This document shows, piece by piece, positions 1-57,765 of a stretch of 57,765 nt of DNA; within the stretch, counting starts at the first letter, position 1; each line of letters begins with the position of its first letter. This DNA comes from an uncultured Pelagibacteraceae bacterium (GTDB lineage: Bacteria; Pseudomonadota; Alphaproteobacteria; Pelagibacterales; Pelagibacteraceae), in assembly GCA_902619595.1 (NCBI GenBank), contig CACNFE010000007.1, forward strand, positions 1-57,765, in the 5' to 3' direction. Both the position numbers and the translations under genes were made by a program. The notes beneath the pieces are model-generated. The model worked only from the letters and a program-made list of their open reading frames with translations, had not been told where the DNA came from and did no database searches.

Positions 1-27
1 AACGGTTTACCGATTGCATAATTAAAT

Positions 28-618
28 ATGCACCCAGAAATAATTTCACTTTGTTTGTTCATGTTTGCAACAAGTTGCTCACCGGGACCGAATAATGTTG
101 TAGCTTCTTACTCAGGTTTTAATTTTGGAATAATAAAAACTGTCCCTCATATGTTAGGTGTAATTTTTGGTTTTACTATTTTAGTAACAATAATGAATTT
201 CGGTCTTATTAATATTTTCCAAAAACTACCCATACTTCAAGAAATATTAAAGTATGCTGGCTCTATATTTCTTTTATATTTAGCTTATAAAATTTCCTTT
301 TCAAAAAATAATCCAAATAATAAAAATGATAATCCTGTTAAATTTATAGAAACTTTTTTTTTTCAATTCATAAATCCTAAATCTTATATAGTTGCTGTTA
401 TTATGATATCGACATATGTTGAGAGAGGACAAAACTTTATGTTATACTCTCTTTGGGTAATAGGCGTTGCATTTCTATTTGCGATAATAAGTATTAATTT
501 TTGGACATTAATAGGCAAATTTTTAAGAAGATTCGCGACAAATGAGAAATTTATAAAAAGATTTAATTATGCTATGTCTACACTTTTAGTAGCTTGTATA
601 GCTACATTTTATTTATAA
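28..618 (+). CDS. LysE/RhtB-family amino acid exporter
   Basis: A 196-residue, very hydrophobic protein with about six membrane segments, the usual size and layout of the LysE/RhtB exporter family, which exports amino acids or their derivatives through the inner membrane. The family's N-terminal Pro-Gly-Pro signature is visible as SPGPNNV near residues 18-24. The substrate cannot be told from sequence. The ATG is the first in frame and lies just after a possible stop codon (19-21) of an upstream gene that is outside the window. It is followed after 45 bp by acnA on the same strand. Family call is good; specificity is unknown. Confidence 0.8.
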   Translation: MHPEIISLCLFMFATSCSPGPNNVVASYSGFNFGIIKTVPHMLGVIFGFTILVTIMNFGLINIFQKLPILQEILKYAGSIFLLYLAYKISFSKNNPNNKNDNPVKFIETFFFQFINPKSYIVAVIMISTYVERGQNFMLYSLWVIGVAFLFAIISINFWTLIGKFLRRFATNEKFIKRFNYAMSTLLVACIATFYL

Positions 619-663
619 TTTAATTCATAATTTGAACTAAATATTCTATAAGATAGCAATTTT

Positions 664-3333
664 ATGAAACCAGGAAATAAAAATTCATATAACTCATTAG
701 ATACCATTGATATAGATGATAAAAGTTTTAATTTTTACTCTTTATCAAAAGCAGAAAATAATGGTCTTGATGGTATCTCATACCTACCAAAGTCATTAAA
801 AGTTTTGTTAGAAAATTTATTAAGATATGAAGATGGTTTAAGTGTAAGCAAGAAACAAATCGAATCAATTCAAAAATGGTTAGTAGATAGAAAGTCTGCT
901 ACTGAAATTGCATATAGACCAGCAAGAGTTTTACTTCAAGATTATACAGGAATACCAGCAGTAGCAGATTTGGCTGCAATGAGGGAGGCGGTAAAAGAAA
1001 AAAATAAAGACCCCAAAAAAATCAATCCATTATCAGCCGTAGATTTAGTAATTGATCATTCTGTTCAAGTTGATCAATCTGCAAAAAAAGATTCATTTGA
1101 AAAAAATGTAGATATTGAATTTAAAAGAAACGGAGAAAGATATTCTTTTTTAAAGTGGGGTCAGCAAGCATTTGATAATTTTAGAATCGTTCCACCGGGT
1201 ACTGGTATTTGTCATCAAGTAAATTTAGAATATTTATCAAAAGTAGTTTGGTCAGAAAGTTCTGGTGGAAAAACGTATTTGTTTCCAGATACTTTAGTTG
1301 GCACTGATAGTCATACCACCATGGTAAATGGTTTATCGGTTTTAGGTTGGGGAGTAGGTGGTATTGAGGCAGAAGCAGGAATGTTAGGACAACCAATATC
1401 AATGTTAATTCCTGAGGTAATAGGCTTTGAGGTAAAAAATAAATTACCAGAGGGAACAACAGCTACTGATCTAGTTCTTACAGTTGTAAAAATTTTGAGA
1501 GACAAAGGTGTGGTTGGTAAGTTTGTAGAATTTTTCGGAGAAGGTTTAAAAAATTTAAGTTTAGCTGATAGAGCAACTATAGCAAATATGGCGCCTGAGT
1601 ATGGAGCAACATGTGGTTTTTTTCCAATTGATGATGAAACGTTAAGATATTTAAGGTTTTCTGGCAGGGATGAACAGACAGTTAAGATTGTAGAAAAATA
1701 TGCAAAAGAGCAGGGATTATGGTCAAGCGACAATATCAAGTTTACTGATAAAATTTCTTTAGATATGTCTACAGTGGTTCCAACGATCTCTGGACCTAAA
1801 AGACCACAAGATAAAGTGTTGCTAACGGATGCAGCATCAAACTTTAGAAAGGTATTCAAAGAAACAACAAAAAGAAATAAAAATAATGTTTCAAAAGTAA
1901 ACGGTACTGATTTTGAAATTAAAGATGGATCAATTCTTATTGCAGCAATTACCTCTTGTACTAATACTTCTAACCCAAATGTTTTGATAGGAGCTGGTTT
2001 GCTTGCAAAAAAAGCAATAGAACTTGGTTTGAAAACTAAACCCTGGGTGAAAACATCATTAGCACCTGGTTCTCAGGTAGTAACAGATTATTTAGAAAAA
2101 GCTGGATTAAATAAGTACCTTGATATGCTTGGCTTTAATTTAGTAGGGTATGGTTGTACTACATGCATTGGAAATTCTGGTCCTTTAAAAGAAAATATTG
2201 TATCAGCAATTGAAAAAGAAAGTATCTACGCTGTTTCAGTGTTATCTGGTAATAGAAACTTTGAGGGACGAATATCACCACACATTAAAGCAAACTATTT
2301 AGCATCACCACCTTTAGTTGTTGCTTACGCATTAGCAGGTCATATGGAAATTGATTTATATAAGGATCCACTTGGAAAAGATAAAAATGGAAAAGATATT
2401 TATTTAAAAGACATATGGCCATCAAATAAAGAAATTGAGACCACACTTGCAGACTCTTTAAATGCAAACATGTTCATTAAAAGATATTCAAATGTATTGG
2501 AGGGACCAGTTCAATGGCAAAAAATTAAAACTGAAAAAACTAGTATTTATAATTGGGATGAGAGTTCTACTTATGTAAAAAGACCTCCTTTCTTTGATCA
2601 ATTATCTGACGAGCCAGAGGGATTTAAAGAGATTAAAGACGCAAGACCACTCCTAATTTTAGGAGATATGGTAACTACAGATCATATTTCACCTGCTGGC
2701 TCAATCCAAAAAGAAAGCCCAACTGGAGAATATTTTATGAAACATCAAGTGCTTCCAAAAGATTACAATTCTTATGGATCAAGAAGAGGTAATCATGAAG
2801 TTATGATGAGAGGAACATTTGCAAATATTAGAATTAGAAATGAGATGGCTCCAGGCACAGAAGGAGGTTTTACAAAACTACATCCTGAAGGAAAAATTGT
2901 GCCAGTTTATGATGCGGTGGTTGAGTATAAAAAAAGAGGTACAGATTTAGTAGTAATTGGTGGAAAAGAATATGGGACTGGATCCTCAAGAGATTGGGCT
3001 GCAAAAGGAACTAAATTATTAGGAGTTAAAGTAGTTATTGCCGAAAGTTTTGAGCGTATTCATAGATCAAATTTAATTGGAATGGGAATCTTACCATTAC
3101 AATTTATTGAGGGTATGGATAGAAAAAAATTAAAATTTGAGGGCTCTGAACTAGTGACGGTATTAAAAATAGAGAAAGGCATAAATCCATCTGATAAAAT
3201 AGATGTTGAAATAAAATATTTATCTGGAGATATCAAAAGAATAAAGACTTTATGCAGAATAGATACAAAGAACGAATTGGAATATTATAAGAATGGTGGC
3301 ATTTTACAATTTGTATTAAGAAACATGATGTAA
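664..3333 (+). CDS. acnA: Aconitate hydratase AcnA
   Basis: An 889-residue cytoplasmic aconitase of the AcnA/IRP1 type, which interconverts citrate and isocitrate in the TCA cycle and glyoxylate shunt. The three cysteines that hold the [4Fe-4S] cluster are visible: Cys432 in SCTNTSNP, and Cys498 and Cys501 in GYGCTTCIGNSGP. The C-terminal swivel domain carries the conserved GKEYGTGSSRDWAAKGT stretch. Length matches the family (about 890). The next gene begins 2 bp after the stop codon, so the two are probably co-transcribed. Long frames on the opposite strand across this gene are shadows. Confidence 0.97.
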   Translation: MKPGNKNSYNSLDTIDIDDKSFNFYSLSKAENNGLDGISYLPKSLKVLLENLLRYEDGLSVSKKQIESIQKWLVDRKSATEIAYRPARVLLQDYTGIPAVADLAAMREAVKEKNKDPKKINPLSAVDLVIDHSVQVDQSAKKDSFEKNVDIEFKRNGERYSFLKWGQQAFDNFRIVPPGTGICHQVNLEYLSKVVWSESSGGKTYLFPDTLVGTDSHTTMVNGLSVLGWGVGGIEAEAGMLGQPISMLIPEVIGFEVKNKLPEGTTATDLVLTVVKILRDKGVVGKFVEFFGEGLKNLSLADRATIANMAPEYGATCGFFPIDDETLRYLRFSGRDEQTVKIVEKYAKEQGLWSSDNIKFTDKISLDMSTVVPTISGPKRPQDKVLLTDAASNFRKVFKETTKRNKNNVSKVNGTDFEIKDGSILIAAITSCTNTSNPNVLIGAGLLAKKAIELGLKTKPWVKTSLAPGSQVVTDYLEKAGLNKYLDMLGFNLVGYGCTTCIGNSGPLKENIVSAIEKESIYAVSVLSGNRNFEGRISPHIKANYLASPPLVVAYALAGHMEIDLYKDPLGKDKNGKDIYLKDIWPSNKEIETTLADSLNANMFIKRYSNVLEGPVQWQKIKTEKTSIYNWDESSTYVKRPPFFDQLSDEPEGFKEIKDARPLLILGDMVTTDHISPAGSIQKESPTGEYFMKHQVLPKDYNSYGSRRGNHEVMMRGTFANIRIRNEMAPGTEGGFTKLHPEGKIVPVYDAVVEYKKRGTDLVVIGGKEYGTGSSRDWAAKGTKLLGVKVVIAESFERIHRSNLIGMGILPLQFIEGMDRKKLKFEGSELVTVLKIEKGINPSDKIDVEIKYLSGDIKRIKTLCRIDTKNELEYYKNGGILQFVLRNMM

Positions 3334-3335
3334 AC

Positions 3336-3980
3336 ATGGATGAAGAAATACAGTTAATTAATCAAAATACGAGAAAAGAGAAATTTAAAAATTTCATTTT
3401 GAATAACAAAAAAATTTTAATTGGATTATGTTCAATTACTATATTAGCCACAATATCAATTTTTATATTATTAGAATTAAAAACTAAAAATCAATTAAAA
3501 ATAGCGAGTAAATATAATGAAATTACACAACTATACGAGAAGAATAATAGTAAAAAAATTTCGGAAGATTTAATAAATATTATTAATGAAAAGGATAAAA
3601 CCTATTCTCCTTTAGCACTCAATTTTTTAATTGATAACAAAATTATTAATAACAGGGATCAAATCAACAGTTTTTTTGAATTAATTATTAATGAAATAAA
3701 ATTAGAAAATGAAATAAAAAATTTAATAATTTATAAAAAAGCTCTTTATAACTCTGATAGCTCAAGCGAAAATAATTTACTGAAAATTTTAAAACCTATA
3801 TTAAATTCAGAAAGCATTTGGAAGTCTCATTCGTTATACTTAATGTCTGAATATTTTTTATCAAAAAACGAAAAAGAAAAGTCAAAAGAATTTTTAATCC
3901 AAATAATAGAATTAGAAAATTCAAATCCAAGTATCAAAGCTGAGGCTCAAAAAATGATTAACAGGTACTTTAGTGGATAA
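3336..3980 (+). CDS. YfgM-like tetratricopeptide-type membrane protein
   Basis: A 214-residue protein with a short charged N-terminus, one membrane segment at about residues 27-46 and a helical periplasmic part rich in Lys, Asn and Glu. This single-anchor-plus-TPR-like layout, directly before a BamB lipoprotein gene, matches the YfgM position in many proteobacteria; YfgM is an ancillary factor of the Sec translocon and periplasmic chaperones. Sequence similarity itself is weak by eye, so the call rests mostly on topology and synteny. Its end overlaps the bamB GTG start by 8 bp. The usual downstream der gene is not present here. Confidence 0.6.
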   Translation: MDEEIQLINQNTRKEKFKNFILNNKKILIGLCSITILATISIFILLELKTKNQLKIASKYNEITQLYEKNNSKKISEDLINIINEKDKTYSPLALNFLIDNKIINNRDQINSFFELIINEIKLENEIKNLIIYKKALYNSDSSSENNLLKILKPILNSESIWKSHSLYLMSEYFLSKNEKEKSKEFLIQIIELENSNPSIKAEAQKMINRYFSG

Positions 3981-5274
3981 AATATTTAAATTAGTCATAC
4001 TTTTGATTTTAAGTTCGTGCTCCTTAAACCCAAACTCTACTCTTTGGACAAAGAATAAGAAAATTGAATATGAAAATTCATTGAATGTCATAGAGATAGA
4101 TCCAAAAAAAAATGTTTTAACAAAAGAAATTAATTCAAATATTAAAATTAAAATAGATAATGCAAAAAAGAAAAACATAAATTATTATAAAATGACAAAT
4201 AATAATGGGGCTACTAATTACGATGGTAAACTAAAGAAAATTTCAAAATATAATTATTCAAAAATTGAGTATTTTAATCAATATGAACCAGAGATAATTT
4301 CATATGATAATAATTTAATATTTTTTGACAATAAGGGAACAATTTTAAATTTTAAAGAAAACTCTAAATTACAATGGAAAAAAAATTATTATTCAAAATC
4401 TGAAAGAAAAAAAAATCCCGTTCTTTTTTTTTCGAATAACAAAAATATACTTATAGTGGCTGATACATTAGCAAACTATTATTCAATTGATTTGAAAACA
4501 GGTGATAAAATTTGGTCAGGTAAAAATAATTCACCTTTTAATTCACAAATTAAAATATTAGATGATAAATTTTTTATAGTAGATGATAGTAATATCCTCA
4601 GTTGTTTTTCTATAAAAAATGGCAACAAATTGTGGAGCTATAAAACAGAAAAACCTTTAATCAAATCACAAAAAAAAATGTCAATTATAATAAAAGAAAA
4701 CAAAGTTATTTTTATTAATACTCTTGGTGACGTAACTGCGTTGGATACACTATCAGGAAGATTGTTGTGGCAATTACCAACACAAAGTAAATCCATTTAT
4801 GAAGATGCAATGTTTTTAAAAATTTCAGACATGGTTTTAGAAGATAATTCAGTATTTTTTTCCAATAATATGAATGAGTTTTTTTCATTAGATGCTTCAA
4901 CTGGGATCCTAAATTGGAAACAAGTTGTTAACTCCAGTCTACGGCCATCTATTGTAAATGATTTTATTTTTACAGTTAGTGAAGAAGGTTTTTTAATAGT
5001 AATAGATTTTAAGAGTGGAAAAATAATCAGAAGCACAGATTTATTTGATAAATTTAAAATAAAGAAGAGGAAAAAAATTAAACCAACAGGATTTGTTTTA
5101 GGTAGTAAAAAATTATATTTGAGCACATCAACAGGACGATTATTAATCGTAGACGTTGAAACTGGAAAGACACAATCAATAATAAAAATAGATAGTGAAA
5201 AAATTTCAAGACCAATTATTTTAAAACAGAGTTTATTTGTGGTAAAAAATAACTCTGTTATTAAATTAAATTAA
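3973..5274 (+). CDS. bamB: Outer-membrane assembly lipoprotein BamB-like (PQQ repeats)
   Basis: A 433-residue lipoprotein with a signal peptide and lipobox ending at Cys16 (LILSSC). The mature part carries repeated beta-propeller blades with the aromatic-Gly pattern typical of PQQ-like repeats (LKTGDKIWSG, IKNGNKLWSY, TLSGRLLWQL, ASTGILNWKQ, VETGKTQSI). BamB is the propeller lipoprotein of the BAM complex that inserts beta-barrel proteins in the outer membrane. The start is a GTG at 3973 that overlaps the upstream YfgM-like gene by 8 bp; choosing it gives a complete lipoprotein signal. Sequence is diverged, as expected for SAR11. Confidence 0.82.
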   Translation: MDKIFKLVILLILSSCSLNPNSTLWTKNKKIEYENSLNVIEIDPKKNVLTKEINSNIKIKIDNAKKKNINYYKMTNNNGATNYDGKLKKISKYNYSKIEYFNQYEPEIISYDNNLIFFDNKGTILNFKENSKLQWKKNYYSKSERKKNPVLFFSNNKNILIVADTLANYYSIDLKTGDKIWSGKNNSPFNSQIKILDDKFFIVDDSNILSCFSIKNGNKLWSYKTEKPLIKSQKKMSIIIKENKVIFINTLGDVTALDTLSGRLLWQLPTQSKSIYEDAMFLKISDMVLEDNSVFFSNNMNEFFSLDASTGILNWKQVVNSSLRPSIVNDFIFTVSEEGFLIVIDFKSGKIIRSTDLFDKFKIKKRKKIKPTGFVLGSKKLYLSTSTGRLLIVDVETGKTQSIIKIDSEKISRPIILKQSLFVVKNNSVIKLN

Positions 5275-5275
5275 T

Positions 5276-5707
5276 ATGTTGTTAAAAATTCTGGATAAAT
5301 TAGGTAGAAAAAAAGTTGTTTTTGATAGAGGGCCATCACATCCTAAGTATAATGAAGCCAAACCATGGATGAACAGATATTACGTTTTATTTAGGAATAG
5401 ACCAAGATGGTTTCCTTTTAATATACTAATTCATGAAATGCTCGATGATGATCACGGAGAGGGTGTTCATAACCATTTATTTCCTTTTATAACTATAATT
5501 TTGAGAGATGGATATTGGGAGACACTCAAAAGTGGAAAATATTGGAGATCACCAGGCTACATAGGATTTAGATCAGCAAACACTTTTCATAGAGTTGATT
5601 TAAAGCCTGGAACAAAACCGCTGACTATATTTATATCAGGTCCATTTGGTCTCAGAAAGGGACCAAGATCAGAGTATGGAATAGATTTTAAGACTAAAAA
5701 CAAGTGA
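5276..5707 (+). CDS. Cupin-fold-like hypothetical protein
   Basis: A 143-residue soluble protein. The middle contains a His pair (GVHNHLFPF) followed by ILRDGYWET and, about 40 residues later, FHRVDLKPG. This spacing of His, Glu and a second His resembles the two metal-binding motifs of small cupins, so a metal-dependent jelly-roll domain is likely. No specific function is recognised. It begins 1 bp after the bamB stop codon and its last 4 bp overlap yjbQ, so it sits inside a tight plus-strand run. Confidence 0.5.
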   Translation: MLLKILDKLGRKKVVFDRGPSHPKYNEAKPWMNRYYVLFRNRPRWFPFNILIHEMLDDDHGEGVHNHLFPFITIILRDGYWETLKSGKYWRSPGYIGFRSANTFHRVDLKPGTKPLTIFISGPFGLRKGPRSEYGIDFKTKNK

Positions 5708-6123
5708 TACAAAAATTTCATAATCTCATACTCCAAACAGATGGTCAGAAACTTTATGATTTTACAAATAAAACCCTTGAATGGATAAAAAAAAATAATT
5801 TCAAAAATGGAATAGTTAATTTAAGCATCCAACACACAAGTGCTTCATTAATAATTCAGGAAAATGCTGATCCAGACGTACAATTAGATTTGTTAAATTT
5901 TTTTGATAAAATTGCGCCAATGAAAAATAATCTCTATATTCATAATGCCGAGGGAAAAGACGATATGCCAGCTCATATAAAATCAGCAATCACAAACAAT
6001 CAAATTTCTTTAAGTATTAAAGATCAAAAACTTTTACTAGGAACTTGGCAAGGAATATATTTGTTTGAGCATAGATTAAATCCACAATCGAGAACTATAA
6101 TTCATCATTTTATAGGAGATTAA
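5704..6123 (+). CDS. yjbQ: YjbQ/UPF0047 family protein
   Basis: A 139-residue protein spanning the whole YjbQ (UPF0047) family, with the signature QHTSASLIIQENADPDV in the first half and a conserved His-rich C-terminal segment (EHRLNPQSRTIIHHF). Members have shown weak secondary thiamine-phosphate-synthase activity, but the physiological role is unsettled. The start is a GTG overlapping the preceding gene by 4 bp. The stop overlaps the stop of the convergent photolyase gene by 4 bp, leaving no room for a terminator. Confidence 0.85.
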   Translation: MIQKFHNLILQTDGQKLYDFTNKTLEWIKKNNFKNGIVNLSIQHTSASLIIQENADPDVQLDLLNFFDKIAPMKNNLYIHNAEGKDDMPAHIKSAITNNQISLSIKDQKLLLGTWQGIYLFEHRLNPQSRTIIHHFIGD

Positions 6124-7544
6124 TTTTTCTTTTTAAGTGATTGGAAAGCTTCTAAAGCTTCTTTTCTTGCTACCTCGTGAATAACAATAGGCTTTGGATA
6201 ATCTCTTCCAATAACAGTATTAATTGCTTCTTGATATTTTTTTTCCATTTCCCATGGTTTATGAATAAATTTTTGTGGAACTTTTTTTAATTCGGGTACC
6301 CATTTTTTTACATATTCTCCTTCTTTATCAAATTTTTCTCCCTGCAAAATTGGATTAAAAATTCTAAAATATGGAGCTGCATCTGCACCACATCCCGCTA
6401 CCCACTGCCATTGTGCTACATTATTTGCCTCGTTAAAATCAAATAAACAGTTTCTAAAATATTTTTCTCCCTCTTGCCAATTTATCCTTAAATGTTTTAC
6501 TAAAAATGATCCAACAACCATTCTAATTCTATTATGCATCCATCCAGTCTCATATAATTCTCTCATTCCTGCATCGACAATTGGATATCCAGTCATTCCT
6601 TTTTTCCAAAGACTTAATTTTTTTTTATCATTTATCCATGGAAATTTATCAAATTCTTTTCTAAGATTTCCTTTAAGCATTTGTGGAAAATAATTAATTA
6701 AACTATGCGAAAATTCTCTCCAACCAAGTTCATTAATATATTTTCTTACACTAATATTTTTAGATTTAAGTTTTGCACATTGGTTATAGATAGTTTTTAC
6801 CCCAATTTGTCCATTTCTTATAAATGGTGATAATTTAGATGTTCCTTTTATTGATGGAAAATCACGTTTAGTACCATAATCATAAATATCATTTTTAATA
6901 AATTTCTCTAAATGTTCTTTAGCAGTTGATTCTGAAGGTTGCCAATAGGTATCAAATTTTTTATACCAGTCTTTATTTGGTAAAATATTTTTACAAGAAA
7001 TATTTTTTTTAAAAAGCTTTTTTATTTTTTTTAATTTTTTTACTTTATGATCTTTGTTAGGTATTTTTTCTAAGAAAATTCTTTCAGAATTCTTCCAAAA
7101 TGGGCTGTATACTTTAAAAGGAGTTCCATCTCCTTTTTTTACTTCTTGAAATTCATTCAAAACATTTCCTCTAAAATTTTTATAAGCAATATTGTTTTTT
7201 TGAAAAAATTGAATAATTTCATTATCTTTTTTAATTTCTAAAGGTTCATAAACTTTGTTCCAATAAACACTTATATTATCGCTTTTTTTTATTTTTTTTA
7301 AAACAGAAAGCTGATTACCCTCTACAATTTCAAGACAGATATTATATTTTTCTAAGTCTACTTTAAACTCCTCAAGTGATCTTGAAAGCCACCATTTTTG
7401 TGCTTCTCGTTTATCATCGAATACGGATTTATCGTAAATATACAATGCTGATACTATATTATGATTACTTGATGCATAGGAAAGAGCGGGGTTATCTTCA
7501 ATTCTAAAATCGTCCCTTAACCAAAAAACTGCATTTTGTGTCAT
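6120..7544 (-). CDS. phrB: Deoxyribodipyrimidine photolyase (cryptochrome/photolyase family)
   Basis: A 474-residue light-driven DNA repair flavoprotein that reverses cyclobutane pyrimidine dimers. The N-terminal antenna domain starts AVFWLRDDFRIEDNPAL. The C-terminal FAD-binding domain has ELGWREFSHSL, the GMTGYPIVDAGMRELYETGW block, MHNRIRM, and NNVAQWQWVAGCGADAAPYFR, all diagnostic of class I photolyases. Length is normal. It is the last gene of a minus-strand run and overlaps the dpaL stop by 1 bp. Photorepair suits a surface-ocean bacterium. Confidence 0.94.
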   Translation of the reverse strand: MTQNAVFWLRDDFRIEDNPALSYASSNHNIVSALYIYDKSVFDDKREAQKWWLSRSLEEFKVDLEKYNICLEIVEGNQLSVLKKIKKSDNISVYWNKVYEPLEIKKDNEIIQFFQKNNIAYKNFRGNVLNEFQEVKKGDGTPFKVYSPFWKNSERIFLEKIPNKDHKVKKLKKIKKLFKKNISCKNILPNKDWYKKFDTYWQPSESTAKEHLEKFIKNDIYDYGTKRDFPSIKGTSKLSPFIRNGQIGVKTIYNQCAKLKSKNISVRKYINELGWREFSHSLINYFPQMLKGNLRKEFDKFPWINDKKKLSLWKKGMTGYPIVDAGMRELYETGWMHNRIRMVVGSFLVKHLRINWQEGEKYFRNCLFDFNEANNVAQWQWVAGCGADAAPYFRIFNPILQGEKFDKEGEYVKKWVPELKKVPQKFIHKPWEMEKKYQEAINTVIGRDYPKPIVIHEVARKEALEAFQSLKKKN

Positions 7545-8686
7545 TAAATCCCCAATTCTTTTTTTCCATCATCTAATAATTTTTTGTAAAGAATTTCATC
7601 TGCATCACCCTCACAACCAATGACTAACACGTTAGAGTTTTCATCGAGTGAAATTTTATTTTTTAAATCTTGATTTTCACAAACTGAAATCAAACTTATT
7701 ATTCCCGGAGTTGAACACTCTCCACCTATTATATTCTTTTCACAAAAATAATTATTTTTTAACATTGTAATAGTTTTCGCTACATTTTTGTCTGAAATAC
7801 TCGTACAGAGATTTACTGAGTTTTTTAGTATTTTCCATGGGACTAATGATACCTCCCCACATGACATTCCTCCCATAATACTTTCTTTTTTAATATTAAC
7901 TTTTTGTAAAGAACCTTTATCAACACTTTGAAGTACACAATCTGCATTTTCAGGTTCAACTATAACTATCTTTGGTATTCTTTTGAAATATTGAGCTACT
8001 CCCAAAATTACACCAGAGGCCATACCTCCTACGCCCGCTTGAAGAAAAATATGAGTAATGTATTGGTTTGTTTGATTTGATATTTCTTTAATCATAACTG
8101 AATATCCAGCCATAGTTAGTTTGGGTACATTTTCATAATTTTCCCAAGCTACATCTTGAACAATCTCCCATCCATTTTTATTTGATTGATTTATACACTC
8201 CTCCAATGATTTTCCATAATTACCTTTAACTCTAATTATTTCAGCACCTAACTTTCTCATTTCTTCAGCACGAGCATCACTTACATACTCACTGATAAAT
8301 ATTTTACATTTCAATCCAAGTCTCTGTGCACCCCACGCCACAGAACGTCCATGATTTCCAGCAGTCGCTGTAGAGACAGTAATATTTTTTTTCCCCTCTT
8401 TAACTCTTTCGACTGCGTAAGCTCCACCTAATGCTTTGAAAGATTTTAAATGAAATCTTTTTGACTCGTCTTTATAAAAAATATTCTTTAATTTTAAATT
8501 ATCTGATAGTTTTTTAAGTTCTATTAAAGGTGTCGCATTATAATCATTCCAGCCTGAGATTTTTTTATATGCATCAACAATATTTTTCTCACCACAAACA
8601 TTTATTATATTTTGTCTATTAAAATTAAAGTTTTTATTAAATATATATTTTGATAGTTTCCAACCAAAATTCTTCGAGTTACTCAT
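7544..8686 (-). CDS. dpaL: Diaminopropionate ammonia-lyase (PLP-dependent, fold type II)
   Basis: A 380-residue PLP enzyme of the tryptophan-synthase-beta fold. The Schiff-base lysine is Lys84 in KSFKALGGAYA, followed by TATAGNHGRSVAWGAQRLG, which together mark the diaminopropionate ammonia-lyase (YgeX/DpaL) branch. That enzyme degrades 2,3-diaminopropionate to pyruvate and two ammonia. Length is near the family's roughly 400. It lies 6 bp after the GlnT-like gene and is followed with 1-bp overlap by the photolyase gene. The substrate is inferred from the family and could be another diamino or hydroxy amino acid. Confidence 0.78.
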   Translation of the reverse strand: MSNSKNFGWKLSKYIFNKNFNFNRQNIINVCGEKNIVDAYKKISGWNDYNATPLIELKKLSDNLKLKNIFYKDESKRFHLKSFKALGGAYAVERVKEGKKNITVSTATAGNHGRSVAWGAQRLGLKCKIFISEYVSDARAEEMRKLGAEIIRVKGNYGKSLEECINQSNKNGWEIVQDVAWENYENVPKLTMAGYSVMIKEISNQTNQYITHIFLQAGVGGMASGVILGVAQYFKRIPKIVIVEPENADCVLQSVDKGSLQKVNIKKESIMGGMSCGEVSLVPWKILKNSVNLCTSISDKNVAKTITMLKNNYFCEKNIIGGECSTPGIISLISVCENQDLKNKISLDENSNVLVIGCEGDADEILYKKLLDDGKKELGI

Positions 8687-8692
8687 AATAAT

Positions 8693-10018
8693 TTAGCAAT
8701 CCAAAGTATTTTGTTTTTCCCAATTTGTTATAGGACTATTTTTGTCAAAAATTTCTTCCTTTGCAAAATTTGATAATTCTTCCTTTTTGAGTTTTATATA
8801 ACTTTCGATTACATTATCACCAAAAGCTTCTCTTAAAACTTTATTATTATCTAACATATCTAATGAGTCTTCCAGGTCATTTGGTAATTTCGATAAGTTT
8901 GGATAATTTTTATAATCTGTATACATGTTACAGCTTAATGGTTCGCCTGGATCTAATTTTAAATTCATTCCATATAATCCTGATGCAATGACACCGGCCT
9001 GCAACAAGTATGGGTTAGCAGAACCATCCATAAGTCTTAGTTCAAATCTCCCTGGATCGGGAATTCTAATCATGTGAGTTCTGTTATTGCCTGAATAAGA
9101 AATACTGGATGGTGACCAAGAGGCACCCGATTTTGTTGGTGGTGCATTTATTCTTCTATAACTATTTACTGTTGGGTTAAAAAAAGAGGAAAGTGACTCT
9201 GTATTTTTCATAACCCCGGCTAAAAAATTGTATGCGATTTTGCTGAGACCAAATCTATCACCATTATCTAAAAACTTATTAACTTTACCATTCCATAAAG
9301 AAATATGCGCATGACATCCATTTCCAGTTAAATTTTCAAAAGGCTTAGGCATAAATGTAGCTCTTAAACCATGTTTTTCAGCAAGGGATTTAACCATAAA
9401 CTTAAAAAAAACGTGTCTATCAGCAGTGATTAAACAGTCTGAATAATCCCAATTCATCTCAAACTGTCCATTAGCATCCTCATGATCATTTTGATAAGGG
9501 TTCCAGCCTAAATCAATCATACAATCACAAATTTCTTTTATTAATTCATATCGTCTCATTAATGCAGATTGATCGTAACAAGGTTTAGATTGAATATCTC
9601 TTGGATCCGCAATGGATGAACCATCAGGAGATACAAGAAAATATTCGCATTCTACACCCGACATCATCTCTAGATTTTTTTTAGAAAGCTGCTTTATTTG
9701 ATTTTTTAACATAACTCTTGGTGAGGCATTAACTGGTTTACCATTCATCCATAAATCTGATGCCAGCCATCCCACCTCTTTATTCCATGGTAGTTGTATT
9801 AAACTATCTGGATCTGGTATAGCAAACATGTCAGCATCTGCAGGTGTCATATCTAACCATGTTGCAAATCCTGCAAATCCAGCACCATTCTTTTGCATTT
9901 CACTAATTGCTCTTGTAGGAACTAATTTAGATCTGAGTACTCCAAATAAATCAACAAAACTTATTAAAAAATATTTGATTTTTTTTATTTTAGCAATCTG
10001 AGATAAATTTTTTGCCAT
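8693..10018 (-). CDS. glnT: Type III (GlnT-like) glutamine synthetase homologue
   Basis: A 441-residue glutamine-synthetase-fold ligase. The metal/glutamate-binding elements are visible: GVECEYFL, NDHEDANGQFEMNW, GNGCHAHISLW, NPTVNSYRRI and PGRFELRLMDGSANPYL. The N-terminus (FLISFVDLFG, GFAGFATWLDM) is characteristic of the GlnT/type III group found with methylamine and amine-assimilation genes. It is a paralogue of the longer enzyme at 15631-17100. It probably joins glutamate to ammonia or a small amine with ATP; the amine is unknown. Its neighbours are a diaminopropionate lyase and, across a terminator, the methylamine operon. Confidence 0.8.
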   Translation of the reverse strand: MAKNLSQIAKIKKIKYFLISFVDLFGVLRSKLVPTRAISEMQKNGAGFAGFATWLDMTPADADMFAIPDPDSLIQLPWNKEVGWLASDLWMNGKPVNASPRVMLKNQIKQLSKKNLEMMSGVECEYFLVSPDGSSIADPRDIQSKPCYDQSALMRRYELIKEICDCMIDLGWNPYQNDHEDANGQFEMNWDYSDCLITADRHVFFKFMVKSLAEKHGLRATFMPKPFENLTGNGCHAHISLWNGKVNKFLDNGDRFGLSKIAYNFLAGVMKNTESLSSFFNPTVNSYRRINAPPTKSGASWSPSSISYSGNNRTHMIRIPDPGRFELRLMDGSANPYLLQAGVIASGLYGMNLKLDPGEPLSCNMYTDYKNYPNLSKLPNDLEDSLDMLDNNKVLREAFGDNVIESYIKLKKEELSNFAKEEIFDKNSPITNWEKQNTLDC

Positions 10019-10037
10019 AGATTATGCTATCACAGAT

Positions 10038-10199
10038 TCAAGAAAAAATAGATAAAAAGAAATCTTTGTAATAAATCAAGTTACCTACAATTATAATTAT
10101 AATAGCAATTATAGCGCCATACTTTGCCTTTGGCCAGGCAAGCCGCGCCATTTTACTTGGGGTCTTATTTATATTTTCTTGATTATCTTTATCTTCCAT
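10038..10199 (-). CDS. Small single-span membrane protein (53 aa)
   Basis: A 53-residue protein with a polar N-terminus and one very Ile-rich membrane segment (about residues 28-45). The frame stays open upstream to 10271, but that extension would run through the perfect terminator stem at 10207-10235. The ATG at 10199, after the stem, is therefore chosen. It lies between the terminator of the methylamine/amt operon and the GlnT-like gene. I do not recognise a family. Confidence 0.55.
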   Translation of the reverse strand: MEDKDNQENINKTPSKMARLAWPKAKYGAIIAIIIIIVGNLIYYKDFFLSIFS

Positions 10200-10202
10200 T
10201 TT

Positions 10203-10235
10203 AAAAAAAGGGCGCATATTATCTATGCGCCCTTT
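10203..10235 (-). terminator. Rho-independent terminator of the tdm-gmaS-mgs-amt operon
   Basis: Read on the minus strand, a perfect 12-bp stem (AAAGGGCGCATA with TATGCGCCCTTT, 5-nt loop) is followed by a run of seven T. It begins 9 bp after the stop codon of the 73-aa membrane protein gene. This is one of the clearest terminators in the window and defines the 3' end of the long minus-strand operon. Confidence 0.9.
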
Positions 10236-10243
10236 AATTTTAA

Positions 10244-10465
10244 TTACCCATCGGTAACGTTGCTCTTCCAATCGTTTGGACCACGTCTTTGCCTGGCAAG
10301 TTTTTGAAGTTTTTCACTTTCTTGCTTAGCAGTAATAACATGCCAACCGATCCAAATGATAAATCCAAGGATTACTAAAATCCCCTCAGATCCAACACCT
10401 GGGTATACCGCACCTTGGACTTCAGAGGCGCTTAAATGATCTATCCAGTTTGTTACTGTTGCCAT
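10244..10465 (-). CDS. Small membrane protein co-transcribed with amt (73 aa)
   Basis: A 73-residue protein with a short N-terminal region, one membrane segment (about residues 28-46, ILVILGFIIWIGWHVI) and a basic C-terminal tail (KLARQRRGPNDW). A strong Shine-Dalgarno (AAGGAGG) overlaps the amt stop codon, so translation is probably coupled to Amt. It ends just before the operon terminator. No family is recognised; an accessory role for the Amt channel is inference from position. Confidence 0.7.
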   Translation of the reverse strand: MATVTNWIDHLSASEVQGAVYPGVGSEGILVILGFIIWIGWHVITAKQESEKLQKLARQRRGPNDWKSNVTDG

Positions 10466-10477
10466 AAATTATCCTCC

Positions 10478-11878
10478 TTACCTGGTTGCAGAGGCCACGG
10501 ATTTTTCATCATCCTTTGCTGCCTCCATTATTTCATAGTCTAGTCCAGCGATTTCAGCTTCTCTTGGAATTCTTAATTTACCCATTCCATGAAGTATCTT
10601 CGCTATTATAAAACCTGGGATCATTCCTAGAACGAAAAACATTATTATCGCTCCAATGAACATTCCTAAAGGATTTATTGATGCGTAAGTAGCACCGTCC
10701 CACATAGCTCCTACACTATATCCTGATGAAGGATAACCATTTAGAACAAATCCACAGATTACTAGTCCTACAAAACCAGCATAACCATGAACTGCCACTG
10801 CACCAACAGCATCATCTATTTTGAACTTACGTTCAACCCAGTAATGCAATTTATATGCAATAACAACACCGATCATACCAATTATCATTGATTGTATTGG
10901 GTGGTACAAATCATTACCTGCAGAAGCACAAATGATTCCCGCTAGTCCAGAAGAATATGTCCAGAATGGATCTCCTTTAGAGATTACATATCCAGCCAAT
11001 AGTCCTCCTGAAAGTGACATCAAGAAGTTAAAAGTAATACCACTTAATGTAGTAGGGGTTACATAAATGTTCGTCGCGGTAAAGTATGTTACACCTTCCA
11101 TTCCATATTCAGGTCCTAAGTTAAATATAGGTATATTACATGCAGCATAGAAACCCCAGAAACCTGTGTAAATAAGGAACAATCCTATTACAACCAGCCA
11201 AGGATTTCTTGGACCAATGTTTCTTGGTTCTCCACTTGATGTAAACTTACCTATTCTTGGTCCTAAAACGACTAAAATACCAAGCGCAAATCCACCCGCA
11301 ATAGCGTGAATTACTCCTGATGCATAAGCATCATGATATCCTAAAAGTTTTAGCATCCAACCGTCAAAGTGCCATCCCCATGCAGCATCTATAGTCCAGA
11401 ATACTGATCCAATAGCAATTGCCAAGATACCGAAAGCGAAAGTTGTTATTCTTTCAATTACTGCACCTGAAACAATTGAAGCAGCTGTCCATGAGAAAAG
11501 TAGAAACGCTGCCCAGAAAACACCACTGATGTGGTCACCAAGGTTAATAGCCATAAGTTGACTTGTTGCCTTGTAATAAACCGCACTAAATGCAGAGTCA
11601 TCTGTTATTAAAGCGTCACTTCCATTCATTATTGATGGTGCAAGTCCGGGTCCTGTTGGAAAAGCCCAATATATCCACCATCCAAATAAAAACCATGTTA
11701 CTGTTACCAGCGGTATAAGTATTGTGTTTTTCATTAATGTATGTTGATGATGTTTGTATCGGGAAGCTCCAACTTCATACATACAGAATCCCACGTGAAT
11801 TAAGAACATGAGCACTACCGTTATCCAGTAGTAAAATTCTGTAAATATGGTCGTCAATGCACCTAGTTCGTCAGTCAT
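10478..11878 (-). CDS. amt: Ammonium/methylammonium transporter, Amt family
   Basis: A 466-residue integral membrane protein with about eleven membrane segments, the size of Amt/Mep/Rh channels. A pore histidine is recognisable in SGVIHAIAGGFALGI and the second conserved His region in VAVHGYAGFVGLV. It is a diverged member. The gene follows gmaS and mgsABC, so it may import methylammonium or recapture ammonium released by the pathway. A good Shine-Dalgarno (GGAGG, 6 nt before ATG) is present, and a 136-bp gap upstream allows its own promoter. Confidence 0.88.
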   Translation of the reverse strand: MTDELGALTTIFTEFYYWITVVLMFLIHVGFCMYEVGASRYKHHQHTLMKNTILIPLVTVTWFLFGWWIYWAFPTGPGLAPSIMNGSDALITDDSAFSAVYYKATSQLMAINLGDHISGVFWAAFLLFSWTAASIVSGAVIERITTFAFGILAIAIGSVFWTIDAAWGWHFDGWMLKLLGYHDAYASGVIHAIAGGFALGILVVLGPRIGKFTSSGEPRNIGPRNPWLVVIGLFLIYTGFWGFYAACNIPIFNLGPEYGMEGVTYFTATNIYVTPTTLSGITFNFLMSLSGGLLAGYVISKGDPFWTYSSGLAGIICASAGNDLYHPIQSMIIGMIGVVIAYKLHYWVERKFKIDDAVGAVAVHGYAGFVGLVICGFVLNGYPSSGYSVGAMWDGATYASINPLGMFIGAIIMFFVLGMIPGFIIAKILHGMGKLRIPREAEIAGLDYEIMEAAKDDEKSVASATR

Positions 11879-11884
11879 ATCAAA

Positions 11885-11905
11885 CCTCCATTTGTTTAAA
11901 CAAAT
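11885..11905 (-). promoter_or_regulatory. Shine-Dalgarno of amt abutting a 16-bp palindrome
   Basis: Plus-strand positions 11885-11889 (CCTCC) give GGAGG on the amt mRNA, 6 nt before its ATG. Immediately upstream, 11890-11905 is the perfect palindrome ATTTGTTTAAACAAAT. It could be an operator or a short hairpin next to the ribosome site. The rest of the 136-bp gap (11879-12014) is A+T-rich with no clear promoter; TTTAAA and CATAAT separated by 17 bp on the minus strand is the best guess. Confidence 0.4.
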
Positions 11906-12014
11906 TAGAATTATTTTAAATTATGAGATATTTTGTACAATGTTTAAAAACCTATATTGAGCGCATAAAATTAAAATTAAAACAACCCAGGGTAGATAGA
12001 TTTTTTATAGATTC

Positions 12015-12425
12015 TTAAAATTTTCTGTAAGCTTTTTTTAGATCAACAAGTGGATGATTTGGAGACATCTGGAATTTTACTAATAGTTCTCTTGCGATCA
12101 TATCTCTATCTTGTTGGTTATTTGGTAATTTAATTTTTTTTGGAATTGTAACCCAGCCATTTGCATTTCTGTCAAAAACTGCAGGTCTATCCTCTTCGTA
12201 ACCCATGTGAACATCTTCCAGCCAATTTAAATCATCCCACCCCATAGCTTCAATATATTTTTTTAGGAAAGGAGTAAGTCTTGTGTAATCAGGTAAAAGG
12301 TTTACATCATATCTGTAACCAATAGTCTGCCCAATCATTTTTTCTCGGGCAGTTTCTTTTTTCTTACCTAACTGACCTTTGATTTCTTTAGACTTTACTT
12401 TTTTGTTTTTCTTTTTTTTTGCCAT
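12015..12425 (-). CDS. Unknown lysine-rich protein in the mgs operon (136 aa)
   Basis: A 136-residue soluble protein with a highly basic N-terminus (MAKKKKNKKVKSKEIKGQ) and an acidic, Trp-containing middle (MGWDDLNWLEDVHMGYEEDRP). It starts 8 bp after the mgsC stop codon and precedes amt, so it is probably translated with N-methylglutamate synthase. Not recognised as any characterised methylamine-pathway protein. Its codon use and composition match its neighbours. An accessory or assembly role for Mgs or Amt is only inference from position. Confidence 0.7.
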   Translation of the reverse strand: MAKKKKNKKVKSKEIKGQLGKKKETAREKMIGQTIGYRYDVNLLPDYTRLTPFLKKYIEAMGWDDLNWLEDVHMGYEEDRPAVFDRNANGWVTIPKKIKLPNNQQDRDMIARELLVKFQMSPNHPLVDLKKAYRKF

Positions 12426-12433
12426 CTTAAAAT

Positions 12434-13828
12434 TTATATTTTATGAAAATCATCAACACCAACTGTATGATTTGTTCCTGATAAAGGAACTTTTGCTAGC
12501 GCAGATGCTTCCATAGTAAGTGCAGCCATATCTTCTGGTTCTAATGAGTGAATATTTGTTTTACCACACGCTCTTGCTAGAAGTTGTGCCTCTAACGTCA
12601 TAGTATGTAGATAATTGTAAACTCTTAATGCAGCCTCATCTGGATTTAATCTTTTTCTTAATTTTGGATCTTGTGTTGCCACACCCACAGGACAACGACC
12701 TGTATGACAGTGATAACAATGACCAGCTGGCACACCCATTTCTTTTTCAAAGTTTGACTCTGGAATCTCTTTATTACAGTTAAGAGCAATCATTGCACCA
12801 GTTCCAATAGCAATAGCGTCTGCTCCAAGTGCTAGCGCTTTTGCCATGTCAGCACCATCTCTTACACCTCCAGCATAAATTAAAGTAACTTTTCCAGTTT
12901 TACCCACATCATCAATCGCTCTTCTTGCTTCTCTGATAGCAGCAATTCCTGGGATACCAGTATTTGCAGCAGCTATGTGTGGTCCTGCTCCAGTTGATCC
13001 CTCCATACCATCAAGGTAAATAGAATCTGGATCACATTTAGCAGCCATACGTACATCATCATAAACTTTTGCTGCTCCAAGTTTTAACTGTATTGGTACT
13101 TTATTTTTCGTTAATTCTCTTAACTCCTGAACCTTTAAAGCAAGATCATCTGGACCTAACCAATCTGGATGTCTAGCAGGTGATCTTTGATCAATTCCAG
13201 CTGGAAGAGATCTCATTTCAGCAACTTGGTCAGTTACTTTTTGACCCATTAAGTGACCACCCATTCCAACTTTTTGGCCTTGTCCAATAAAAACTTCAAT
13301 ACCATCTGCTAATTGTGCGTGATGCGGATTAAAACCATATCTTGACTGAATACATTGATAGTACCATTTTTCAGAATATCTTCTTTCATCAGGTATCATT
13401 CCACCCTCACCAGAACATGTTGCGCTCCCTGCCATCGTAGCACCTCTTGCTAACGCAGTTTTCGCTTCATAAGATAGCGCACCGAAACTCATACCAGTGA
13501 TATAAACAGGTATATCTAATTCAATAGGATTTTCACATCTTGGTCCAATTATGGTTTTTGTTTCACACTTTTCTCTATAACCTTCTATTACAAATCTTGT
13601 TAAAGTCCCTGGTAAGAAAACTAGATCATCGAACGTTGGAATTTTTTTCATCAACGCCATTCCTCGCATTCTATATCTGCCTAATTGCGCTTTGATATGA
13701 ATGTCGTCAATTACCTCTGGCGTAAAAATCGCGTTATAACCTAAAAGGCTTTTATTTCTTTTTGAAAATTCACTCTTACCATTTCCATTAGAGTGACCGT
13801 TTGATTTACCATTTTTCTTTTTTGCCAT
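12434..13828 (-). CDS. mgsC: N-methylglutamate synthase subunit MgsC (GltB FMN domain-like)
   Basis: A 464-residue homologue of the glutamate-synthase FMN/iron-sulfur domain (GlxD group). It has the barrel motifs SFGALSYEAKTALARGA, GQGQKVGMGGHL, LKLGAAKVYDDV and GADAIAIGTGAMIALNC, plus a Cys cluster at Cys371, Cys374 and Cys379 (CYHCHTGRCPVG) for a 3Fe-4S-type centre. With MgsA and MgsB it is expected to convert gamma-glutamylmethylamide or methylamine with glutamate to N-methylglutamate. The low-complexity N-terminus (KKKNGKSNGHSNGNGKS) is unusual. Its start overlaps the mgsB stop by 1 bp. Confidence 0.87.
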   Translation of the reverse strand: MAKKKNGKSNGHSNGNGKSEFSKRNKSLLGYNAIFTPEVIDDIHIKAQLGRYRMRGMALMKKIPTFDDLVFLPGTLTRFVIEGYREKCETKTIIGPRCENPIELDIPVYITGMSFGALSYEAKTALARGATMAGSATCSGEGGMIPDERRYSEKWYYQCIQSRYGFNPHHAQLADGIEVFIGQGQKVGMGGHLMGQKVTDQVAEMRSLPAGIDQRSPARHPDWLGPDDLALKVQELRELTKNKVPIQLKLGAAKVYDDVRMAAKCDPDSIYLDGMEGSTGAGPHIAAANTGIPGIAAIREARRAIDDVGKTGKVTLIYAGGVRDGADMAKALALGADAIAIGTGAMIALNCNKEIPESNFEKEMGVPAGHCYHCHTGRCPVGVATQDPKLRKRLNPDEAALRVYNYLHTMTLEAQLLARACGKTNIHSLEPEDMAALTMEASALAKVPLSGTNHTVGVDDFHKI

Positions 13829-14682
13829 TATATAGCTCCTTTTTTCTCTGTTGGTTCAAGCGCATCATAATTCCAAAGTTTTTTACCAGCTACAACTTTT
13901 GTCATTTTCGAAACGTCGAAATTATCGCCAATCTCAGCTACTTTAAGTTTTCTTTTTAACCAATCTATATCACTTTTTGTCATAGGGGACTCCACCGCAT
14001 CACTACCAAATGAGCCAATTTTTCCACCTACATAAATAGTTCCGTCGTACATCGAGTCTCCTAAATTAATTCCTACATCTCCTAAAATAACGATTCTTCC
14101 TCTTTGCATCATAAAACCAGTGAATGCACCAGCATCTCCTCCGATGATAATTGTTCCACCTTTTTGGTCAATACCTGTTCTTGCTCCAACACTGCCTTTG
14201 CATATTAAGTCTCCACCCCTTATAGCTGCCCCAAAACAAGACCCAGCATTTTTTTCAATTACTACTTTTCCAGCCATCATATTTTCCGCACAAGACCAAC
14301 CAACTCTTCCATTTACTCTTACCATTGGACCATCGATTGAACCTACGCCAAAATATCCTAAGCTTCCTTCAAAAATTAAATTAAGTTTATTTAATATACC
14401 AACACCCAAACTATGTTTACCTTGAGGATTTTTGATTACAATTGTACCGTAACCCTGGCTCATCAATTCATCAATTTTTCTATTAGCTTGCTTGCAATCT
14501 AAATCTTTTACATCAAGATCTGTTCTTTTATTAAAGTCAACGTCATATGTTCCCCAATAATAAAAATTTTCTGCCTCATCAGGATTAAAGAATTTCTGTT
14601 GAGTTTTACCAGTTAAAACCTCTGTATGCATACCCATTGACTGGGCTTTTGTTTTTTTTTCTGTAGTCTTTAAATTTGCCAT
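13828..14682 (-). CDS. mgsB: N-methylglutamate synthase subunit MgsB (GXGXG domain)
   Basis: A 284-residue protein matching the C-terminal right-handed beta-helix domain of glutamate synthase (GlxC group). The repeated glycine pattern is clear: GRVGWSCAENMMAGKVVI, GSCFGAAIRGGDLI, KGSVGARTGIDQKGGTI, GGDAGAFTGFMMQRG, LGDVGINLGDSMYDG. It is the structural subunit of the three-part N-methylglutamate synthase. It overlaps mgsA by 13 bp and mgsC by 1 bp, indicating translational coupling. Plus-strand frames across it are shadows. Confidence 0.87.
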   Translation of the reverse strand: MANLKTTEKKTKAQSMGMHTEVLTGKTQQKFFNPDEAENFYYWGTYDVDFNKRTDLDVKDLDCKQANRKIDELMSQGYGTIVIKNPQGKHSLGVGILNKLNLIFEGSLGYFGVGSIDGPMVRVNGRVGWSCAENMMAGKVVIEKNAGSCFGAAIRGGDLICKGSVGARTGIDQKGGTIIIGGDAGAFTGFMMQRGRIVILGDVGINLGDSMYDGTIYVGGKIGSFGSDAVESPMTKSDIDWLKRKLKVAEIGDNFDVSKMTKVVAGKKLWNYDALEPTEKKGAI

Positions 14683-15611
14683 ACTTTCACTTCTCCATCA
14701 AAAGGATCATACGTATCTATTTCTTGTGGCAAAATAGATCTAATAGCTATTTCCTCTGAACCCATCGCAACTAAATCATCGGACTCGTATAGAACCAATG
14801 GTTTTGCCGCCATAGTATCTTTTGCCATACCTAAAGAATCTTTTGTTGCTACGAAATATGTGAACACTCCATCTAAACCACTTAAAGAGTCTTTCATACC
14901 TTCCTCTAATGTAGCACCATTTCTCATTTTTTCTGCCAAGTACACTGCGATCAATTCTGAGTCACATTCTGACATAAATCTCATTCCTTTATTTTCTAGA
15001 ACTCTTCTATTATTCCAATAATTAGTTAATTGACCATTATGAACAACAGATACATCGCTAAAAGGATAACCCCAAAAAGGGTGGGCAGATTTAATATCAA
15101 CACCAGACTCCGTTGCCATTCTTGCATGTCCAATAGCGTGGGTACCTTTTACATCTGCGAGACCATATCTTTTTGATACAGCTTCAGCATCACCAAGATC
15201 TTTTATTAATTCAAGTGATTTACCAATTGATAAAATTTCAACACTTTCAATGCTTTCAATTTTTTTTGAAAATTCCATCAGATCATCATTAAATTGCATT
15301 TCATATCTAAATGAATAAGGTGTAAGTCTATCCTCTTTAATTACCTTCGCTCCTAATTCAGATAACATTTGATCAACCATTTTTCTTCTTTTATCGTAAA
15401 CACTTGGGTCTTCATTTATAGAAGTACTTCCCTCACCAACATTTTCTCCAACTTTAAATCGCATAATGAAGTTTTGACCGTCATTTTCTGCATATAACGC
15501 ATACCCTGTTGAGTCTGGCCCTCTGTGCTTAAGAGCCTGCAACATAAGCTGTAATTCAGATCCTACGTTAGAAGATTTTCCTCTGTGAATTAGTCCAGCT
15601 ATTCCGCACAT
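14670..15611 (-). CDS. mgsA: N-methylglutamate synthase subunit MgsA (class II glutamine amidotransferase)
   Basis: A 313-residue class II (Ntn-type) glutamine amidotransferase. The sequence begins MCGIAGLIHRG, so Cys2 becomes the N-terminal nucleophile after Met removal. Further family blocks are GHARMATES, VVHNGQLTNYW and SECDSELIAVYLAE. In this operon it is expected to act on gamma-glutamylmethylamide made by GmaS. It lies 19 bp after gmaS and overlaps mgsB by 13 bp. Confidence 0.88.
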   Translation of the reverse strand: MCGIAGLIHRGKSSNVGSELQLMLQALKHRGPDSTGYALYAENDGQNFIMRFKVGENVGEGSTSINEDPSVYDKRRKMVDQMLSELGAKVIKEDRLTPYSFRYEMQFNDDLMEFSKKIESIESVEILSIGKSLELIKDLGDAEAVSKRYGLADVKGTHAIGHARMATESGVDIKSAHPFWGYPFSDVSVVHNGQLTNYWNNRRVLENKGMRFMSECDSELIAVYLAEKMRNGATLEEGMKDSLSGLDGVFTYFVATKDSLGMAKDTMAAKPLVLYESDDLVAMGSEEIAIRSILPQEIDTYDPFDGEVKVWQI

Positions 15612-15630
15612 ATAATATACTCCAAGTTTA

Positions 15631-17100
15631 CTATGGTAGACAATCTAGATAAGTATCTAGATCCCATTGAGTTGTTGCTCCTAGAAATCTTTCCCACTCG
15701 TCATTTTTATACCAATGAAACACTTTATACATTTCACCTGGTAACGCAGATTTTATAACTTCATCCTCTGACAATCTTGCTAAAGCTTCACCAAGACTTA
15801 ATGGTAGTTTCTTAACATCTTTACCTGCTTTTTGAGCCTCATAGATATTTCTAGATTCTGGCGCTGCAGGTTTCATTTTTTTTGTAATTCCTTCATCACA
15901 TGCTTTTAATAAAGCAGCTCCCAATAAATAAGGATTGTGCATCGAATCCACAGATCTGTATTCAAATCTACCAGGTGCAGAAACTCTCAATCCACAAGTT
16001 CTGTTTTGATATCCCCAGTCAGCATAAACAGGCGCCCAAAAACCTTGGTCCCAAAGTCTTCTATATGAGTTAACAGTTGATGAACCTAAAGCGGTTAGTG
16101 CTGGCAAGTGTTCCATAATCCCGGCAATTGATTGCAATCCTATTTTTCCAGGCAGTTGCATATCTTTTGTGTCCGGCATAAACGTATTTGTTCCACCTGA
16201 AACATAACTAAAAACTTCCTCAACTCCTGGAAGTTTTTTATGTCCCAATTTGTTTACAGAAATTTTTCCACCTTTCCACAAAGACATGTTTGTATGACAT
16301 CCACTAGCTGACACCCCCATGAATGGTTTGGTCATAAAACAAGCTATTAAACCATGTTCTCTAGCTACTTGTGCACATATTTGTCTGTACGTTGATAATC
16401 TGTCTGCATTTCTTAAAACATTATCAAAAGTCCAGTTTAATTCTAATTGGCCTGGGGCATCCTCATGGTCACCTTGAATCATGTCTAACCCCATAGCTTT
16501 TGAATATTCAATTACTTTCATAAAGACAGGCCTTAGAGATTCAAACTGATCTATGTGATAACAAAATGGTTTTGAAAAACCTTTACCAGTTGGAGTACCA
16601 TCCTCGTTTTTTGTAAGCCACATCATTTCTGGTTCTGTTCCAACTCTTAATTCCAAACCATGTTTCTTTTGGAATTCATCCATAAAAATTCTTAAATTAC
16701 CTCTACAATCAGAAGTTAAATGTCCACCAGGATTTTCTCTTTCTTCTCTATTTCTAAAACAAGTACAAAAAACTCTTCCAACTCTTTTATCCCATGGAAG
16801 TTGAACGAAGGTTTCAGGATCAGGTATACCAACAAGCTCCATAGCTTCAGGTCCATAGCCAATATAATTGTTATGTCTATCTAGAAAAAGGTTTGCTGTT
16901 GCGCCATATACTAATTGGAAACCTTTTTCTGCTGTTCTTTCCCAGTGATCTGCTGGAATTCCTTTTCCAACAACTCTACCAGTAACAGAAATGAATTGAA
17001 AATATATATAAGTAATTCCTAACTCGTTAATTTTTTCTCTAACTTTTTTAACCAGCTTATCTCTTCCTGGTTGATTAACATGTTTTTCTAGATCAGTCAT
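15631..17100 (-). CDS. gmaS: Gamma-glutamylmethylamide synthetase candidate (GS family)
   Basis: A 489-residue glutamine-synthetase-fold enzyme. GS motifs are present: GTEPEMMW, GDHEDAPGQLELNW, ASGCHTNMSLW, STVNSYRRLW, NRTCGLRVSAPGRFEYRSVDS. The ATG at 17100, preceded by a GAGGGG Shine-Dalgarno, is preferred over a TTG 12 bp upstream. GmaS joins methylamine to glutamate with ATP as the first step of the N-methylglutamate pathway. The call rests on its position directly before mgsABC and a calculated size near 55 kDa. It differs clearly from the GlnT-like paralogue at 8693-10018, so which one is the true GmaS needs a test. Confidence 0.75.
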   Translation of the reverse strand: MTDLEKHVNQPGRDKLVKKVREKINELGITYIYFQFISVTGRVVGKGIPADHWERTAEKGFQLVYGATANLFLDRHNNYIGYGPEAMELVGIPDPETFVQLPWDKRVGRVFCTCFRNREERENPGGHLTSDCRGNLRIFMDEFQKKHGLELRVGTEPEMMWLTKNEDGTPTGKGFSKPFCYHIDQFESLRPVFMKVIEYSKAMGLDMIQGDHEDAPGQLELNWTFDNVLRNADRLSTYRQICAQVAREHGLIACFMTKPFMGVSASGCHTNMSLWKGGKISVNKLGHKKLPGVEEVFSYVSGGTNTFMPDTKDMQLPGKIGLQSIAGIMEHLPALTALGSSTVNSYRRLWDQGFWAPVYADWGYQNRTCGLRVSAPGRFEYRSVDSMHNPYLLGAALLKACDEGITKKMKPAAPESRNIYEAQKAGKDVKKLPLSLGEALARLSEDEVIKSALPGEMYKVFHWYKNDEWERFLGATTQWDLDTYLDCLP

Positions 17101-17166
17101 TTTACCCCTCAAAGTTTTAAGATCAAAAAGGTAACTGAAAAAAAAACGTCTGTCTACTTAGATAAC

Positions 17167-18492
17167 TTAGCTCCAAGGAAACGGACTGTTCGAAGTAGGG
17201 TGAAGCTCTCCCTTCGCGTATCGGTTGAATCTAAACGGTTTTAACAATGTACTCTCTTGACCTAAAATTTCTTGCGCAACAAGGTGACCAACACCCAACA
17301 TTTTATATCCATGATTAGCATCAGCAATCATGTAAACGTTTTCTAAAAATCTATCAAAGATAGGAAATGAATCTGGAGTTAAACATCCAAGTCCACCAGA
17401 TGGTCCCTTTCTATATAAATTTGACTTACCTTCAAATCTTTTTTGGCAATGAGCTAGTGCTGAGGACCACATATCTGCAAACTCATCAGTTGTTTGATAC
17501 TCCGGCGAGTCCAATCCATAAGGATCGACATTAACTTTATCAAAATGTTTTTGAACAATGTAAGGTGAAGTTCCGCCTTGAACACCTAAACCTTCAATAT
17601 CAGGTTTATAATATATTCCCCATAATTTATCTGTAATTAGTTTTTTATCTTTATCTGAGTAAAGAGGCGCATCTGTATCCACATGAATTACTGGAGGCTG
17701 TTTACCCTCATTTGTCCTTAGATAATCCGCTTCAACCCCAAGAACACCTTCTTGCAAAAACCAATAAGTCCACATATCAACTTGGTGCATTTTACCATCC
17801 TTACCTTTTATGTCGGTTGTTTTAGGTAATTCCAACATATTCCAGAAGTCTCTTACCCATGGTCCCGCACCAACAACTACTTGGTCACAATCTATTGTTC
17901 CTTGATCTGTAATAACTCCTGTAACAGCGTTACTATTGCTCCCTTTTTTGAAACCTGTAACTTTTACGCCTTTATGAACATTAACTCCATTAGCGTTGGC
18001 TTTTTTTTCTAATGCTTTAATTGAGTCTTTGTTGAATGCATATCCACCCTTTTTTTCATGAAGAACAGATGTAATTCCTTTTGCTTGCCAGTCGTCGAAA
18101 ATTCCTTTCATATATTTATCACAATCTTTTTCTCCTTCGATAAATTCTGAATCATATCCAATTGCTTTTTGTTGATTGTAAATACTAGCTACGTCCTCAT
18201 GCATTATTTCTGGTGAAATCTGCATATATCCAACTGCATTATATTTAAATGCTTTTGGATCGCTCTCCCAAACCTCAACTGAGTGAGCCATTAATTCTCT
18301 CATTGCTGGTTGAAAATAATTATTTCTTACAACACCACATGCTATTCCACTTGCACCTGCAGCAGTGTCTTTTTTTTCTAATACGACAATGTCATTAGGA
18401 TTTTTATATGTCTCTGATAATTTCCATGCAGTGCTTAAACCGTGTATACCACCACCGATTACAACTACTTTTGCTTTTGTTGGTAAAGCCAT
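17167..18492 (-). CDS. FAD-dependent amine oxidoreductase, DAO / sarcosine-oxidase-beta-like
   Basis: A 441-residue flavoprotein of the DAO family. The dinucleotide-binding motif VVVIGGGIHGLSTAWKLSE lies at residues 9-27, followed by VLEKKDTAAGASGIACGVVR, and a C-terminal GYKMLGVGHLVAQEILG typical of this fold. It should oxidise a secondary or tertiary N-methyl amine. It sits between tdm and gmaS, the place where dimethylamine must become methylamine, and no DmmDABC is present. Options are N-methylglutamate dehydrogenase or a dimethylamine dehydrogenase. Substrate not shown by sequence. Confidence 0.8.
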   Translation of the reverse strand: MALPTKAKVVVIGGGIHGLSTAWKLSETYKNPNDIVVLEKKDTAAGASGIACGVVRNNYFQPAMRELMAHSVEVWESDPKAFKYNAVGYMQISPEIMHEDVASIYNQQKAIGYDSEFIEGEKDCDKYMKGIFDDWQAKGITSVLHEKKGGYAFNKDSIKALEKKANANGVNVHKGVKVTGFKKGSNSNAVTGVITDQGTIDCDQVVVGAGPWVRDFWNMLELPKTTDIKGKDGKMHQVDMWTYWFLQEGVLGVEADYLRTNEGKQPPVIHVDTDAPLYSDKDKKLITDKLWGIYYKPDIEGLGVQGGTSPYIVQKHFDKVNVDPYGLDSPEYQTTDEFADMWSSALAHCQKRFEGKSNLYRKGPSGGLGCLTPDSFPIFDRFLENVYMIADANHGYKMLGVGHLVAQEILGQESTLLKPFRFNRYAKGELHPTSNSPFPWS

Positions 18493-18528
18493 AACTGAAC
18501 TTTATTTTTTGTGCGACAAAAGTATATA

Positions 18529-18552
18529 ATATTTTTTATATATAAAAAATAT
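18529..18552. promoter_or_regulatory. 24-bp perfect A/T palindrome upstream of the DAO-gmaS-mgs genes
   Basis: ATATTTTTTATA is followed directly by its exact reverse complement. It lies in the 97-bp gap between the winged-helix gene and the DAO-family gene, 37 bp before the latter's start codon. It could be an operator for the adjacent winged-helix protein or an internal mRNA stem. There is no T-run after it on the minus strand, so it is not a typical terminator. Confidence 0.4.
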
Positions 18553-18589
18553 AAGTAAATTGAATTCAACCATCAGTTTAGCTGTATTT

Positions 18590-18940
18590 TCAAAAACTTA
18601 AATTTTTCAAAGTTGCTAAATAATCATTAAATTCATTAATAAATGCTTGGCTCGGTTTAATGAATTTTTTTCTTTGATCTTTCAAATTTTTTTCCAAATA
18701 AAAAAAACCTTTCTCACAAGCTTCATTAATTATCAATGCTGATTTTGGTCTAGAAGTTTTAAAAAGTTTAGTTTTTAATTCTTCAACTGACAAATTTTGC
18801 TTTAATTTATAAGCAGTCATTACTAAAAGCATCATATGATAATGAGAAGGAGATTTTCTGAAAAAATAATTACTAGACTTGTGAGATAATTTCATTTGAT
18901 CCTCCCAAAACTCCAACAAGTCTTTTGTAGCTTTGTTCAT
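18590..18940 (-). CDS. Small winged-helix (MarR-like) putative regulator
   Basis: A 116-residue protein with a helical N-terminus, a probable helix-turn-helix (SVEELKTKLFKTSRPKSAL) and a wing-like segment (KDQRKKFIKPS) that resembles the basic wing of MarR-family regulators. No membrane segment. Its start overlaps the tdm stop by 1 bp, so it is translated with TMAO demethylase. A perfect palindrome lies just downstream, before the DAO gene. Function as a regulator of methylamine genes is inference; the fold call is moderate. Confidence 0.55.
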   Translation of the reverse strand: MNKATKDLLEFWEDQMKLSHKSSNYFFRKSPSHYHMMLLVMTAYKLKQNLSVEELKTKLFKTSRPKSALIINEACEKGFFYLEKNLKDQRKKFIKPSQAFINEFNDYLATLKNLSF

Positions 18941-21267
18941 TAAGATCTTACTTTGAGTTTCTTAGGATCATAAAATGGGAATGAAATTACTTTAGCTGGT
19001 ATTCTTTTTTGGTGACCATCAATTTTACCTATTTCAACTTCTTTGCCTTCCTCAGCATATTTTGCATCAATTCTGCACAAAGCTATATTTTTATTTAAAG
19101 TTTTTGATAACATTGCACTAGTAACTACACCAACTTGTCCTCTACCAATATGTACTGAGTTACCATTTGCTGCAGGTTCATGTCCAACCAACTCTAGTCC
19201 TACTAATTTTTTTTGTGGATTATTTTTTCTTTTTATTAATTCTTCTTTTCCAATAAAATCATCTTCTTTCGTTTTTAAAGGAACTGTAAAACCTATCCCA
19301 GCCTCAAAAGGATCTGTCTTATCGTCAAATTCATAACCATAAAAAATTAGTCCAGCTTCAATTCTTACCATGTCCAAAGCTTCTAAACCTAATGGAGAAA
19401 TATTAAATTCTTTTCCAGCTTCCCAAACTTTATCCCATACAATAGAAGCATCTTTAGGATGACACCAGATTTCAAATCCTAATTCTCCTGTATATCCTGT
19501 TCGTGAAACAACTATTGGTGTTCCTGTAACACTATCTATTCTTGCGATAGTCAATCTAAACCATTGCAGATCATCTATGGAAGGCTGAGTATCAGGAGTC
19601 CAAACAAATTTTTTTAAAATTTTTCTGCTATTAGGACCTTGAACAGCAATATTATGGATTTGATCGGTTGAGGACTTAACCCATACCTTAAAATTTTTCT
19701 TTTTAGCTTGTTCTTTCAGCCATTGACCGCCGTATTCTTGACCACCAATCCATCTAAAGTTATCTTGACCAAATTTAAGCAGAGTTCCATCGTCAATCAT
19801 ACAACCATTTTCATAGCACATAGCAGAATAGACAACTTGTCCTGCGGAAAGTTTTTTAACATTCCTTGTAAGTGCATATTGCATTAAATTTTCTGCATCT
19901 GGTCCAAGTATTTCAAATTTTCTTAAAGGTGAAAGATCCGTTACAATGGCACTTTCTCTACAAGATGTATATTCTTTTACTGCGCCGTAATTTGTGTAAT
20001 TATTTGCTAACCAATATCCGTTATAATTAATAAAATTTTTTGTTAGCTTTGAAGTCTTTTCATGAAAGCCTGTTTCTTTTGTAATTTTTGGTTCTGAATC
20101 TGTGCTCACTCTAAAAGCTACCCCTTTCGAGATCTTTTTATCTTTTGCATATGTTCTAACAAATATATCAGTTGGATTCCATCCATTTGCTGCATCTACA
20201 TCACATGGACATGCAGAAGATGCACACGTAAGATCTTTCAATGCTCTAAAAAGCACGTAATCGCCAGGTCTTGACCAAGGTTCATCAAAAGTTGCAACGT
20301 TATTAGCATCGATTGCAGTATTAAAAAATAAATTTATCGCTATCCAACCTTTTCTTGGTTTCACTTCATATTTTTCTAATGAATTATTAAAATTTGTTGA
20401 ACAATTAATGTGACCGAAATAGCCCATGTCCTCATAATATTTTGATGTACAAGCGTAATTGAAGGTGTCATGCCTCCCAACTGTATCTCTTACAACCTCA
20501 ATTACAGGTTCATGCTCAGCATCAAAAAACTTTGAAAATAAACCTGGCATAGGATATGCAGCACCCATAAAAGTTCTTGTTGCTGTGGGGTCTATTATGC
20601 TCTCGACTCCTTTATCTAGTTTCCTTTTATCAAATGCTAAAAAATCTGAACATTGTCTTCCGCCTGGATCAATTATTTGAATGTATTCTCCAGCTTTAAC
20701 TTCATAAGTTTCAGACGACATTCGATTAACAAATATTTCTGATATTGGATCATAAAGAGGTTCTGGTAGAACATATTGCTCTTCCTTTATATCAAATTTT
20801 GCCCTATGTATAAAAATTGTAAGACTTGTTGGCGGATTTTGATTATGAACACTCATTAATTCGCCAGGAGAGCCGATCATTACAATACATTTATCTTTTG
20901 ATTGAAGAGTAACTATCTCTCCCATTGGACAATCTTTATCAAAAAGTCTTGAAGCTTTTGATCTTTCTAAATCTAAATTTTTTTTTTTAAAAATATTTGA
21001 AATTTTTTGATCCTGACTTATTGATTTTTTTAAAAAATCTCCATCAGAGTTTTCTTTAAGATTTAAGATTGTTAGATCGTGTTTCCCTTTAGAGTTAAAA
21101 GCGATAACCTCGCAAAATTGTTTTCCTTCATCGTTTACTATTTCTATTTTATCATCTGAATTAATTTCAAAAACATGGATGCCACCACCTTGAATAACAT
21201 ATCTTTCAACTCCAGGTGGCAAAACCCTTAGACCAGGATTTTTTATAAGGTTGCTTGAAAGCGACAT
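18940..21267 (-). CDS. tdm: Trimethylamine N-oxide demethylase Tdm (DUF1989 + GcvT)
   Basis: A 775-residue cytoplasmic fusion. Residues about 1-390 hold DUF1989-type sequence with a Cys cluster (Cys348, Cys353, Cys355 in CASSACPCD) suited to Zn/Fe binding. Residues about 400-775 are a GcvT-type tetrahydrofolate domain (SRTGYTGELGFEIWC). This architecture and length are those of Tdm, which splits TMAO to dimethylamine and formaldehyde, with tetrahydrofolate as likely acceptor. It is divergent from tmoX across a 113-bp promoter region and leads the minus-strand methylamine operon. Confidence 0.9.
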   Translation of the reverse strand: MSLSSNLIKNPGLRVLPPGVERYVIQGGGIHVFEINSDDKIEIVNDEGKQFCEVIAFNSKGKHDLTILNLKENSDGDFLKKSISQDQKISNIFKKKNLDLERSKASRLFDKDCPMGEIVTLQSKDKCIVMIGSPGELMSVHNQNPPTSLTIFIHRAKFDIKEEQYVLPEPLYDPISEIFVNRMSSETYEVKAGEYIQIIDPGGRQCSDFLAFDKRKLDKGVESIIDPTATRTFMGAAYPMPGLFSKFFDAEHEPVIEVVRDTVGRHDTFNYACTSKYYEDMGYFGHINCSTNFNNSLEKYEVKPRKGWIAINLFFNTAIDANNVATFDEPWSRPGDYVLFRALKDLTCASSACPCDVDAANGWNPTDIFVRTYAKDKKISKGVAFRVSTDSEPKITKETGFHEKTSKLTKNFINYNGYWLANNYTNYGAVKEYTSCRESAIVTDLSPLRKFEILGPDAENLMQYALTRNVKKLSAGQVVYSAMCYENGCMIDDGTLLKFGQDNFRWIGGQEYGGQWLKEQAKKKNFKVWVKSSTDQIHNIAVQGPNSRKILKKFVWTPDTQPSIDDLQWFRLTIARIDSVTGTPIVVSRTGYTGELGFEIWCHPKDASIVWDKVWEAGKEFNISPLGLEALDMVRIEAGLIFYGYEFDDKTDPFEAGIGFTVPLKTKEDDFIGKEELIKRKNNPQKKLVGLELVGHEPAANGNSVHIGRGQVGVVTSAMLSKTLNKNIALCRIDAKYAEEGKEVEIGKIDGHQKRIPAKVISFPFYDPKKLKVRS

Positions 21268-21320
21268 AATATAAAGTGTTATCTTAGTTTTATTTGAAAT
21301 AATATAGTAACCTAAACGAG

Positions 21321-21349
21321 TTGACTATACATTTAATTAGTCACATAAT
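21321..21349 (+). promoter_or_regulatory. Sigma-70-type promoter of tmoX with an inverted repeat in the spacer
   Basis: TTGACT (21321-21326) and CATAAT (21344-21349) are separated by exactly 17 bp, an excellent sigma-70 match. The perfect inverted repeat TGACTA-N10-TAGTCA (21322-21343) fills the space between them, as a repressor operator would. A Shine-Dalgarno-like AAGAAAGG follows before the tmoX ATG. The tdm promoter must lie in the same 113-bp gap, but I cannot pick it out. Confidence 0.7.
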
Positions 21350-21380
21350 CAGAGTACTTAATATTAAGAAAGGGGTATAA

Positions 21381-22328
21381 ATGAGAAGAATAATATCATT
21401 ATTATCTGCAGTTATAATTTCAGTAGTAAGTTTTGCTGGAATATCAAACGCAGCAGATAGCAAAAAGCCCATCGTAATCCCAACTCATAACTGGTCAAGC
21501 CAAATTGTAATGGCTTACGTTATTGGTGGAATTATGGAAAGTATGGGAAATAATGTTAAATATGTTAACGCTGACTCTCAAGCAGTTTACGAGTCAATTA
21601 GAATTGGTGACGTAACATTATCTCACGAAGTATGGGAATCTGCTTTTGGTAAATCATTCACAACTGCTTTGGATAAAGGCGGATTGCTTGACTGGGGTGA
21701 CCATGAAGCAAGAACACTTGAAGATATGGGATATCCAAACTGGGTTGCCGAAAAAGGATTATGCCCAGGTCTACCAGACTGGACTGCTTTAAAAAATCCT
21801 GACTGTGCTAAAAACTTTACAACACCTGACTCTCCGGATGGAAAAGGAAGAATGTTGGAAGGTCCACAAACTTGGCATGGTGACTTAATTCCACAAAGGG
21901 TTGACGCTTTAGGTTTAGGAGATCTTTGGTGGGTTAAATTTGCTGGAAGTGCTGATGCACTTTGGGCAGAGTTAGCAGCAGCTGAAAAAGAAGGAAGAGG
22001 AACAATCATCTTTAACTGGACACCTAACTTTACAGATGGTGCTGGTTTTACATTTATCGACTTTCCTCCATACACAGCAGGTTGTAGACCTGAAGATGGT
22101 GGAGATGGAAAATGTGGTTCGCCTGATGGTTATTTGAAAAAAGCAGTTAACGCTGATTTTCCAAAAACTCATCCAAAAGCAGCAGCAATGTTTAAAAAAC
22201 TTTCTTTCACAACAAGTCAAATTGGTGCAATGGCAGCTTTAGTTGACATTGACAAAATGACTCACGAAGATGCTGCAAAAGCATGGTTAAAAAAGAACGA
22301 GAAAGTTTGGAAAGCTTTTACTAAATAA
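21381..22328 (+). CDS. tmoX: TMAO-binding periplasmic protein TmoX
   Basis: A 315-residue OpuAC/ProX-type substrate-binding protein with a signal peptide (hydrophobic residues 4-20, cleavage near SNA-A at 24/25). Trp and Cys residues typical of quaternary-amine binding pockets are abundant (THNWSSQ, GDLWWVKFAG, IIFNWTPNF). TmoX captures TMAO for the ABC importer with TmoW and TmoV. It is followed by a strong terminator, so it should be made in excess over the membrane subunits. Context with tdm and tmm supports TMAO specificity over betaine. Confidence 0.88.
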   Translation: MRRIISLLSAVIISVVSFAGISNAADSKKPIVIPTHNWSSQIVMAYVIGGIMESMGNNVKYVNADSQAVYESIRIGDVTLSHEVWESAFGKSFTTALDKGGLLDWGDHEARTLEDMGYPNWVAEKGLCPGLPDWTALKNPDCAKNFTTPDSPDGKGRMLEGPQTWHGDLIPQRVDALGLGDLWWVKFAGSADALWAELAAAEKEGRGTIIFNWTPNFTDGAGFTFIDFPPYTAGCRPEDGGDGKCGSPDGYLKKAVNADFPKTHPKAAAMFKKLSFTTSQIGAMAALVDIDKMTHEDAAKAWLKKNEKVWKAFTK

Positions 22329-22351
22329 GGTTAAGAGCTATTAAATCTTTA

Positions 22352-22387
22352 AATCTCTCCCAACAATGTTGGGGGAGATTTTTTTTT
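22352..22387 (+). terminator. Rho-independent terminator between tmoX and the rest of the transporter genes
   Basis: A 13-bp stem with one G-T pair (AATCTCTCCCAAC and GTTGGGGGAGATT, loop AAT) is followed by a run of nine T counting the last stem bases. It begins 24 bp after the tmoX stop. It should end most tmoX transcripts, leaving tmoW and tmoV to read-through or separate promoters. Confidence 0.92.
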
Positions 22388-22395
22388 AAAAAAAC

Positions 22396-22857
22396 ATGAA
22401 TAAATATTTTTTAAGTACATTAATTAGTTTATTATTTTTTAGTCAAACTCTAGCAAAAGACGTGAGTATAAATGAAAATATTGATCTTAAGTTTGTTTGT
22501 AATTTAGATAAAAAAATAATTAAAAATTCAGAATATAATTATCAAACTTTTTTAGCTAGAGATTTGAACGAAAAAGGATTGGATAAATTTGAAATTCAAT
22601 CGAAACAACCAAACACACTTTTAATTAGAGGATTATCGTTATTTCTTTCAGATACAAAAAAATTGAATGTAAAGGTTGTTAATAAAGACATCGTTTTATT
22701 TAAATCAATTGATCAAGAAAAAAATTATTCAGAGTCAGGTATTATTACCAGAAAAACGGGAGAATTAATTCATGAAATTACAAGAAATATAAAAAGTGAA
22801 AATGCAGAAAAATATATTTCAATATATTCATGCAATAAACTTGACCAAAAAGTCTGA
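22396..22857 (+). CDS. Secreted hypothetical protein (153 aa)
   Basis: A 153-residue protein with a clear signal peptide (hydrophobic residues 5-17, cleavage after SQTLA). The mature part is rich in Lys, Asn and Ile, with two cysteines far apart (FVCNLD, YSCNK) that could form a disulfide. No family is recognised. It starts directly after the tmoX terminator and lies between tmoX and tmoW. Confidence 0.6.
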   Translation: MNKYFLSTLISLLFFSQTLAKDVSINENIDLKFVCNLDKKIIKNSEYNYQTFLARDLNEKGLDKFEIQSKQPNTLLIRGLSLFLSDTKKLNVKVVNKDIVLFKSIDQEKNYSESGIITRKTGELIHEITRNIKSENAEKYISIYSCNKLDQKV

Positions 22858-22891
22858 TTTTTTTTTAGTAAATTTTGTGTAAAATATTGTT

Positions 22892-23269
22892 ATGAAAAAA
22901 TATCTCCTAAGCATAATCTTAAGTTTACTTATTTCATCAGTTGCATATGCACGAAGCACTGGTTGCAAAGAAGGAAATTGTGAAAATGGCTTTGGAAAAT
23001 GGGTTTATACAGATAAAACTACTTACGAGGGAGAATGGGTAGGAACCAAAAAAAATGGTCAAGGAGTTGAAACTTGGCCAAACGGGTACATCTATAAAGG
23101 CGAGTTTAAAAATAGCGAATGGAGTGGAGTAGGTACTCTTACATTTCCTGATGGCTCGACTTATGAAGGTGAATGGGCAAAAGGATTTATGAATGGAAAA
23201 GGAACTTTTACTTCATCAGATGGAACACAGAAATCAGGCACGTGGAAAAATGGAAAGCTACTAGATTAA
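22892..23269 (+). CDS. Secreted MORN-repeat protein
   Basis: A 125-residue protein with a signal peptide (cleavage near SVAYA-R, residue 20) and three to four MORN repeats after it (YEGEWVGTKKNGQGVETWPNG, YKGEFKN, YEGEWAKGFMNGKG). MORN repeats form short beta-hairpins that bind lipids or proteins. Exact substrate is unknown. The stop overlaps the next gene's ATG by 1 bp, so the pair is translationally linked. Presence between tmoX and tmoW is unexpected for an ABC operon. Confidence 0.8.
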   Translation: MKKYLLSIILSLLISSVAYARSTGCKEGNCENGFGKWVYTDKTTYEGEWVGTKKNGQGVETWPNGYIYKGEFKNSEWSGVGTLTFPDGSTYEGEWAKGFMNGKGTFTSSDGTQKSGTWKNGKLLD

Positions 23270-23820
23270 TGTCAAAAGAAAATTATTTAAATAGAATTAA
23301 GGATTTACCAGAAACTGTAAAACAGTTTGGAGGTTTAGTAATAATAGTTTTTGTTATATTTTTCTCTTTTTCAATTTTAAATATTATGTTTGGTGGGGGT
23401 GATGAGCTGGTGAGAAAAATGAAATTGGAGGAAGAAAGAATTGCCGAAGAAAAAAAATTAAGTCAATTAATATCCAAATTACCTTCTGGAATATTAGTAA
23501 CTTTTGACGGCACAGATCATTATAAATTAACAGATGAAGTATATGAACAGGTTTGTAAAGCAACGAAACTCATTCCTCAAAGAGCAATTATGGGTGCAAA
23601 TTTTTTAAATTTTAGAGCACACGAAATATACACAATTAATGGAAATAAAATTGATGAAACTTTTGTTAAATGGGATGAAGAAAAGAATAAATGTTATGCG
23701 GGTTTCACAGTAAGTGGAGATAATGTTGGAGTTAATGAGTCTGTAAGTGTGAGTGGTGAGGCATTAAGTTTTTTAAGTACAGGAATTGATACCAGGGTTT
23801 ATTATATTAAAAATTTTTAA
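23269..23820 (+). CDS. Single-span membrane protein, unknown (183 aa)
   Basis: A 183-residue protein: cytoplasmic N-terminus of about 20 residues, one membrane segment (about residues 22-40, GGLVIIVFVIFFSFSILNI), then a Lys/Glu-rich helical stretch and a small periplasmic domain with two Cys (EQVCKATK, KNKCYAG). The frame is open further upstream to 23173, but the ATG at 23269 overlaps the MORN-gene stop as TAATG and is preferred. No family recognised. Confidence 0.65.
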   Translation: MSKENYLNRIKDLPETVKQFGGLVIIVFVIFFSFSILNIMFGGGDELVRKMKLEEERIAEEKKLSQLISKLPSGILVTFDGTDHYKLTDEVYEQVCKATKLIPQRAIMGANFLNFRAHEIYTINGNKIDETFVKWDEEKNKCYAGFTVSGDNVGVNESVSVSGEALSFLSTGIDTRVYYIKNF

Positions 23821-23885
23821 GGAGGAAAAACATTAATATTATGGATTTAATTTTATCTTAATTTCATATAACTTAATAAAGATTT

Positions 23886-24914
23886 ATGTCTGGACCAGTA
23901 ATCAAATGCGAAAATGTTTATAAAATTTTTGGAGCTAATGCTGAAAAAATGCTCAAAGATTCAAATGGTAATGTTGATGCTAAAACTTTTCAAGAAAACG
24001 GATGTATTGTAGGAGTTAATAATGCTTCATTTGAAGTTGCAAAAGGAGAGATGTTGGTTGTTATGGGTTTGTCTGGCTCGGGAAAATCAACTTTATTACG
24101 ATGTATTTCTCGATTAACCGATGCAACAGGTGGAAAAATTTTTATAGAAGGCCAAGATTTATTACAATTAAATAACAAAGACCTCATTGATCTTAGAAGA
24201 AATAAAATGGGAATGGTTTTTCAAAGTTTTGCTTTGCTTCCACACAAAACCGTAGTTGAAAATATAGCTTTTCCACTTCAAATTAAAGGTGTCAAAACTG
24301 AGTATAGTATAAGTAAAGCAATGGATATGGTTAAGTTAGTTGGACTTGATGGAAGAGAAAATTATTTTCCAAGAGAGCTATCCGGAGGACAACAACAAAG
24401 AGTAGGAATAGCGAGATCATTAGCAGTTGAACCAGATATATGGTTTTTAGATGAACCTTTTTCTGCTTTAGACCCATTAATAAGAAAAGAAATGCAAGAT
24501 GAGTTTTTAAGACTTCAGGAAAAATTACAAAAAACAATTATGTTTATTACTCATGATTTTGATGAAGCTTTAAAACTTGCTGATCGTATTGCAATTATGA
24601 AGGATGGTATAATTGAACAGCTGGATACACCTGCTAATATTGTTTTAAATCCAGCTACTGAATATGTAAGAAAGTTCACTGAAGAAGTACCAAGAGAAAA
24701 AGTTTTATTAATTGAAGATATAATGGATAAAACTAAAGATAATCTTGGTGATTTAAAAGTTTCAAAAGATGAAATTATAGAGAATGTTGCTGAAAAAATT
24801 CTTACTCAAGAAAAATCAGTAGCTGTGGTAGATAATAATAACGACATTATTGGTTCTATAAACCCAGCTAAAATAATCAATACAGTTTTTGGTGGGAGAA
24901 AAAATAATATTTAA
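23886..24914 (+). CDS. tmoW: TMAO ABC transporter ATP-binding protein TmoW
   Basis: A 342-residue ABC ATPase of the ProV/OpuAA type. Walker A is GLSGSGKST, signature LSGGQQQRVGIARSLA, Walker B IWFLDEPFSALDP, and the H-loop FITHDFDEAL. The C-terminus (about 280-340) resembles a CBS-type regulatory module. There is no in-frame upstream start and no Shine-Dalgarno before the ATG; a TATAAC about 14 bp upstream suggests a very short leader. It is 2 bp from tmoV. It is the only ABC ATPase gene in the window. Confidence 0.9.
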   Translation: MSGPVIKCENVYKIFGANAEKMLKDSNGNVDAKTFQENGCIVGVNNASFEVAKGEMLVVMGLSGSGKSTLLRCISRLTDATGGKIFIEGQDLLQLNNKDLIDLRRNKMGMVFQSFALLPHKTVVENIAFPLQIKGVKTEYSISKAMDMVKLVGLDGRENYFPRELSGGQQQRVGIARSLAVEPDIWFLDEPFSALDPLIRKEMQDEFLRLQEKLQKTIMFITHDFDEALKLADRIAIMKDGIIEQLDTPANIVLNPATEYVRKFTEEVPREKVLLIEDIMDKTKDNLGDLKVSKDEIIENVAEKILTQEKSVAVVDNNNDIIGSINPAKIINTVFGGRKNNI

Positions 24915-24916
24915 TT

Positions 24917-27070
24917 ATGGAATTTTTTAAGAAATATCCAAAAACATTTCAATGGTTATTTTTATTAGTTGTATTTTTTGCATTATGTTTTGCAATTGAA
25001 GTTCCCGAAACATATAAATTTATTCGAGGTCAAGCAGAATTTGTAAAAGACCCTAATCAGAGTAGCTATGTATTTTTAGGAAAAGAAGTAAGATACTATG
25101 CATTTGATGTTTTTTGGAGATTACCACCATTGCTTGGATGGTTACCTATTTGGATAAATGACTCACTATTTTTCTTAATGAATGAGTGGATGCCAATTGA
25201 AGTTTGGAATGAAGATACTCAAGAATATAAAAGTCGTCCTCTAGTCTTACAGATAAGTAGAAATATAACTGCGTTTATGACTTTTCTAATACAGTTAATA
25301 AGAGAGATCTTATTAGGAGGTCTTGAAACTATTGTAGCTTTTACTAGTTGGGATTGGATAGACAAGAATCCTTGGGCTGAACTTCCAGGATTACCATGGA
25401 CAATTGTTGCAGCTGGTGCAGCACTACTTTCTTATAAACTTAGCGGCAAAGGTTTAGCTTTGTTTGCAGGTTTAACCATGGTTTACATTTCTATATTTGG
25501 TCAATGGAAACCGTCTATGCAAACTCTTTCATTCATACTAGTTGCAGCTCCATTATCATTTATTTTTGGTTTGGGTTTAGGAATAGCGGCATTTAAAAGT
25601 AAACGTGTTGAAAAGGCTTTATATCCAATATTGTTGGTAATGCAGACAATGCCACAATACGCAGTATTGGTTCCTGCGCTAGTTCTTTTTGGAGTTGGTG
25701 ATCACGCTGCAGTAATTATAACCATGGTTGTTGCTGTACCACCAATGATATTATTAACTATATTAGGCTTACGAGCTGTTCCACCAGAAGTTATTGAAGC
25801 AGGCAGAATGAGTGGATGTAACAATTTTCAACTTATGTTTAAAGTATTAATTCCAACTGCAAGAAGAGACATCTTAATTGGAGTTAACCAAGTTATAATG
25901 GTTTGTTTTTCAATGGCAGTTATTTCAGCTTTTATTGGTGCTAAAGGTTTAGGATTTAATTTATTATTAGCATTAAATCAGTTGAACATTGGATTAGCAC
26001 TTGAAGCAGGCTTGTGCATTAGTTTGATTGCAATATTATTAGATAAGATGTCTTTAGCTTGGGCAAATAAGCAAGAGGATTATTTTGGAAACTTAACATT
26101 TTTTGAAAGAAATAAAAATTTACTATTTTTTGCAGCTACAGTAGTGATTGGATTAATACTAGCTTACATTGGAACATTTTTATTTAAAGACACATTCAAT
26201 TACTTATTTGAAATTCCACACAATAAAGGAATATCAACTGCTGATTTTTGGAATAAAGGTGTTGATTGGATTTTTGAAACTTTCTTTGTATATATAAAGG
26301 CATTTAATACCTGGTTAATTCAAGAAGTACTTCAACCAATGAGAGCGTTGTATTTAAGGATGCCTGCAATTGCTACAATTGTTTTGGTTGTTGGAGCAGG
26401 GTATTTAATTGGTGGAATTCGTTCTGCTTTAGTTGTTTGTGGATTAACATTATTTATTGCGCTTAGCCCTTGGTGGGACAGAGCTTTGGTAACAACATAT
26501 ATGGCAACTTTTGGAGTGATAGTATCTTGCACTATAGGATTTACAGTTGGAACTTTATGTTTTCAAAACAAACATTCTGCTAATTTTATGCTAGGTGTTT
26601 GCGATATATTTCAAACATTTCCCTCTTTTGTGTATTTAATTCCTGTAATGATGTTATTTGGTATAACTGACACGTCAGTATTAATTGCAGTTATAGTTTA
26701 TGCAACGATACCTGCAACAAGATATACAATTGAAGGACTTAGAAGTGTTCCGGCAGGTTTACATGATGCTGCAACTATGTCAGGCGTGAATAAATTTCAA
26801 AGATTAACAAAAATAGAATTTCCTTTAGCTTTTCCACATATGATGCTTGGAATAAACCAAACAATTGTATTTGCATTATTTATGGTAATTATTGGAGCAT
26901 TCATTGGTACAGAGGATCTAGGTCAATATATTCTAAAAGCATTATCAGATAAAAAGGGTGCAGGTATTGGATTAACACTTGGTATTTGTGTGGCTTTTAT
27001 AGCTTTGATATTTGATAACTTAATCAGAGCTTATGTTCAAAAAAGAAAAAAACACCTAGGAATAGATTAA
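24917..27070 (+). CDS. tmoV: TMAO ABC transporter permease TmoV (duplicated permease domain)
   Basis: A 717-residue membrane protein with two complete ABC permease domains in tandem. The coupling loops are visible: EVIEAGRMSGCNNFQL in the first half and HDAATMSGVNKFQRL in the second. This fused form replaces a homodimer of two permease chains. A long N-terminal part with one membrane segment (about residues 11-28) precedes the first domain. It pairs with TmoW and TmoX. The stop lies 4 bp from the stop of convergent tmm. Confidence 0.88.
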   Translation: MEFFKKYPKTFQWLFLLVVFFALCFAIEVPETYKFIRGQAEFVKDPNQSSYVFLGKEVRYYAFDVFWRLPPLLGWLPIWINDSLFFLMNEWMPIEVWNEDTQEYKSRPLVLQISRNITAFMTFLIQLIREILLGGLETIVAFTSWDWIDKNPWAELPGLPWTIVAAGAALLSYKLSGKGLALFAGLTMVYISIFGQWKPSMQTLSFILVAAPLSFIFGLGLGIAAFKSKRVEKALYPILLVMQTMPQYAVLVPALVLFGVGDHAAVIITMVVAVPPMILLTILGLRAVPPEVIEAGRMSGCNNFQLMFKVLIPTARRDILIGVNQVIMVCFSMAVISAFIGAKGLGFNLLLALNQLNIGLALEAGLCISLIAILLDKMSLAWANKQEDYFGNLTFFERNKNLLFFAATVVIGLILAYIGTFLFKDTFNYLFEIPHNKGISTADFWNKGVDWIFETFFVYIKAFNTWLIQEVLQPMRALYLRMPAIATIVLVVGAGYLIGGIRSALVVCGLTLFIALSPWWDRALVTTYMATFGVIVSCTIGFTVGTLCFQNKHSANFMLGVCDIFQTFPSFVYLIPVMMLFGITDTSVLIAVIVYATIPATRYTIEGLRSVPAGLHDAATMSGVNKFQRLTKIEFPLAFPHMMLGINQTIVFALFMVIIGAFIGTEDLGQYILKALSDKKGAGIGLTLGICVAFIALIFDNLIRAYVQKRKKHLGID

Positions 27071-27074
27071 TATT

Positions 27075-28406
27075 TTACTTATCCAAAAAGGTTTTTGATG
27101 AGTCATCCATTGCAGTTGCCCACGGAGTATGGTGTATCGGAGCAACAGATCCTGTAACAGGAGATGAAAAAGATTTATTTCTATAAGTAGATATGTCCTC
27201 AACTTTATGATGTTCCCACTCTTTAAAATGCTTTCTTATTAATTCAAAATCAATTTTTGGATAGTCAGACATTTTATAAAGTTCTTTGGTATATTCTGTT
27301 TGAAAGTCAATCATTTGATCAGGATTCTCTAATTTTTCTTCCATAGCTACCCATTTGTTAATATCTTTTTCAATTTCATTATCACTAGGGATTTTAATTT
27401 TATTCAAAATTACATCTCTTGCGTACCATGCTTGGCAATCGAACATGTTAAATGTATGAAACTGATCCTGCATTCCTAAATACATAAGCTTATGATTATC
27501 TTGCCATACAACACCCTTGTATAATTTTGGTGGATAAAGCCTATTTCTAGTTTTTAGTTGTAAACTCTCATCCAAGAAAGGAAAATGATGTAAATAACCA
27601 GTACATAAAATCACAACATCTGTCTCTTGTTCAGTACCATCTTTAAAAAATGCTTTCTTACCTTCAAGTCTATCTAGATAATGGACCTCTTTCATTCCTT
27701 TGGGCCATTTAAATCCCATAGGATTATGTCTATATCCGATAGTTACACTTTTAGCTCCATACTTATTACATTGAAGCGCAATATCCTCTGCTGAATAACT
27801 GCTCCCAAGAACAACTATATTTTTACCTCTAAACTCTTCCGCATCTCTAAAATCATGAGAGTGCATAATTCTTCCAGGAAAAGAACTCATTCCTTTATAC
27901 TCAGGAATAAAAGGTACAGAAAAATGCCCTGTTGAAACCACAACATAATCAAAGTTATCTTTTAAAATCTTATTGTTAACTTTGTCTTGGTAGCTTAGCT
28001 CAAATTTATCGTTTTTATAAATTGTATTAATAACTCTTGTATTAAATTTAATTTTTTTTCTTAGATTACCTTTACTTACTCTTGCAACAATATAATCATA
28101 TAAAACTTCTCTTGGAGGAAAAGAAGGTATTGGTTTACCAAAATGTTCATCAAAAGAATAATCTGCAAATTCCAAACACTCTTTTGGACCATTAGACCAA
28201 AGATACCTATACATACTATTGTGAACAGGATCTCCAAATTGATCTGATCCAGTTCTCCAGCTATAATTCCATAAACCACCCCAGTCTTCTTGTTTTTCAA
28301 AACAAACAATTTCTGGTATTTTTTCTCCATTCTTCTCAGCCGACTCAAAAGCTCTCAGCATTGACAGACCACAAGGTCCAGCTCCAATTATTGCAACTTT
28401 AGTCAT
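27075..28406 (-). CDS. tmm: Trimethylamine monooxygenase Tmm (flavin-containing monooxygenase)
   Basis: A 443-residue FMO that oxidises TMA to TMAO with NADPH and O2. FAD motif GAGPCGLSML (residues 8-17), the FMO fingerprint FPGRIMHSHDFRD, and the NADPH motif VVLGSSYSAEDIAL are all present. The gene lies tail to tail with tmoV and head to head with the gpsA-adh-gsh operon. In SAR11 this protein opens the TMA pathway. A GAGG ribosome site precedes the ATG. Length and context make this confident. Confidence 0.93.
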   Translation of the reverse strand: MTKVAIIGAGPCGLSMLRAFESAEKNGEKIPEIVCFEKQEDWGGLWNYSWRTGSDQFGDPVHNSMYRYLWSNGPKECLEFADYSFDEHFGKPIPSFPPREVLYDYIVARVSKGNLRKKIKFNTRVINTIYKNDKFELSYQDKVNNKILKDNFDYVVVSTGHFSVPFIPEYKGMSSFPGRIMHSHDFRDAEEFRGKNIVVLGSSYSAEDIALQCNKYGAKSVTIGYRHNPMGFKWPKGMKEVHYLDRLEGKKAFFKDGTEQETDVVILCTGYLHHFPFLDESLQLKTRNRLYPPKLYKGVVWQDNHKLMYLGMQDQFHTFNMFDCQAWYARDVILNKIKIPSDNEIEKDINKWVAMEEKLENPDQMIDFQTEYTKELYKMSDYPKIDFELIRKHFKEWEHHKVEDISTYRNKSFSSPVTGSVAPIHHTPWATAMDDSSKTFLDK

Positions 28407-28563
28407 TAGATAACCTCTTAAAAATATAAACTTATTTTACTAACAAAATCCTTAAATTTAAAATAAAATAGTTACTTATTACGTGAATAATTCATTATCA
28501 AATTTTTCTCGTATGTGTTGTATTTGTCATAAAATTTTATAAGTTTTTAATGTTTAAATTGTT

Positions 28564-29523
28564 ATGAAAAAAATTTTAATAATCGGTGGAGGCGCAATGG
28601 GTTCAGCCTTTTCAATCCCGTGTCTAGACAATAATAACAATGTAACAATCACAGAACCACATAGTAAATTATTTATTAAAAAACTTTCTTCAAGAGATAA
28701 ATTTCACCCAAGTTTAAAAATAAATCTTCCAAAAAAACTAAAATATAGGCAATTCTCAGAAAATTTACTTAAAGAAAATTTTGACTTAATTGTAATTGCT
28801 TTAAGTCTTTCCGGAATAGATTTTATTGGACAGGAATTAAAAAAATTAAAAATAAAAACTCCAATTTTAGTTCTTACCAAAGGTCTTAAATATGAAAAGA
28901 AAAATAAAAGAATCCTTACAATCTCTGAGCAACTTAATAGAAATTCTGGAAGAATGAATATTTCGGTTTTAAAAGGGCCATGTCTTGCAAAGGAGCTTGC
29001 TAGAAAAAATCAAACAAGTGTAATTATCGCAAATAAAAATATTAAAGTAGCTAAATGGATTGGTAAGCAAATATCAACTAAATATTATTTAATTGAATAT
29101 TCGAAAGATATAATTGGAATTGAGGTATGTTCAGCAATTAAAAATATATATTCTATGATAATTGGATCTGGACAAAGCTTAAATACATCTTCCAGTTTAT
29201 TCCATCGGTCATTGCTTGAGATGAAATATCTTACAAAATATTTTAGAGGAAAAGAAAGTACAACCCTAGGTCTTGCCGGTGTTGGTGATCTTTATGTAAG
29301 TGCTGCAGGAGGTAGAAACAGTAAAATGGGAAGTTATCTAGGTAAGGGTTATACTTTTAAAACTGCAAAGAAAAAATTTATGCCAAATGACACTGTAGAA
29401 GGTGAACAATTAGTTAGAGAAATTGCACCATTTGTATTAAAAAAAATAAATAAAAAGAAAATTCCTTTAATGATCAATTTTATTAATGCAATATTAAAAA
29501 ATAAAAAAATTAATATAAATTGA
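28564..29523 (+). CDS. gpsA: NAD(P)H-dependent glycerol-3-phosphate dehydrogenase-like (GpsA family)
   Basis: A 319-residue Rossmann protein: N-terminal IIGGGAMGSAFSI, then the GpsA-type blocks VLKGPCLAKELA, GIEVCSAIKNIYSMIIG and LGLAGVGDLYVSAAGGRNSKMG. GpsA makes glycerol-3-phosphate for phospholipids. Some blocks deviate (CLAKELARK where GPSFAxE is usual), and the gene heads an operon with an alcohol dehydrogenase and glutathione genes, so another 3-phosphate substrate is possible. It is divergent from tmm, with a 157-bp gap holding both promoters. Confidence 0.8.
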   Translation: MKKILIIGGGAMGSAFSIPCLDNNNNVTITEPHSKLFIKKLSSRDKFHPSLKINLPKKLKYRQFSENLLKENFDLIVIALSLSGIDFIGQELKKLKIKTPILVLTKGLKYEKKNKRILTISEQLNRNSGRMNISVLKGPCLAKELARKNQTSVIIANKNIKVAKWIGKQISTKYYLIEYSKDIIGIEVCSAIKNIYSMIIGSGQSLNTSSSLFHRSLLEMKYLTKYFRGKESTTLGLAGVGDLYVSAAGGRNSKMGSYLGKGYTFKTAKKKFMPNDTVEGEQLVREIAPFVLKKINKKKIPLMINFINAILKNKKININ

Positions 29524-29535
29524 TACAATTAAAAT

Positions 29536-30696
29536 ATGAAATCTAATTGGAATTACCCAACAACTGTCTGGGTTGGGAATAATAGAATAATTGAAATTAA
29601 TTCAGCATGCAAAAATCTTAAAATTAAAAAGCCATTGTTTGTTACAGATAAAGATCTAATAGGTTTAGATTTTGTAAAAAATATAATCAAAATTATTGAA
29701 AAAGAATTCAAAAAATTGAACATTTTTTCCAATTTTTCTGGCAACCCTAATGGCGAGAACGTAGACGAAGGTGTTAAAGAATTTAAAAAAAATAATTGTG
29801 ATGGTGTAATAGCGTTTGGTGGGGGAAGTGGATTGGATGTTGGAAAAGCAATAGCGTTTATGTCTGGTCAAACAAGACCAATTTGGGATTTTGAGGATAT
29901 AGGTGATTATTGGAAAAGAGCAAACAACGATAATATCGCACCTATAATAGCTGTACCTACAACAGCGGGCACAGGCTCAGAAACTGGAAGGGCATCAGCA
30001 ATTATTAATAATGAAACTGGGGTAAAAAAAATAATTTTCCATCCTAAATTTTTACCATCGATTGTAATTTTAGACCCAGTTTTAACTTTGGACCTTTCTC
30101 CCAGATTAACTGCTGCAACAGGAATGGATGCTTTAGCCCATAACTTAGAGGCTTTTTGTGCTCCAGGATTTCATCCAATGGCGGATGGTATAGCGATAGA
30201 AGGTATAAGATTGACAAAAAAATCTTTAATGACTGCTGTTAGAGATGGAAAAAATTTAGAAGCAAGGTCAGACATGTTGGCAGCAGCAAGCATGGGATCT
30301 ACTGCGTTTCAAAAAGGTCTTGGTGCAATTCACTCACTAAGCCATCCAGTAAATGCAAAATTTAACTTACATCATGGATTATCTAATGCAATTTTTATGC
30401 CTTATGTACTTAGTTATAATAAAAAATTTATAGAAAAAAGAATAGTATCTATTTGTGATTTCCTTGGTTTAAAAAAAGATTTTAAAAGTTTTTTGGATTG
30501 GATTTTGGAACTAAGAAAAGAGTTAAATATCCCGCATGCTTTATCAGAAGTTATCAGCGAAGATAAATTTGATTTAGAAATGTTATCAAAAATGGCTCTT
30601 GAAGATCCATCAACTGCGACAAATCCTAGATTGTTAAATTTAGAGGATATGAAAAAATTATATGACCAAAGTATGAAAGGTAATTTATTTTCATGA
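29536..30696 (+). CDS. Iron-containing alcohol dehydrogenase
   Basis: A 386-residue group III metal-dependent alcohol dehydrogenase. NAD-binding GGGSGLDVGKAIA, then PTTAGTGSETGRAS, and the metal-site segments MDALAHNLEAFCAP and HSLSHPVNAKFNLHHGLSNA are visible. In SAR11 such an enzyme has been linked to oxidation of methanol and other small alcohols. Substrate here is not known; formaldehyde/methanol chemistry fits the C1 neighbours. Its last 4 bp overlap the next gene as ATGA. Confidence 0.9.
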   Translation: MKSNWNYPTTVWVGNNRIIEINSACKNLKIKKPLFVTDKDLIGLDFVKNIIKIIEKEFKKLNIFSNFSGNPNGENVDEGVKEFKKNNCDGVIAFGGGSGLDVGKAIAFMSGQTRPIWDFEDIGDYWKRANNDNIAPIIAVPTTAGTGSETGRASAIINNETGVKKIIFHPKFLPSIVILDPVLTLDLSPRLTAATGMDALAHNLEAFCAPGFHPMADGIAIEGIRLTKKSLMTAVRDGKNLEARSDMLAAASMGSTAFQKGLGAIHSLSHPVNAKFNLHHGLSNAIFMPYVLSYNKKFIEKRIVSICDFLGLKKDFKSFLDWILELRKELNIPHALSEVISEDKFDLEMLSKMALEDPSTATNPRLLNLEDMKKLYDQSMKGNLFS

Positions 30697-31481
30697 AAAA
30701 AATACTAATAGTCGAGGGAAATCTTAAAGAAGAAAATCAGCAATTTACTAATGCAGGTATTCAAACACACACAGAAAGTTTAAAAGATAGTATTGCATAT
30801 TTCACCAAAAATTTAGAAATTGATGTAGCAAATCCATCATCAGATCCTAAAGTTTTTGAAAATATTAAAAACCTTGAGGAGTACGATGGTCTTATTTGGG
30901 GCGGTAGTAGCTTAAATATTTATAATGACACAATTGAAATTCGTAGACAAATTGAATTTATGAAAGAGTCCCAAAAAAAAATAAAAAAAATTCTTGCAAT
31001 ATGTTGGGGTATGCAAGTTGCCGTTACAGCCGCAGGTGGAGAAGTAAGGAAATGTCAAAAAGGATCACATAGGGGAATTGCACATCAAATACAAATAAAT
31101 GAAAATGGTTTAAAACATCCTCTTTATAAAAATAAAAAAAATAATTTTAACACTCCTGCATTTAATTTTGATGAAGTTTCAAAAGTTCCAGATAACGCTA
31201 TACTTTTATCATCAAATAAAATTAATAAAGTGCAAGGATTAAATTTTAAAATTAATGAGTGTGATATTTGGGGCATACAATATCATCCAGAGATATCATA
31301 CGATAAAATGATAAGATTGATCCATTTTAGAACTGAAAGATTAATCGAAAAGAAGGCTTTTGAAGATCAAAAAGAAATAGATAATCATGTTCAAATGATA
31401 GAGCAAGAAAATCAAATATCAAATAAGGATTTAAGAATGATCGAATTAAGAAATTGGATAGGTTATTTAAATGAAAATTAA
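30693..31481 (+). CDS. Class I glutamine amidotransferase-like protein
   Basis: A 262-residue class I amidotransferase-fold protein with the nucleophile elbow AICWGMQV (about residues 102-109) and the catalytic His-Glu pair in YHPEIS. It has no synthetase domain, so it acts alone or with a partner. The ATG overlaps adh by 4 bp and the gene overlaps gshA by 11 bp. Being translationally coupled to gshA/gshB suggests action on gamma-glutamyl bonds, as the plant gamma-glutamyl peptidase GGP1 of this class does; that is inference. Confidence 0.75.
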   Translation: MKKILIVEGNLKEENQQFTNAGIQTHTESLKDSIAYFTKNLEIDVANPSSDPKVFENIKNLEEYDGLIWGGSSLNIYNDTIEIRRQIEFMKESQKKIKKILAICWGMQVAVTAAGGEVRKCQKGSHRGIAHQIQINENGLKHPLYKNKKNNFNTPAFNFDEVSKVPDNAILLSSNKINKVQGLNFKINECDIWGIQYHPEISYDKMIRLIHFRTERLIEKKAFEDQKEIDNHVQMIEQENQISNKDLRMIELRNWIGYLNEN

Positions 31482-32712
31482 ATCTAAACAACAAATAATA
31501 GATCATTTTATTTCAGGTAATAAACCAGATCAATTTATTGGTGTCGAGAATGAAAAATTTCTATTTAAAAAAAAAAGTAATGAAAGGGCAGATTACCCCG
31601 ATTTGTTAAAAATTTTCAATTTTTTTACTTCAAAATTTAATTGGGAACCTATTAAAGAAGATGAAAATATTATTGGTTTAAAAAAAAATGGAAAAATGAT
31701 TACCCTGGAACCAGGAAATCAAATAGAATTATCTGGTAGTCAATTATCTAATATTCATGAAGTCTGTTCAGAGTCATATGAATTTCAAGAAAAATTAAAT
31801 TTAGCATGTGAAAAATTTGATTTAAAAACTTTATCAGTAGGTTTCGACCCATTTTCGAGTATTGATAAAATTCCAAATAATCCAAAAAAAAGATATAGAG
31901 TGATGACAAAAGAGATGCCAAAAAATGGTTCTCTAAGCTTAGAAATGATGTACCAAACAGCTGGTACCCAGATAAATATTGACTACAAAAATGAAGAAGA
32001 TTTTAAAAAAAAATTTAAAGTTGCATCTTGTCTTACACCAATAAGCATCGCATTATTTTCAAATTCAGCAATCAAAGAAAACAAATTCAGTGGTTATTTA
32101 TCTTATCGTTCGAAAGTTTGGCAAAACACCTCTAGAGCTGGATTGCCAGAAATTTTTCTTGAAGAAATGTCTTATGAAAAATATGCAGATTTTGTTTTAA
32201 ATTATCCACTATTATTTTATCAAAAAAATAATGAATATTTATTTCCAGATGGTAAAACATATTCCGATTTAATAAAACAAAATGAAGCTGACAAAAGTAA
32301 TCTTGAATTACATCTATCTACAATTTTTACTGAAGTAAGATTAAAAAGCTACATAGAAATAAGATCCTTGGATGCATGCGAATGGGACTGTCATTGTGCT
32401 GGTCCAGCATTTTTAATAGGACTTCTTTATGGAAATTTAAATGAAACATATGAGATTATAAGTAAATGGAAAAAAAAGGACATTTTAGATGCATATTTTA
32501 ATAGTCCATCAAAAGGTTTTGGTACAGAAATAGATGGGAAAAGTATTTTAGATTGGGCGGATATTTTTTTAAAATTATCAAAAGAGGGATTAAAATTTAG
32601 AAATCAATTAAACTCAAAAAAGAATAGTGAAGAAATTTATCTTAAAAATATTAATAGCATGATCACTAAAAAAAGTACAAAAGCTGAAGATTCACTTAAA
32701 AATATAAATTAA
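31471..32712 (+). CDS. gshA: Glutamate-cysteine ligase (plant/alphaproteobacterial GCS2 type)
   Basis: A 413-residue ATP-dependent ligase for the first step of glutathione synthesis. Family blocks: GVENEKFLF, TLEPGNQIELSGSQL, SVGFDPFSS, MMYQTAGTQINIDY, YIEIRSLDACEWD. This matches the alphaproteobacterial/plant GCS type, slightly shorter than the usual 450. It is directly followed by gshB with a 1-bp TAATG overlap, giving a two-step glutathione module. Confidence 0.87.
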   Translation: MKIKSKQQIIDHFISGNKPDQFIGVENEKFLFKKKSNERADYPDLLKIFNFFTSKFNWEPIKEDENIIGLKKNGKMITLEPGNQIELSGSQLSNIHEVCSESYEFQEKLNLACEKFDLKTLSVGFDPFSSIDKIPNNPKKRYRVMTKEMPKNGSLSLEMMYQTAGTQINIDYKNEEDFKKKFKVASCLTPISIALFSNSAIKENKFSGYLSYRSKVWQNTSRAGLPEIFLEEMSYEKYADFVLNYPLLFYQKNNEYLFPDGKTYSDLIKQNEADKSNLELHLSTIFTEVRLKSYIEIRSLDACEWDCHCAGPAFLIGLLYGNLNETYEIISKWKKKDILDAYFNSPSKGFGTEIDGKSILDWADIFLKLSKEGLKFRNQLNSKKNSEEIYLKNINSMITKKSTKAEDSLKNIN

Positions 32713-33638
32713 TGAAAAAAATTATAGCTATACAATCTAACAACCTAAAAACAATTAATCCCTTAACAGATACGTCTTTACAATTAGCAATTGAGGCTCA
32801 AAAAAGAGGTTTTAAAGTATTTTGGTATGAAGCTGATAATTTAAGTATAACAAATTCTAAACTCCAAGCCCAAGGACATCTAGTATATTTTTTTGAGGGT
32901 AAGAAAAATTTTTATAAAATAAATAAAAAAATCAAATTTAATATTTCAAAAGCTGCTTTTACTTTAATTAGGCAAAATCCACCATTTGATATGAATTATA
33001 TTAATTCTACATATTTTTTGGACAATATTGATCAAAAAAAAGTTATTAATAATCCATCTGCAATAAGAAATGTGTCTGAAAAATTTTACTCATCACGATT
33101 TTTAAGATTTATGCCTCCAACTATTTTTTCAAATAGTATTAATGACATACACAAACATTACAAAAAATATAAGAAAATTGTAATAAAACCTTTAGATGGT
33201 TACGCAGGGAAAAATGTCCTTTTTTTAACAAAAAAATTTTCAAAATCAAAAGTATCGTTGTTTATTAAAAAATATAATTATTTGATGGTCCAAAAATATT
33301 TAAATAAAGTAAAATTTGGAGATAAAAGAGTATTTATAATTAAGGGTAAAGTAAAAGGTGCAATTAAAAGAGTTCCAAGAGCTGGATCTAACTTATCAAA
33401 TATCTCACAAGGTGGAACAGCATTTAAAACTGGCTTAAATAAAAAAGAATTAAAAATTTCATCATTAATCGGCGAAAGTTTGTTAAAAGATAAAATTTAT
33501 TTTGCAGGAATAGATTTAATTGATGGTTACCTCATTGGAGATATAAATGTTACATCTCCAACTGGATTACCTCAGTTTAAAGAACTTACAGGAAAAAATT
33601 TAGCAAAAGATTTTTGGGATGGTTTAGGTTTAAAATAA
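32712..33638 (+). CDS. gshB: Glutathione synthetase
   Basis: A 308-residue ATP-grasp enzyme joining glycine to gamma-glutamylcysteine. Recognisable parts are the central [38 protein letters not shown] and the C-terminal [12 protein letters not shown]. Start overlaps the gshA stop (TAATG). The 3' end overlaps the end of convergent fhs by 9 bp. Good family match and consistent with gshA next to it. Confidence 0.9.
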
Positions 33639-35315
33639 TCCTTCTATCTCACCTTTTTTATTTAGCTTTATAGAATCTGCAGCTGGAACTTTTGGAAGTC
33701 CGGGCATTGTCATTATTTCTCCACATACAATGACTACAAATTCAGCCCCAGAGGATAGTCTTACTTCTCTAACAGGAAGCACATGATCTGAAGGAGCACC
33801 TTTAAGACTAGGATCGGTTGAAAAACTATATTGTGTTTTTGCAATACAAACAGGTAAATTACCAAATCCTTTTTCTTCAAAATCTTTTAATTGTTGTCTG
33901 ATTTTAGTATCCGCAACTACTTCGCTTGCACGATAAATTTCAACTGCTATTTTTTCAATTTTTTTAAATAAAGTTAATTTATCCTCATATAAATAATTAA
34001 AATTATTTTTTTCATTTTCACATATATTCACAACAGTTTGCGCAAGTTCTTTTGTACCATTTCCTCCATCTGCCCAATGAGTACACATCGAGGCTTTTAC
34101 ATCCAACTTTTTACAAAAATCTAACAATGCTTTTGACTCATTTTCTGTATCTAAAATAAACTTATTTATAGCAACAGTTACTGGTAATCCAAATTTCCTT
34201 ACATTATTTATGTGTCTTTCTAAATTTACTAAACCTTTTTTAACAGCATCGACATTTTCTTTTTTCAAATCTACTTTCTCTACACCTCCATGCATTTTCA
34301 AAGCCCTAATAGTTGCAACTATGACAACACAATCAGGTTTTAATCCTGATTTTCTACATTTAATATCCAAAAACTTTTCAGCACCTAGATCTGCACCAAA
34401 ACCTGCTTCAGTCACAACATAATCAGCTAATTTAAGACCTGCTTTTGTGGCTATTACGGAGTTACATCCATGAGCAATATTTGCAAATGGTCCACCATGA
34501 ATAATTGCAGGATTATTTTCTAAAGTTTGTGTAATATTTGGTTTGATTGCATCTTTTAATAAAACTGTCATAGGACCTTGTGCTTTTAGGTCTTTTGCGT
34601 AAATAGGTTTCTTTTCTCTTGTGTACGCAATAGTTATATTACCAATTCTTTTTTCTAAATCTTCAAGATTGTTTGCCAAGCAAAAGATTGCCATTATTTC
34701 TGAAGCTACAGTAATATCAAAGCCATCTTGTCTTGGATAACCATTAGCAACACCCCCAAGATTAATATTTATTGATCTAAGGGATCTATCATTCATATCT
34801 ATAACTCTTTTCCAAGCAACTCTTCTAACATCTATGTTTAATTTATTTCCCCAATAAATGTGATTATCAATTAATGCTGACAATAAATTGTGAGCAGACG
34901 TTATGGCATGAAAATCTCCAGTGAAATGTAAATTGATTTGTTCCATTGGCACAACTTGCGCATAACCACCACCTGCAGCCCCACCTTTCATTCCAAATGA
35001 TGGTCCTAGACTGGGTTCTCTTAAACACACTATAGATTTTTTTCCAATTTTATTTAGTCCATCATTAAGTCCAACTGATGTTGTGGTCTTACCTTCTCCT
35101 GCTGGAGTAGGAGTAATTGCAGTTACTAATACTAGCTTACTATTTTTATTATCTTTAATACTATCTAGATACTCCAGGTTGATTTTTGCTATATGAGGAC
35201 CCATTGGACTGAAAGCCTCAATTTTATTTGGAACGTTAATTTTTGCTAAAATATCTTGAATAGGCTGCATTTTGGCACTTCTTGCTATCTCAATGTCAGA
35301 CTTGACTGCGCCCAT
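33630..35315 (-). CDS. fhs: Formate-tetrahydrofolate ligase
   Basis: A 561-residue ATP-dependent ligase that interconverts formate and 10-formyl-tetrahydrofolate. The P-loop [16 protein letters not shown] (about residues 66-81) and [24 protein letters not shown] are diagnostic. In SAR11 it links methyl-group oxidation to formate. The gene is preceded by a clean AGGAG ribosome site and is divergent from soxB across 90 bp. Its 3' end overlaps gshB by 9 bp. Confidence 0.96.
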
Positions 35316-35405
35316 TTTGTCTCCTTTAGAACTTTATATTACGCTCGAGATTTCTATACTTTATTATTTAATTTTGAAAGAAATAAATTAAGTGTATTAT
35401 TAATT

Positions 35406-36662
35406 ATGCAAAAGTATTCAGTATTTAACCTCATAAAGAACGCATTCTCTAGTCATGAAAACTGGGAAGTTGCCTGGAAAGACCCAACTCCAAAAAAAAG
35501 TTATGACGTTATTATTATTGGAGGCGGAGGACATGGGCTCGCTACCGCATATTATCTAGCTAAAGAACATAATATTACAAATGTTGCTATTATTGAAAAA
35601 GGCTGGATAGGGGGAGGTAACGTTGGAAGAAATACTACGATTATAAGATCCAATTTTATGCACGATGCCAATGGAAGATTTAACGAATTTTCTATGGATC
35701 TATGGAGAAATATGAGTCAAGAACTGAACTTCAATGTAATGTTCTCTCCAAGAGGAATTATTAACCTTGCGCATTCTGATGCTCAAATGAATGCTTACGC
35801 AAGAAGAGGAAACTCAATGAGATTAAACGGTATCGATGCAGTTTTATTAAATAGGAAACAAGTAAAAAAACTAATTCCTATGGCAGATTTTTCTGAAGAT
35901 GTAAGATTTCCAATATTTGGTGGATTGATGCAGCCCAGCGCTGGAACAGCTAGGCACGACGCAGTTGCTTGGGGTTATGCAAGACAAGCAGATTCAATGG
36001 GTGTTGATATAATTCAGAATTGCGAAGTAATTGGATTTGATGTGATTGGTGGAAAAATAAAAGGAGTAAGAACTTCAAAAGGTGATATTAAGGCAAACAA
36101 AATAGGACTATGTGTTGCTGGCAGTACATCAATTCTCGCTGAAAAATTAAATATGACACTTCCAATTGAGACACATCTTTTACAAGCATGTGTATCTGAG
36201 CCTATTAAACCTCTCTTGGATCATGTAGTTACATTTGGTGCAGGACATTTTTATTGCAGTCAGTCAGATAAAGGCGAAATGGTTATGGGAGGTGACCTGG
36301 ACGGTTATAATAGTTATGCTCAAAGAGGAAACTTGCCAACTTTACAACATGTATTAACTGAAGGAATAGCAATGTTCCCATTTTTAAGTAAATTAAAAAT
36401 GTTGAGGACATGGGGTGGTATAATGGATATGTCAATGGATGGCTCACCAATAATTGATAAAACACATATTGAAGGATTATATTTAAACTGTGGTTGGTGT
36501 TATGGTGGTTTTAAATCAACTCCCGCATCCGGTTGGACGTTTGCACATACTATTGCACAAGACAAAGTACATAAATTAAATGCAGATTATAGTTTAAATA
36601 GATTTAGCAAGGGATATTTATTAGACGAGAAAGGTCTTGGAACAAAAACTTGGATATCTTAA
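35406..36662 (+). CDS. soxB: Sarcosine oxidase / N-methylglutamate dehydrogenase beta subunit (SoxB/MgdA type)
   Basis: A 418-residue FAD subunit: VIIIGGGGHGLATAYYLAKEHN near residues 33-54, NVGRNTTIIRSNF, and GWCYGGFKSTPASGW near the C-terminus, all typical of heterotetrameric sarcosine oxidase beta. The frame is open 150 bp further upstream, but the ATG at 35406 gives the normal N-terminus and avoids running into fhs. It begins a tight soxBDAG operon. Homology alone does not decide between sarcosine oxidase and N-methylglutamate dehydrogenase (MgdABCD). Confidence 0.88.
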   Translation: MQKYSVFNLIKNAFSSHENWEVAWKDPTPKKSYDVIIIGGGGHGLATAYYLAKEHNITNVAIIEKGWIGGGNVGRNTTIIRSNFMHDANGRFNEFSMDLWRNMSQELNFNVMFSPRGIINLAHSDAQMNAYARRGNSMRLNGIDAVLLNRKQVKKLIPMADFSEDVRFPIFGGLMQPSAGTARHDAVAWGYARQADSMGVDIIQNCEVIGFDVIGGKIKGVRTSKGDIKANKIGLCVAGSTSILAEKLNMTLPIETHLLQACVSEPIKPLLDHVVTFGAGHFYCSQSDKGEMVMGGDLDGYNSYAQRGNLPTLQHVLTEGIAMFPFLSKLKMLRTWGGIMDMSMDGSPIIDKTHIEGLYLNCGWCYGGFKSTPASGWTFAHTIAQDKVHKLNADYSLNRFSKGYLLDEKGLGTKTWIS

Positions 36663-36929
36663 ATGCTATTTATAAAATGCCCATATTGTGGAATAAGATC
36701 TCAAAATGAATTCGCTTATGGTGGTGATGCTACAGTAAAAAGGCCAGAACTTAACAAGGAAATTTCTGATAAAGAATGGGATGATTTTGTTTACAATAGA
36801 AAAAGTCCTAGAGGAAAACATTTAGAGTTTTGGCATCACATCTCAGGTTGTAGACAATGGTTTAAAGTTCATAGAGATACAGCTACTCATGAAATATTTA
36901 AAACTTTAAAACCTCACGAAGAGCTTTGA
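36663..36929 (+). CDS. soxD: Sarcosine oxidase-type delta subunit (SoxD)
   Basis: An 88-residue zinc protein with CPYCG near the N-terminus (residues 6-10) and a His-His-x-x-x-Cys segment (WHHISGCRQW) that together fit the Zn site of the delta subunit. It sits between soxB and soxA without a gap. The size and motif are diagnostic for the heterotetrameric enzyme. Confidence 0.92.
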   Translation: MLFIKCPYCGIRSQNEFAYGGDATVKRPELNKEISDKEWDDFVYNRKSPRGKHLEFWHHISGCRQWFKVHRDTATHEIFKTLKPHEEL

Positions 36930-36931
36930 TA

Positions 36932-39928
36932 ATGACACAAGAGTTTAGATTAAAAGATGAGGGATTAATCGATAGATCCAAAAAAATTTCGTTTAAGTTT
37001 AATGGAAAAAAATATTTTGGATATGAGGGAGATACCCTAGCGTCTGCTCTTATAGCAAATGGCGTTCATTTAGTTGGTAGAAGTTTTAAATATCATAGGC
37101 CGAGAGGCTTTTATGGTGCTGGAGTTGACGACCCTTATGCTCTTGTTCAGCTAATAAGAAATAACGAGACCATTCCAAACATTAAAGCAACAGAACAAGA
37201 ATTATTTGAAGGACTAGAGGCTAAGAGTGTGAATTGCTGGCCAAATGTTAATTTCGACATAGGTGGAATTAATAATTTTTTAAGAATTTTTTTACCTGCT
37301 GGTTTTTATTACAAAACTTTTATGTGGCCAAAAAGTTTCTGGTACAGAATATATGAGCCATTTATTAGAAAGGCAGCTGGCTTTGGAGTTGTAACTCATG
37401 AGCACGATAAAGAAAGATATGAACATAAATATGAGTATTGTGATTTGTTGGTTACAGGATCAGGTCCATCAGGTTTAGCAAGCGCTTATTCAGCAGCTAA
37501 AAATGGCGCTAAAGTAATTTTAGCCGAAGATAAACCGAGATTTGGTGGAAGCCTTTTAACTAGTGAAGTTACAATTGGAAATCAAACAGGAAAAGAATGG
37601 GCAGATAAAATAGTAACTGAGCTCAAAGAGATGCCAAATGTTGTAGTAAAAAATAGAGCACAAGTGTTTGGTTATTACGATCACAATATGCTTGTCATGT
37701 CTGAAAGAATTTCTGAGCACATGCCAAAAACTGAAAAATTTATGCCAAAACAGAAGTTATGGTACATAAGAGCAAAAGAAGTAGTAATATCTTCAGGCTC
37801 GATTGAGAGACCAATAGTTTTTGGAAATAATGATACCCCAGGTATAATGTTATCATCAGCCGCAAAGGAATATATGAAAGTATATGGAGTCTTGGTTGGT
37901 AAAAAACCTCTAATCTTTACAAATAATGATAGTGCCTATGAGACAGCGATAGAGTTTAAAAAAAATGGAATTAATCCAATAGTTCTTGATTCAAGAAAAG
38001 AGTTAAATTCTGATTTAATAACTGAGGCAAAAAATTTGGGTATAGATATTAAATTTGAACATGTAGTAGTAAATGCAAATGGATATAGAAAGGTTAAATC
38101 TGCAGATATAACCAAGATCTCTGAAGATAAAACTAATCTTGGAAAAATTGAGAATATTGCTTGCGATTGTATATGTGTATCAGGATTCTGGACACCTACA
38201 ATTCATTTAGCATCTCAATCAGGAGGTAAGACAAAATTCAATGAAGATATTGATGCATTTATTCCAAGTCAATCTAAACAGAATGAAACAACAGTTGGAT
38301 CTGCAAATGGAATATTTAATTTGAATGATACACTAAAAAATTCCTTTGAAGCAGGATACGAACTATCAAAAAAAATTACCAGCAAAGAAAATAAATTATC
38401 TGTGCCCGCAGTTGTTGAGAAAAAAAATTCAAAACATGATAAATTTTGGTGTGTCCCATTACCAAAAGGTAAAAAGTATAAAAGATTTTTAGATTTTCAA
38501 AATGATGTAGCGGTTTCAGATATAGAATTAGCATTAAGAGAAGGTTACAGATCAATTGAGCATGTAAAAAGATATACAACATTAGGGATGGCTACTGATC
38601 AAGGTAAAACTAGTAATTTAAATGGTTTACAATTGGTTTCAAACATTGAAAACAAAGTAGTACCCGAGGTTGGTCATACAACTTTTAGACCACCTTACAC
38701 CCCAGTATCTATTGGTGCGATTGTAGGTCGAGAGGTTGGCAAACACTCTAAACCAACTAGAAAATCTCCAATGCACTCATGGCATGAAAAAAATAATGCT
38801 GTATTTGTTGATGCAGGACTTTGGTTGAGGCCAAGATATTACAAAAAAGGAAATGAAACATTATTTGATGCTTCAAAAAGAGAAGCAGAAAATGTTAGAA
38901 AAAATGTTGGGGTATGTGATGTGACTACCCTAGGAAAAATTGACGTGAAGGGCCCAGATGCTGCAGAGTTTTTAAACAGAGTTTATACTAATGCATGGTT
39001 AAAACTTCCTGTTGGTAAAGCAAGATACGGAGTAATGTTAAGAGAGGATGGAATAGTGATGGATGATGGAACTACAACAAGAGTATCAGAAAATCATTAC
39101 CATATGACAACAACAACTGCTCAAGCTGCAAATGTTCTATCTCATTTAGAATATTATCTTCAAATAGTTTGGCCTGAATTAAATGTAAATGTAGTATCGA
39201 CAACAGAGCAATGGGCTGGAGCTGCAATTGCTGGACCTAAATCAAGAGATCTTCTTCAAAAACTTTTTCCTGAAACAGATTGCTCGAATGAAGGTTTGCC
39301 TTTCATGGGATTTATCGAAACGAAATTATTTGGTGTTTACGCTAGAATTTTTAGAATTTCCTTTTCAGGAGAACTTGCATACGAGGTAAATGTTGAGTCA
39401 GATAACGGAAATTTTATGTGGGAAAAAATAATTGAATTAGGAGAAGAATTTAAGATACAACCTTATGGCACTGAGGCCTTATCAACTTTAAGAATTGAAA
39501 TGGGGCATGTAGCTGGCTCAGAACTTGATGGTAGAACTACTCCATTTGATAGCTCACTAGAAGGTTTGTTAAGTAAAAAGAAAGATTTTATCGGAAAGAG
39601 ATCTTTACAAAAAGAGGCATTTATTTCACCTGATAGAGAAAAATTAGTTGGTGTTGTACCTTTAGATAAAAAAACAAGTATTCCTGAGGGGTCATATATT
39701 GTTAGAGATGCAAATGCGAAATTACCCAATCCAAAACTAGGTCATGTTTCAGCATCTTGTTGGAGTGTTGAATATAATAATCCCTTTTCTCTTGCAATAA
39801 TTAAAGATGGAAAAAACATGATAGGTCAAAAACTATTTGCGCTATCACCACTGAAAAAAAAATCAATTCCTGTTGAAATTGTATCTTCTCATTATGTAGA
39901 TCCAAAAGGAGAAAGAGTAAGGTCATGA
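36932..39928 (+). CDS. soxA: Sarcosine oxidase / N-methylglutamate dehydrogenase alpha subunit (SoxA type)
   Basis: A 998-residue subunit. The N-terminal part has the Fer2-like segment FKFNGKKYFGYEGDTLASALI; an NAD-type Rossmann motif follows (TGSGPSGLASAYSAAKNGA, about residues 172-190); a tetrahydrofolate-binding GcvT-type domain fills the C-terminal 370 residues (SFSGELAYEVNV). The ATG at 36932 is preferred over a TTG 6 bp upstream. The methyl group removed by SoxB is expected to pass to tetrahydrofolate in this chain, giving 5,10-methylene-tetrahydrofolate. Overlaps soxG by 4 bp. Confidence 0.92.
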   Translation: MTQEFRLKDEGLIDRSKKISFKFNGKKYFGYEGDTLASALIANGVHLVGRSFKYHRPRGFYGAGVDDPYALVQLIRNNETIPNIKATEQELFEGLEAKSVNCWPNVNFDIGGINNFLRIFLPAGFYYKTFMWPKSFWYRIYEPFIRKAAGFGVVTHEHDKERYEHKYEYCDLLVTGSGPSGLASAYSAAKNGAKVILAEDKPRFGGSLLTSEVTIGNQTGKEWADKIVTELKEMPNVVVKNRAQVFGYYDHNMLVMSERISEHMPKTEKFMPKQKLWYIRAKEVVISSGSIERPIVFGNNDTPGIMLSSAAKEYMKVYGVLVGKKPLIFTNNDSAYETAIEFKKNGINPIVLDSRKELNSDLITEAKNLGIDIKFEHVVVNANGYRKVKSADITKISEDKTNLGKIENIACDCICVSGFWTPTIHLASQSGGKTKFNEDIDAFIPSQSKQNETTVGSANGIFNLNDTLKNSFEAGYELSKKITSKENKLSVPAVVEKKNSKHDKFWCVPLPKGKKYKRFLDFQNDVAVSDIELALREGYRSIEHVKRYTTLGMATDQGKTSNLNGLQLVSNIENKVVPEVGHTTFRPPYTPVSIGAIVGREVGKHSKPTRKSPMHSWHEKNNAVFVDAGLWLRPRYYKKGNETLFDASKREAENVRKNVGVCDVTTLGKIDVKGPDAAEFLNRVYTNAWLKLPVGKARYGVMLREDGIVMDDGTTTRVSENHYHMTTTTAQAANVLSHLEYYLQIVWPELNVNVVSTTEQWAGAAIAGPKSRDLLQKLFPETDCSNEGLPFMGFIETKLFGVYARIFRISFSGELAYEVNVESDNGNFMWEKIIELGEEFKIQPYGTEALSTLRIEMGHVAGSELDGRTTPFDSSLEGLLSKKKDFIGKRSLQKEAFISPDREKLVGVVPLDKKTSIPEGSYIVRDANAKLPNPKLGHVSASCWSVEYNNPFSLAIIKDGKNMIGQKLFALSPLKKKSIPVEIVSSHYVDPKGERVRS

Positions 39929-40506
39929 CAAGTATTTCTTCCTTAAATAAAGTCCATCATTTAGGTCAATACGGTAATTTTGAAAATAAAGATGAAAATC
40001 AATTAATAAAAATAAAAGAAATTAAAAATATTTTTATTTATCAAGTTGTAAAATTTAAAAATTCAAAAAAAAATAATACTGAGATAATGGTTGATAATCT
40101 CAACTTTCCTGAAGTACTTAAAGTAAACTCAAATGATCAAACACGAATTTTATGGATGGGGCCAGAGAATTGGTTAGTTATTTCCTCAAATCATCTTTTA
40201 AATGAACTCAATGAAAAGTTTTCCACGACTGAATTTGCAGTTACAGATATTTCTCATTCAAGATCTATAATTGAGCTTCAAGGCTCGGATGTACTAGAGG
40301 TAATTAAAAAAGGATCACCATTTGATATTGAGAGCTTAACAAAAAATAATTGTACTAGTACAGTCTATAATGGAATCACTATTACAATTGACAATATCGA
40401 AGATAGTAAAAATCAAATAAGAATTATATCTTTAAGAAGTTTTGGTGAGTCGCTCTACCATTCTGTCACAGATGCTTGTCTCGAGTATGGTTATAAAGCA
40501 ATTTGA
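39925..40506 (+). CDS. soxG: Sarcosine oxidase-type gamma subunit (SoxG)
   Basis: A 193-residue protein with the MGPENWLVI segment, VTDISHSRSIIELQG and RSFGESLYHSVTDA typical of sarcosine oxidase gamma, a small GcvT-like fold that completes the heterotetramer. The ATG overlaps the soxA stop by 4 bp. It ends the soxBDAG operon; an 89-bp intergenic stretch follows. Confidence 0.88.
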   Translation: MTSISSLNKVHHLGQYGNFENKDENQLIKIKEIKNIFIYQVVKFKNSKKNNTEIMVDNLNFPEVLKVNSNDQTRILWMGPENWLVISSNHLLNELNEKFSTTEFAVTDISHSRSIIELQGSDVLEVIKKGSPFDIESLTKNNCTSTVYNGITITIDNIEDSKNQIRIISLRSFGESLYHSVTDACLEYGYKAI

Positions 40507-40595
40507 TCGATCTCATTATGAACATATGTGGATAACTATTTTCTAGCACCTTGTAAAAATTCTAAATATCAGTACCCACAGATTTTATTTGAATC

Positions 40596-40940
40596 ATGGG
40601 AAAATATATTAAAATTTTTGGACTATTATTTCTGACAGGGTGTATTCAGTCTACAGCCTCACTTATTGGACCTGCCTACACTATTGGTTCGTCTGGAAAC
40701 ATCTACCAAGCAGGATTAAGTTATGGTCTTAATGAAACATTACAAAGAACAACAGGCAAATCGACCATTGATCATGCTAAGTTGTTATTAGAAAACACTA
40801 AAAACTATCATCAACAAGGTAAAAATAAATTAAAAAATTTTTCAAATAGAAGAGCAAATAATATCAAAATTAGCTCAGACGAGTTTTTTACTTCAGTAAA
40901 GTCAAATATTGAAAAAATGCCTGAATATTTTATCGATTGA
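40596..40940 (+). CDS. Small lipoprotein, unknown (114 aa)
   Basis: A 114-residue protein with a short hydrophobic signal and lipobox LFLTGC (Cys16), so it is lipid-anchored. The mature part begins with a Gly/Ser/Tyr-rich region (TIGSSGNIYQAGLSYG) and ends in a basic, helical stretch. It is not recognised. It lies downstream of soxG with an 89-bp gap that contains one DnaA-box-like TGTGGATAA, which I treat as chance. Confidence 0.6.
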   Translation: MGKYIKIFGLLFLTGCIQSTASLIGPAYTIGSSGNIYQAGLSYGLNETLQRTTGKSTIDHAKLLLENTKNYHQQGKNKLKNFSNRRANNIKISSDEFFTSVKSNIEKMPEYFID

Positions 40941-41001
40941 TAATTTAATTCATAAAATCATTTAGCTTATAAAAATTTTATAATATACCTACAGGTAATT
41001 T

Positions 41002-41457
41002 ATGAATTCAATTGAAGGTAATTTTGAAAATCCCGAGGTAAACACTCTTCTTGAGAAACACTTTAAAGAACTAAGATCTGTTTCACCCGAAGGTAGTGCT
41101 CATGTACTTGATATTCCAGGTTTAAAAGTTGAAAGTATAAAATTCTGGAGTCTTTGGGAGGAGAACAAGCTTATTGGCTGTGGTGCTTTGAAATTTTTAG
41201 AAGAGAACCATGGTGAATTTAAATCTATAAGGGTTGTGGATGAGTTTAGAAAAAAAGGTTATGGCATTAAAATTTTAGAACACCTAATAACAGAGGCAAA
41301 AAAACTTAAAATCAAAAAACTAAGTCTTGAAACAGGCTCCGGTGACTTTTTTATTCCTGCTAGAGCTTTATTTAAAAATCTTGGTTTTGTTGAATGTGAT
41401 CCATTTGCACATTACAAAAAAGATCCAAACTCTTGTTATATGAGTTTAGAAATTTAA
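41002..41457 (+). CDS. GNAT-family N-acetyltransferase
   Basis: A 151-residue acetyltransferase of the GNAT fold. The acetyl-CoA-binding segment is near VVDEFRKKGYGIKILEHLI, with the beta-bulge strand LSLETGS after it, and the C-terminal LFKNLGFVECDPFA block common to this group. Substrate unknown. The stop codon directly abuts the stop of the convergent MBL-fold gene. Confidence 0.87.
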   Translation: MNSIEGNFENPEVNTLLEKHFKELRSVSPEGSAHVLDIPGLKVESIKFWSLWEENKLIGCGALKFLEENHGEFKSIRVVDEFRKKGYGIKILEHLITEAKKLKIKKLSLETGSGDFFIPARALFKNLGFVECDPFAHYKKDPNSCYMSLEI

Positions 41458-42507
41458 TTATTTTAAAATATCATTTAAATTTTCAATTTGACCAATTTTA
41501 AATATTAAAGCATCATCTTCATTAAACCCAAAACTCTTGGCATTTCTTTTAAATCTTTTTGGAGGTTCCAATATAGGCTCTAACGATAGAACAAATGTAC
41601 CCCAATGAGTTCCCAAAACCCTTTTGCTTTTTAGGTCTTTTGCAACTTCTAGCGCTTCCTCTGGCGTAGTATGATAAATGGACTTTTCAAACATAGGTCT
41701 AAAATCATAAGCACCAATATTTATCATTGTTAAATCAATTGGCCCGTAGTCTTTACCCAATTTTTTATATACTTCTCCATACCCAGTATCACATGCAAAA
41801 AATATTTTTTTTCCTTTATACTCAATTAAAAAATTACCCCAAAGAGTCTTATTAGTGTCTGTGAGGCTTCGTTTAGACCAATGCACGGCAGGCAAAAATG
41901 TTATTTTTAAATCATTTATTTTTACTTCATCATACCAATCTAACTCTTTTACATTTTTAAACCTATTGTTGGTAAAATATTTTCCTAATTTTAAAGCTGT
42001 CAAAACTTTTGCATCTTTAAACGGAAATTTTCTTATAGTTTTTATGTCTAAGTGATCGTAATGATTATGCGTAAGTAAAAATAAATCAATTTTTGGTAAT
42101 TCATTTAAATTTAAAGCTGGGTCAACATATCTTTTGGGTCCAAAAAATAATGGACCAGCATTTCTTGAAAAAACTGGATCTGTAATTATTGTTGTGTCAC
42201 CTAATTTTATTAAAAATGTTGCATGACCAATCCAAGCGATGAAATCATTATTTTGATTTTTTATCAGATTTTTTAGAACTACCTCTTTTTTTATTGAATG
42301 GTCACTAGGTAATGACATATCTAGTTTTTTCTTTTCTTTATTAAACGTCCTAAAAGACCAATTTACATTTTCTTTGCGCTCAGGAGACCCCTCTGGATTT
42401 CTAAATTTTCCATCTGGCAAATGATGATAGAGTTTATTTTCCATTGTAATTCCTTGAATGTTAATAGCACAAATTAACACAATAAAAATTATTAAATTAA
42501 TTTTCAT
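41458..42507 (-). CDS. Metallo-beta-lactamase-fold hydrolase (NAPE-PLD/UlaG-like)
   Basis: A 349-residue zinc hydrolase. After a hydrophobic N-terminal signal or anchor (residues 1-20), GHATFLIKL, the Zn motif LTHNHYDHLD, and HTTPEEALEVAKDLKS are visible. This fold group includes N-acyl phosphatidylethanolamine phospholipase D and bacterial membrane-protective hydrolases. The leader suggests envelope location. It lies 4 bp after purK in the minus-strand run. Confidence 0.85.
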   Translation of the reverse strand: MKINLIIFIVLICAINIQGITMENKLYHHLPDGKFRNPEGSPERKENVNWSFRTFNKEKKKLDMSLPSDHSIKKEVVLKNLIKNQNNDFIAWIGHATFLIKLGDTTIITDPVFSRNAGPLFFGPKRYVDPALNLNELPKIDLFLLTHNHYDHLDIKTIRKFPFKDAKVLTALKLGKYFTNNRFKNVKELDWYDEVKINDLKITFLPAVHWSKRSLTDTNKTLWGNFLIEYKGKKIFFACDTGYGEVYKKLGKDYGPIDLTMINIGAYDFRPMFEKSIYHTTPEEALEVAKDLKSKRVLGTHWGTFVLSLEPILEPPKRFKRNAKSFGFNEDDALIFKIGQIENLNDILK

Positions 42508-42511
42508 TATG

Positions 42512-43558
42512 TTATTTAATTATTCTTGTAAGATGACCCATTTTTCTTTTTGGCTTTATTGATTTTTTTTTATAATCAAAGAAAAATTCATTATCTTCAA
42601 GTTTTTTATCTCTGTATTCTAAAATATCATCACCAATTAAATTTATCATTTCTGCATTAAACATTTTTTCAGTGTTTATTTTTTCAAATTTACAAACTGC
42701 TCTTAAATGGTTTTCAAATTGGCTAACATTATGAGAGTTAATGGTAAGATGTCCTGAATTATGGACTCGTGGAGCAATCTCATTTACATAAAGATTATCT
42801 TTTTTATCAATAAAAAATTCAACACATAAAGTTCCTATGTAATCCAAAGACTCCGAAATAGAAACTGCCCATTCCTTTGATAACGTTTTAAGTTTATCAT
42901 TTATTTCAGCGGGTATCTTTGAAGTTTTTAATATCTGGTCTTTGTGTACATTTTCAATAGGCTCATAAATTTCATAACTGTTTTTTTTAAATCTTGTTAA
43001 AATAATTGAAATTTCTTTTTTTAAATCAATAAATTTCTCTAAAATAAATTCATTATTGGTTTCTAATTTTAAATCTTTTAAATCATTTATCGAGTCAATT
43101 TTGAATTGGCCTTTTCCATCGTACCCCAAGGTACAAGTCTTCAAAAGACCAGGAATTAGATTTTTATTACTTTCTATTTCAATCTTACTTTTTATAGATT
43201 TGTAGCTAGTTGTTTTTATATTTAAATTATTAATAAAATTTTTCTCTAATAATCTATTTTGAATTACTTTATTAATCTCAGGTTTAGGATAAACTTTTTT
43301 TTGTTTATTTATTTGATCTAGTGTTTCAAAAGGAATATTTTCAAACTCAAAAGTAACTAAATCAACTTTATTTACAAATTCTTCAATACATTTTAAATCT
43401 TTATAATCTCCTAAGATAAAATCATCACAATAATTTTTTGCTGGAGCATCTTTATCGTCACAAAAAATTATAGTTTTAATATCTAGCTTTTTGGCAGCTA
43501 TTGCTAATAAACTACCTAATTGACCTCCGCCTAATATTCCAAGATTAACTTTGGTCAT
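42512..43558 (-). CDS. purK: N5-carboxyaminoimidazole ribonucleotide synthase PurK
   Basis: A 348-residue ATP-grasp enzyme. The N-terminus LGILGGGQLGSLLAIAAKKL and the central LKTCTLGYDGKGQF and VNEIAPRVHNSGHLTI are clear PurK motifs. It makes N5-CAIR from AIR and bicarbonate in purine synthesis. The ATG directly follows the purE stop codon (0 bp gap), so purE-purK is one unit. Confidence 0.95.
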   Translation of the reverse strand: MTKVNLGILGGGQLGSLLAIAAKKLDIKTIIFCDDKDAPAKNYCDDFILGDYKDLKCIEEFVNKVDLVTFEFENIPFETLDQINKQKKVYPKPEINKVIQNRLLEKNFINNLNIKTTSYKSIKSKIEIESNKNLIPGLLKTCTLGYDGKGQFKIDSINDLKDLKLETNNEFILEKFIDLKKEISIILTRFKKNSYEIYEPIENVHKDQILKTSKIPAEINDKLKTLSKEWAVSISESLDYIGTLCVEFFIDKKDNLYVNEIAPRVHNSGHLTINSHNVSQFENHLRAVCKFEKINTEKMFNAEMINLIGDDILEYRDKKLEDNEFFFDYKKKSIKPKRKMGHLTRIIK

Positions 43559-44056
43559 CTATTTAGGCTTTTTTTTTACAGATTTAGTTTGTTTTGTCTT
43601 CCAATTATTAAGACGTTTTTTTAGTTTTTTTTCAGAAAGGGAAATTATAGATGCAGATAAAAGAGCAGCATTAATTGCCCCATCAACTCCTATAGCCACC
43701 GTACCTACAGGAACTCCTTTTGGCATCTGAACAATTGATAATAAACTATCAAGACCTTTCAGTTTTTTACTTTCTATTGGTACTCCTAATACTGGTAAAT
43801 TTGTTAAAGAAGCAATCATGCCCGGCAAGTGAGCCGATCCACCGGCACCAGCAATAATTACGGAAAAATTATTTTTCTCAGCACTTTTTGCAAAATCAAA
43901 CATTCTTTTTGGAGTTCTGTGGGCTGAGACTATCTTAATCTCATGTTTAATTTTAAGTAATTTGAGTACGTTCACAGCATATTTCATAGTTGAATAATCA
44001 GATTGACTACCCATCACAATTGCGACTTTATGGTTTTTATTCTTAATCATCCGCAT
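43559..44056 (-). CDS. purE: N5-carboxyaminoimidazole ribonucleotide mutase PurE
   Basis: A 165-residue class I Pur[30 protein letters not shown] and [20 protein letters not shown] are diagnostic. It converts N5-CAIR to CAIR. Two in-frame ATGs 6 bp apart (44056 and 44050) are possible starts. A Lys-rich C-terminal tail follows the core. It is divergent from the M19-like gene across 43 bp. Confidence 0.95.
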
Positions 44057-44099
44057 GTTTTAATATCAAAAATTTTAACACTATTATATATGTATTTAT

Positions 44100-45068
44100 A
44101 TGAATTATAAAATTGATAATCTTCAATACTGTAATTGGTCAAGAGAGGTATTTCAAATAAATAGAGAAGCAGAACTTGATGCAGTTCATGTAACAGTTGC
44201 TTATCATGAAGATTATGATGAGTTTTTAGATAGAGTAAAAGAGTGGAATAATCATTTTAAAGAAAATTCAGATTTAATTTTTCTTGGAAAAAACTTTAAT
44301 GATATTGAAAGAGCAAGAAAGGAAAATAAGACTGCTATTTTCTTTGGTTTTCAAAATTGCTCACCAATTGAGGATGATATTGGTTTAATTGAAAAAGTTC
44401 ATGAAAAAGGATGTAGATTCATGCAACTTACTTACAACAATCAATCATTACTAGCTACAGGATGTTATGAAAAAACTGACAGCGGTGTTACAAATTTTGG
44501 AAAAGAAGCTATAAAAGAAATGAATAGATTAGGCATTGTAGTTGATATGTCTCATTCAGCTGAAAAAAGTACTTTCGATGCAATTGATTTAAGCAAAAAA
44601 CCAATTGCCATAACTCATGCTAATCCAAATTTTTGGCATAAAGCTTTAAGAAACAAATCAAATGATCTTTTAAAAGCACTGGCAAGTAGCAATGGAATGT
44701 TAGGTTTATCATTGTATGCTCACCATCTTAAAGATAGTACAAACTGTAAACTAGAAAGTTTTTGTGAAATGGCTGCAAGAACAGTTGATATAATGGGAAT
44801 AAACAATGTAGGTATAGGCTCAGACCTTTGTTTAAATCAACCTGATTCTGTTGTTGAATGGATGAGAAATGGAACATGGACAAAAACAAAAAATTTCGGA
44901 GAGGGTTCAAAAAATAAACCCGGATTTCCTCAACAACCAGATTGGTTTTTGGATGCCAGAGGTTTTAAAAATCTACAAACAGGATTAAAAAATATAGGTT
45001 TTAACAACGAGGATACAAATAAAATTTTAGGTAATAATTGGTATAATTTTTATAAAGGTATTAATTGA
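44100..45068 (+). CDS. M19-like dipeptidase family protein lacking the N-terminal His-x-Asp motif
   Basis: A 322-residue amidohydrolase-type protein of the renal/membrane dipeptidase (M19) family, seen in GFQNCSPIEDD, GIVVDMSHSAEKS, AITHANPNFWHKALRN and GIGSDLCL. The usual N-terminal metal motif (Asp-Gly-His-x-Asp) is not found; that position reads AVHVTVAYHED. No signal peptide is apparent. Its stop overlaps the next start by 1 bp, forming a cassette with two unknown genes. Substrate not known; a dipeptide or amide is expected from the family. Confidence 0.72.
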   Translation: MNYKIDNLQYCNWSREVFQINREAELDAVHVTVAYHEDYDEFLDRVKEWNNHFKENSDLIFLGKNFNDIERARKENKTAIFFGFQNCSPIEDDIGLIEKVHEKGCRFMQLTYNNQSLLATGCYEKTDSGVTNFGKEAIKEMNRLGIVVDMSHSAEKSTFDAIDLSKKPIAITHANPNFWHKALRNKSNDLLKALASSNGMLGLSLYAHHLKDSTNCKLESFCEMAARTVDIMGINNVGIGSDLCLNQPDSVVEWMRNGTWTKTKNFGEGSKNKPGFPQQPDWFLDARGFKNLQTGLKNIGFNNEDTNKILGNNWYNFYKGIN

Positions 45069-46729
45069 TGAAAATTAATCTTAGAGATCCAAAGAAAATA
45101 ATGAAATTATCAAAACTTGGATGTTTCCATCAATCCAAATTATCTTTTCTACGTTCATTTTTAAAAGAATTTAAAACCTGGAAATATAATAGAGATTTAT
45201 TTGATTTGGATGAAAATGGATTTGGAAGAGCAGTTTACTCATTTAGCAAAAACAAAAGAATTTATTCATTAATATGTTTTGCTAATAAAATAGATGACAA
45301 AGAAAGATCTGATAGAGTTATCGCAACGAAATGGGACGCAGCATTTACTTTACACGATGGTATTCCTAGTAAAAATGATTTAGATCGCTTAAGTGAAAAT
45401 GTTCCTAAACAAGAAGTTGGTAGAATGTCTTACAAAGAACTAACTTTATCAAGAGCAAACAAATCAGTTAGAATTTTTGACCACGTGGTTGATTGTCTTT
45501 CGAATGGAAGACAACCAGATAAGTCCAAAATTTCAGAAGTTGGTTATTTATATAGAACAACAGCTGTTTATGGCTCTGGAAAATTTGGTTTAGCTGATCG
45601 CTTTAGAATTAAAAATAGAAATGAAATTTTTGGTCCATTTAGATTGGAAATGATGTTAGTTTATTTAGTAAGACAATTTACTTTTGACCAAGTTAATCAT
45701 ATTGCAAAATATAAAAATCCAAAAAAAGCTATTAAGTTAGATAATGAAATCTGTAGAAATTTAGGAATCGGGAACTCAACAGGTTTAGGTATGGCACCTT
45801 TTATTGTAAATCATCCAACGCTATTAAATAATTGGATAGCAGCAAGAGAAAACGTACTAAAAAAAATTAGAGAGATCAAAGTAGTTGAAAAAAAAAGTGA
45901 GGATATCTTTAAAAATTGTCTCAAAAAATCTTTAAAAAATATATCTTTATGGACAACTGACAGTGAGTTTCAAAAGAAAAAAATTTTAAGTTTAAATGAG
46001 GATTTAATAAAATTTACAAAATTTTTAGACGGAAATTCTATTTTTCAAAATGAATATCCTTTCAATCAGATTTATTTATGGAGCGAGAAAAACCTCAAAG
46101 ATGAGTGTATCGAATATATTGTTTCGATGATGATGGAACCTTTTGATGAAATTGTTGAGCCATATGTTTATAAAATGAGCTCTGAAGAAGATAAGTTTTT
46201 TACAATACCAGCAAGTCGTACTATTCAAGATTTAAGAAGAATTTTAGAAGAAAAATATTCCGATATACTTAAAATTGACTTCTCAAAGAAAGAGAGCAAT
46301 CAAAATTTTTGGTTCATATCTAAAAATAAAGAGGAGCCAAGACTTGCTGATAGATTTCATGATAATGGTTCTGAATTAGAACAACCCTTAGCAATAGCCA
46401 GAGATATTAATGAATTATATTCAAGAATTTCTAATGTGAAAAATAGTTTAAAGGTTGGTAAATTCCTTTTAGAAAATAATGATCTCAGACATGTAGTAAG
46501 AAGAGCATTTATAATTGAAAAATTTCCTTACGCTGAGATTCAGGATAATACAATCGGATCAGAATTAGTTGCAATTGATATGTTAAGACTAAAATTGTCT
46601 TTTTTTGGTGCAGTTAAATTTGATCCACGATCTGATAAATGGTTGAGAATTTCCATGTTTCAAGGCGCTCCTCTTCCAGAGGATTTAAATTCTTTTAATG
46701 ATCATTGGGTTTATAATTCTTTAAATTGA
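45068..46729 (+). CDS. Uncharacterised 553-aa protein
   Basis: A 553-residue soluble protein that I do not recognise. The ATG at 45068 overlaps the upstream stop, so the TTG 3 bp earlier is not used. Features include ATKWDAAFTLHDG, VGRMSYKELTLSRANKSVRIFDH, RADRFHDNG-like blocks (LADRFHDNGSELEQP) and a region with several Trp. No signal peptide, membrane segment or nucleotide motif is seen. It is tied by a TGATG overlap to both neighbours, so it belongs to the same pathway as the M19-like protein. Confidence 0.75.
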   Translation: MKINLRDPKKIMKLSKLGCFHQSKLSFLRSFLKEFKTWKYNRDLFDLDENGFGRAVYSFSKNKRIYSLICFANKIDDKERSDRVIATKWDAAFTLHDGIPSKNDLDRLSENVPKQEVGRMSYKELTLSRANKSVRIFDHVVDCLSNGRQPDKSKISEVGYLYRTTAVYGSGKFGLADRFRIKNRNEIFGPFRLEMMLVYLVRQFTFDQVNHIAKYKNPKKAIKLDNEICRNLGIGNSTGLGMAPFIVNHPTLLNNWIAARENVLKKIREIKVVEKKSEDIFKNCLKKSLKNISLWTTDSEFQKKKILSLNEDLIKFTKFLDGNSIFQNEYPFNQIYLWSEKNLKDECIEYIVSMMMEPFDEIVEPYVYKMSSEEDKFFTIPASRTIQDLRRILEEKYSDILKIDFSKKESNQNFWFISKNKEEPRLADRFHDNGSELEQPLAIARDINELYSRISNVKNSLKVGKFLLENNDLRHVVRRAFIIEKFPYAEIQDNTIGSELVAIDMLRLKLSFFGAVKFDPRSDKWLRISMFQGAPLPEDLNSFNDHWVYNSLN

Positions 46730-47337
46730 TGAGAAGTTTAAGTGAAATAGATACAATTGTTAAAAGAGCCAGTAAGGGTGTCGGTTATAGCTGGGGAATT
46801 GCAGAAGAAGTTGGAAAAAATATTAAACTATTAGAAACTTATGGTTTATCTGGTTTAAAAAACTTAAATGATTATTTTAACTCATTAAAATCAAAAAAAT
46901 TTCAACACCTTACTCACATATCTACCGAAAATCAGTCTAAAATACCTTATTGTCCAATTATAGCTGGTACAAGTTTTCTAGATCAAATCGATGAGCTTAA
47001 AGATTTGGTTAATATTAAAATTGAAAATATGTCCTATCCAATTTTATTTTTACCCTTTTTAAGTAGAGCCTCAGAAATAGTTGGAAAAAAAATATCGCTT
47101 AAAATTGATGAAAAAATTTTTTTATTAAATTTTAATCAAAATATATATTCAAATTATTTTGCTAATGAAATATTAAAACATGCAGATTTAATTCAAATTT
47201 CTTTTATCAAAAATTCAAATACATTTGATCAAAATGAATGGGATAATTTATATAAGTTATCTACAAACACCTTTGTTGAGGAAACAGATGAGCTTAAAAA
47301 AAGTGCAGCAGGAGCCGGACTAACGGATAATGATTAA
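46729..47337 (+). CDS. DUF3726-like protein (202 aa)
   Basis: A 202-residue protein. It starts MRSLSEIDTIVKRASKGVGYSWGIAEE and ends with AAGAGLTDND, which I associate with the DUF3726 family of unknown function. The ATG at 46729 overlaps the previous stop (TGATG). It overlaps the following 56-aa gene by 8 bp. It appears together with the 553-aa protein and M19-like protein as one translated block. No function is assigned. Confidence 0.7.
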   Translation: MRSLSEIDTIVKRASKGVGYSWGIAEEVGKNIKLLETYGLSGLKNLNDYFNSLKSKKFQHLTHISTENQSKIPYCPIIAGTSFLDQIDELKDLVNIKIENMSYPILFLPFLSRASEIVGKKISLKIDEKIFLLNFNQNIYSNYFANEILKHADLIQISFIKNSNTFDQNEWDNLYKLSTNTFVEETDELKKSAAGAGLTDND

Positions 47338-47500
47338 AAAATCTTTTATAAAACCTGATAAAAATGATCCGATTGACGAATTAAACAATGTTTGTGAGGA
47401 ATGCAAAAAAGAAGACGAAAGTGTAAGGCAAAATTTAATTCTAACAGGTTTTAAATTATGTAAGTCCTGCAGAACTTCAAAAACTATATTTCCAATTTAA
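47330..47500 (+). CDS. Small double-CxxC (zinc-ribbon-like) protein, 56 aa
   Basis: A 56-residue protein with two Cys pairs, VCEEC at about residues 22-25 and LCKSC at about 44-47, the spacing of a zinc ribbon. It overlaps the preceding gene by 8 bp in a different frame and ends in a 4-bp overlap with the convergent Yip1-like gene. The regular spacing of Cys codons and the tight coupling support it as a real gene even though it is short. Unknown function. Confidence 0.65.
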   Translation: MIKKSFIKPDKNDPIDELNNVCEECKKEDESVRQNLILTGFKLCKSCRTSKTIFPI

Positions 47501-48042
47501 GTAATATTCCCAGCTGGAATTACATTCATTTTACTCATAACAAAAGAGATTGATAAAAAAGCAATAATTAAAAAGGATAAAAATATTATACCAAACGATT
47601 TAAAATTTGATTTTAGGTTAAGCACCTGTTTCATGGAGATAATTAAAGATGCAAATATCCAAAATTGTGTTAAAAAAATTATAGGAAATACCATTTCAGG
47701 AACTACAGCAAAAAACCTGAGCAAGCCAGGTGCATGCGCGTATCCCACTCCAACTAAAATATTTTTGAATGAAGCTTTAGTGTTTTTATCAGGAAATAGT
47801 TTGACACCAATGACGTAAATTAAAATTGACCAAAAGAACCAAGCAAAGATTGCTGTAATTCCCGAAACTCCTATTGATGTTTTGATAACTGTGTTCGCGG
47901 CAATTGCACCAGCAACCCCATCTAATATCATAATTAAACCAGCAAAATAAATTCCAGCCTCACCAAAATATTTGCTGTTAGTATATAAAGATTTATCTAA
48001 TTTAATTGATTTGAAAATTATATCTAAAAAAAAAGCAAACAT
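47497..48042 (-). CDS. Yip1-like integral membrane protein
   Basis: A 181-residue membrane protein with about five hydrophobic segments. The GYAHAPGLLRFF stretch, between membrane spans, resembles Yip1-domain proteins of bacteria. Function unknown. It ends convergently with the zinc-ribbon-like gene (4-bp overlap) and starts 1 bp after the 35-aa gene. It is the last gene of the minus-strand transporter-demethylase run. Confidence 0.6.
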   Translation of the reverse strand: MFAFFLDIIFKSIKLDKSLYTNSKYFGEAGIYFAGLIMILDGVAGAIAANTVIKTSIGVSGITAIFAWFFWSILIYVIGVKLFPDKNTKASFKNILVGVGYAHAPGLLRFFAVVPEMVFPIIFLTQFWIFASLIISMKQVLNLKSNFKSFGIIFLSFLIIAFLSISFVMSKMNVIPAGNIT

Positions 48043-48043
48043 A

Positions 48044-48151
48044 TTATTTTTTATTTCGTTTTTTTTGTGCCTTGTAAGACACTAAAAGCGGAAAAAGTAT
48101 TAAAACAATTGTTATGATTATGCAAACACCAATTAAAAAAACTTTGGTCAT
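48044..48151 (-). CDS. Tiny single-span membrane protein (35 aa)
   Basis: An ATG at 48151 opens 35 codons ending at a TAA. The product has one membrane segment (VFLIGVCIIITIVLILFPLL, residues 4-23) and a strongly basic tail (YKAQKKRNKK), a positive-inside layout with the tail in the cytoplasm. It is 1 bp from the Yip1-like start. Supported by composition and spacing only. Confidence 0.45.
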   Translation of the reverse strand: MTKVFLIGVCIIITIVLILFPLLVSYKAQKKRNKK

Positions 48152-48158
48152 TTTTATA

Positions 48159-48177
48159 GGGGGAATTATATCCCCCC
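48159..48177 (-). other. G/C-tract hairpin after the DmdA-like gene
   Basis: GGGGG and CCCCCC flank an 8-nt A/T loop. In this very A+T-rich setting it stands out. On the minus strand it starts 10 nt past the DmdA-like stop and ends 8 nt before the 35-aa gene start. No T-run follows on the minus strand, so I would not call it a standard terminator. It may stabilise the upstream mRNA or mask the next start. Confidence 0.5.
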
Positions 48178-48186
48178 AAAAATTAT

Positions 48187-49542
48187 TTAGCCTTTTACAA
48201 CTTCTCTAGTATTTGCATGGTAAGATTCAGTAAAAGGTATATCTACAACCACTGCATCCACAGGTTTCCCTGGTTTTAAAGAATATTTTCTTGGTAAATG
48301 CACTTTATACCTGGTTCCTACTCTACCCTTTGGAAAACCATTTGCATTTTTTGTTCCATCGTACGGCACATATCCCATCGCTATATTTGTTCCCTTTTCA
48401 GGATGATACCAAGGAGATGTTACAAAACCAACTGGCTTACCTCCACTAGCTTTTGAAATTAACCAAAAATCTGGAGCATATTCAGTTATCGGTTTACCAC
48501 CAAGTTCTAAACCAACCAACTGAAGTTTATAAGGTTTCTTACCAGACTTAAGTTGAGATTTCATTTTTTCTAATGCAGCTTTACCAACATAATTAGCTTT
48601 CTTTTTCCACTCACCTTTTCCTGAAAGTGAAACCTGATAACCAAGATTACACTGAAAAGGATTGTGCTCATGATCTAGATCTTGACCCCAAGATAAAATT
48701 CCTGCTTGAATTCTTCTGTGGTGTGCTGGAGCGATTACTCTTAATTTATGTTTTTTTCCAGCTTTAAGAACAGCATTCCACATATCATCAGCGTATTTAG
48801 TTGCATTCTTTAAATATATTTCATAACCAGCTTCTCCAGAGAAACCTGATTGAGAAATAATGCATTCTCTTCCACCAACTCTGGCTTTTGCTAGTCCATA
48901 ATATGGCATGTTATCTAAATCAACTTGTCTTCCTATTAAATCTTTCATTAAAGCTTTAGATTTAGGTCCTTGTATTTGAACAGGACATGCATCTATTTCA
49001 TCTATTTCGCACTTAAACTTTTTGTTAGCATTAACTCCTTGGAGGTACAATCCAATATCACTATCAGACAAACTAAACCAAAATTCATCTTTTGCTACTC
49101 TTAACAAAATAGGGTCATTTAAAACTCCACCTTTATAGTTACAAAGAATTACATACCTTGCTCTCATTGGAGAAATTTTAGTTGCGTCTCTAGTAATTAC
49201 ATAGTTAACAAATTTTTCAGCATCTCTACCTTTAACTCTAATTTGTCTTTCAACTGCAACATTCCACATTGTTACATCATTTTTAATTGATTTATATTCT
49301 ACCATTGCTCCGTTTTTGCCCTTTACATATCCTCTTGGATGGTAAATACGATTATAAACTGTTGCTCTCCAACATCCTGCTCTCATTGATAAATGCCAGT
49401 AGGGTGATTTTCTCACTCTTGTCGATATTAATAATTCAACTTTTGTTGGACCGCTTTGTCTTAAATTATATGGAACATGTCGATCTGATTGATTTACAGA
49501 TGTTTCATGCTTTAGTCTTGAATAATCAAACTCTTTAGACAT
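48187..49542 (-). CDS. DmdA-like tetrahydrofolate-dependent demethylase (GcvT family)
   Basis: A 451-residue GcvT-fold protein. Blocks shared with DMSP demethylase DmdA are visible: ATVYNRIYHP, VERQIRVKGRDAEKFV, NDPILLRVAKDEFWFSLSDSD, IQGPKSKALMKD, SGEAGYEIYL, NPFQCNLGY. It is longer than SAR11 DmdA (about 369), with extra N- and C-terminal parts. Probable activity: transfer of a methyl group from an N- or S-methyl compound to tetrahydrofolate. Adjacent metF, overlapping by 8 bp, would handle 5-methyl-tetrahydrofolate. Substrate unknown; betaine or DMSP-like compounds fit the co-transcribed transporter. Confidence 0.78.
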   Translation of the reverse strand: MSKEFDYSRLKHETSVNQSDRHVPYNLRQSGPTKVELLISTRVRKSPYWHLSMRAGCWRATVYNRIYHPRGYVKGKNGAMVEYKSIKNDVTMWNVAVERQIRVKGRDAEKFVNYVITRDATKISPMRARYVILCNYKGGVLNDPILLRVAKDEFWFSLSDSDIGLYLQGVNANKKFKCEIDEIDACPVQIQGPKSKALMKDLIGRQVDLDNMPYYGLAKARVGGRECIISQSGFSGEAGYEIYLKNATKYADDMWNAVLKAGKKHKLRVIAPAHHRRIQAGILSWGQDLDHEHNPFQCNLGYQVSLSGKGEWKKKANYVGKAALEKMKSQLKSGKKPYKLQLVGLELGGKPITEYAPDFWLISKASGGKPVGFVTSPWYHPEKGTNIAMGYVPYDGTKNANGFPKGRVGTRYKVHLPRKYSLKPGKPVDAVVVDIPFTESYHANTREVVKG

Positions 49543-50263
49543 ATTTATTCTCCTTCAACCACTTGTTAGTTTCCTTCAAGCCGCCGAATGTATAAATGTG
49601 AAAAAAATCGGTGTGCATTTTTAATTTCTCAATTAATTCATTTGGGTCTTTAGGTTTTAATAAATCCAACGCCTTACTAAAATTAGATTTAAGAAAATTT
49701 AAGGAATTTTTTGCTCCAACAATATTCGCAAATTTAATTAAGCTTGATATTTTTAGAGGTCCAGTAATTCCAACATGCACTGGCACGCTTTGTTTAGAAA
49801 TAAAATCTACGATTGGCTGAGGATCTAATAACCACTGGGTTACGATATAATCAGCATAAGGCTTTTTATCTATCATAGCTTTTTCTAAATCTGAATCGGA
49901 TATATCAGGACTCCCCTCAGGATGTCCAGCAATTCCTATCTTCATCTTCTCAAAATAACCAGTCTCTAAAAGTTGAAACGAGCTATCAAATTTTCCTGCT
50001 GGCTCACGACCCCCACCTATAACCAAAACTTGCTTTACGCCCCCGTCCTTGCACATGGACACATATTCTTTAAGTTGATTATTATTTTCAATTGATCTTG
50101 CTGGAAAGTGAGGGATTGGATTATAACCTTTTTTTACAAGATTTATTGCTTGCTGAGCTGTCTCTTTATAATCTCCTCCAGGTAGCATTGTAATATAAAC
50201 ATCTTTAAGATTAGGTAAGGTTTCTAGGTCTGTTTTGGGACCAATTTCAACAGAAAATTTCAT
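49535..50263 (-). CDS. metF: Methylenetetrahydrofolate reductase-like protein
   Basis: A 242-residue barrel protein of the MetF family: KFSVEIGPKTDLETL, YITMLPGGDYKETAQQAI, PHFPARSIENNNQLKEY, VLVIGGGREPAGKFDS and IVTQWLLDPQPIVDF. It should interconvert 5-methyl- and 5,10-methylene-tetrahydrofolate. The ATG at 50263 is preferred; a TTG at 50389 would lengthen it by 42 residues but would overlap the permease gene by 62 bp. It is short compared with E. coli MetF (296). Overlap with the DmdA-like gene indicates a joint role in methyl oxidation. Confidence 0.8.
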   Translation of the reverse strand: MKFSVEIGPKTDLETLPNLKDVYITMLPGGDYKETAQQAINLVKKGYNPIPHFPARSIENNNQLKEYVSMCKDGGVKQVLVIGGGREPAGKFDSSFQLLETGYFEKMKIGIAGHPEGSPDISDSDLEKAMIDKKPYADYIVTQWLLDPQPIVDFISKQSVPVHVGITGPLKISSLIKFANIVGAKNSLNFLKSNFSKALDLLKPKDPNELIEKLKMHTDFFHIYTFGGLKETNKWLKENKYV

Positions 50264-50327
50264 ATCTGGATATTTATTTATTTTGAAATTTCTGTCTATA
50301 AAAATCGCTTGATATGCGTTAAGAAAA

Positions 50328-51212
50328 CTATCTTTTTGTGCCTCGGTGTTTTTGAATTCTTCGGCCGTATTCTTGAGTAATTCTATCAAAAATTATCGCC
50401 AAAGCCACGATTGCAAGTCCATTAAATAAACCTAATGCTAAATATTGGTTAGATATCGCTCTTAAAATTGGAACCCCAAGTCCTTTTACCCCGATCATAG
50501 AGGCTATTACAACCATAGCTAATGCCATCATTATAGTTTGGTTAACTCCAGCAAAGACCGTAGGCAATGCAAGAGGTATTTGCACAGTTCTTAATTTTTG
50601 TAATTTTGTTGCACCAAAAGCTTCACTAGCTTCAATCGTTTCTTTATCCACCTCTCTAATTCCTAAGTTAGTAAGTCTTATTACGGGTGGGATTGCGTAA
50701 ATACAAACTGCAATTAAACCTGGAATTTTTCCAATACCTAATAACATTAATATCGGTATTAAATATACAAAGCTTGGTATTGTTTGCATCATGTCCAAAA
50801 CTGGAAGCATTGCTCTTTCAACTCTATCTGATCTTGCCATCAGAACCCCAATTGGAATACCAACCGCTATACACATAATTGTACAAACTGTAATTATAGC
50901 TACTGTTGCCATGCAATCTTTCCACATGCCGAAGTAGCCGATTAACATAAATGCAACAACACTTCCTATAACTAGCTTCCAACTTCTTGAACCCAACCAT
51001 GCTAAAGCACCGAGAACTAATAAGATTATTGGCCAAGGTGTTGCTAATAATAACTTTTCTAATTTAATTAAAAAAAATAACAATGGATCAAAAAACGCTT
51101 CGATGGAGTCACCATATGATCTTGAAAAATCCCTAAAAGCGAAATCAATTCCTTTCCGCAACTCCATCAGAGAGGATCGTTCCATAACAGGAAATTTCGT
51201 TAAAAAATCCAT
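50328..51212 (-). CDS. proW: Glycine betaine/osmolyte ABC transporter permease (ProW-like)
   Basis: A 294-residue permease with about six membrane segments and the ABC coupling loop ETIEASEAFGATKLQKL. The TIPSFVYLIPILMLLGIG stretch is close to TmoV and ProW sequences. It should pair with the binding protein upstream. A hairpin separates the two. No ATPase gene lies in this operon. Position 50328 is its stop; metF follows after 64 bp by the chosen start. Confidence 0.88.
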   Translation of the reverse strand: MDFLTKFPVMERSSLMELRKGIDFAFRDFSRSYGDSIEAFFDPLLFFLIKLEKLLLATPWPIILLVLGALAWLGSRSWKLVIGSVVAFMLIGYFGMWKDCMATVAIITVCTIMCIAVGIPIGVLMARSDRVERAMLPVLDMMQTIPSFVYLIPILMLLGIGKIPGLIAVCIYAIPPVIRLTNLGIREVDKETIEASEAFGATKLQKLRTVQIPLALPTVFAGVNQTIMMALAMVVIASMIGVKGLGVPILRAISNQYLALGLFNGLAIVALAIIFDRITQEYGRRIQKHRGTKR

Positions 51213-51225
51213 ATCAAATTTAAAG

Positions 51226-51259
51226 ATTAACGAGCCTATTTAGTTATAGGCTCGTTAAT
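51226..51259 (-). other. Intergenic 14-bp perfect hairpin between binding protein and permease genes
   Basis: ATTAACGAGCCTAT and its exact complement ATAGGCTCGTTAAT flank a 6-nt loop. It lies 12 bp after the binding-protein stop on the minus strand, before the permease gene. On the minus strand it is followed only by CTTTAAATTT, a weak T tract, so it is a partial terminator or an mRNA-stabilising stem. Either would favour the binding protein over the permease. Confidence 0.75.
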
Positions 51260-51270
51260 GAATTTATAAA

Positions 51271-52290
51271 TTACAGACTAGCTTTGATTTTTTTCTTAGC
51301 TGCCGAAGATACCCATTTACTCCAAACACCTTCATGCTTCTTTAAAAACTCAACAGCTGCATCTGAACCTTTAGCTTGGTTATCAGCCATATAAACTAAC
51401 ATAGAGTTCATAACGTCACCTGGATAAGTTCGCTTTTTAACATATTTCAAAGCGTCTTTTCCTCCAGTTTTTGCAAAGTTTGCAGTAACGATAGAGTTTA
51501 CCTCTGATTTAGTCCAAGCAGTTGGTTTTGGATCTGCACAATCTTGTTCAGCTAAAGTAATACAGTTATCCCAGTTATCTCTGCTGTGAAACTTCACACC
51601 AAAGTCAACTGATATCAAACCATATTTTCCAACCATTGATGTCGGGTTCCAGTAGTAACCAAACCATGGGCTACCTGAGTCAGCAGCTTTAGATATAGTT
51701 CCATCTAAACCAGCAGCTGAACCTGGATCGATTAATACCCAACCTTTTTTCTCCATTTCAAATGCTCGGAAAAGGTTTGCATTAGCTAATTGACATCCCC
51801 AACCTGCAGGACAACCAACAAAAGCTCCTTTTGAAGGATCTTCTTTTGATGGAAACCACTCTGGGTGCTCTAAAATTTCCATTGCTGTCATCCCTTTAAT
51901 CTCTGGATGTTTTTCAACAGTTCCTGGAGTAATCCACCAACCTTCACCAAGACCAGTAATTGGAGCTTGGTTAGCAATGATTAATCTTTTGTCTGAAACT
52001 GCTTTTTTTAATGGTGTGTAAACAGCATTTGCCCATTGTTCTGGGTTCATGTCAGGCTCGCCTTTTTCATCCATTGAAGTAAAAGTCGGCATAGTTGCTC
52101 CAGGTATAAGCTCAACCTCACAACCGTAACCTTCCTCAAGGATAATTTTATCTACATTAGCCATTAACTCAGCAGAAGCCCAGTTCTGTTCAGCAATAAC
52201 TAATTTTCCACATGCCGCATTCGAAATTCCACTAAAAGAAGTGAAACCTAAAATGACAAGTGCGGAAATAAGTAAGTTCTTTATTTTCAT
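51271..52290 (-). CDS. proX: Glycine betaine/osmolyte ABC transporter substrate-binding protein
   Basis: A 339-residue OpuAC/ProX-type protein with a signal peptide cleaved near residue 25 (GISNA-A). Trp and paired Cys residues of the mature part (IAEQNWAS, GEGWWITPG, FVGCPAGWGCQ, SPWFGYYWNP) suit a quaternary-amine pocket. It differs from TmoX. SAR11 betaine systems of this kind are multifunctional, so betaine, choline, DMSP and TMAO are all candidates. A promoter with an inverted repeat in its spacer lies about 60 bp upstream. Confidence 0.88.
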   Translation of the reverse strand: MKIKNLLISALVILGFTSFSGISNAACGKLVIAEQNWASAELMANVDKIILEEGYGCEVELIPGATMPTFTSMDEKGEPDMNPEQWANAVYTPLKKAVSDKRLIIANQAPITGLGEGWWITPGTVEKHPEIKGMTAMEILEHPEWFPSKEDPSKGAFVGCPAGWGCQLANANLFRAFEMEKKGWVLIDPGSAAGLDGTISKAADSGSPWFGYYWNPTSMVGKYGLISVDFGVKFHSRDNWDNCITLAEQDCADPKPTAWTKSEVNSIVTANFAKTGGKDALKYVKKRTYPGDVMNSMLVYMADNQAKGSDAAVEFLKKHEGVWSKWVSSAAKKKIKASL

Positions 52291-52589
52291 TATATTTCCC
52301 CCTAATTAATTAAAGTAAGTAATGAGAACATATTGAAAAATAAAATGCAAATTTATCTCAACTAAGAGTTGTAGACAAATTGTTTTGCAAAGCATAATTT
52401 CTAGATGTAGTCTTTATTTTTATGTCTAGGGAAAAATGTAACTGTATTAAAAAATTTAGAGTTCTGGGGTATTTTTCTTTTGATGATCTATACCTAAATA
52501 GATTTTATTTCAGATTACATTCAAATTATTTTCAGAGTCATTAATTTTATTAAATTTAATTTAAATAATAAAATTATTAAGGAGGATTA
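52291..52589. promoter_or_regulatory. 299-bp divergent regulatory region (proX / bhmT)
   Basis: The longest non-coding stretch in the window. It holds the proX promoter (52350-52378), a short inverted repeat CTAGA/TCTAG around 52400-52429, and a near-consensus AAGGAGG ribosome site (52579-52585) 4 nt before the bhmT ATG. The middle is A+T-rich. I find no SAM-II/SAM-V or glycine riboswitch core here, and no convincing bhmT promoter. Confidence 0.6.
52350..52378 (-). promoter_or_regulatory. Promoter of the osmolyte-binding-protein operon with inverted repeat in spacer
   Basis: On the minus strand TTGTCT (52378-52373) and TAAATT (52355-52350) are 17 bp apart. The inverted repeat CAACT-CTT-AGTTG (52359-52371) lies inside the spacer. 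An AGGGGG-type ribosome site lies between promoter and the start codon at 52290. It is a modest match to sigma-70 and repeats the arrangement seen before tmoX. Confidence 0.5.
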
Positions 52590-53636
52590 ATGACAAAAGA
52601 TTTAATAACAAGATTAAATGAAGGACCGGTTCTTTTTGCAGAGGGATATTTATTTGCAATGGAAAGAAGAGGATATTTATCAGCGGGTGCATTTGTGCCT
52701 GAAGTGGTATTGGAGCATCCTGAAGTAGTTTCTCAATTACATAGAGAATTTATTAGAGCAGGTACTGATATTGTTCAAGCTTTTACATATTATGGTCACA
52801 GAGAAAAGCTTAGACTAATTGGCAAAGAAGAATTGCTGGAACCACTTCAAAAAAACGCTCTTCAAATTGCAAAAGACGCAAGAGATGAGTTTAAAGATTT
52901 AGATCTATTAGTTTGCGGTGATGTTGCAAATACTAATATTTACAATCCAGATGACAAAAAAAGTCATATTGAGTGTCAAAAAATGTACGAAGAGCAAGTT
53001 GGCTGGGCAAAAGAAGCAGGCGTTGACTTTATAGTAGCTGAAACAATTAATTGGACTGGAGAAATGAAGATTGCTTTAAAGGCAATCAAAGATGCAGGCA
53101 TGATAGCTGTGACAAACTTCTCAATTAAAAAAGGTGACAAAACAAGAGAAGGTCATACCCCAGGTGATGCATGTAAAATTATGGAAGATTTGGGTGCGGA
53201 TGTTGTTGGTCTTAATTGTTATAGAGGACCTGCAATGACAATGAAACTTTTGCCAGAAATAAGAAAAAAAGTTTCTTGTCACGTTGCTGCATTACCAGTT
53301 CCATACAGAACCACTGAAGAACAACCTGGTTTTTTAAATCAAAAAGATCCAGGATGTGATTGTATCCCAGGTGGGAATGCTTTTCCTGTAGCTTTAGATA
53401 ATTTGTACTGCAATAGATTTGAAATGGCTGAATTTGCTAAAGATTGTCTGAAACAAAATATAAATCTAATTGGAATTTGCTGTGGTGCAGAACCTCATCA
53501 TGTTAGAGAAATGTCTGTAGCTCTTGGCAGAAAACCAATTGCTTATAAATATTATCCTGACATGAGTAGACACTGGCTTCATGGAAAAGATAAATCATTT
53601 TTAGAGCTTAATACTAAAGTGAAAGATAAATATTAA
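52590..53636 (+). CDS. bhmT: Betaine-homocysteine S-methyltransferase family protein
   Basis: A 348-residue zinc methyltransferase. Zn-binding cysteines are Cys210 (GLNCYRGP) and Cys297-Cys298 (GICCGAEPHHVREM), matching human BHMT Cys217, Cys299 and Cys300. It transfers a methyl from glycine betaine to homocysteine, yielding methionine and dimethylglycine. The next gene makes the dimethylglycine-consuming enzyme, which supports betaine as donor. Strong Shine-Dalgarno AAGGAGG. Its stop overlaps the DMGDH start by 1 bp. Confidence 0.9.
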   Translation: MTKDLITRLNEGPVLFAEGYLFAMERRGYLSAGAFVPEVVLEHPEVVSQLHREFIRAGTDIVQAFTYYGHREKLRLIGKEELLEPLQKNALQIAKDARDEFKDLDLLVCGDVANTNIYNPDDKKSHIECQKMYEEQVGWAKEAGVDFIVAETINWTGEMKIALKAIKDAGMIAVTNFSIKKGDKTREGHTPGDACKIMEDLGADVVGLNCYRGPAMTMKLLPEIRKKVSCHVAALPVPYRTTEEQPGFLNQKDPGCDCIPGGNAFPVALDNLYCNRFEMAEFAKDCLKQNINLIGICCGAEPHHVREMSVALGRKPIAYKYYPDMSRHWLHGKDKSFLELNTKVKDKY

Positions 53637-56041
53637 TGGAAAAAAATGCCAAAGTAGTAATTATCGGTGGTGGGGTTGTTGGATGCTCAATTCTTTATCA
53701 CTTATCTAAATTTGGATTAAAAGATTGTATTTTACTTGAGAGAAACGAATTAACATCAGGATCATCTTGGCATGCAGCTGGAAATGTTCATGTTATTTCC
53801 TCTGATCCGAATATCTCAAGAATGATGGCATATACTATTGGTCTTTATAAAGAGATTGAAAAAGAATCTGGGCATTCAGTTGGCTTTAAACCTAGTGGTG
53901 GTTTTTATTTAGCTTCAAACGATGTATGGGCTGAGTATTTAAAAAGAGAACGGTCTAAAGCAAGATATATGGGTTTAGATCAAGAATTTATATCTTTAGA
54001 AGAAGTTAAAAAAAAACATCCCTTAATTGATCCAAAAAAATATTTACTAGCTTTGTGGGATCCAATTGATGGAGAGGTAGATCCATCAGGTGTTACTTAT
54101 GCTTTTGCAAAAGCTGCAAAAGTTCATGGTGGCAAATATTATACTCATACAGTGGTGAAGGACACGAAACAAAAACCAGATGGTTCGTGGGATGTTTTTA
54201 CGGACAAAGGAAATGTCAATGCAGAAATCGTTATTAATGCTGGAGGATTATGGGCTAGAGAAGTTGGGCATCTAGCAGGTGTAGATCTTCCTGTTCAGCC
54301 AATGGAGCATCACTATTTAATTACTGAGACAATTCCAGAGATAGAGGCAATGGGTGATCAAAGATTACCTATTGGAACAGACTTTGAAGGAAATATTTAT
54401 TTTCGACAAGAAGCAAAAGGAATGTTGTTGGGAACTTATGAACCTAAATCAACACCATGGAAAGTAGAGGGTACCCCAATGAATTTTGGCCATGAACTTT
54501 TAGAGCCAAAATTAGAAAACATTCAAGATAGATTAGCAATCGGTTTTAAAAGAATGCCTGCTTTAGAAAGAGCTGGTATTAAAAATATTGTTAATGGACC
54601 TTTTACTTTTGGACCAGATGGCAGTCCATTAATTGGACCAGTTCCTGGTATGAAAAATTATTGGGTAGCGGTTGGAGTTATGGCGGGATTTTGCCAAGGT
54701 GGTGGAGTTGGCAAATGCATAGCAGAATGGATTATAGATGGTGAGCCATCAATTGATGTATGGGCTATGGATGTTGCAAGATTTGGAGAATATGCAACAC
54801 CACAATATGGAACAATAAAATCTTCTGAAAATTATGAGAGAAGATTTATTATGACCTTTCCTAATGAAACTTTACCAAAAGGTAGAAAACAAAAAACCAC
54901 AGCCCTATACGATCGTTTTGTTAATCAAGGTGCAGTAATGGGAGACGGTTTTGGTTTAGAAAGTGTATTGTGGTTTGCTAATGACAAAAAGGATGCATAT
55001 GAGGAACCAACTATTAAAAGATCAAGATCGCATAATTATGTATCCAAAGAAGTAATAAATGTTAGAGAAAATGTTGGGGTGATGGAACTTGCGAATTTTT
55101 CAAAACACGAATTTAAAGGGCCAGATGCTAAAAAATTTCTTGATTACGTAATGGCAGGAAAACTACCGAAACCTGGAAGAATTTCCTTAAGTCCAATGCT
55201 AACTAGGAAAGGAAAACTATATGGTGATTTAACAGTTGCTTGTATGGATGATAACGAATTTATGATATTTGGATCTGGTGCAGCTCAAGAGATGCATAGA
55301 AGATGGTTCGAAAGTCATATTGGGAAGTTTAATTTAGAATATAAAAATAGATCTGATGATTTTCATGGACTAGCTATTTCAGGTCCAAAATCTAGGGAAG
55401 TACTACAAAAAGTTGTAAGAGATAATGTATCTAATGACAAATTTAAATTTAGAGATTCTAGAAGAATGTATGTTGCAGGAGTGCCCGCTATTGTCAATAG
55501 AATTTCCTTTACGGGAGAACTGGGTTATGAAATATACGTTGCTCCACACTATCAAATAAAATTATATGAAGAATTAACCGAGGCTGGAAAAGAATTTAAT
55601 ATTAAGCCATTTGGGTTAAGAGCTTTAATGTCCATGAGATTAGAAAAAAATTGGGGTGCATGGACATTAGACTACAGGCCCGATTTTACAGCCAAAGAAA
55701 CAGGATTAGATGCGTTTATTAATTGGGATAAAGAGTTTATTGGAAAAAAATATGCCAAAGAAGATAAAAGCTCAAACAAACTTACACCCATGGTAGTTGA
55801 GACAAATGAAATCGATGTAACTTATAATGAAGCTGTATTAAAAGATGATAAGGCAATAGGATATGTAACTTCAGGAGGTTTTGCTCATTTCGTAAACAAA
55901 AGTGTTGCGTTTAGTTATTTAGATACAAATAAATTAAATTCAGGAAAAGGAATTCAAGTAGAAATTAATGGAGACTTATTTAATTGCAATTTAATTAAAG
56001 AACCGCTTTATGATCCAGGCGGTGAAAAAATGAGAGGATAA
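53636..56041 (+). CDS. Dimethylglycine dehydrogenase-like flavoprotein (DAO + GcvT)
   Basis: An 801-residue fusion of an FAD domain (VVIIGGGVVGCSILYHLS, residues 7-24) and a C-terminal tetrahydrofolate domain (SFTGELGYEIYVAP). The LTSGSSWHAAG stretch holds the His expected to bind FAD covalently in dimethylglycine dehydrogenase. It should demethylate dimethylglycine to sarcosine with the methyl going to tetrahydrofolate. Starts with a 1-bp overlap with bhmT and ends with no gap before the amidinotransferase. Confidence 0.88.
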   Translation: MEKNAKVVIIGGGVVGCSILYHLSKFGLKDCILLERNELTSGSSWHAAGNVHVISSDPNISRMMAYTIGLYKEIEKESGHSVGFKPSGGFYLASNDVWAEYLKRERSKARYMGLDQEFISLEEVKKKHPLIDPKKYLLALWDPIDGEVDPSGVTYAFAKAAKVHGGKYYTHTVVKDTKQKPDGSWDVFTDKGNVNAEIVINAGGLWAREVGHLAGVDLPVQPMEHHYLITETIPEIEAMGDQRLPIGTDFEGNIYFRQEAKGMLLGTYEPKSTPWKVEGTPMNFGHELLEPKLENIQDRLAIGFKRMPALERAGIKNIVNGPFTFGPDGSPLIGPVPGMKNYWVAVGVMAGFCQGGGVGKCIAEWIIDGEPSIDVWAMDVARFGEYATPQYGTIKSSENYERRFIMTFPNETLPKGRKQKTTALYDRFVNQGAVMGDGFGLESVLWFANDKKDAYEEPTIKRSRSHNYVSKEVINVRENVGVMELANFSKHEFKGPDAKKFLDYVMAGKLPKPGRISLSPMLTRKGKLYGDLTVACMDDNEFMIFGSGAAQEMHRRWFESHIGKFNLEYKNRSDDFHGLAISGPKSREVLQKVVRDNVSNDKFKFRDSRRMYVAGVPAIVNRISFTGELGYEIYVAPHYQIKLYEELTEAGKEFNIKPFGLRALMSMRLEKNWGAWTLDYRPDFTAKETGLDAFINWDKEFIGKKYAKEDKSSNKLTPMVVETNEIDVTYNEAVLKDDKAIGYVTSGGFAHFVNKSVAFSYLDTNKLNSGKGIQVEINGDLFNCNLIKEPLYDPGGEKMRG

Positions 56042-57151
56042 ATGAAAAAAACAATTGTTAAAAGTTGGAATGAATGGAGTCCTCTTAAACATGTTATAGT
56101 TGGAAGAGCAGATAACTGCTGCATACCTGCTCCGGAGCCTGCTGTGGATGTAAAAATTCCTGCCAACTCAGTCATGAAAGGTAAGCACGGAAGAAGAACT
56201 CAAGACTCTATTGATAGAGCTAATGAATTATTAGATAAGTTTGTCAAAACTTTAGAGGGTAGGGGAATTAGAGTCGACAGACCAACACCTTTAAAATTTG
56301 ATGAAAAAATAGGAACCCCTGATTGGAAAGCCGAGCACATGTTTGGATGTATGCCATCTAGAGATGTGATAATTACAGTTGGCAAAGAAATGCTTGAAGC
56401 TACAATGAGTTTTCGTTGTAGATGGTTTGAATATCTTGCTTATAGACCATTAATCCAACAATACTTTATTGAAGATTCAAAAATGAGACACGAAAGTGCT
56501 CCAAAACCAAGATTGACAGATAAAGATTATCATCACAATTATTTATCTGATGAGGTTAGCATTGAACAAAGATTAGAATGGGCTGAAAAAAAGTATTTTG
56601 TAACAACTGAGGAGGAACCTCTATTCGATGCTGCTGATATTTTAAGATTTGGTAAAGATTTAATTGTTCAGCATGGATTTACCACTAATTTAAAAGGTAT
56701 TGATTGGCTTAAAAGACACTTTCCAGAACAGCGTGTTCATACTGTAAACTTTCCTGGGGATCCTTATCCTATTCATATAGATGCAACATTTACACCAATA
56801 AAACCAGGTCTGATATTGAACAATCCTCAAAGAAAAATTCCAAAAGAACAAAGAAAACTTTTTGAAGATAATGGTTGGGAAATTGTCCATGCCGCACAAC
56901 CAGCTCACAACGCACCACCATCTTTGAGTTATTACTCTGTTTGGTTATCTATGAATGTATTAGTATTAGATCCAAAAACAGTCTGCGTAGAAAAAAGCGA
57001 GGTGTATCAAGCAGATCAGCTTGATAAGCTAGGTATGGAAGTTATTCCAATAGACTTTAGAGATGTATATGCATTTGGCGGAAGTTTACATTGTAGTACA
57101 ACTGATGTTTACAGAGAAAGTGATTTAGAAGATTATTTTCCAAAACAATAA
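56042..57151 (+). CDS. Glycine amidinotransferase (AGAT) family protein
   Basis: A 369-residue amidinotransferase. EATMSFRCRWFEYLAYRPLI is highly similar to AGAT. Likely catalytic residues are Asp196 or Asp199 (FDAADI), His245 (PIHIDATF) and Cys351 (GSLHCSTTDV). AGAT moves an amidino group from arginine to glycine to give guanidinoacetate and ornithine. Being directly after the betaine-to-sarcosine genes, glycine supply is at hand. Other amidino acceptors are possible. The following gene is a methyltransferase. Confidence 0.87.
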   Translation: MKKTIVKSWNEWSPLKHVIVGRADNCCIPAPEPAVDVKIPANSVMKGKHGRRTQDSIDRANELLDKFVKTLEGRGIRVDRPTPLKFDEKIGTPDWKAEHMFGCMPSRDVIITVGKEMLEATMSFRCRWFEYLAYRPLIQQYFIEDSKMRHESAPKPRLTDKDYHHNYLSDEVSIEQRLEWAEKKYFVTTEEEPLFDAADILRFGKDLIVQHGFTTNLKGIDWLKRHFPEQRVHTVNFPGDPYPIHIDATFTPIKPGLILNNPQRKIPKEQRKLFEDNGWEIVHAAQPAHNAPPSLSYYSVWLSMNVLVLDPKTVCVEKSEVYQADQLDKLGMEVIPIDFRDVYAFGGSLHCSTTDVYRESDLEDYFPKQ

Positions 57152-57170
57152 ATTAAGAAAGTAAATAAAT

Positions 57171-57765
57171 ATGTCACAAAAAGATGTCGGAAACAAAGTA
57201 CCTATATATAAATTAAAAAAAACTGATGAAGTAATGAGATATTACGATGAATGGGGAGAAGGAAATAAATACGATAAAGATATGGTTGATTGGAATTATA
57301 CTGGTCCAAAAGAAACAACCGAAGTTTATATAAAGTACGAGAAAAATAAAAATTCAAAAATTTATGATGCTGGATGCGGCACAGGTTTAGTAGGTGTTGA
57401 ACTGAAAAAACATGGTTTTTCTAATTTTTATGGAGCAGATTTGTCACAAAAACTTTTAGACTTAGTACCAAAAGGTCTTTATCACAAATTAGATAAAGTT
57501 GATTTAAATAAGCCCATTAATGAAAAAGACAACTCTTTTGATGCTGTAATGTGTGTGGGTACTTTCACTTTCGGTCACGTTAAACCGCCTGCTTTAGATG
57601 AATTTATAAGAATTACAAAAGATAAAGGGTTAATTTGTTTCACGATAAATGAGGGAATTCACGAAGAATATGGTTTTGATAAAAAAATTGATCAATTAAA
57701 CAAAGATAATAAATGGAAAGAAATTGAATTTTTCAAATCAGATTATATTGCCAGTAAGGACGTAA
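57171..57765 (+). CDS. Class I SAM-dependent methyltransferase, cut by the window end
   Basis: The first 198 codons of a methyltransferase. Motif I is IYDAGCGTGLVGVELKKHG, acidic end FYGADLSQKLL, and post-motif SFDAVMCVGTFTFGHV. N-terminal YYDEWGEGNKYDKDM resembles WBSCR27-type enzymes. It lies 19 bp after the amidinotransferase, so its substrate may be the product of that enzyme, for example guanidinoacetate. The gene continues beyond the window, so its full length and C-terminus are not seen. Confidence 0.75.
   Translation, partial: MSQKDVGNKVPIYKLKKTDEVMRYYDEWGEGNKYDKDMVDWNYTGPKETTEVYIKYEKNKNSKIYDAGCGTGLVGVELKKHGFSNFYGADLSQKLLDLVPKGLYHKLDKVDLNKPINEKDNSFDAVMCVGTFTFGHVKPPALDEFIRITKDKGLICFTINEGIHEEYGFDKKIDQLNKDNKWKEIEFFKSDYIASKDV

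Follow-up and report, generated by a model that had tools for sequence, protein, structure and literature searches.

How does a bacterium that forms dimethylamine (DMA) from trimethylamine N-oxide (TMAO) dispose of it when DmmDABC, the DMA monooxygenase, is missing? The question is raised by a 57,765-nucleotide stretch of DNA from an uncultured Pelagibacteraceae bacterium, here called the window, in which a DAO-family flavoprotein gene lies close to tdm. An earlier note on this DNA had reported that no Dmm is encoded in the window and had called for a genome-wide search. Dmm presence was judged by a single Pfam model, PF11927, which we take to be the catalytic subunit of this haem-dependent N-demethylase type. 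In agreement with the note, PF11927 gave no match at E ≤ 1 in the organism's own draft genome (1.0 Mb, 84.87% complete). PMC5520151 already reports the absence of dmmDABC in SAR11 and describes a DMA bottleneck there, yet strain HTCC1062 (SAR11), which has no dmmDABC, shows weak growth when TMAO is its only nitrogen source (PMC8918994); a DMA step is therefore wanted in these very abundant ocean bacteria. The relevant genes, in whole-stretch positions, are:

18940..21267, minus strand: tdm, trimethylamine N-oxide demethylase (NF053776, 1143.6 bits, cut-off 1100)
18590..18940, minus strand: x116, a 116-aa protein whose gene overlaps the tdm end and separates tdm from the DAO gene
17167..18492, minus strand: DAO flavoprotein, 441 aa (PF01266, 121.5 bits, cut-off 27.9)
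15631..17112, minus strand: GS493, glutamine-synthetase-like amine ligase, GmaS paralog (TIGR03105, 295.9 bits)
14670..15611, minus strand: mgsA2, class II glutaminase-like subunit (GATase_6/7)
13828..14682, minus strand: mgsB2, GXGXG subunit (PF01493)
12434..13828, minus strand: mgsC2, glutamate-synthase-like FMN subunit (PF01645, 302 bits)
12015..12425, minus strand: X136, conserved final gene of the paralogous set
10478..11878, minus strand: amt, ammonium transporter downstream of the set (PF00909, 181.4 bits)
8693..10018, minus strand: canonical GmaS, gamma-glutamylmethylamide synthetase (TIGR03105, 609.3 bits, cut-off 469.6)
21381..22328, plus strand: tmoX-like substrate-binding protein (PF04069, OpuAC)
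23886-27070: ATPase- and permease-type genes (PF00005, PF00528)
27075..28406, minus strand: tmm, trimethylamine monooxygenase (NF058570, 745.2 bits, cut-off 675)
35406..40506, plus strand: soxB-, soxA- and soxG-type genes (DAO; SO_alpha_A3 + GCV_T; SoxG)
53636-56041: DMGDH-architecture gene, adjoining a homocysteine S-methyltransferase gene (52590-53636)

From tdm down to position 12015 the genes form one minus-strand run with gaps of -1, 97, 54, 19, -13, -1 and 8 bp, and the order of the paralogous set is tdm-x116-DAO-GS493-mgsA2-mgsB2-mgsC2-X136. Tdm is built of DUF1989, GCV_T and GCV_T_C (Pfam profiles). Profile searches with x116 found no family above cut-off, and among 40 loci it occurs only in the SAR11-genus loci L060-L062, L074 and L075. 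No RNA family reached the Rfam gathering score in the window. The Tmo names are presumptive, taken from positional likeness to HTCC1062 (PMC8918994) and from general background. Both tdm and the DAO gene are genuine; the latter is not a chance reading frame, since orthologs occur in 43 of 385 genomes of the class (its own included, a few being fragments), a count that leaves out five distant matches of 36-42% identity (G088, G116, G208, G244, G307). The earlier note had placed the flavoprotein between tdm and gmaS in one operon. Its gene does share a same-strand run with tdm, GS493 and the mgs2 genes, and the DAO is tied to methylated-amine genes, but its ligase neighbour is GS493 and not the canonical gmaS: a solved GmaS (7cql) scores 572.5 bits (E 4.7e-171) against the gene at 8693-10018 and 160.4 bits against GS493, less than the 188.3 bits of an ordinary glutamine synthetase.

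The GS493 score with TIGR03105 lies below the 469.6 cut-off for GmaS membership. The protein is 27% identical to the window's GmaS, and its type stands on a separate side of a branch with support 100. In all 26 rows of the GS493 type (25 of 55 matches, plus the window's own protein) the GmaS catalytic residues D177, E186 and R312 and the amine-site residues K30, Y147, Q175, E179 and N188 are kept, while A48, Y174 and H237, present in 14/14 GmaS-type rows (two being one locus), are replaced by V, I and N; position 48 adjoins an insertion in GS493. The Asp to which PMC7948447 assigns ammonium binding in glutamine synthetase is Val in 26/26 rows and is missing in GmaS as well. With the GmaS catalytic residues kept and this Asp absent, GS493 looks like an amine ligase. 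The idea of an amine pocket remodelled for DMA was rejected: 174 and 237 are ATP-site positions, while the loop bearing position 48 makes no contact with the methylamine site (PMC7948447). All seven residues lining the methylamine site of the solved GmaS are identical in GS493, and nothing in the GS493 sequence therefore points to DMA rather than methylamine. The solved GmaS does act as a weak DMA ligase (Km 16 mM, kcat 2.57/s; PMC7948447), so the chemistry is possible. We propose GS493 as a candidate gamma-glutamyldimethylamide synthetase.

The mgsABC2 genes show the architecture of N-methylglutamate synthase, with an N-terminal-Cys glutaminase, a GXGXG and a Glu_synthase subunit. The mgsA2 N-terminus is MCG, as in 54 of the 55 matches read (some loci counted twice), and mgsC2 is 54% identical to a canonical MgsC. 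No canonical MgsC was found in the own genome or in the complete genome G267, so that Mgs2 would have to serve GmaS too. X136 has 44 matches (41 distinct) in other fetched loci and none in the canonical-only loci L239, L242, L274 and L281; it matches no Pfam family above cut-off, and its model (pLDDT 75.9) matches no PDB fold at E ≤ 0.001.

The set might then be a second methylamine route, in which GS493 would make gamma-glutamylmethylamide and Mgs2 N-methylglutamate, and the DAO would be either an N-methylglutamate dehydrogenase of one subunit or an accessory protein. This would suit the seven retained methylamine-site residues, as well as the DAO-linked MgsC being the sole one found in the own genome and G267, by which Mgs2 probably handles gamma-glutamylmethylamide. 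We nevertheless consider it unlikely. A dehydrogenase is already present, because a SoxA-type match occurs in 48/50 DAO or GS493 genomes (at least two in 45, some being fragments), and on this count the DAO as sole N-methylglutamate dehydrogenase was rejected. Moreover, GmaS coexists with GS493 in 19 of 24 GS493 genomes (30 genomes tested), and DMA would go unexplained in tdm+ GS493+ genomes, which have no strong Dmm match. The earlier note had also read soxBDAG as a possible N-methylglutamate dehydrogenase. SoxB-, SoxA- and SoxG-type genes are indeed in the window (SoxB and SoxA at 35.4-39.9 kb, with the second of the genome's two SoxA matches at G000:C6:21490), and N-methylglutamate dehydrogenase or sarcosine oxidase is their candidate function.

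The DAO AlphaFold model (pLDDT 92.1) best matches proline dehydrogenase (1y56_B), SoxB, monomeric sarcosine oxidase (MSOX) and dimethylglycine dehydrogenase (DMGDH), with Z up to 41.8; judged by their titles, the top matches are mostly amino-acid and N-methyl-amino-acid enzymes. With SoxB, MSOX and DMGDH it shares the DAO-superfamily fold and the aligned Arg-Lys substrate pair. The two residues, R56 and K397, are the same in 40/40 sequences and align with the substrate pair of sarcosine-oxidase SoxB. It differs from them in scoring far below the SoxB (TIGR01373, 79.5 bits, cut-off 529.45) and monomeric sarcosine oxidase (TIGR01377, 41.6 bits, cut-off 479.65) thresholds and in lacking the fused folate-binding domain of DMGDH, there being no GCV_T match in its 441 aa. 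Identity to known structures is at most 24% among the 50 structural matches listed. In HTCC1062 the same place is held by SAR11_1304, annotated 'monomeric sarcosine oxidase', which likewise adjoins an aminomethyltransferase gene (SAR11_1303); the annotation of SAR11_1305 is glnT. The presumed equivalence is based on locus-tag order in PMC3160333 and PMC5069961, not on sequence comparison. A plasmid search with the DAO gave no match at E ≤ 1e-40.

The earlier note had offered the DAO as a candidate oxidase or dehydrogenase of free DMA. Such an enzyme would supply methylamine to the GmaS at 8693-10018, with GS493-Mgs2 as only a neighbour. The position between tdm and amine-ligase genes would suit such a role, as would the fact that tdm+ genomes rarely combine a DAO with Dmm (1/25 versus 5/10, p 0.004). 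GS493, however, excludes Dmm more strongly than the DAO does; most of the fold relatives act on amino acids, the residues aligned with the SoxB Arg and Lys are invariant, and G219 carries a Dmm of the tdm-linked type and a DAO without GS493. On fold, substrate residues and co-occurrence we set this reading aside as very unlikely. The note's third option, a dehydrogenase of N,N-dimethylglutamyl compounds, comes near the reading we prefer: the DAO is proposed as a candidate demethylating dehydrogenase or oxidase of N,N-dimethylglutamate, an N,N-dimethyl-amino acid.

It is plausible, though short of probable, that the DAO acts in this way in a second, glutamate-mediated amine pathway handling DMA without a monooxygenase. 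Tdm would release DMA, as is known for its family, and GS493 would join it to glutamate, giving gamma-glutamyldimethylamide. By analogy with N-methylglutamate synthase, MgsABC2, perhaps with X136, would split the amide and place the amine reductively onto 2-oxoglutarate, yielding N,N-dimethylglutamate. The DAO would then oxidise one N-methyl group, leaving N-methylglutamate and a C1 unit, and a SoxBDAG/MgdABCD-type enzyme would convert N-methylglutamate to glutamate. Methylamine would not be an intermediate of the proposed route. Counting against it are the GmaS-like amine site of GS493, the missing canonical MgsC, GS493 genomes that lack a DAO or tdm, DAO genomes that lack GS493, the uniform DAO residues, and the confounding of the Dmm exclusion with lineage. 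Among open-licence papers listed for gamma-glutamyldimethylamide or dimethylglutamate, for SAR11_1304-1309 and for the pathway idea, none proposes this route in its title or abstract opening.

Co-occurrence was examined in the class sample of 385 genomes, of which 35 have tdm (six under the NF053776 cut-off, including one partial gene in G148) and 27 of these GS493. A strong PF11927 match occurs in 0/27 tdm+ GS493+ genomes (one has a weak match) and in 6/8 tdm+ genomes without GS493 (p 1.7e-5). This main count leaves out the weak matches of G397 and G319 (~59 bits, above the Pfam cut-off); with them it becomes 1/27 versus 7/8 (p 9e-6). Counted by family, with f32, to which G319 belongs, scored GS493-positive, it is 0/13 versus 5/6 (p 5e-4). 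G406 was moved to the GS493-positive group for a contig-edge copy, and without it p is 5e-5. The PF11927 protein of G082 reaches only 51.8 bits with a tdm-linked Dmm profile, which would give 5/8 instead of 6/8 (p 1.7e-4). The exclusion is confounded with lineage. Among eight gammaproteobacterial genomes, outside the chosen centre and read near tdm only, the tdm stretches hold parts of the GS493 set or a DAO in 4/8, Dmm in 1/8, both in 0/8 and neither in 3/8. Three tdm+ genomes (G108, G131, G137; 81, 82 and 95% complete) have GS493 and neither GmaS nor a strong Dmm match, and thus no other known use of DMA.

Clusters of tdm, DAO and GS493-mgs2 are found in Pelagibacterales and in MAG loci of Acidobacteriota and Latescibacterota (L169 and L192, one each), and of the 31 named loci in which both genes could be placed, 29 have the DAO immediately ahead of GS493. 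The set may instead serve another amine, such as ethylamine or a larger environmental amine, with a different DMA enzyme in SAR11. Here tdm is absent in 13/39 GS493 genomes and the GS493 substrate is a prediction; against this, the set clusters with tdm in several phyla and GS493 is complementary with Dmm, and we regard this reading as highly unlikely. A DAO ortholog is absent in three tdm+ GS493+ genomes (G131, G137, G426; 82, 95 and 98% complete), and by eye no flavoprotein takes its place beside GS493 in G426 and G137. A divergent gene there resembles the GntR/FCD regulators found upstream elsewhere (family match from another locus).

The DAO also occurs apart from GS493. In 33 of 46 DAO genomes without an adjacent GS493 (46 of 48 loci plus L175, with L172 and L204 left out; genome completeness not given), GS493 is absent at E ≤ 1e-120, and the DAO must therefore have another job too. 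It could be the dimethylglycine demethylase of glycine-betaine breakdown everywhere, its adjacency to tdm and GS493 reflecting shared regulation. A GbcA-like Rieske or BHMT-like homocysteine-methyltransferase gene lies within 6.5 kb in 12/33 GS493-free DAO loci, although the GbcA-like matches score under their cut-off; sox genes are near 7/33, and a 14-kb stretch of Pseudomonas vlassakiae holds gbcA-like, gbcB-like, DAO, purU, folD and soxB-soxA. Moreover, at the thresholds used, the DAOs linked to GS493 (39 rows) and those without it (30 of 33) differ at no diagnostic residue. However, the window already has a DMGDH-architecture gene beside its homocysteine S-methyltransferase gene, and direct DAO-GS493 order is preserved in distant lineages, which makes this explanation rather unlikely.

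Our tentative and possible account is thus that the tdm-linked DAO-GS493-MgsABC2-X136 set is a monooxygenase-free DMA pathway, the missing step of trimethylamine and TMAO nitrogen use in SAR11 and others, bypassing methylamine. If true, it would fill a published gap, TMAO nitrogen use in SAR11 without dmmDABC, and the named gene set and specific intermediate make the DMA step directly testable. Estimates of marine DMA loss to air could change, and it would also follow that surveys may be scoring GS493 genes as gmaS by mistake.

Like GmaS-MgsABC-MgdABCD, the N-methylglutamate pathway for methylamine, the set clusters genes for an amine ligase, for a glutamate-synthase-like enzyme of three parts and for a flavoprotein of the sarcosine-oxidase type, and the catalytic and amine-site residues of GmaS are kept in its ligase. 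Here, however, the ligase belongs to a separate clade under the GmaS cut-off and usually coexists with GmaS itself, an extra gene, X136, is present, and the flavoprotein is encoded by one gene. The proposed set would hold the same pathway position after Tdm as DmmDABC, and the two are rarely found together in tdm genomes. Their protein families differ, DmmDABC being an oxygenase route, whereas the proposed set would depend on ATP and glutamate.

The gene for the 441-residue DAO flavoprotein lies within one minus-strand run, tdm-x116-DAO-GS493-mgsA2-mgsB2-mgsC2-X136, in which intergenic gaps do not exceed 97 bp. The locus comprises:

18940-21267, minus strand: tdm (NF053776, 1143.6 bits)
between tdm and DAO, minus strand: x116, a 116-residue gene
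17167-18492, minus strand: DAO
15631-17112, minus strand: GS493, glutamine-synthetase-like
between GS493 and X136, minus strand: mgsA2, mgsB2 and mgsC2, N-methylglutamate-synthase-like subunits (Mgs2)
12015-12425, minus strand: X136, a 136-residue gene
10478-11878, past X136: amt
8693-10018, past amt: second glutamine-synthetase-like gene (canonical GmaS)
beyond tdm: tmm (NF058570)

A glycine-betaine-type ABC transporter beyond tdm is likely tmoXWV. The window DAO clusters with those of named Pelagibacteraceae, suggesting a SAR11-like source organism. Only 459 bp separate amt from the canonical GmaS gene, and in the complete genome G012 a canonical mgsABC set is located between these two genes. 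Canonical MgsC was found neither in the window's draft genome (1.0 Mb, 84.87% complete) nor in the complete genome G267, as if the canonical mgs set had been lost from both. X136 is small and strongly conserved, with numerous invariant residues (44 matches, 41 distinct, in the fetched loci); a family search and structure comparison yielded no recognised family or fold for it.

The earlier note placed DAO between tdm and gmaS. This observation largely stands, apart from one gene label: the neighbour is GS493, and canonical GmaS (gamma-glutamylmethylamide synthetase) is encoded at 8693-10018. Assignment of GS493 as canonical GmaS was rejected, as the solved GmaS 7cql gives 572.5 bits to the 8693-10018 product and 160.4 bits to GS493, the latter below ordinary glutamine synthetases (up to 188.3). 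TIGR03105 (cut-off 469.6) gives 609.3 and 295.9 bits, respectively. The two window proteins share 27% identity, and in the tree a single branch with full support splits the GS493 rows (29) from the GmaS rows (14).

The residue comparison covered 14 GmaS rows, which include one locus twice, and 26 GS493 rows, made up of the window's own sequence plus the best 25 among 55 matches. K30, E122, Y147, Q175, D177, E179, E186, N188, R312 and R317 (RhGmaS numbering) are identical in all rows of both groups, whereas positions 48, 174 and 237 are Val, Ile and Asn in GS493 and Ala, Tyr and His in GmaS. According to PMC7948447, positions 174 and 237 belong to the ATP site, the position-48 loop makes no methylamine contact, and position 48 is the counterpart of the ammonium-binding aspartate of glutamine synthetase. 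Read against these site roles, both GS493 and GmaS lack the ammonium aspartate and keep the entire GmaS amine site. The residues thus point to GS493 as a candidate amine ligase, and do not discriminate between methylamine and dimethylamine. PMC7948447 also gives RhGmaS a Km of 16 mM for dimethylamine versus 27 µM for methylamine.

The absence of dmmDABC, noted earlier for the window, extends to the draft genome as far as the catalytic subunit goes: a profile search with PF11927, taken as that subunit of this dimethylamine monooxygenase (Dmm), gave zero matches in the window's own draft genome. That SAR11 lacks dmm is already known, Lidbury et al. 2017 (PMC5520151) reporting it for all SAR11 representatives. 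Strain HTCC1062 grows with TMAO as sole nitrogen source, far more weakly than with ammonium, and an unknown isoenzyme was suggested (PMC8918994). In this strain SAR11_1303 adjoins SAR11_1304, named monomeric sarcosine oxidase (PMC3160333), and SAR11_1305 is glnT (PMC5069961); equated by gene order alone, the three should be tdm, DAO and GS493.

DAO occurs in 21 of 61 near genomes (the window's own, 19/36 of the same genus and 1/24 of the same order) and in 48 of the 385 class-sample genomes, or 43 once five distant matches are set aside. GS493 is present in 39 of the 385, and both genes in 32 (p 1e-30). For tdm the count is 35, six of them under the family cut-off, and 27 of these 35 carry GS493 (26 of the 39 above, plus G406 at a contig edge). 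A strong PF11927 match was found in none of these 27 genomes, in contrast to 6 of the 8 tdm genomes without GS493 (p 1.7e-5); with weak matches counted (G397 with GS493, G319 without), the figures become 1/27 and 7/8. A Dmm profile built from six Dmm proteins also recognises five of the six strong proteins; three of these five (G312, G343 and G370), as well as G148, contributed to the profile, while G219 did not. The G082 protein scores just 51.8 bits with it, and on the profile basis p is 1.7e-4. Counted by family, the split is 0/13 with GS493 versus 5/6 without (p 5e-4). Among 30 genomes tested, GmaS was present in 19 of the 24 with GS493, and was not found in the other five (G146, G254, G137, G131, G108).

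In Gammaproteobacteria, tdm was found in 9 of 229 genomes, one being the centre, picked for having the cluster. For the other eight, the fetched tdm neighbourhoods show GS493-set parts or DAO in four genomes (G587, G542, G538 and G705, the last having DAO alone, where the contig ends) and Dmm in G681, while G716, G599 and G636 show neither. In G312 and G681 the distance from dmm to canonical gmaS-mgs genes is no more than about 15 kb.

Among 80 named DAO loci (the best 80 of 584), 32 have GS493 or mgs2 genes no more than 5 kb from DAO. Both DAO and GS493 could be placed in 31 loci, and in 29 of these GS493 immediately follows DAO on its strand. The DAO-GS493 cluster is shared by Alpha- and Gammaproteobacteria and by MAGs of Acidobacteriota and Latescibacterota, accompanied by tdm in L169 and L192. 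The mgsA2 N-terminus is MCG in 54 of 55 matches. In the gammaproteobacterium G538 (L282), soxB and soxA flank an inserted DAO-GS493-mgs2-X136 block, with tdm farther downstream.

Several genomes pose difficulties for a dimethylamine role. In G131, G137 and G426, DAO is missing despite the presence of tdm and GS493; no replacement flavoprotein was seen adjoining GS493 in G426 or G137, which have three and two SoxA-type matches, respectively. Of the 39 GS493 genomes, 13 lack tdm, and the near-complete (99%), one-contig SAR11 genome G357 retains x116 and DAO (L062:9352-11123), with no GS493, tdm or GmaS found. There, by eye, x116-DAO adjoins glycerol-kinase-like and sugar-type-ABC-transporter-like genes. 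Moreover, the DAO-linked MgsC is the sole type found in the window's genome, G267 and the genus members G009, G033 and G027, while the two types coexist in G012, G034 and G018, and the canonical type stands alone in G004. Mgs2 would therefore need to accept gamma-glutamylmethylamide too.

The DAO structure model (pLDDT 92.1) is closest to proline dehydrogenase 1y56_B, SoxB, monomeric sarcosine oxidase, glycine oxidase and dimethylglycine dehydrogenase (Z 41.8 to about 35). R56 and K397 are invariant in 40/40 sequences; in the alignment with SoxB they fall on an Arg and a Lys that hold the substrate carboxylate. Simple amines have no carboxylate. The earlier interpretation of the missing dimethylamine step is partly right: this alignment argues against a simple amine substrate, and the predicted role with an N,N-dimethylglutamyl compound is retained. 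As the likeliest mechanism we tentatively propose, at somewhat less than an even chance, a glutamate-linked dimethylamine pathway in which DAO would be an N,N-dimethylglutamate demethylase.

In the tree, GS493-adjacent DAOs are interspersed among the others, and alignment comparison revealed no residue distinguishing the two groups. The 46 DAO genomes without adjacent GS493 comprise 13 with GS493 elsewhere and 33 with none at E <= 1e-120. Within 6.5 kb of DAO in these 33, where many stretches end at contig edges and labels come from cluster representatives, we counted GbcA-like Rieske genes in 10 and GbdR-like regulators in 6 (both scoring below cut-off). Seven of the 33 have sox genes in this range, and two have BHMT-like homocysteine-methyltransferase genes. 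In Pseudomonas vlassakiae (L188:6099-19767), gbcA-like, gbcB-like, DAO, purU, folD and soxB-soxA genes share one 14-kb stretch, suggesting a candidate alternative dimethylglycine demethylase. In L225, L232 and L237 (Hellea, Caulobacterales) a GcvT-type gene follows DAO, the L237 copy exceeding the DMSP-demethylase cut-off (579.4 vs 410). A distant DAO group (L095-L098, 36-40% identity) shares the invariant residues in the three members aligned (L095-L097), and no amine-set genes were found near DAO in its four loci.

The glycine-betaine-type neighbours of GS493-free DAOs suggest that the family acts on N,N-dimethyl amino acids, dimethylglycine for example; in the GS493 setting the substrate would be N,N-dimethylglutamate. 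Such a pair has a precedent in SoxBDAG and MgdABCD, which act on sarcosine and N-methylglutamate, respectively.
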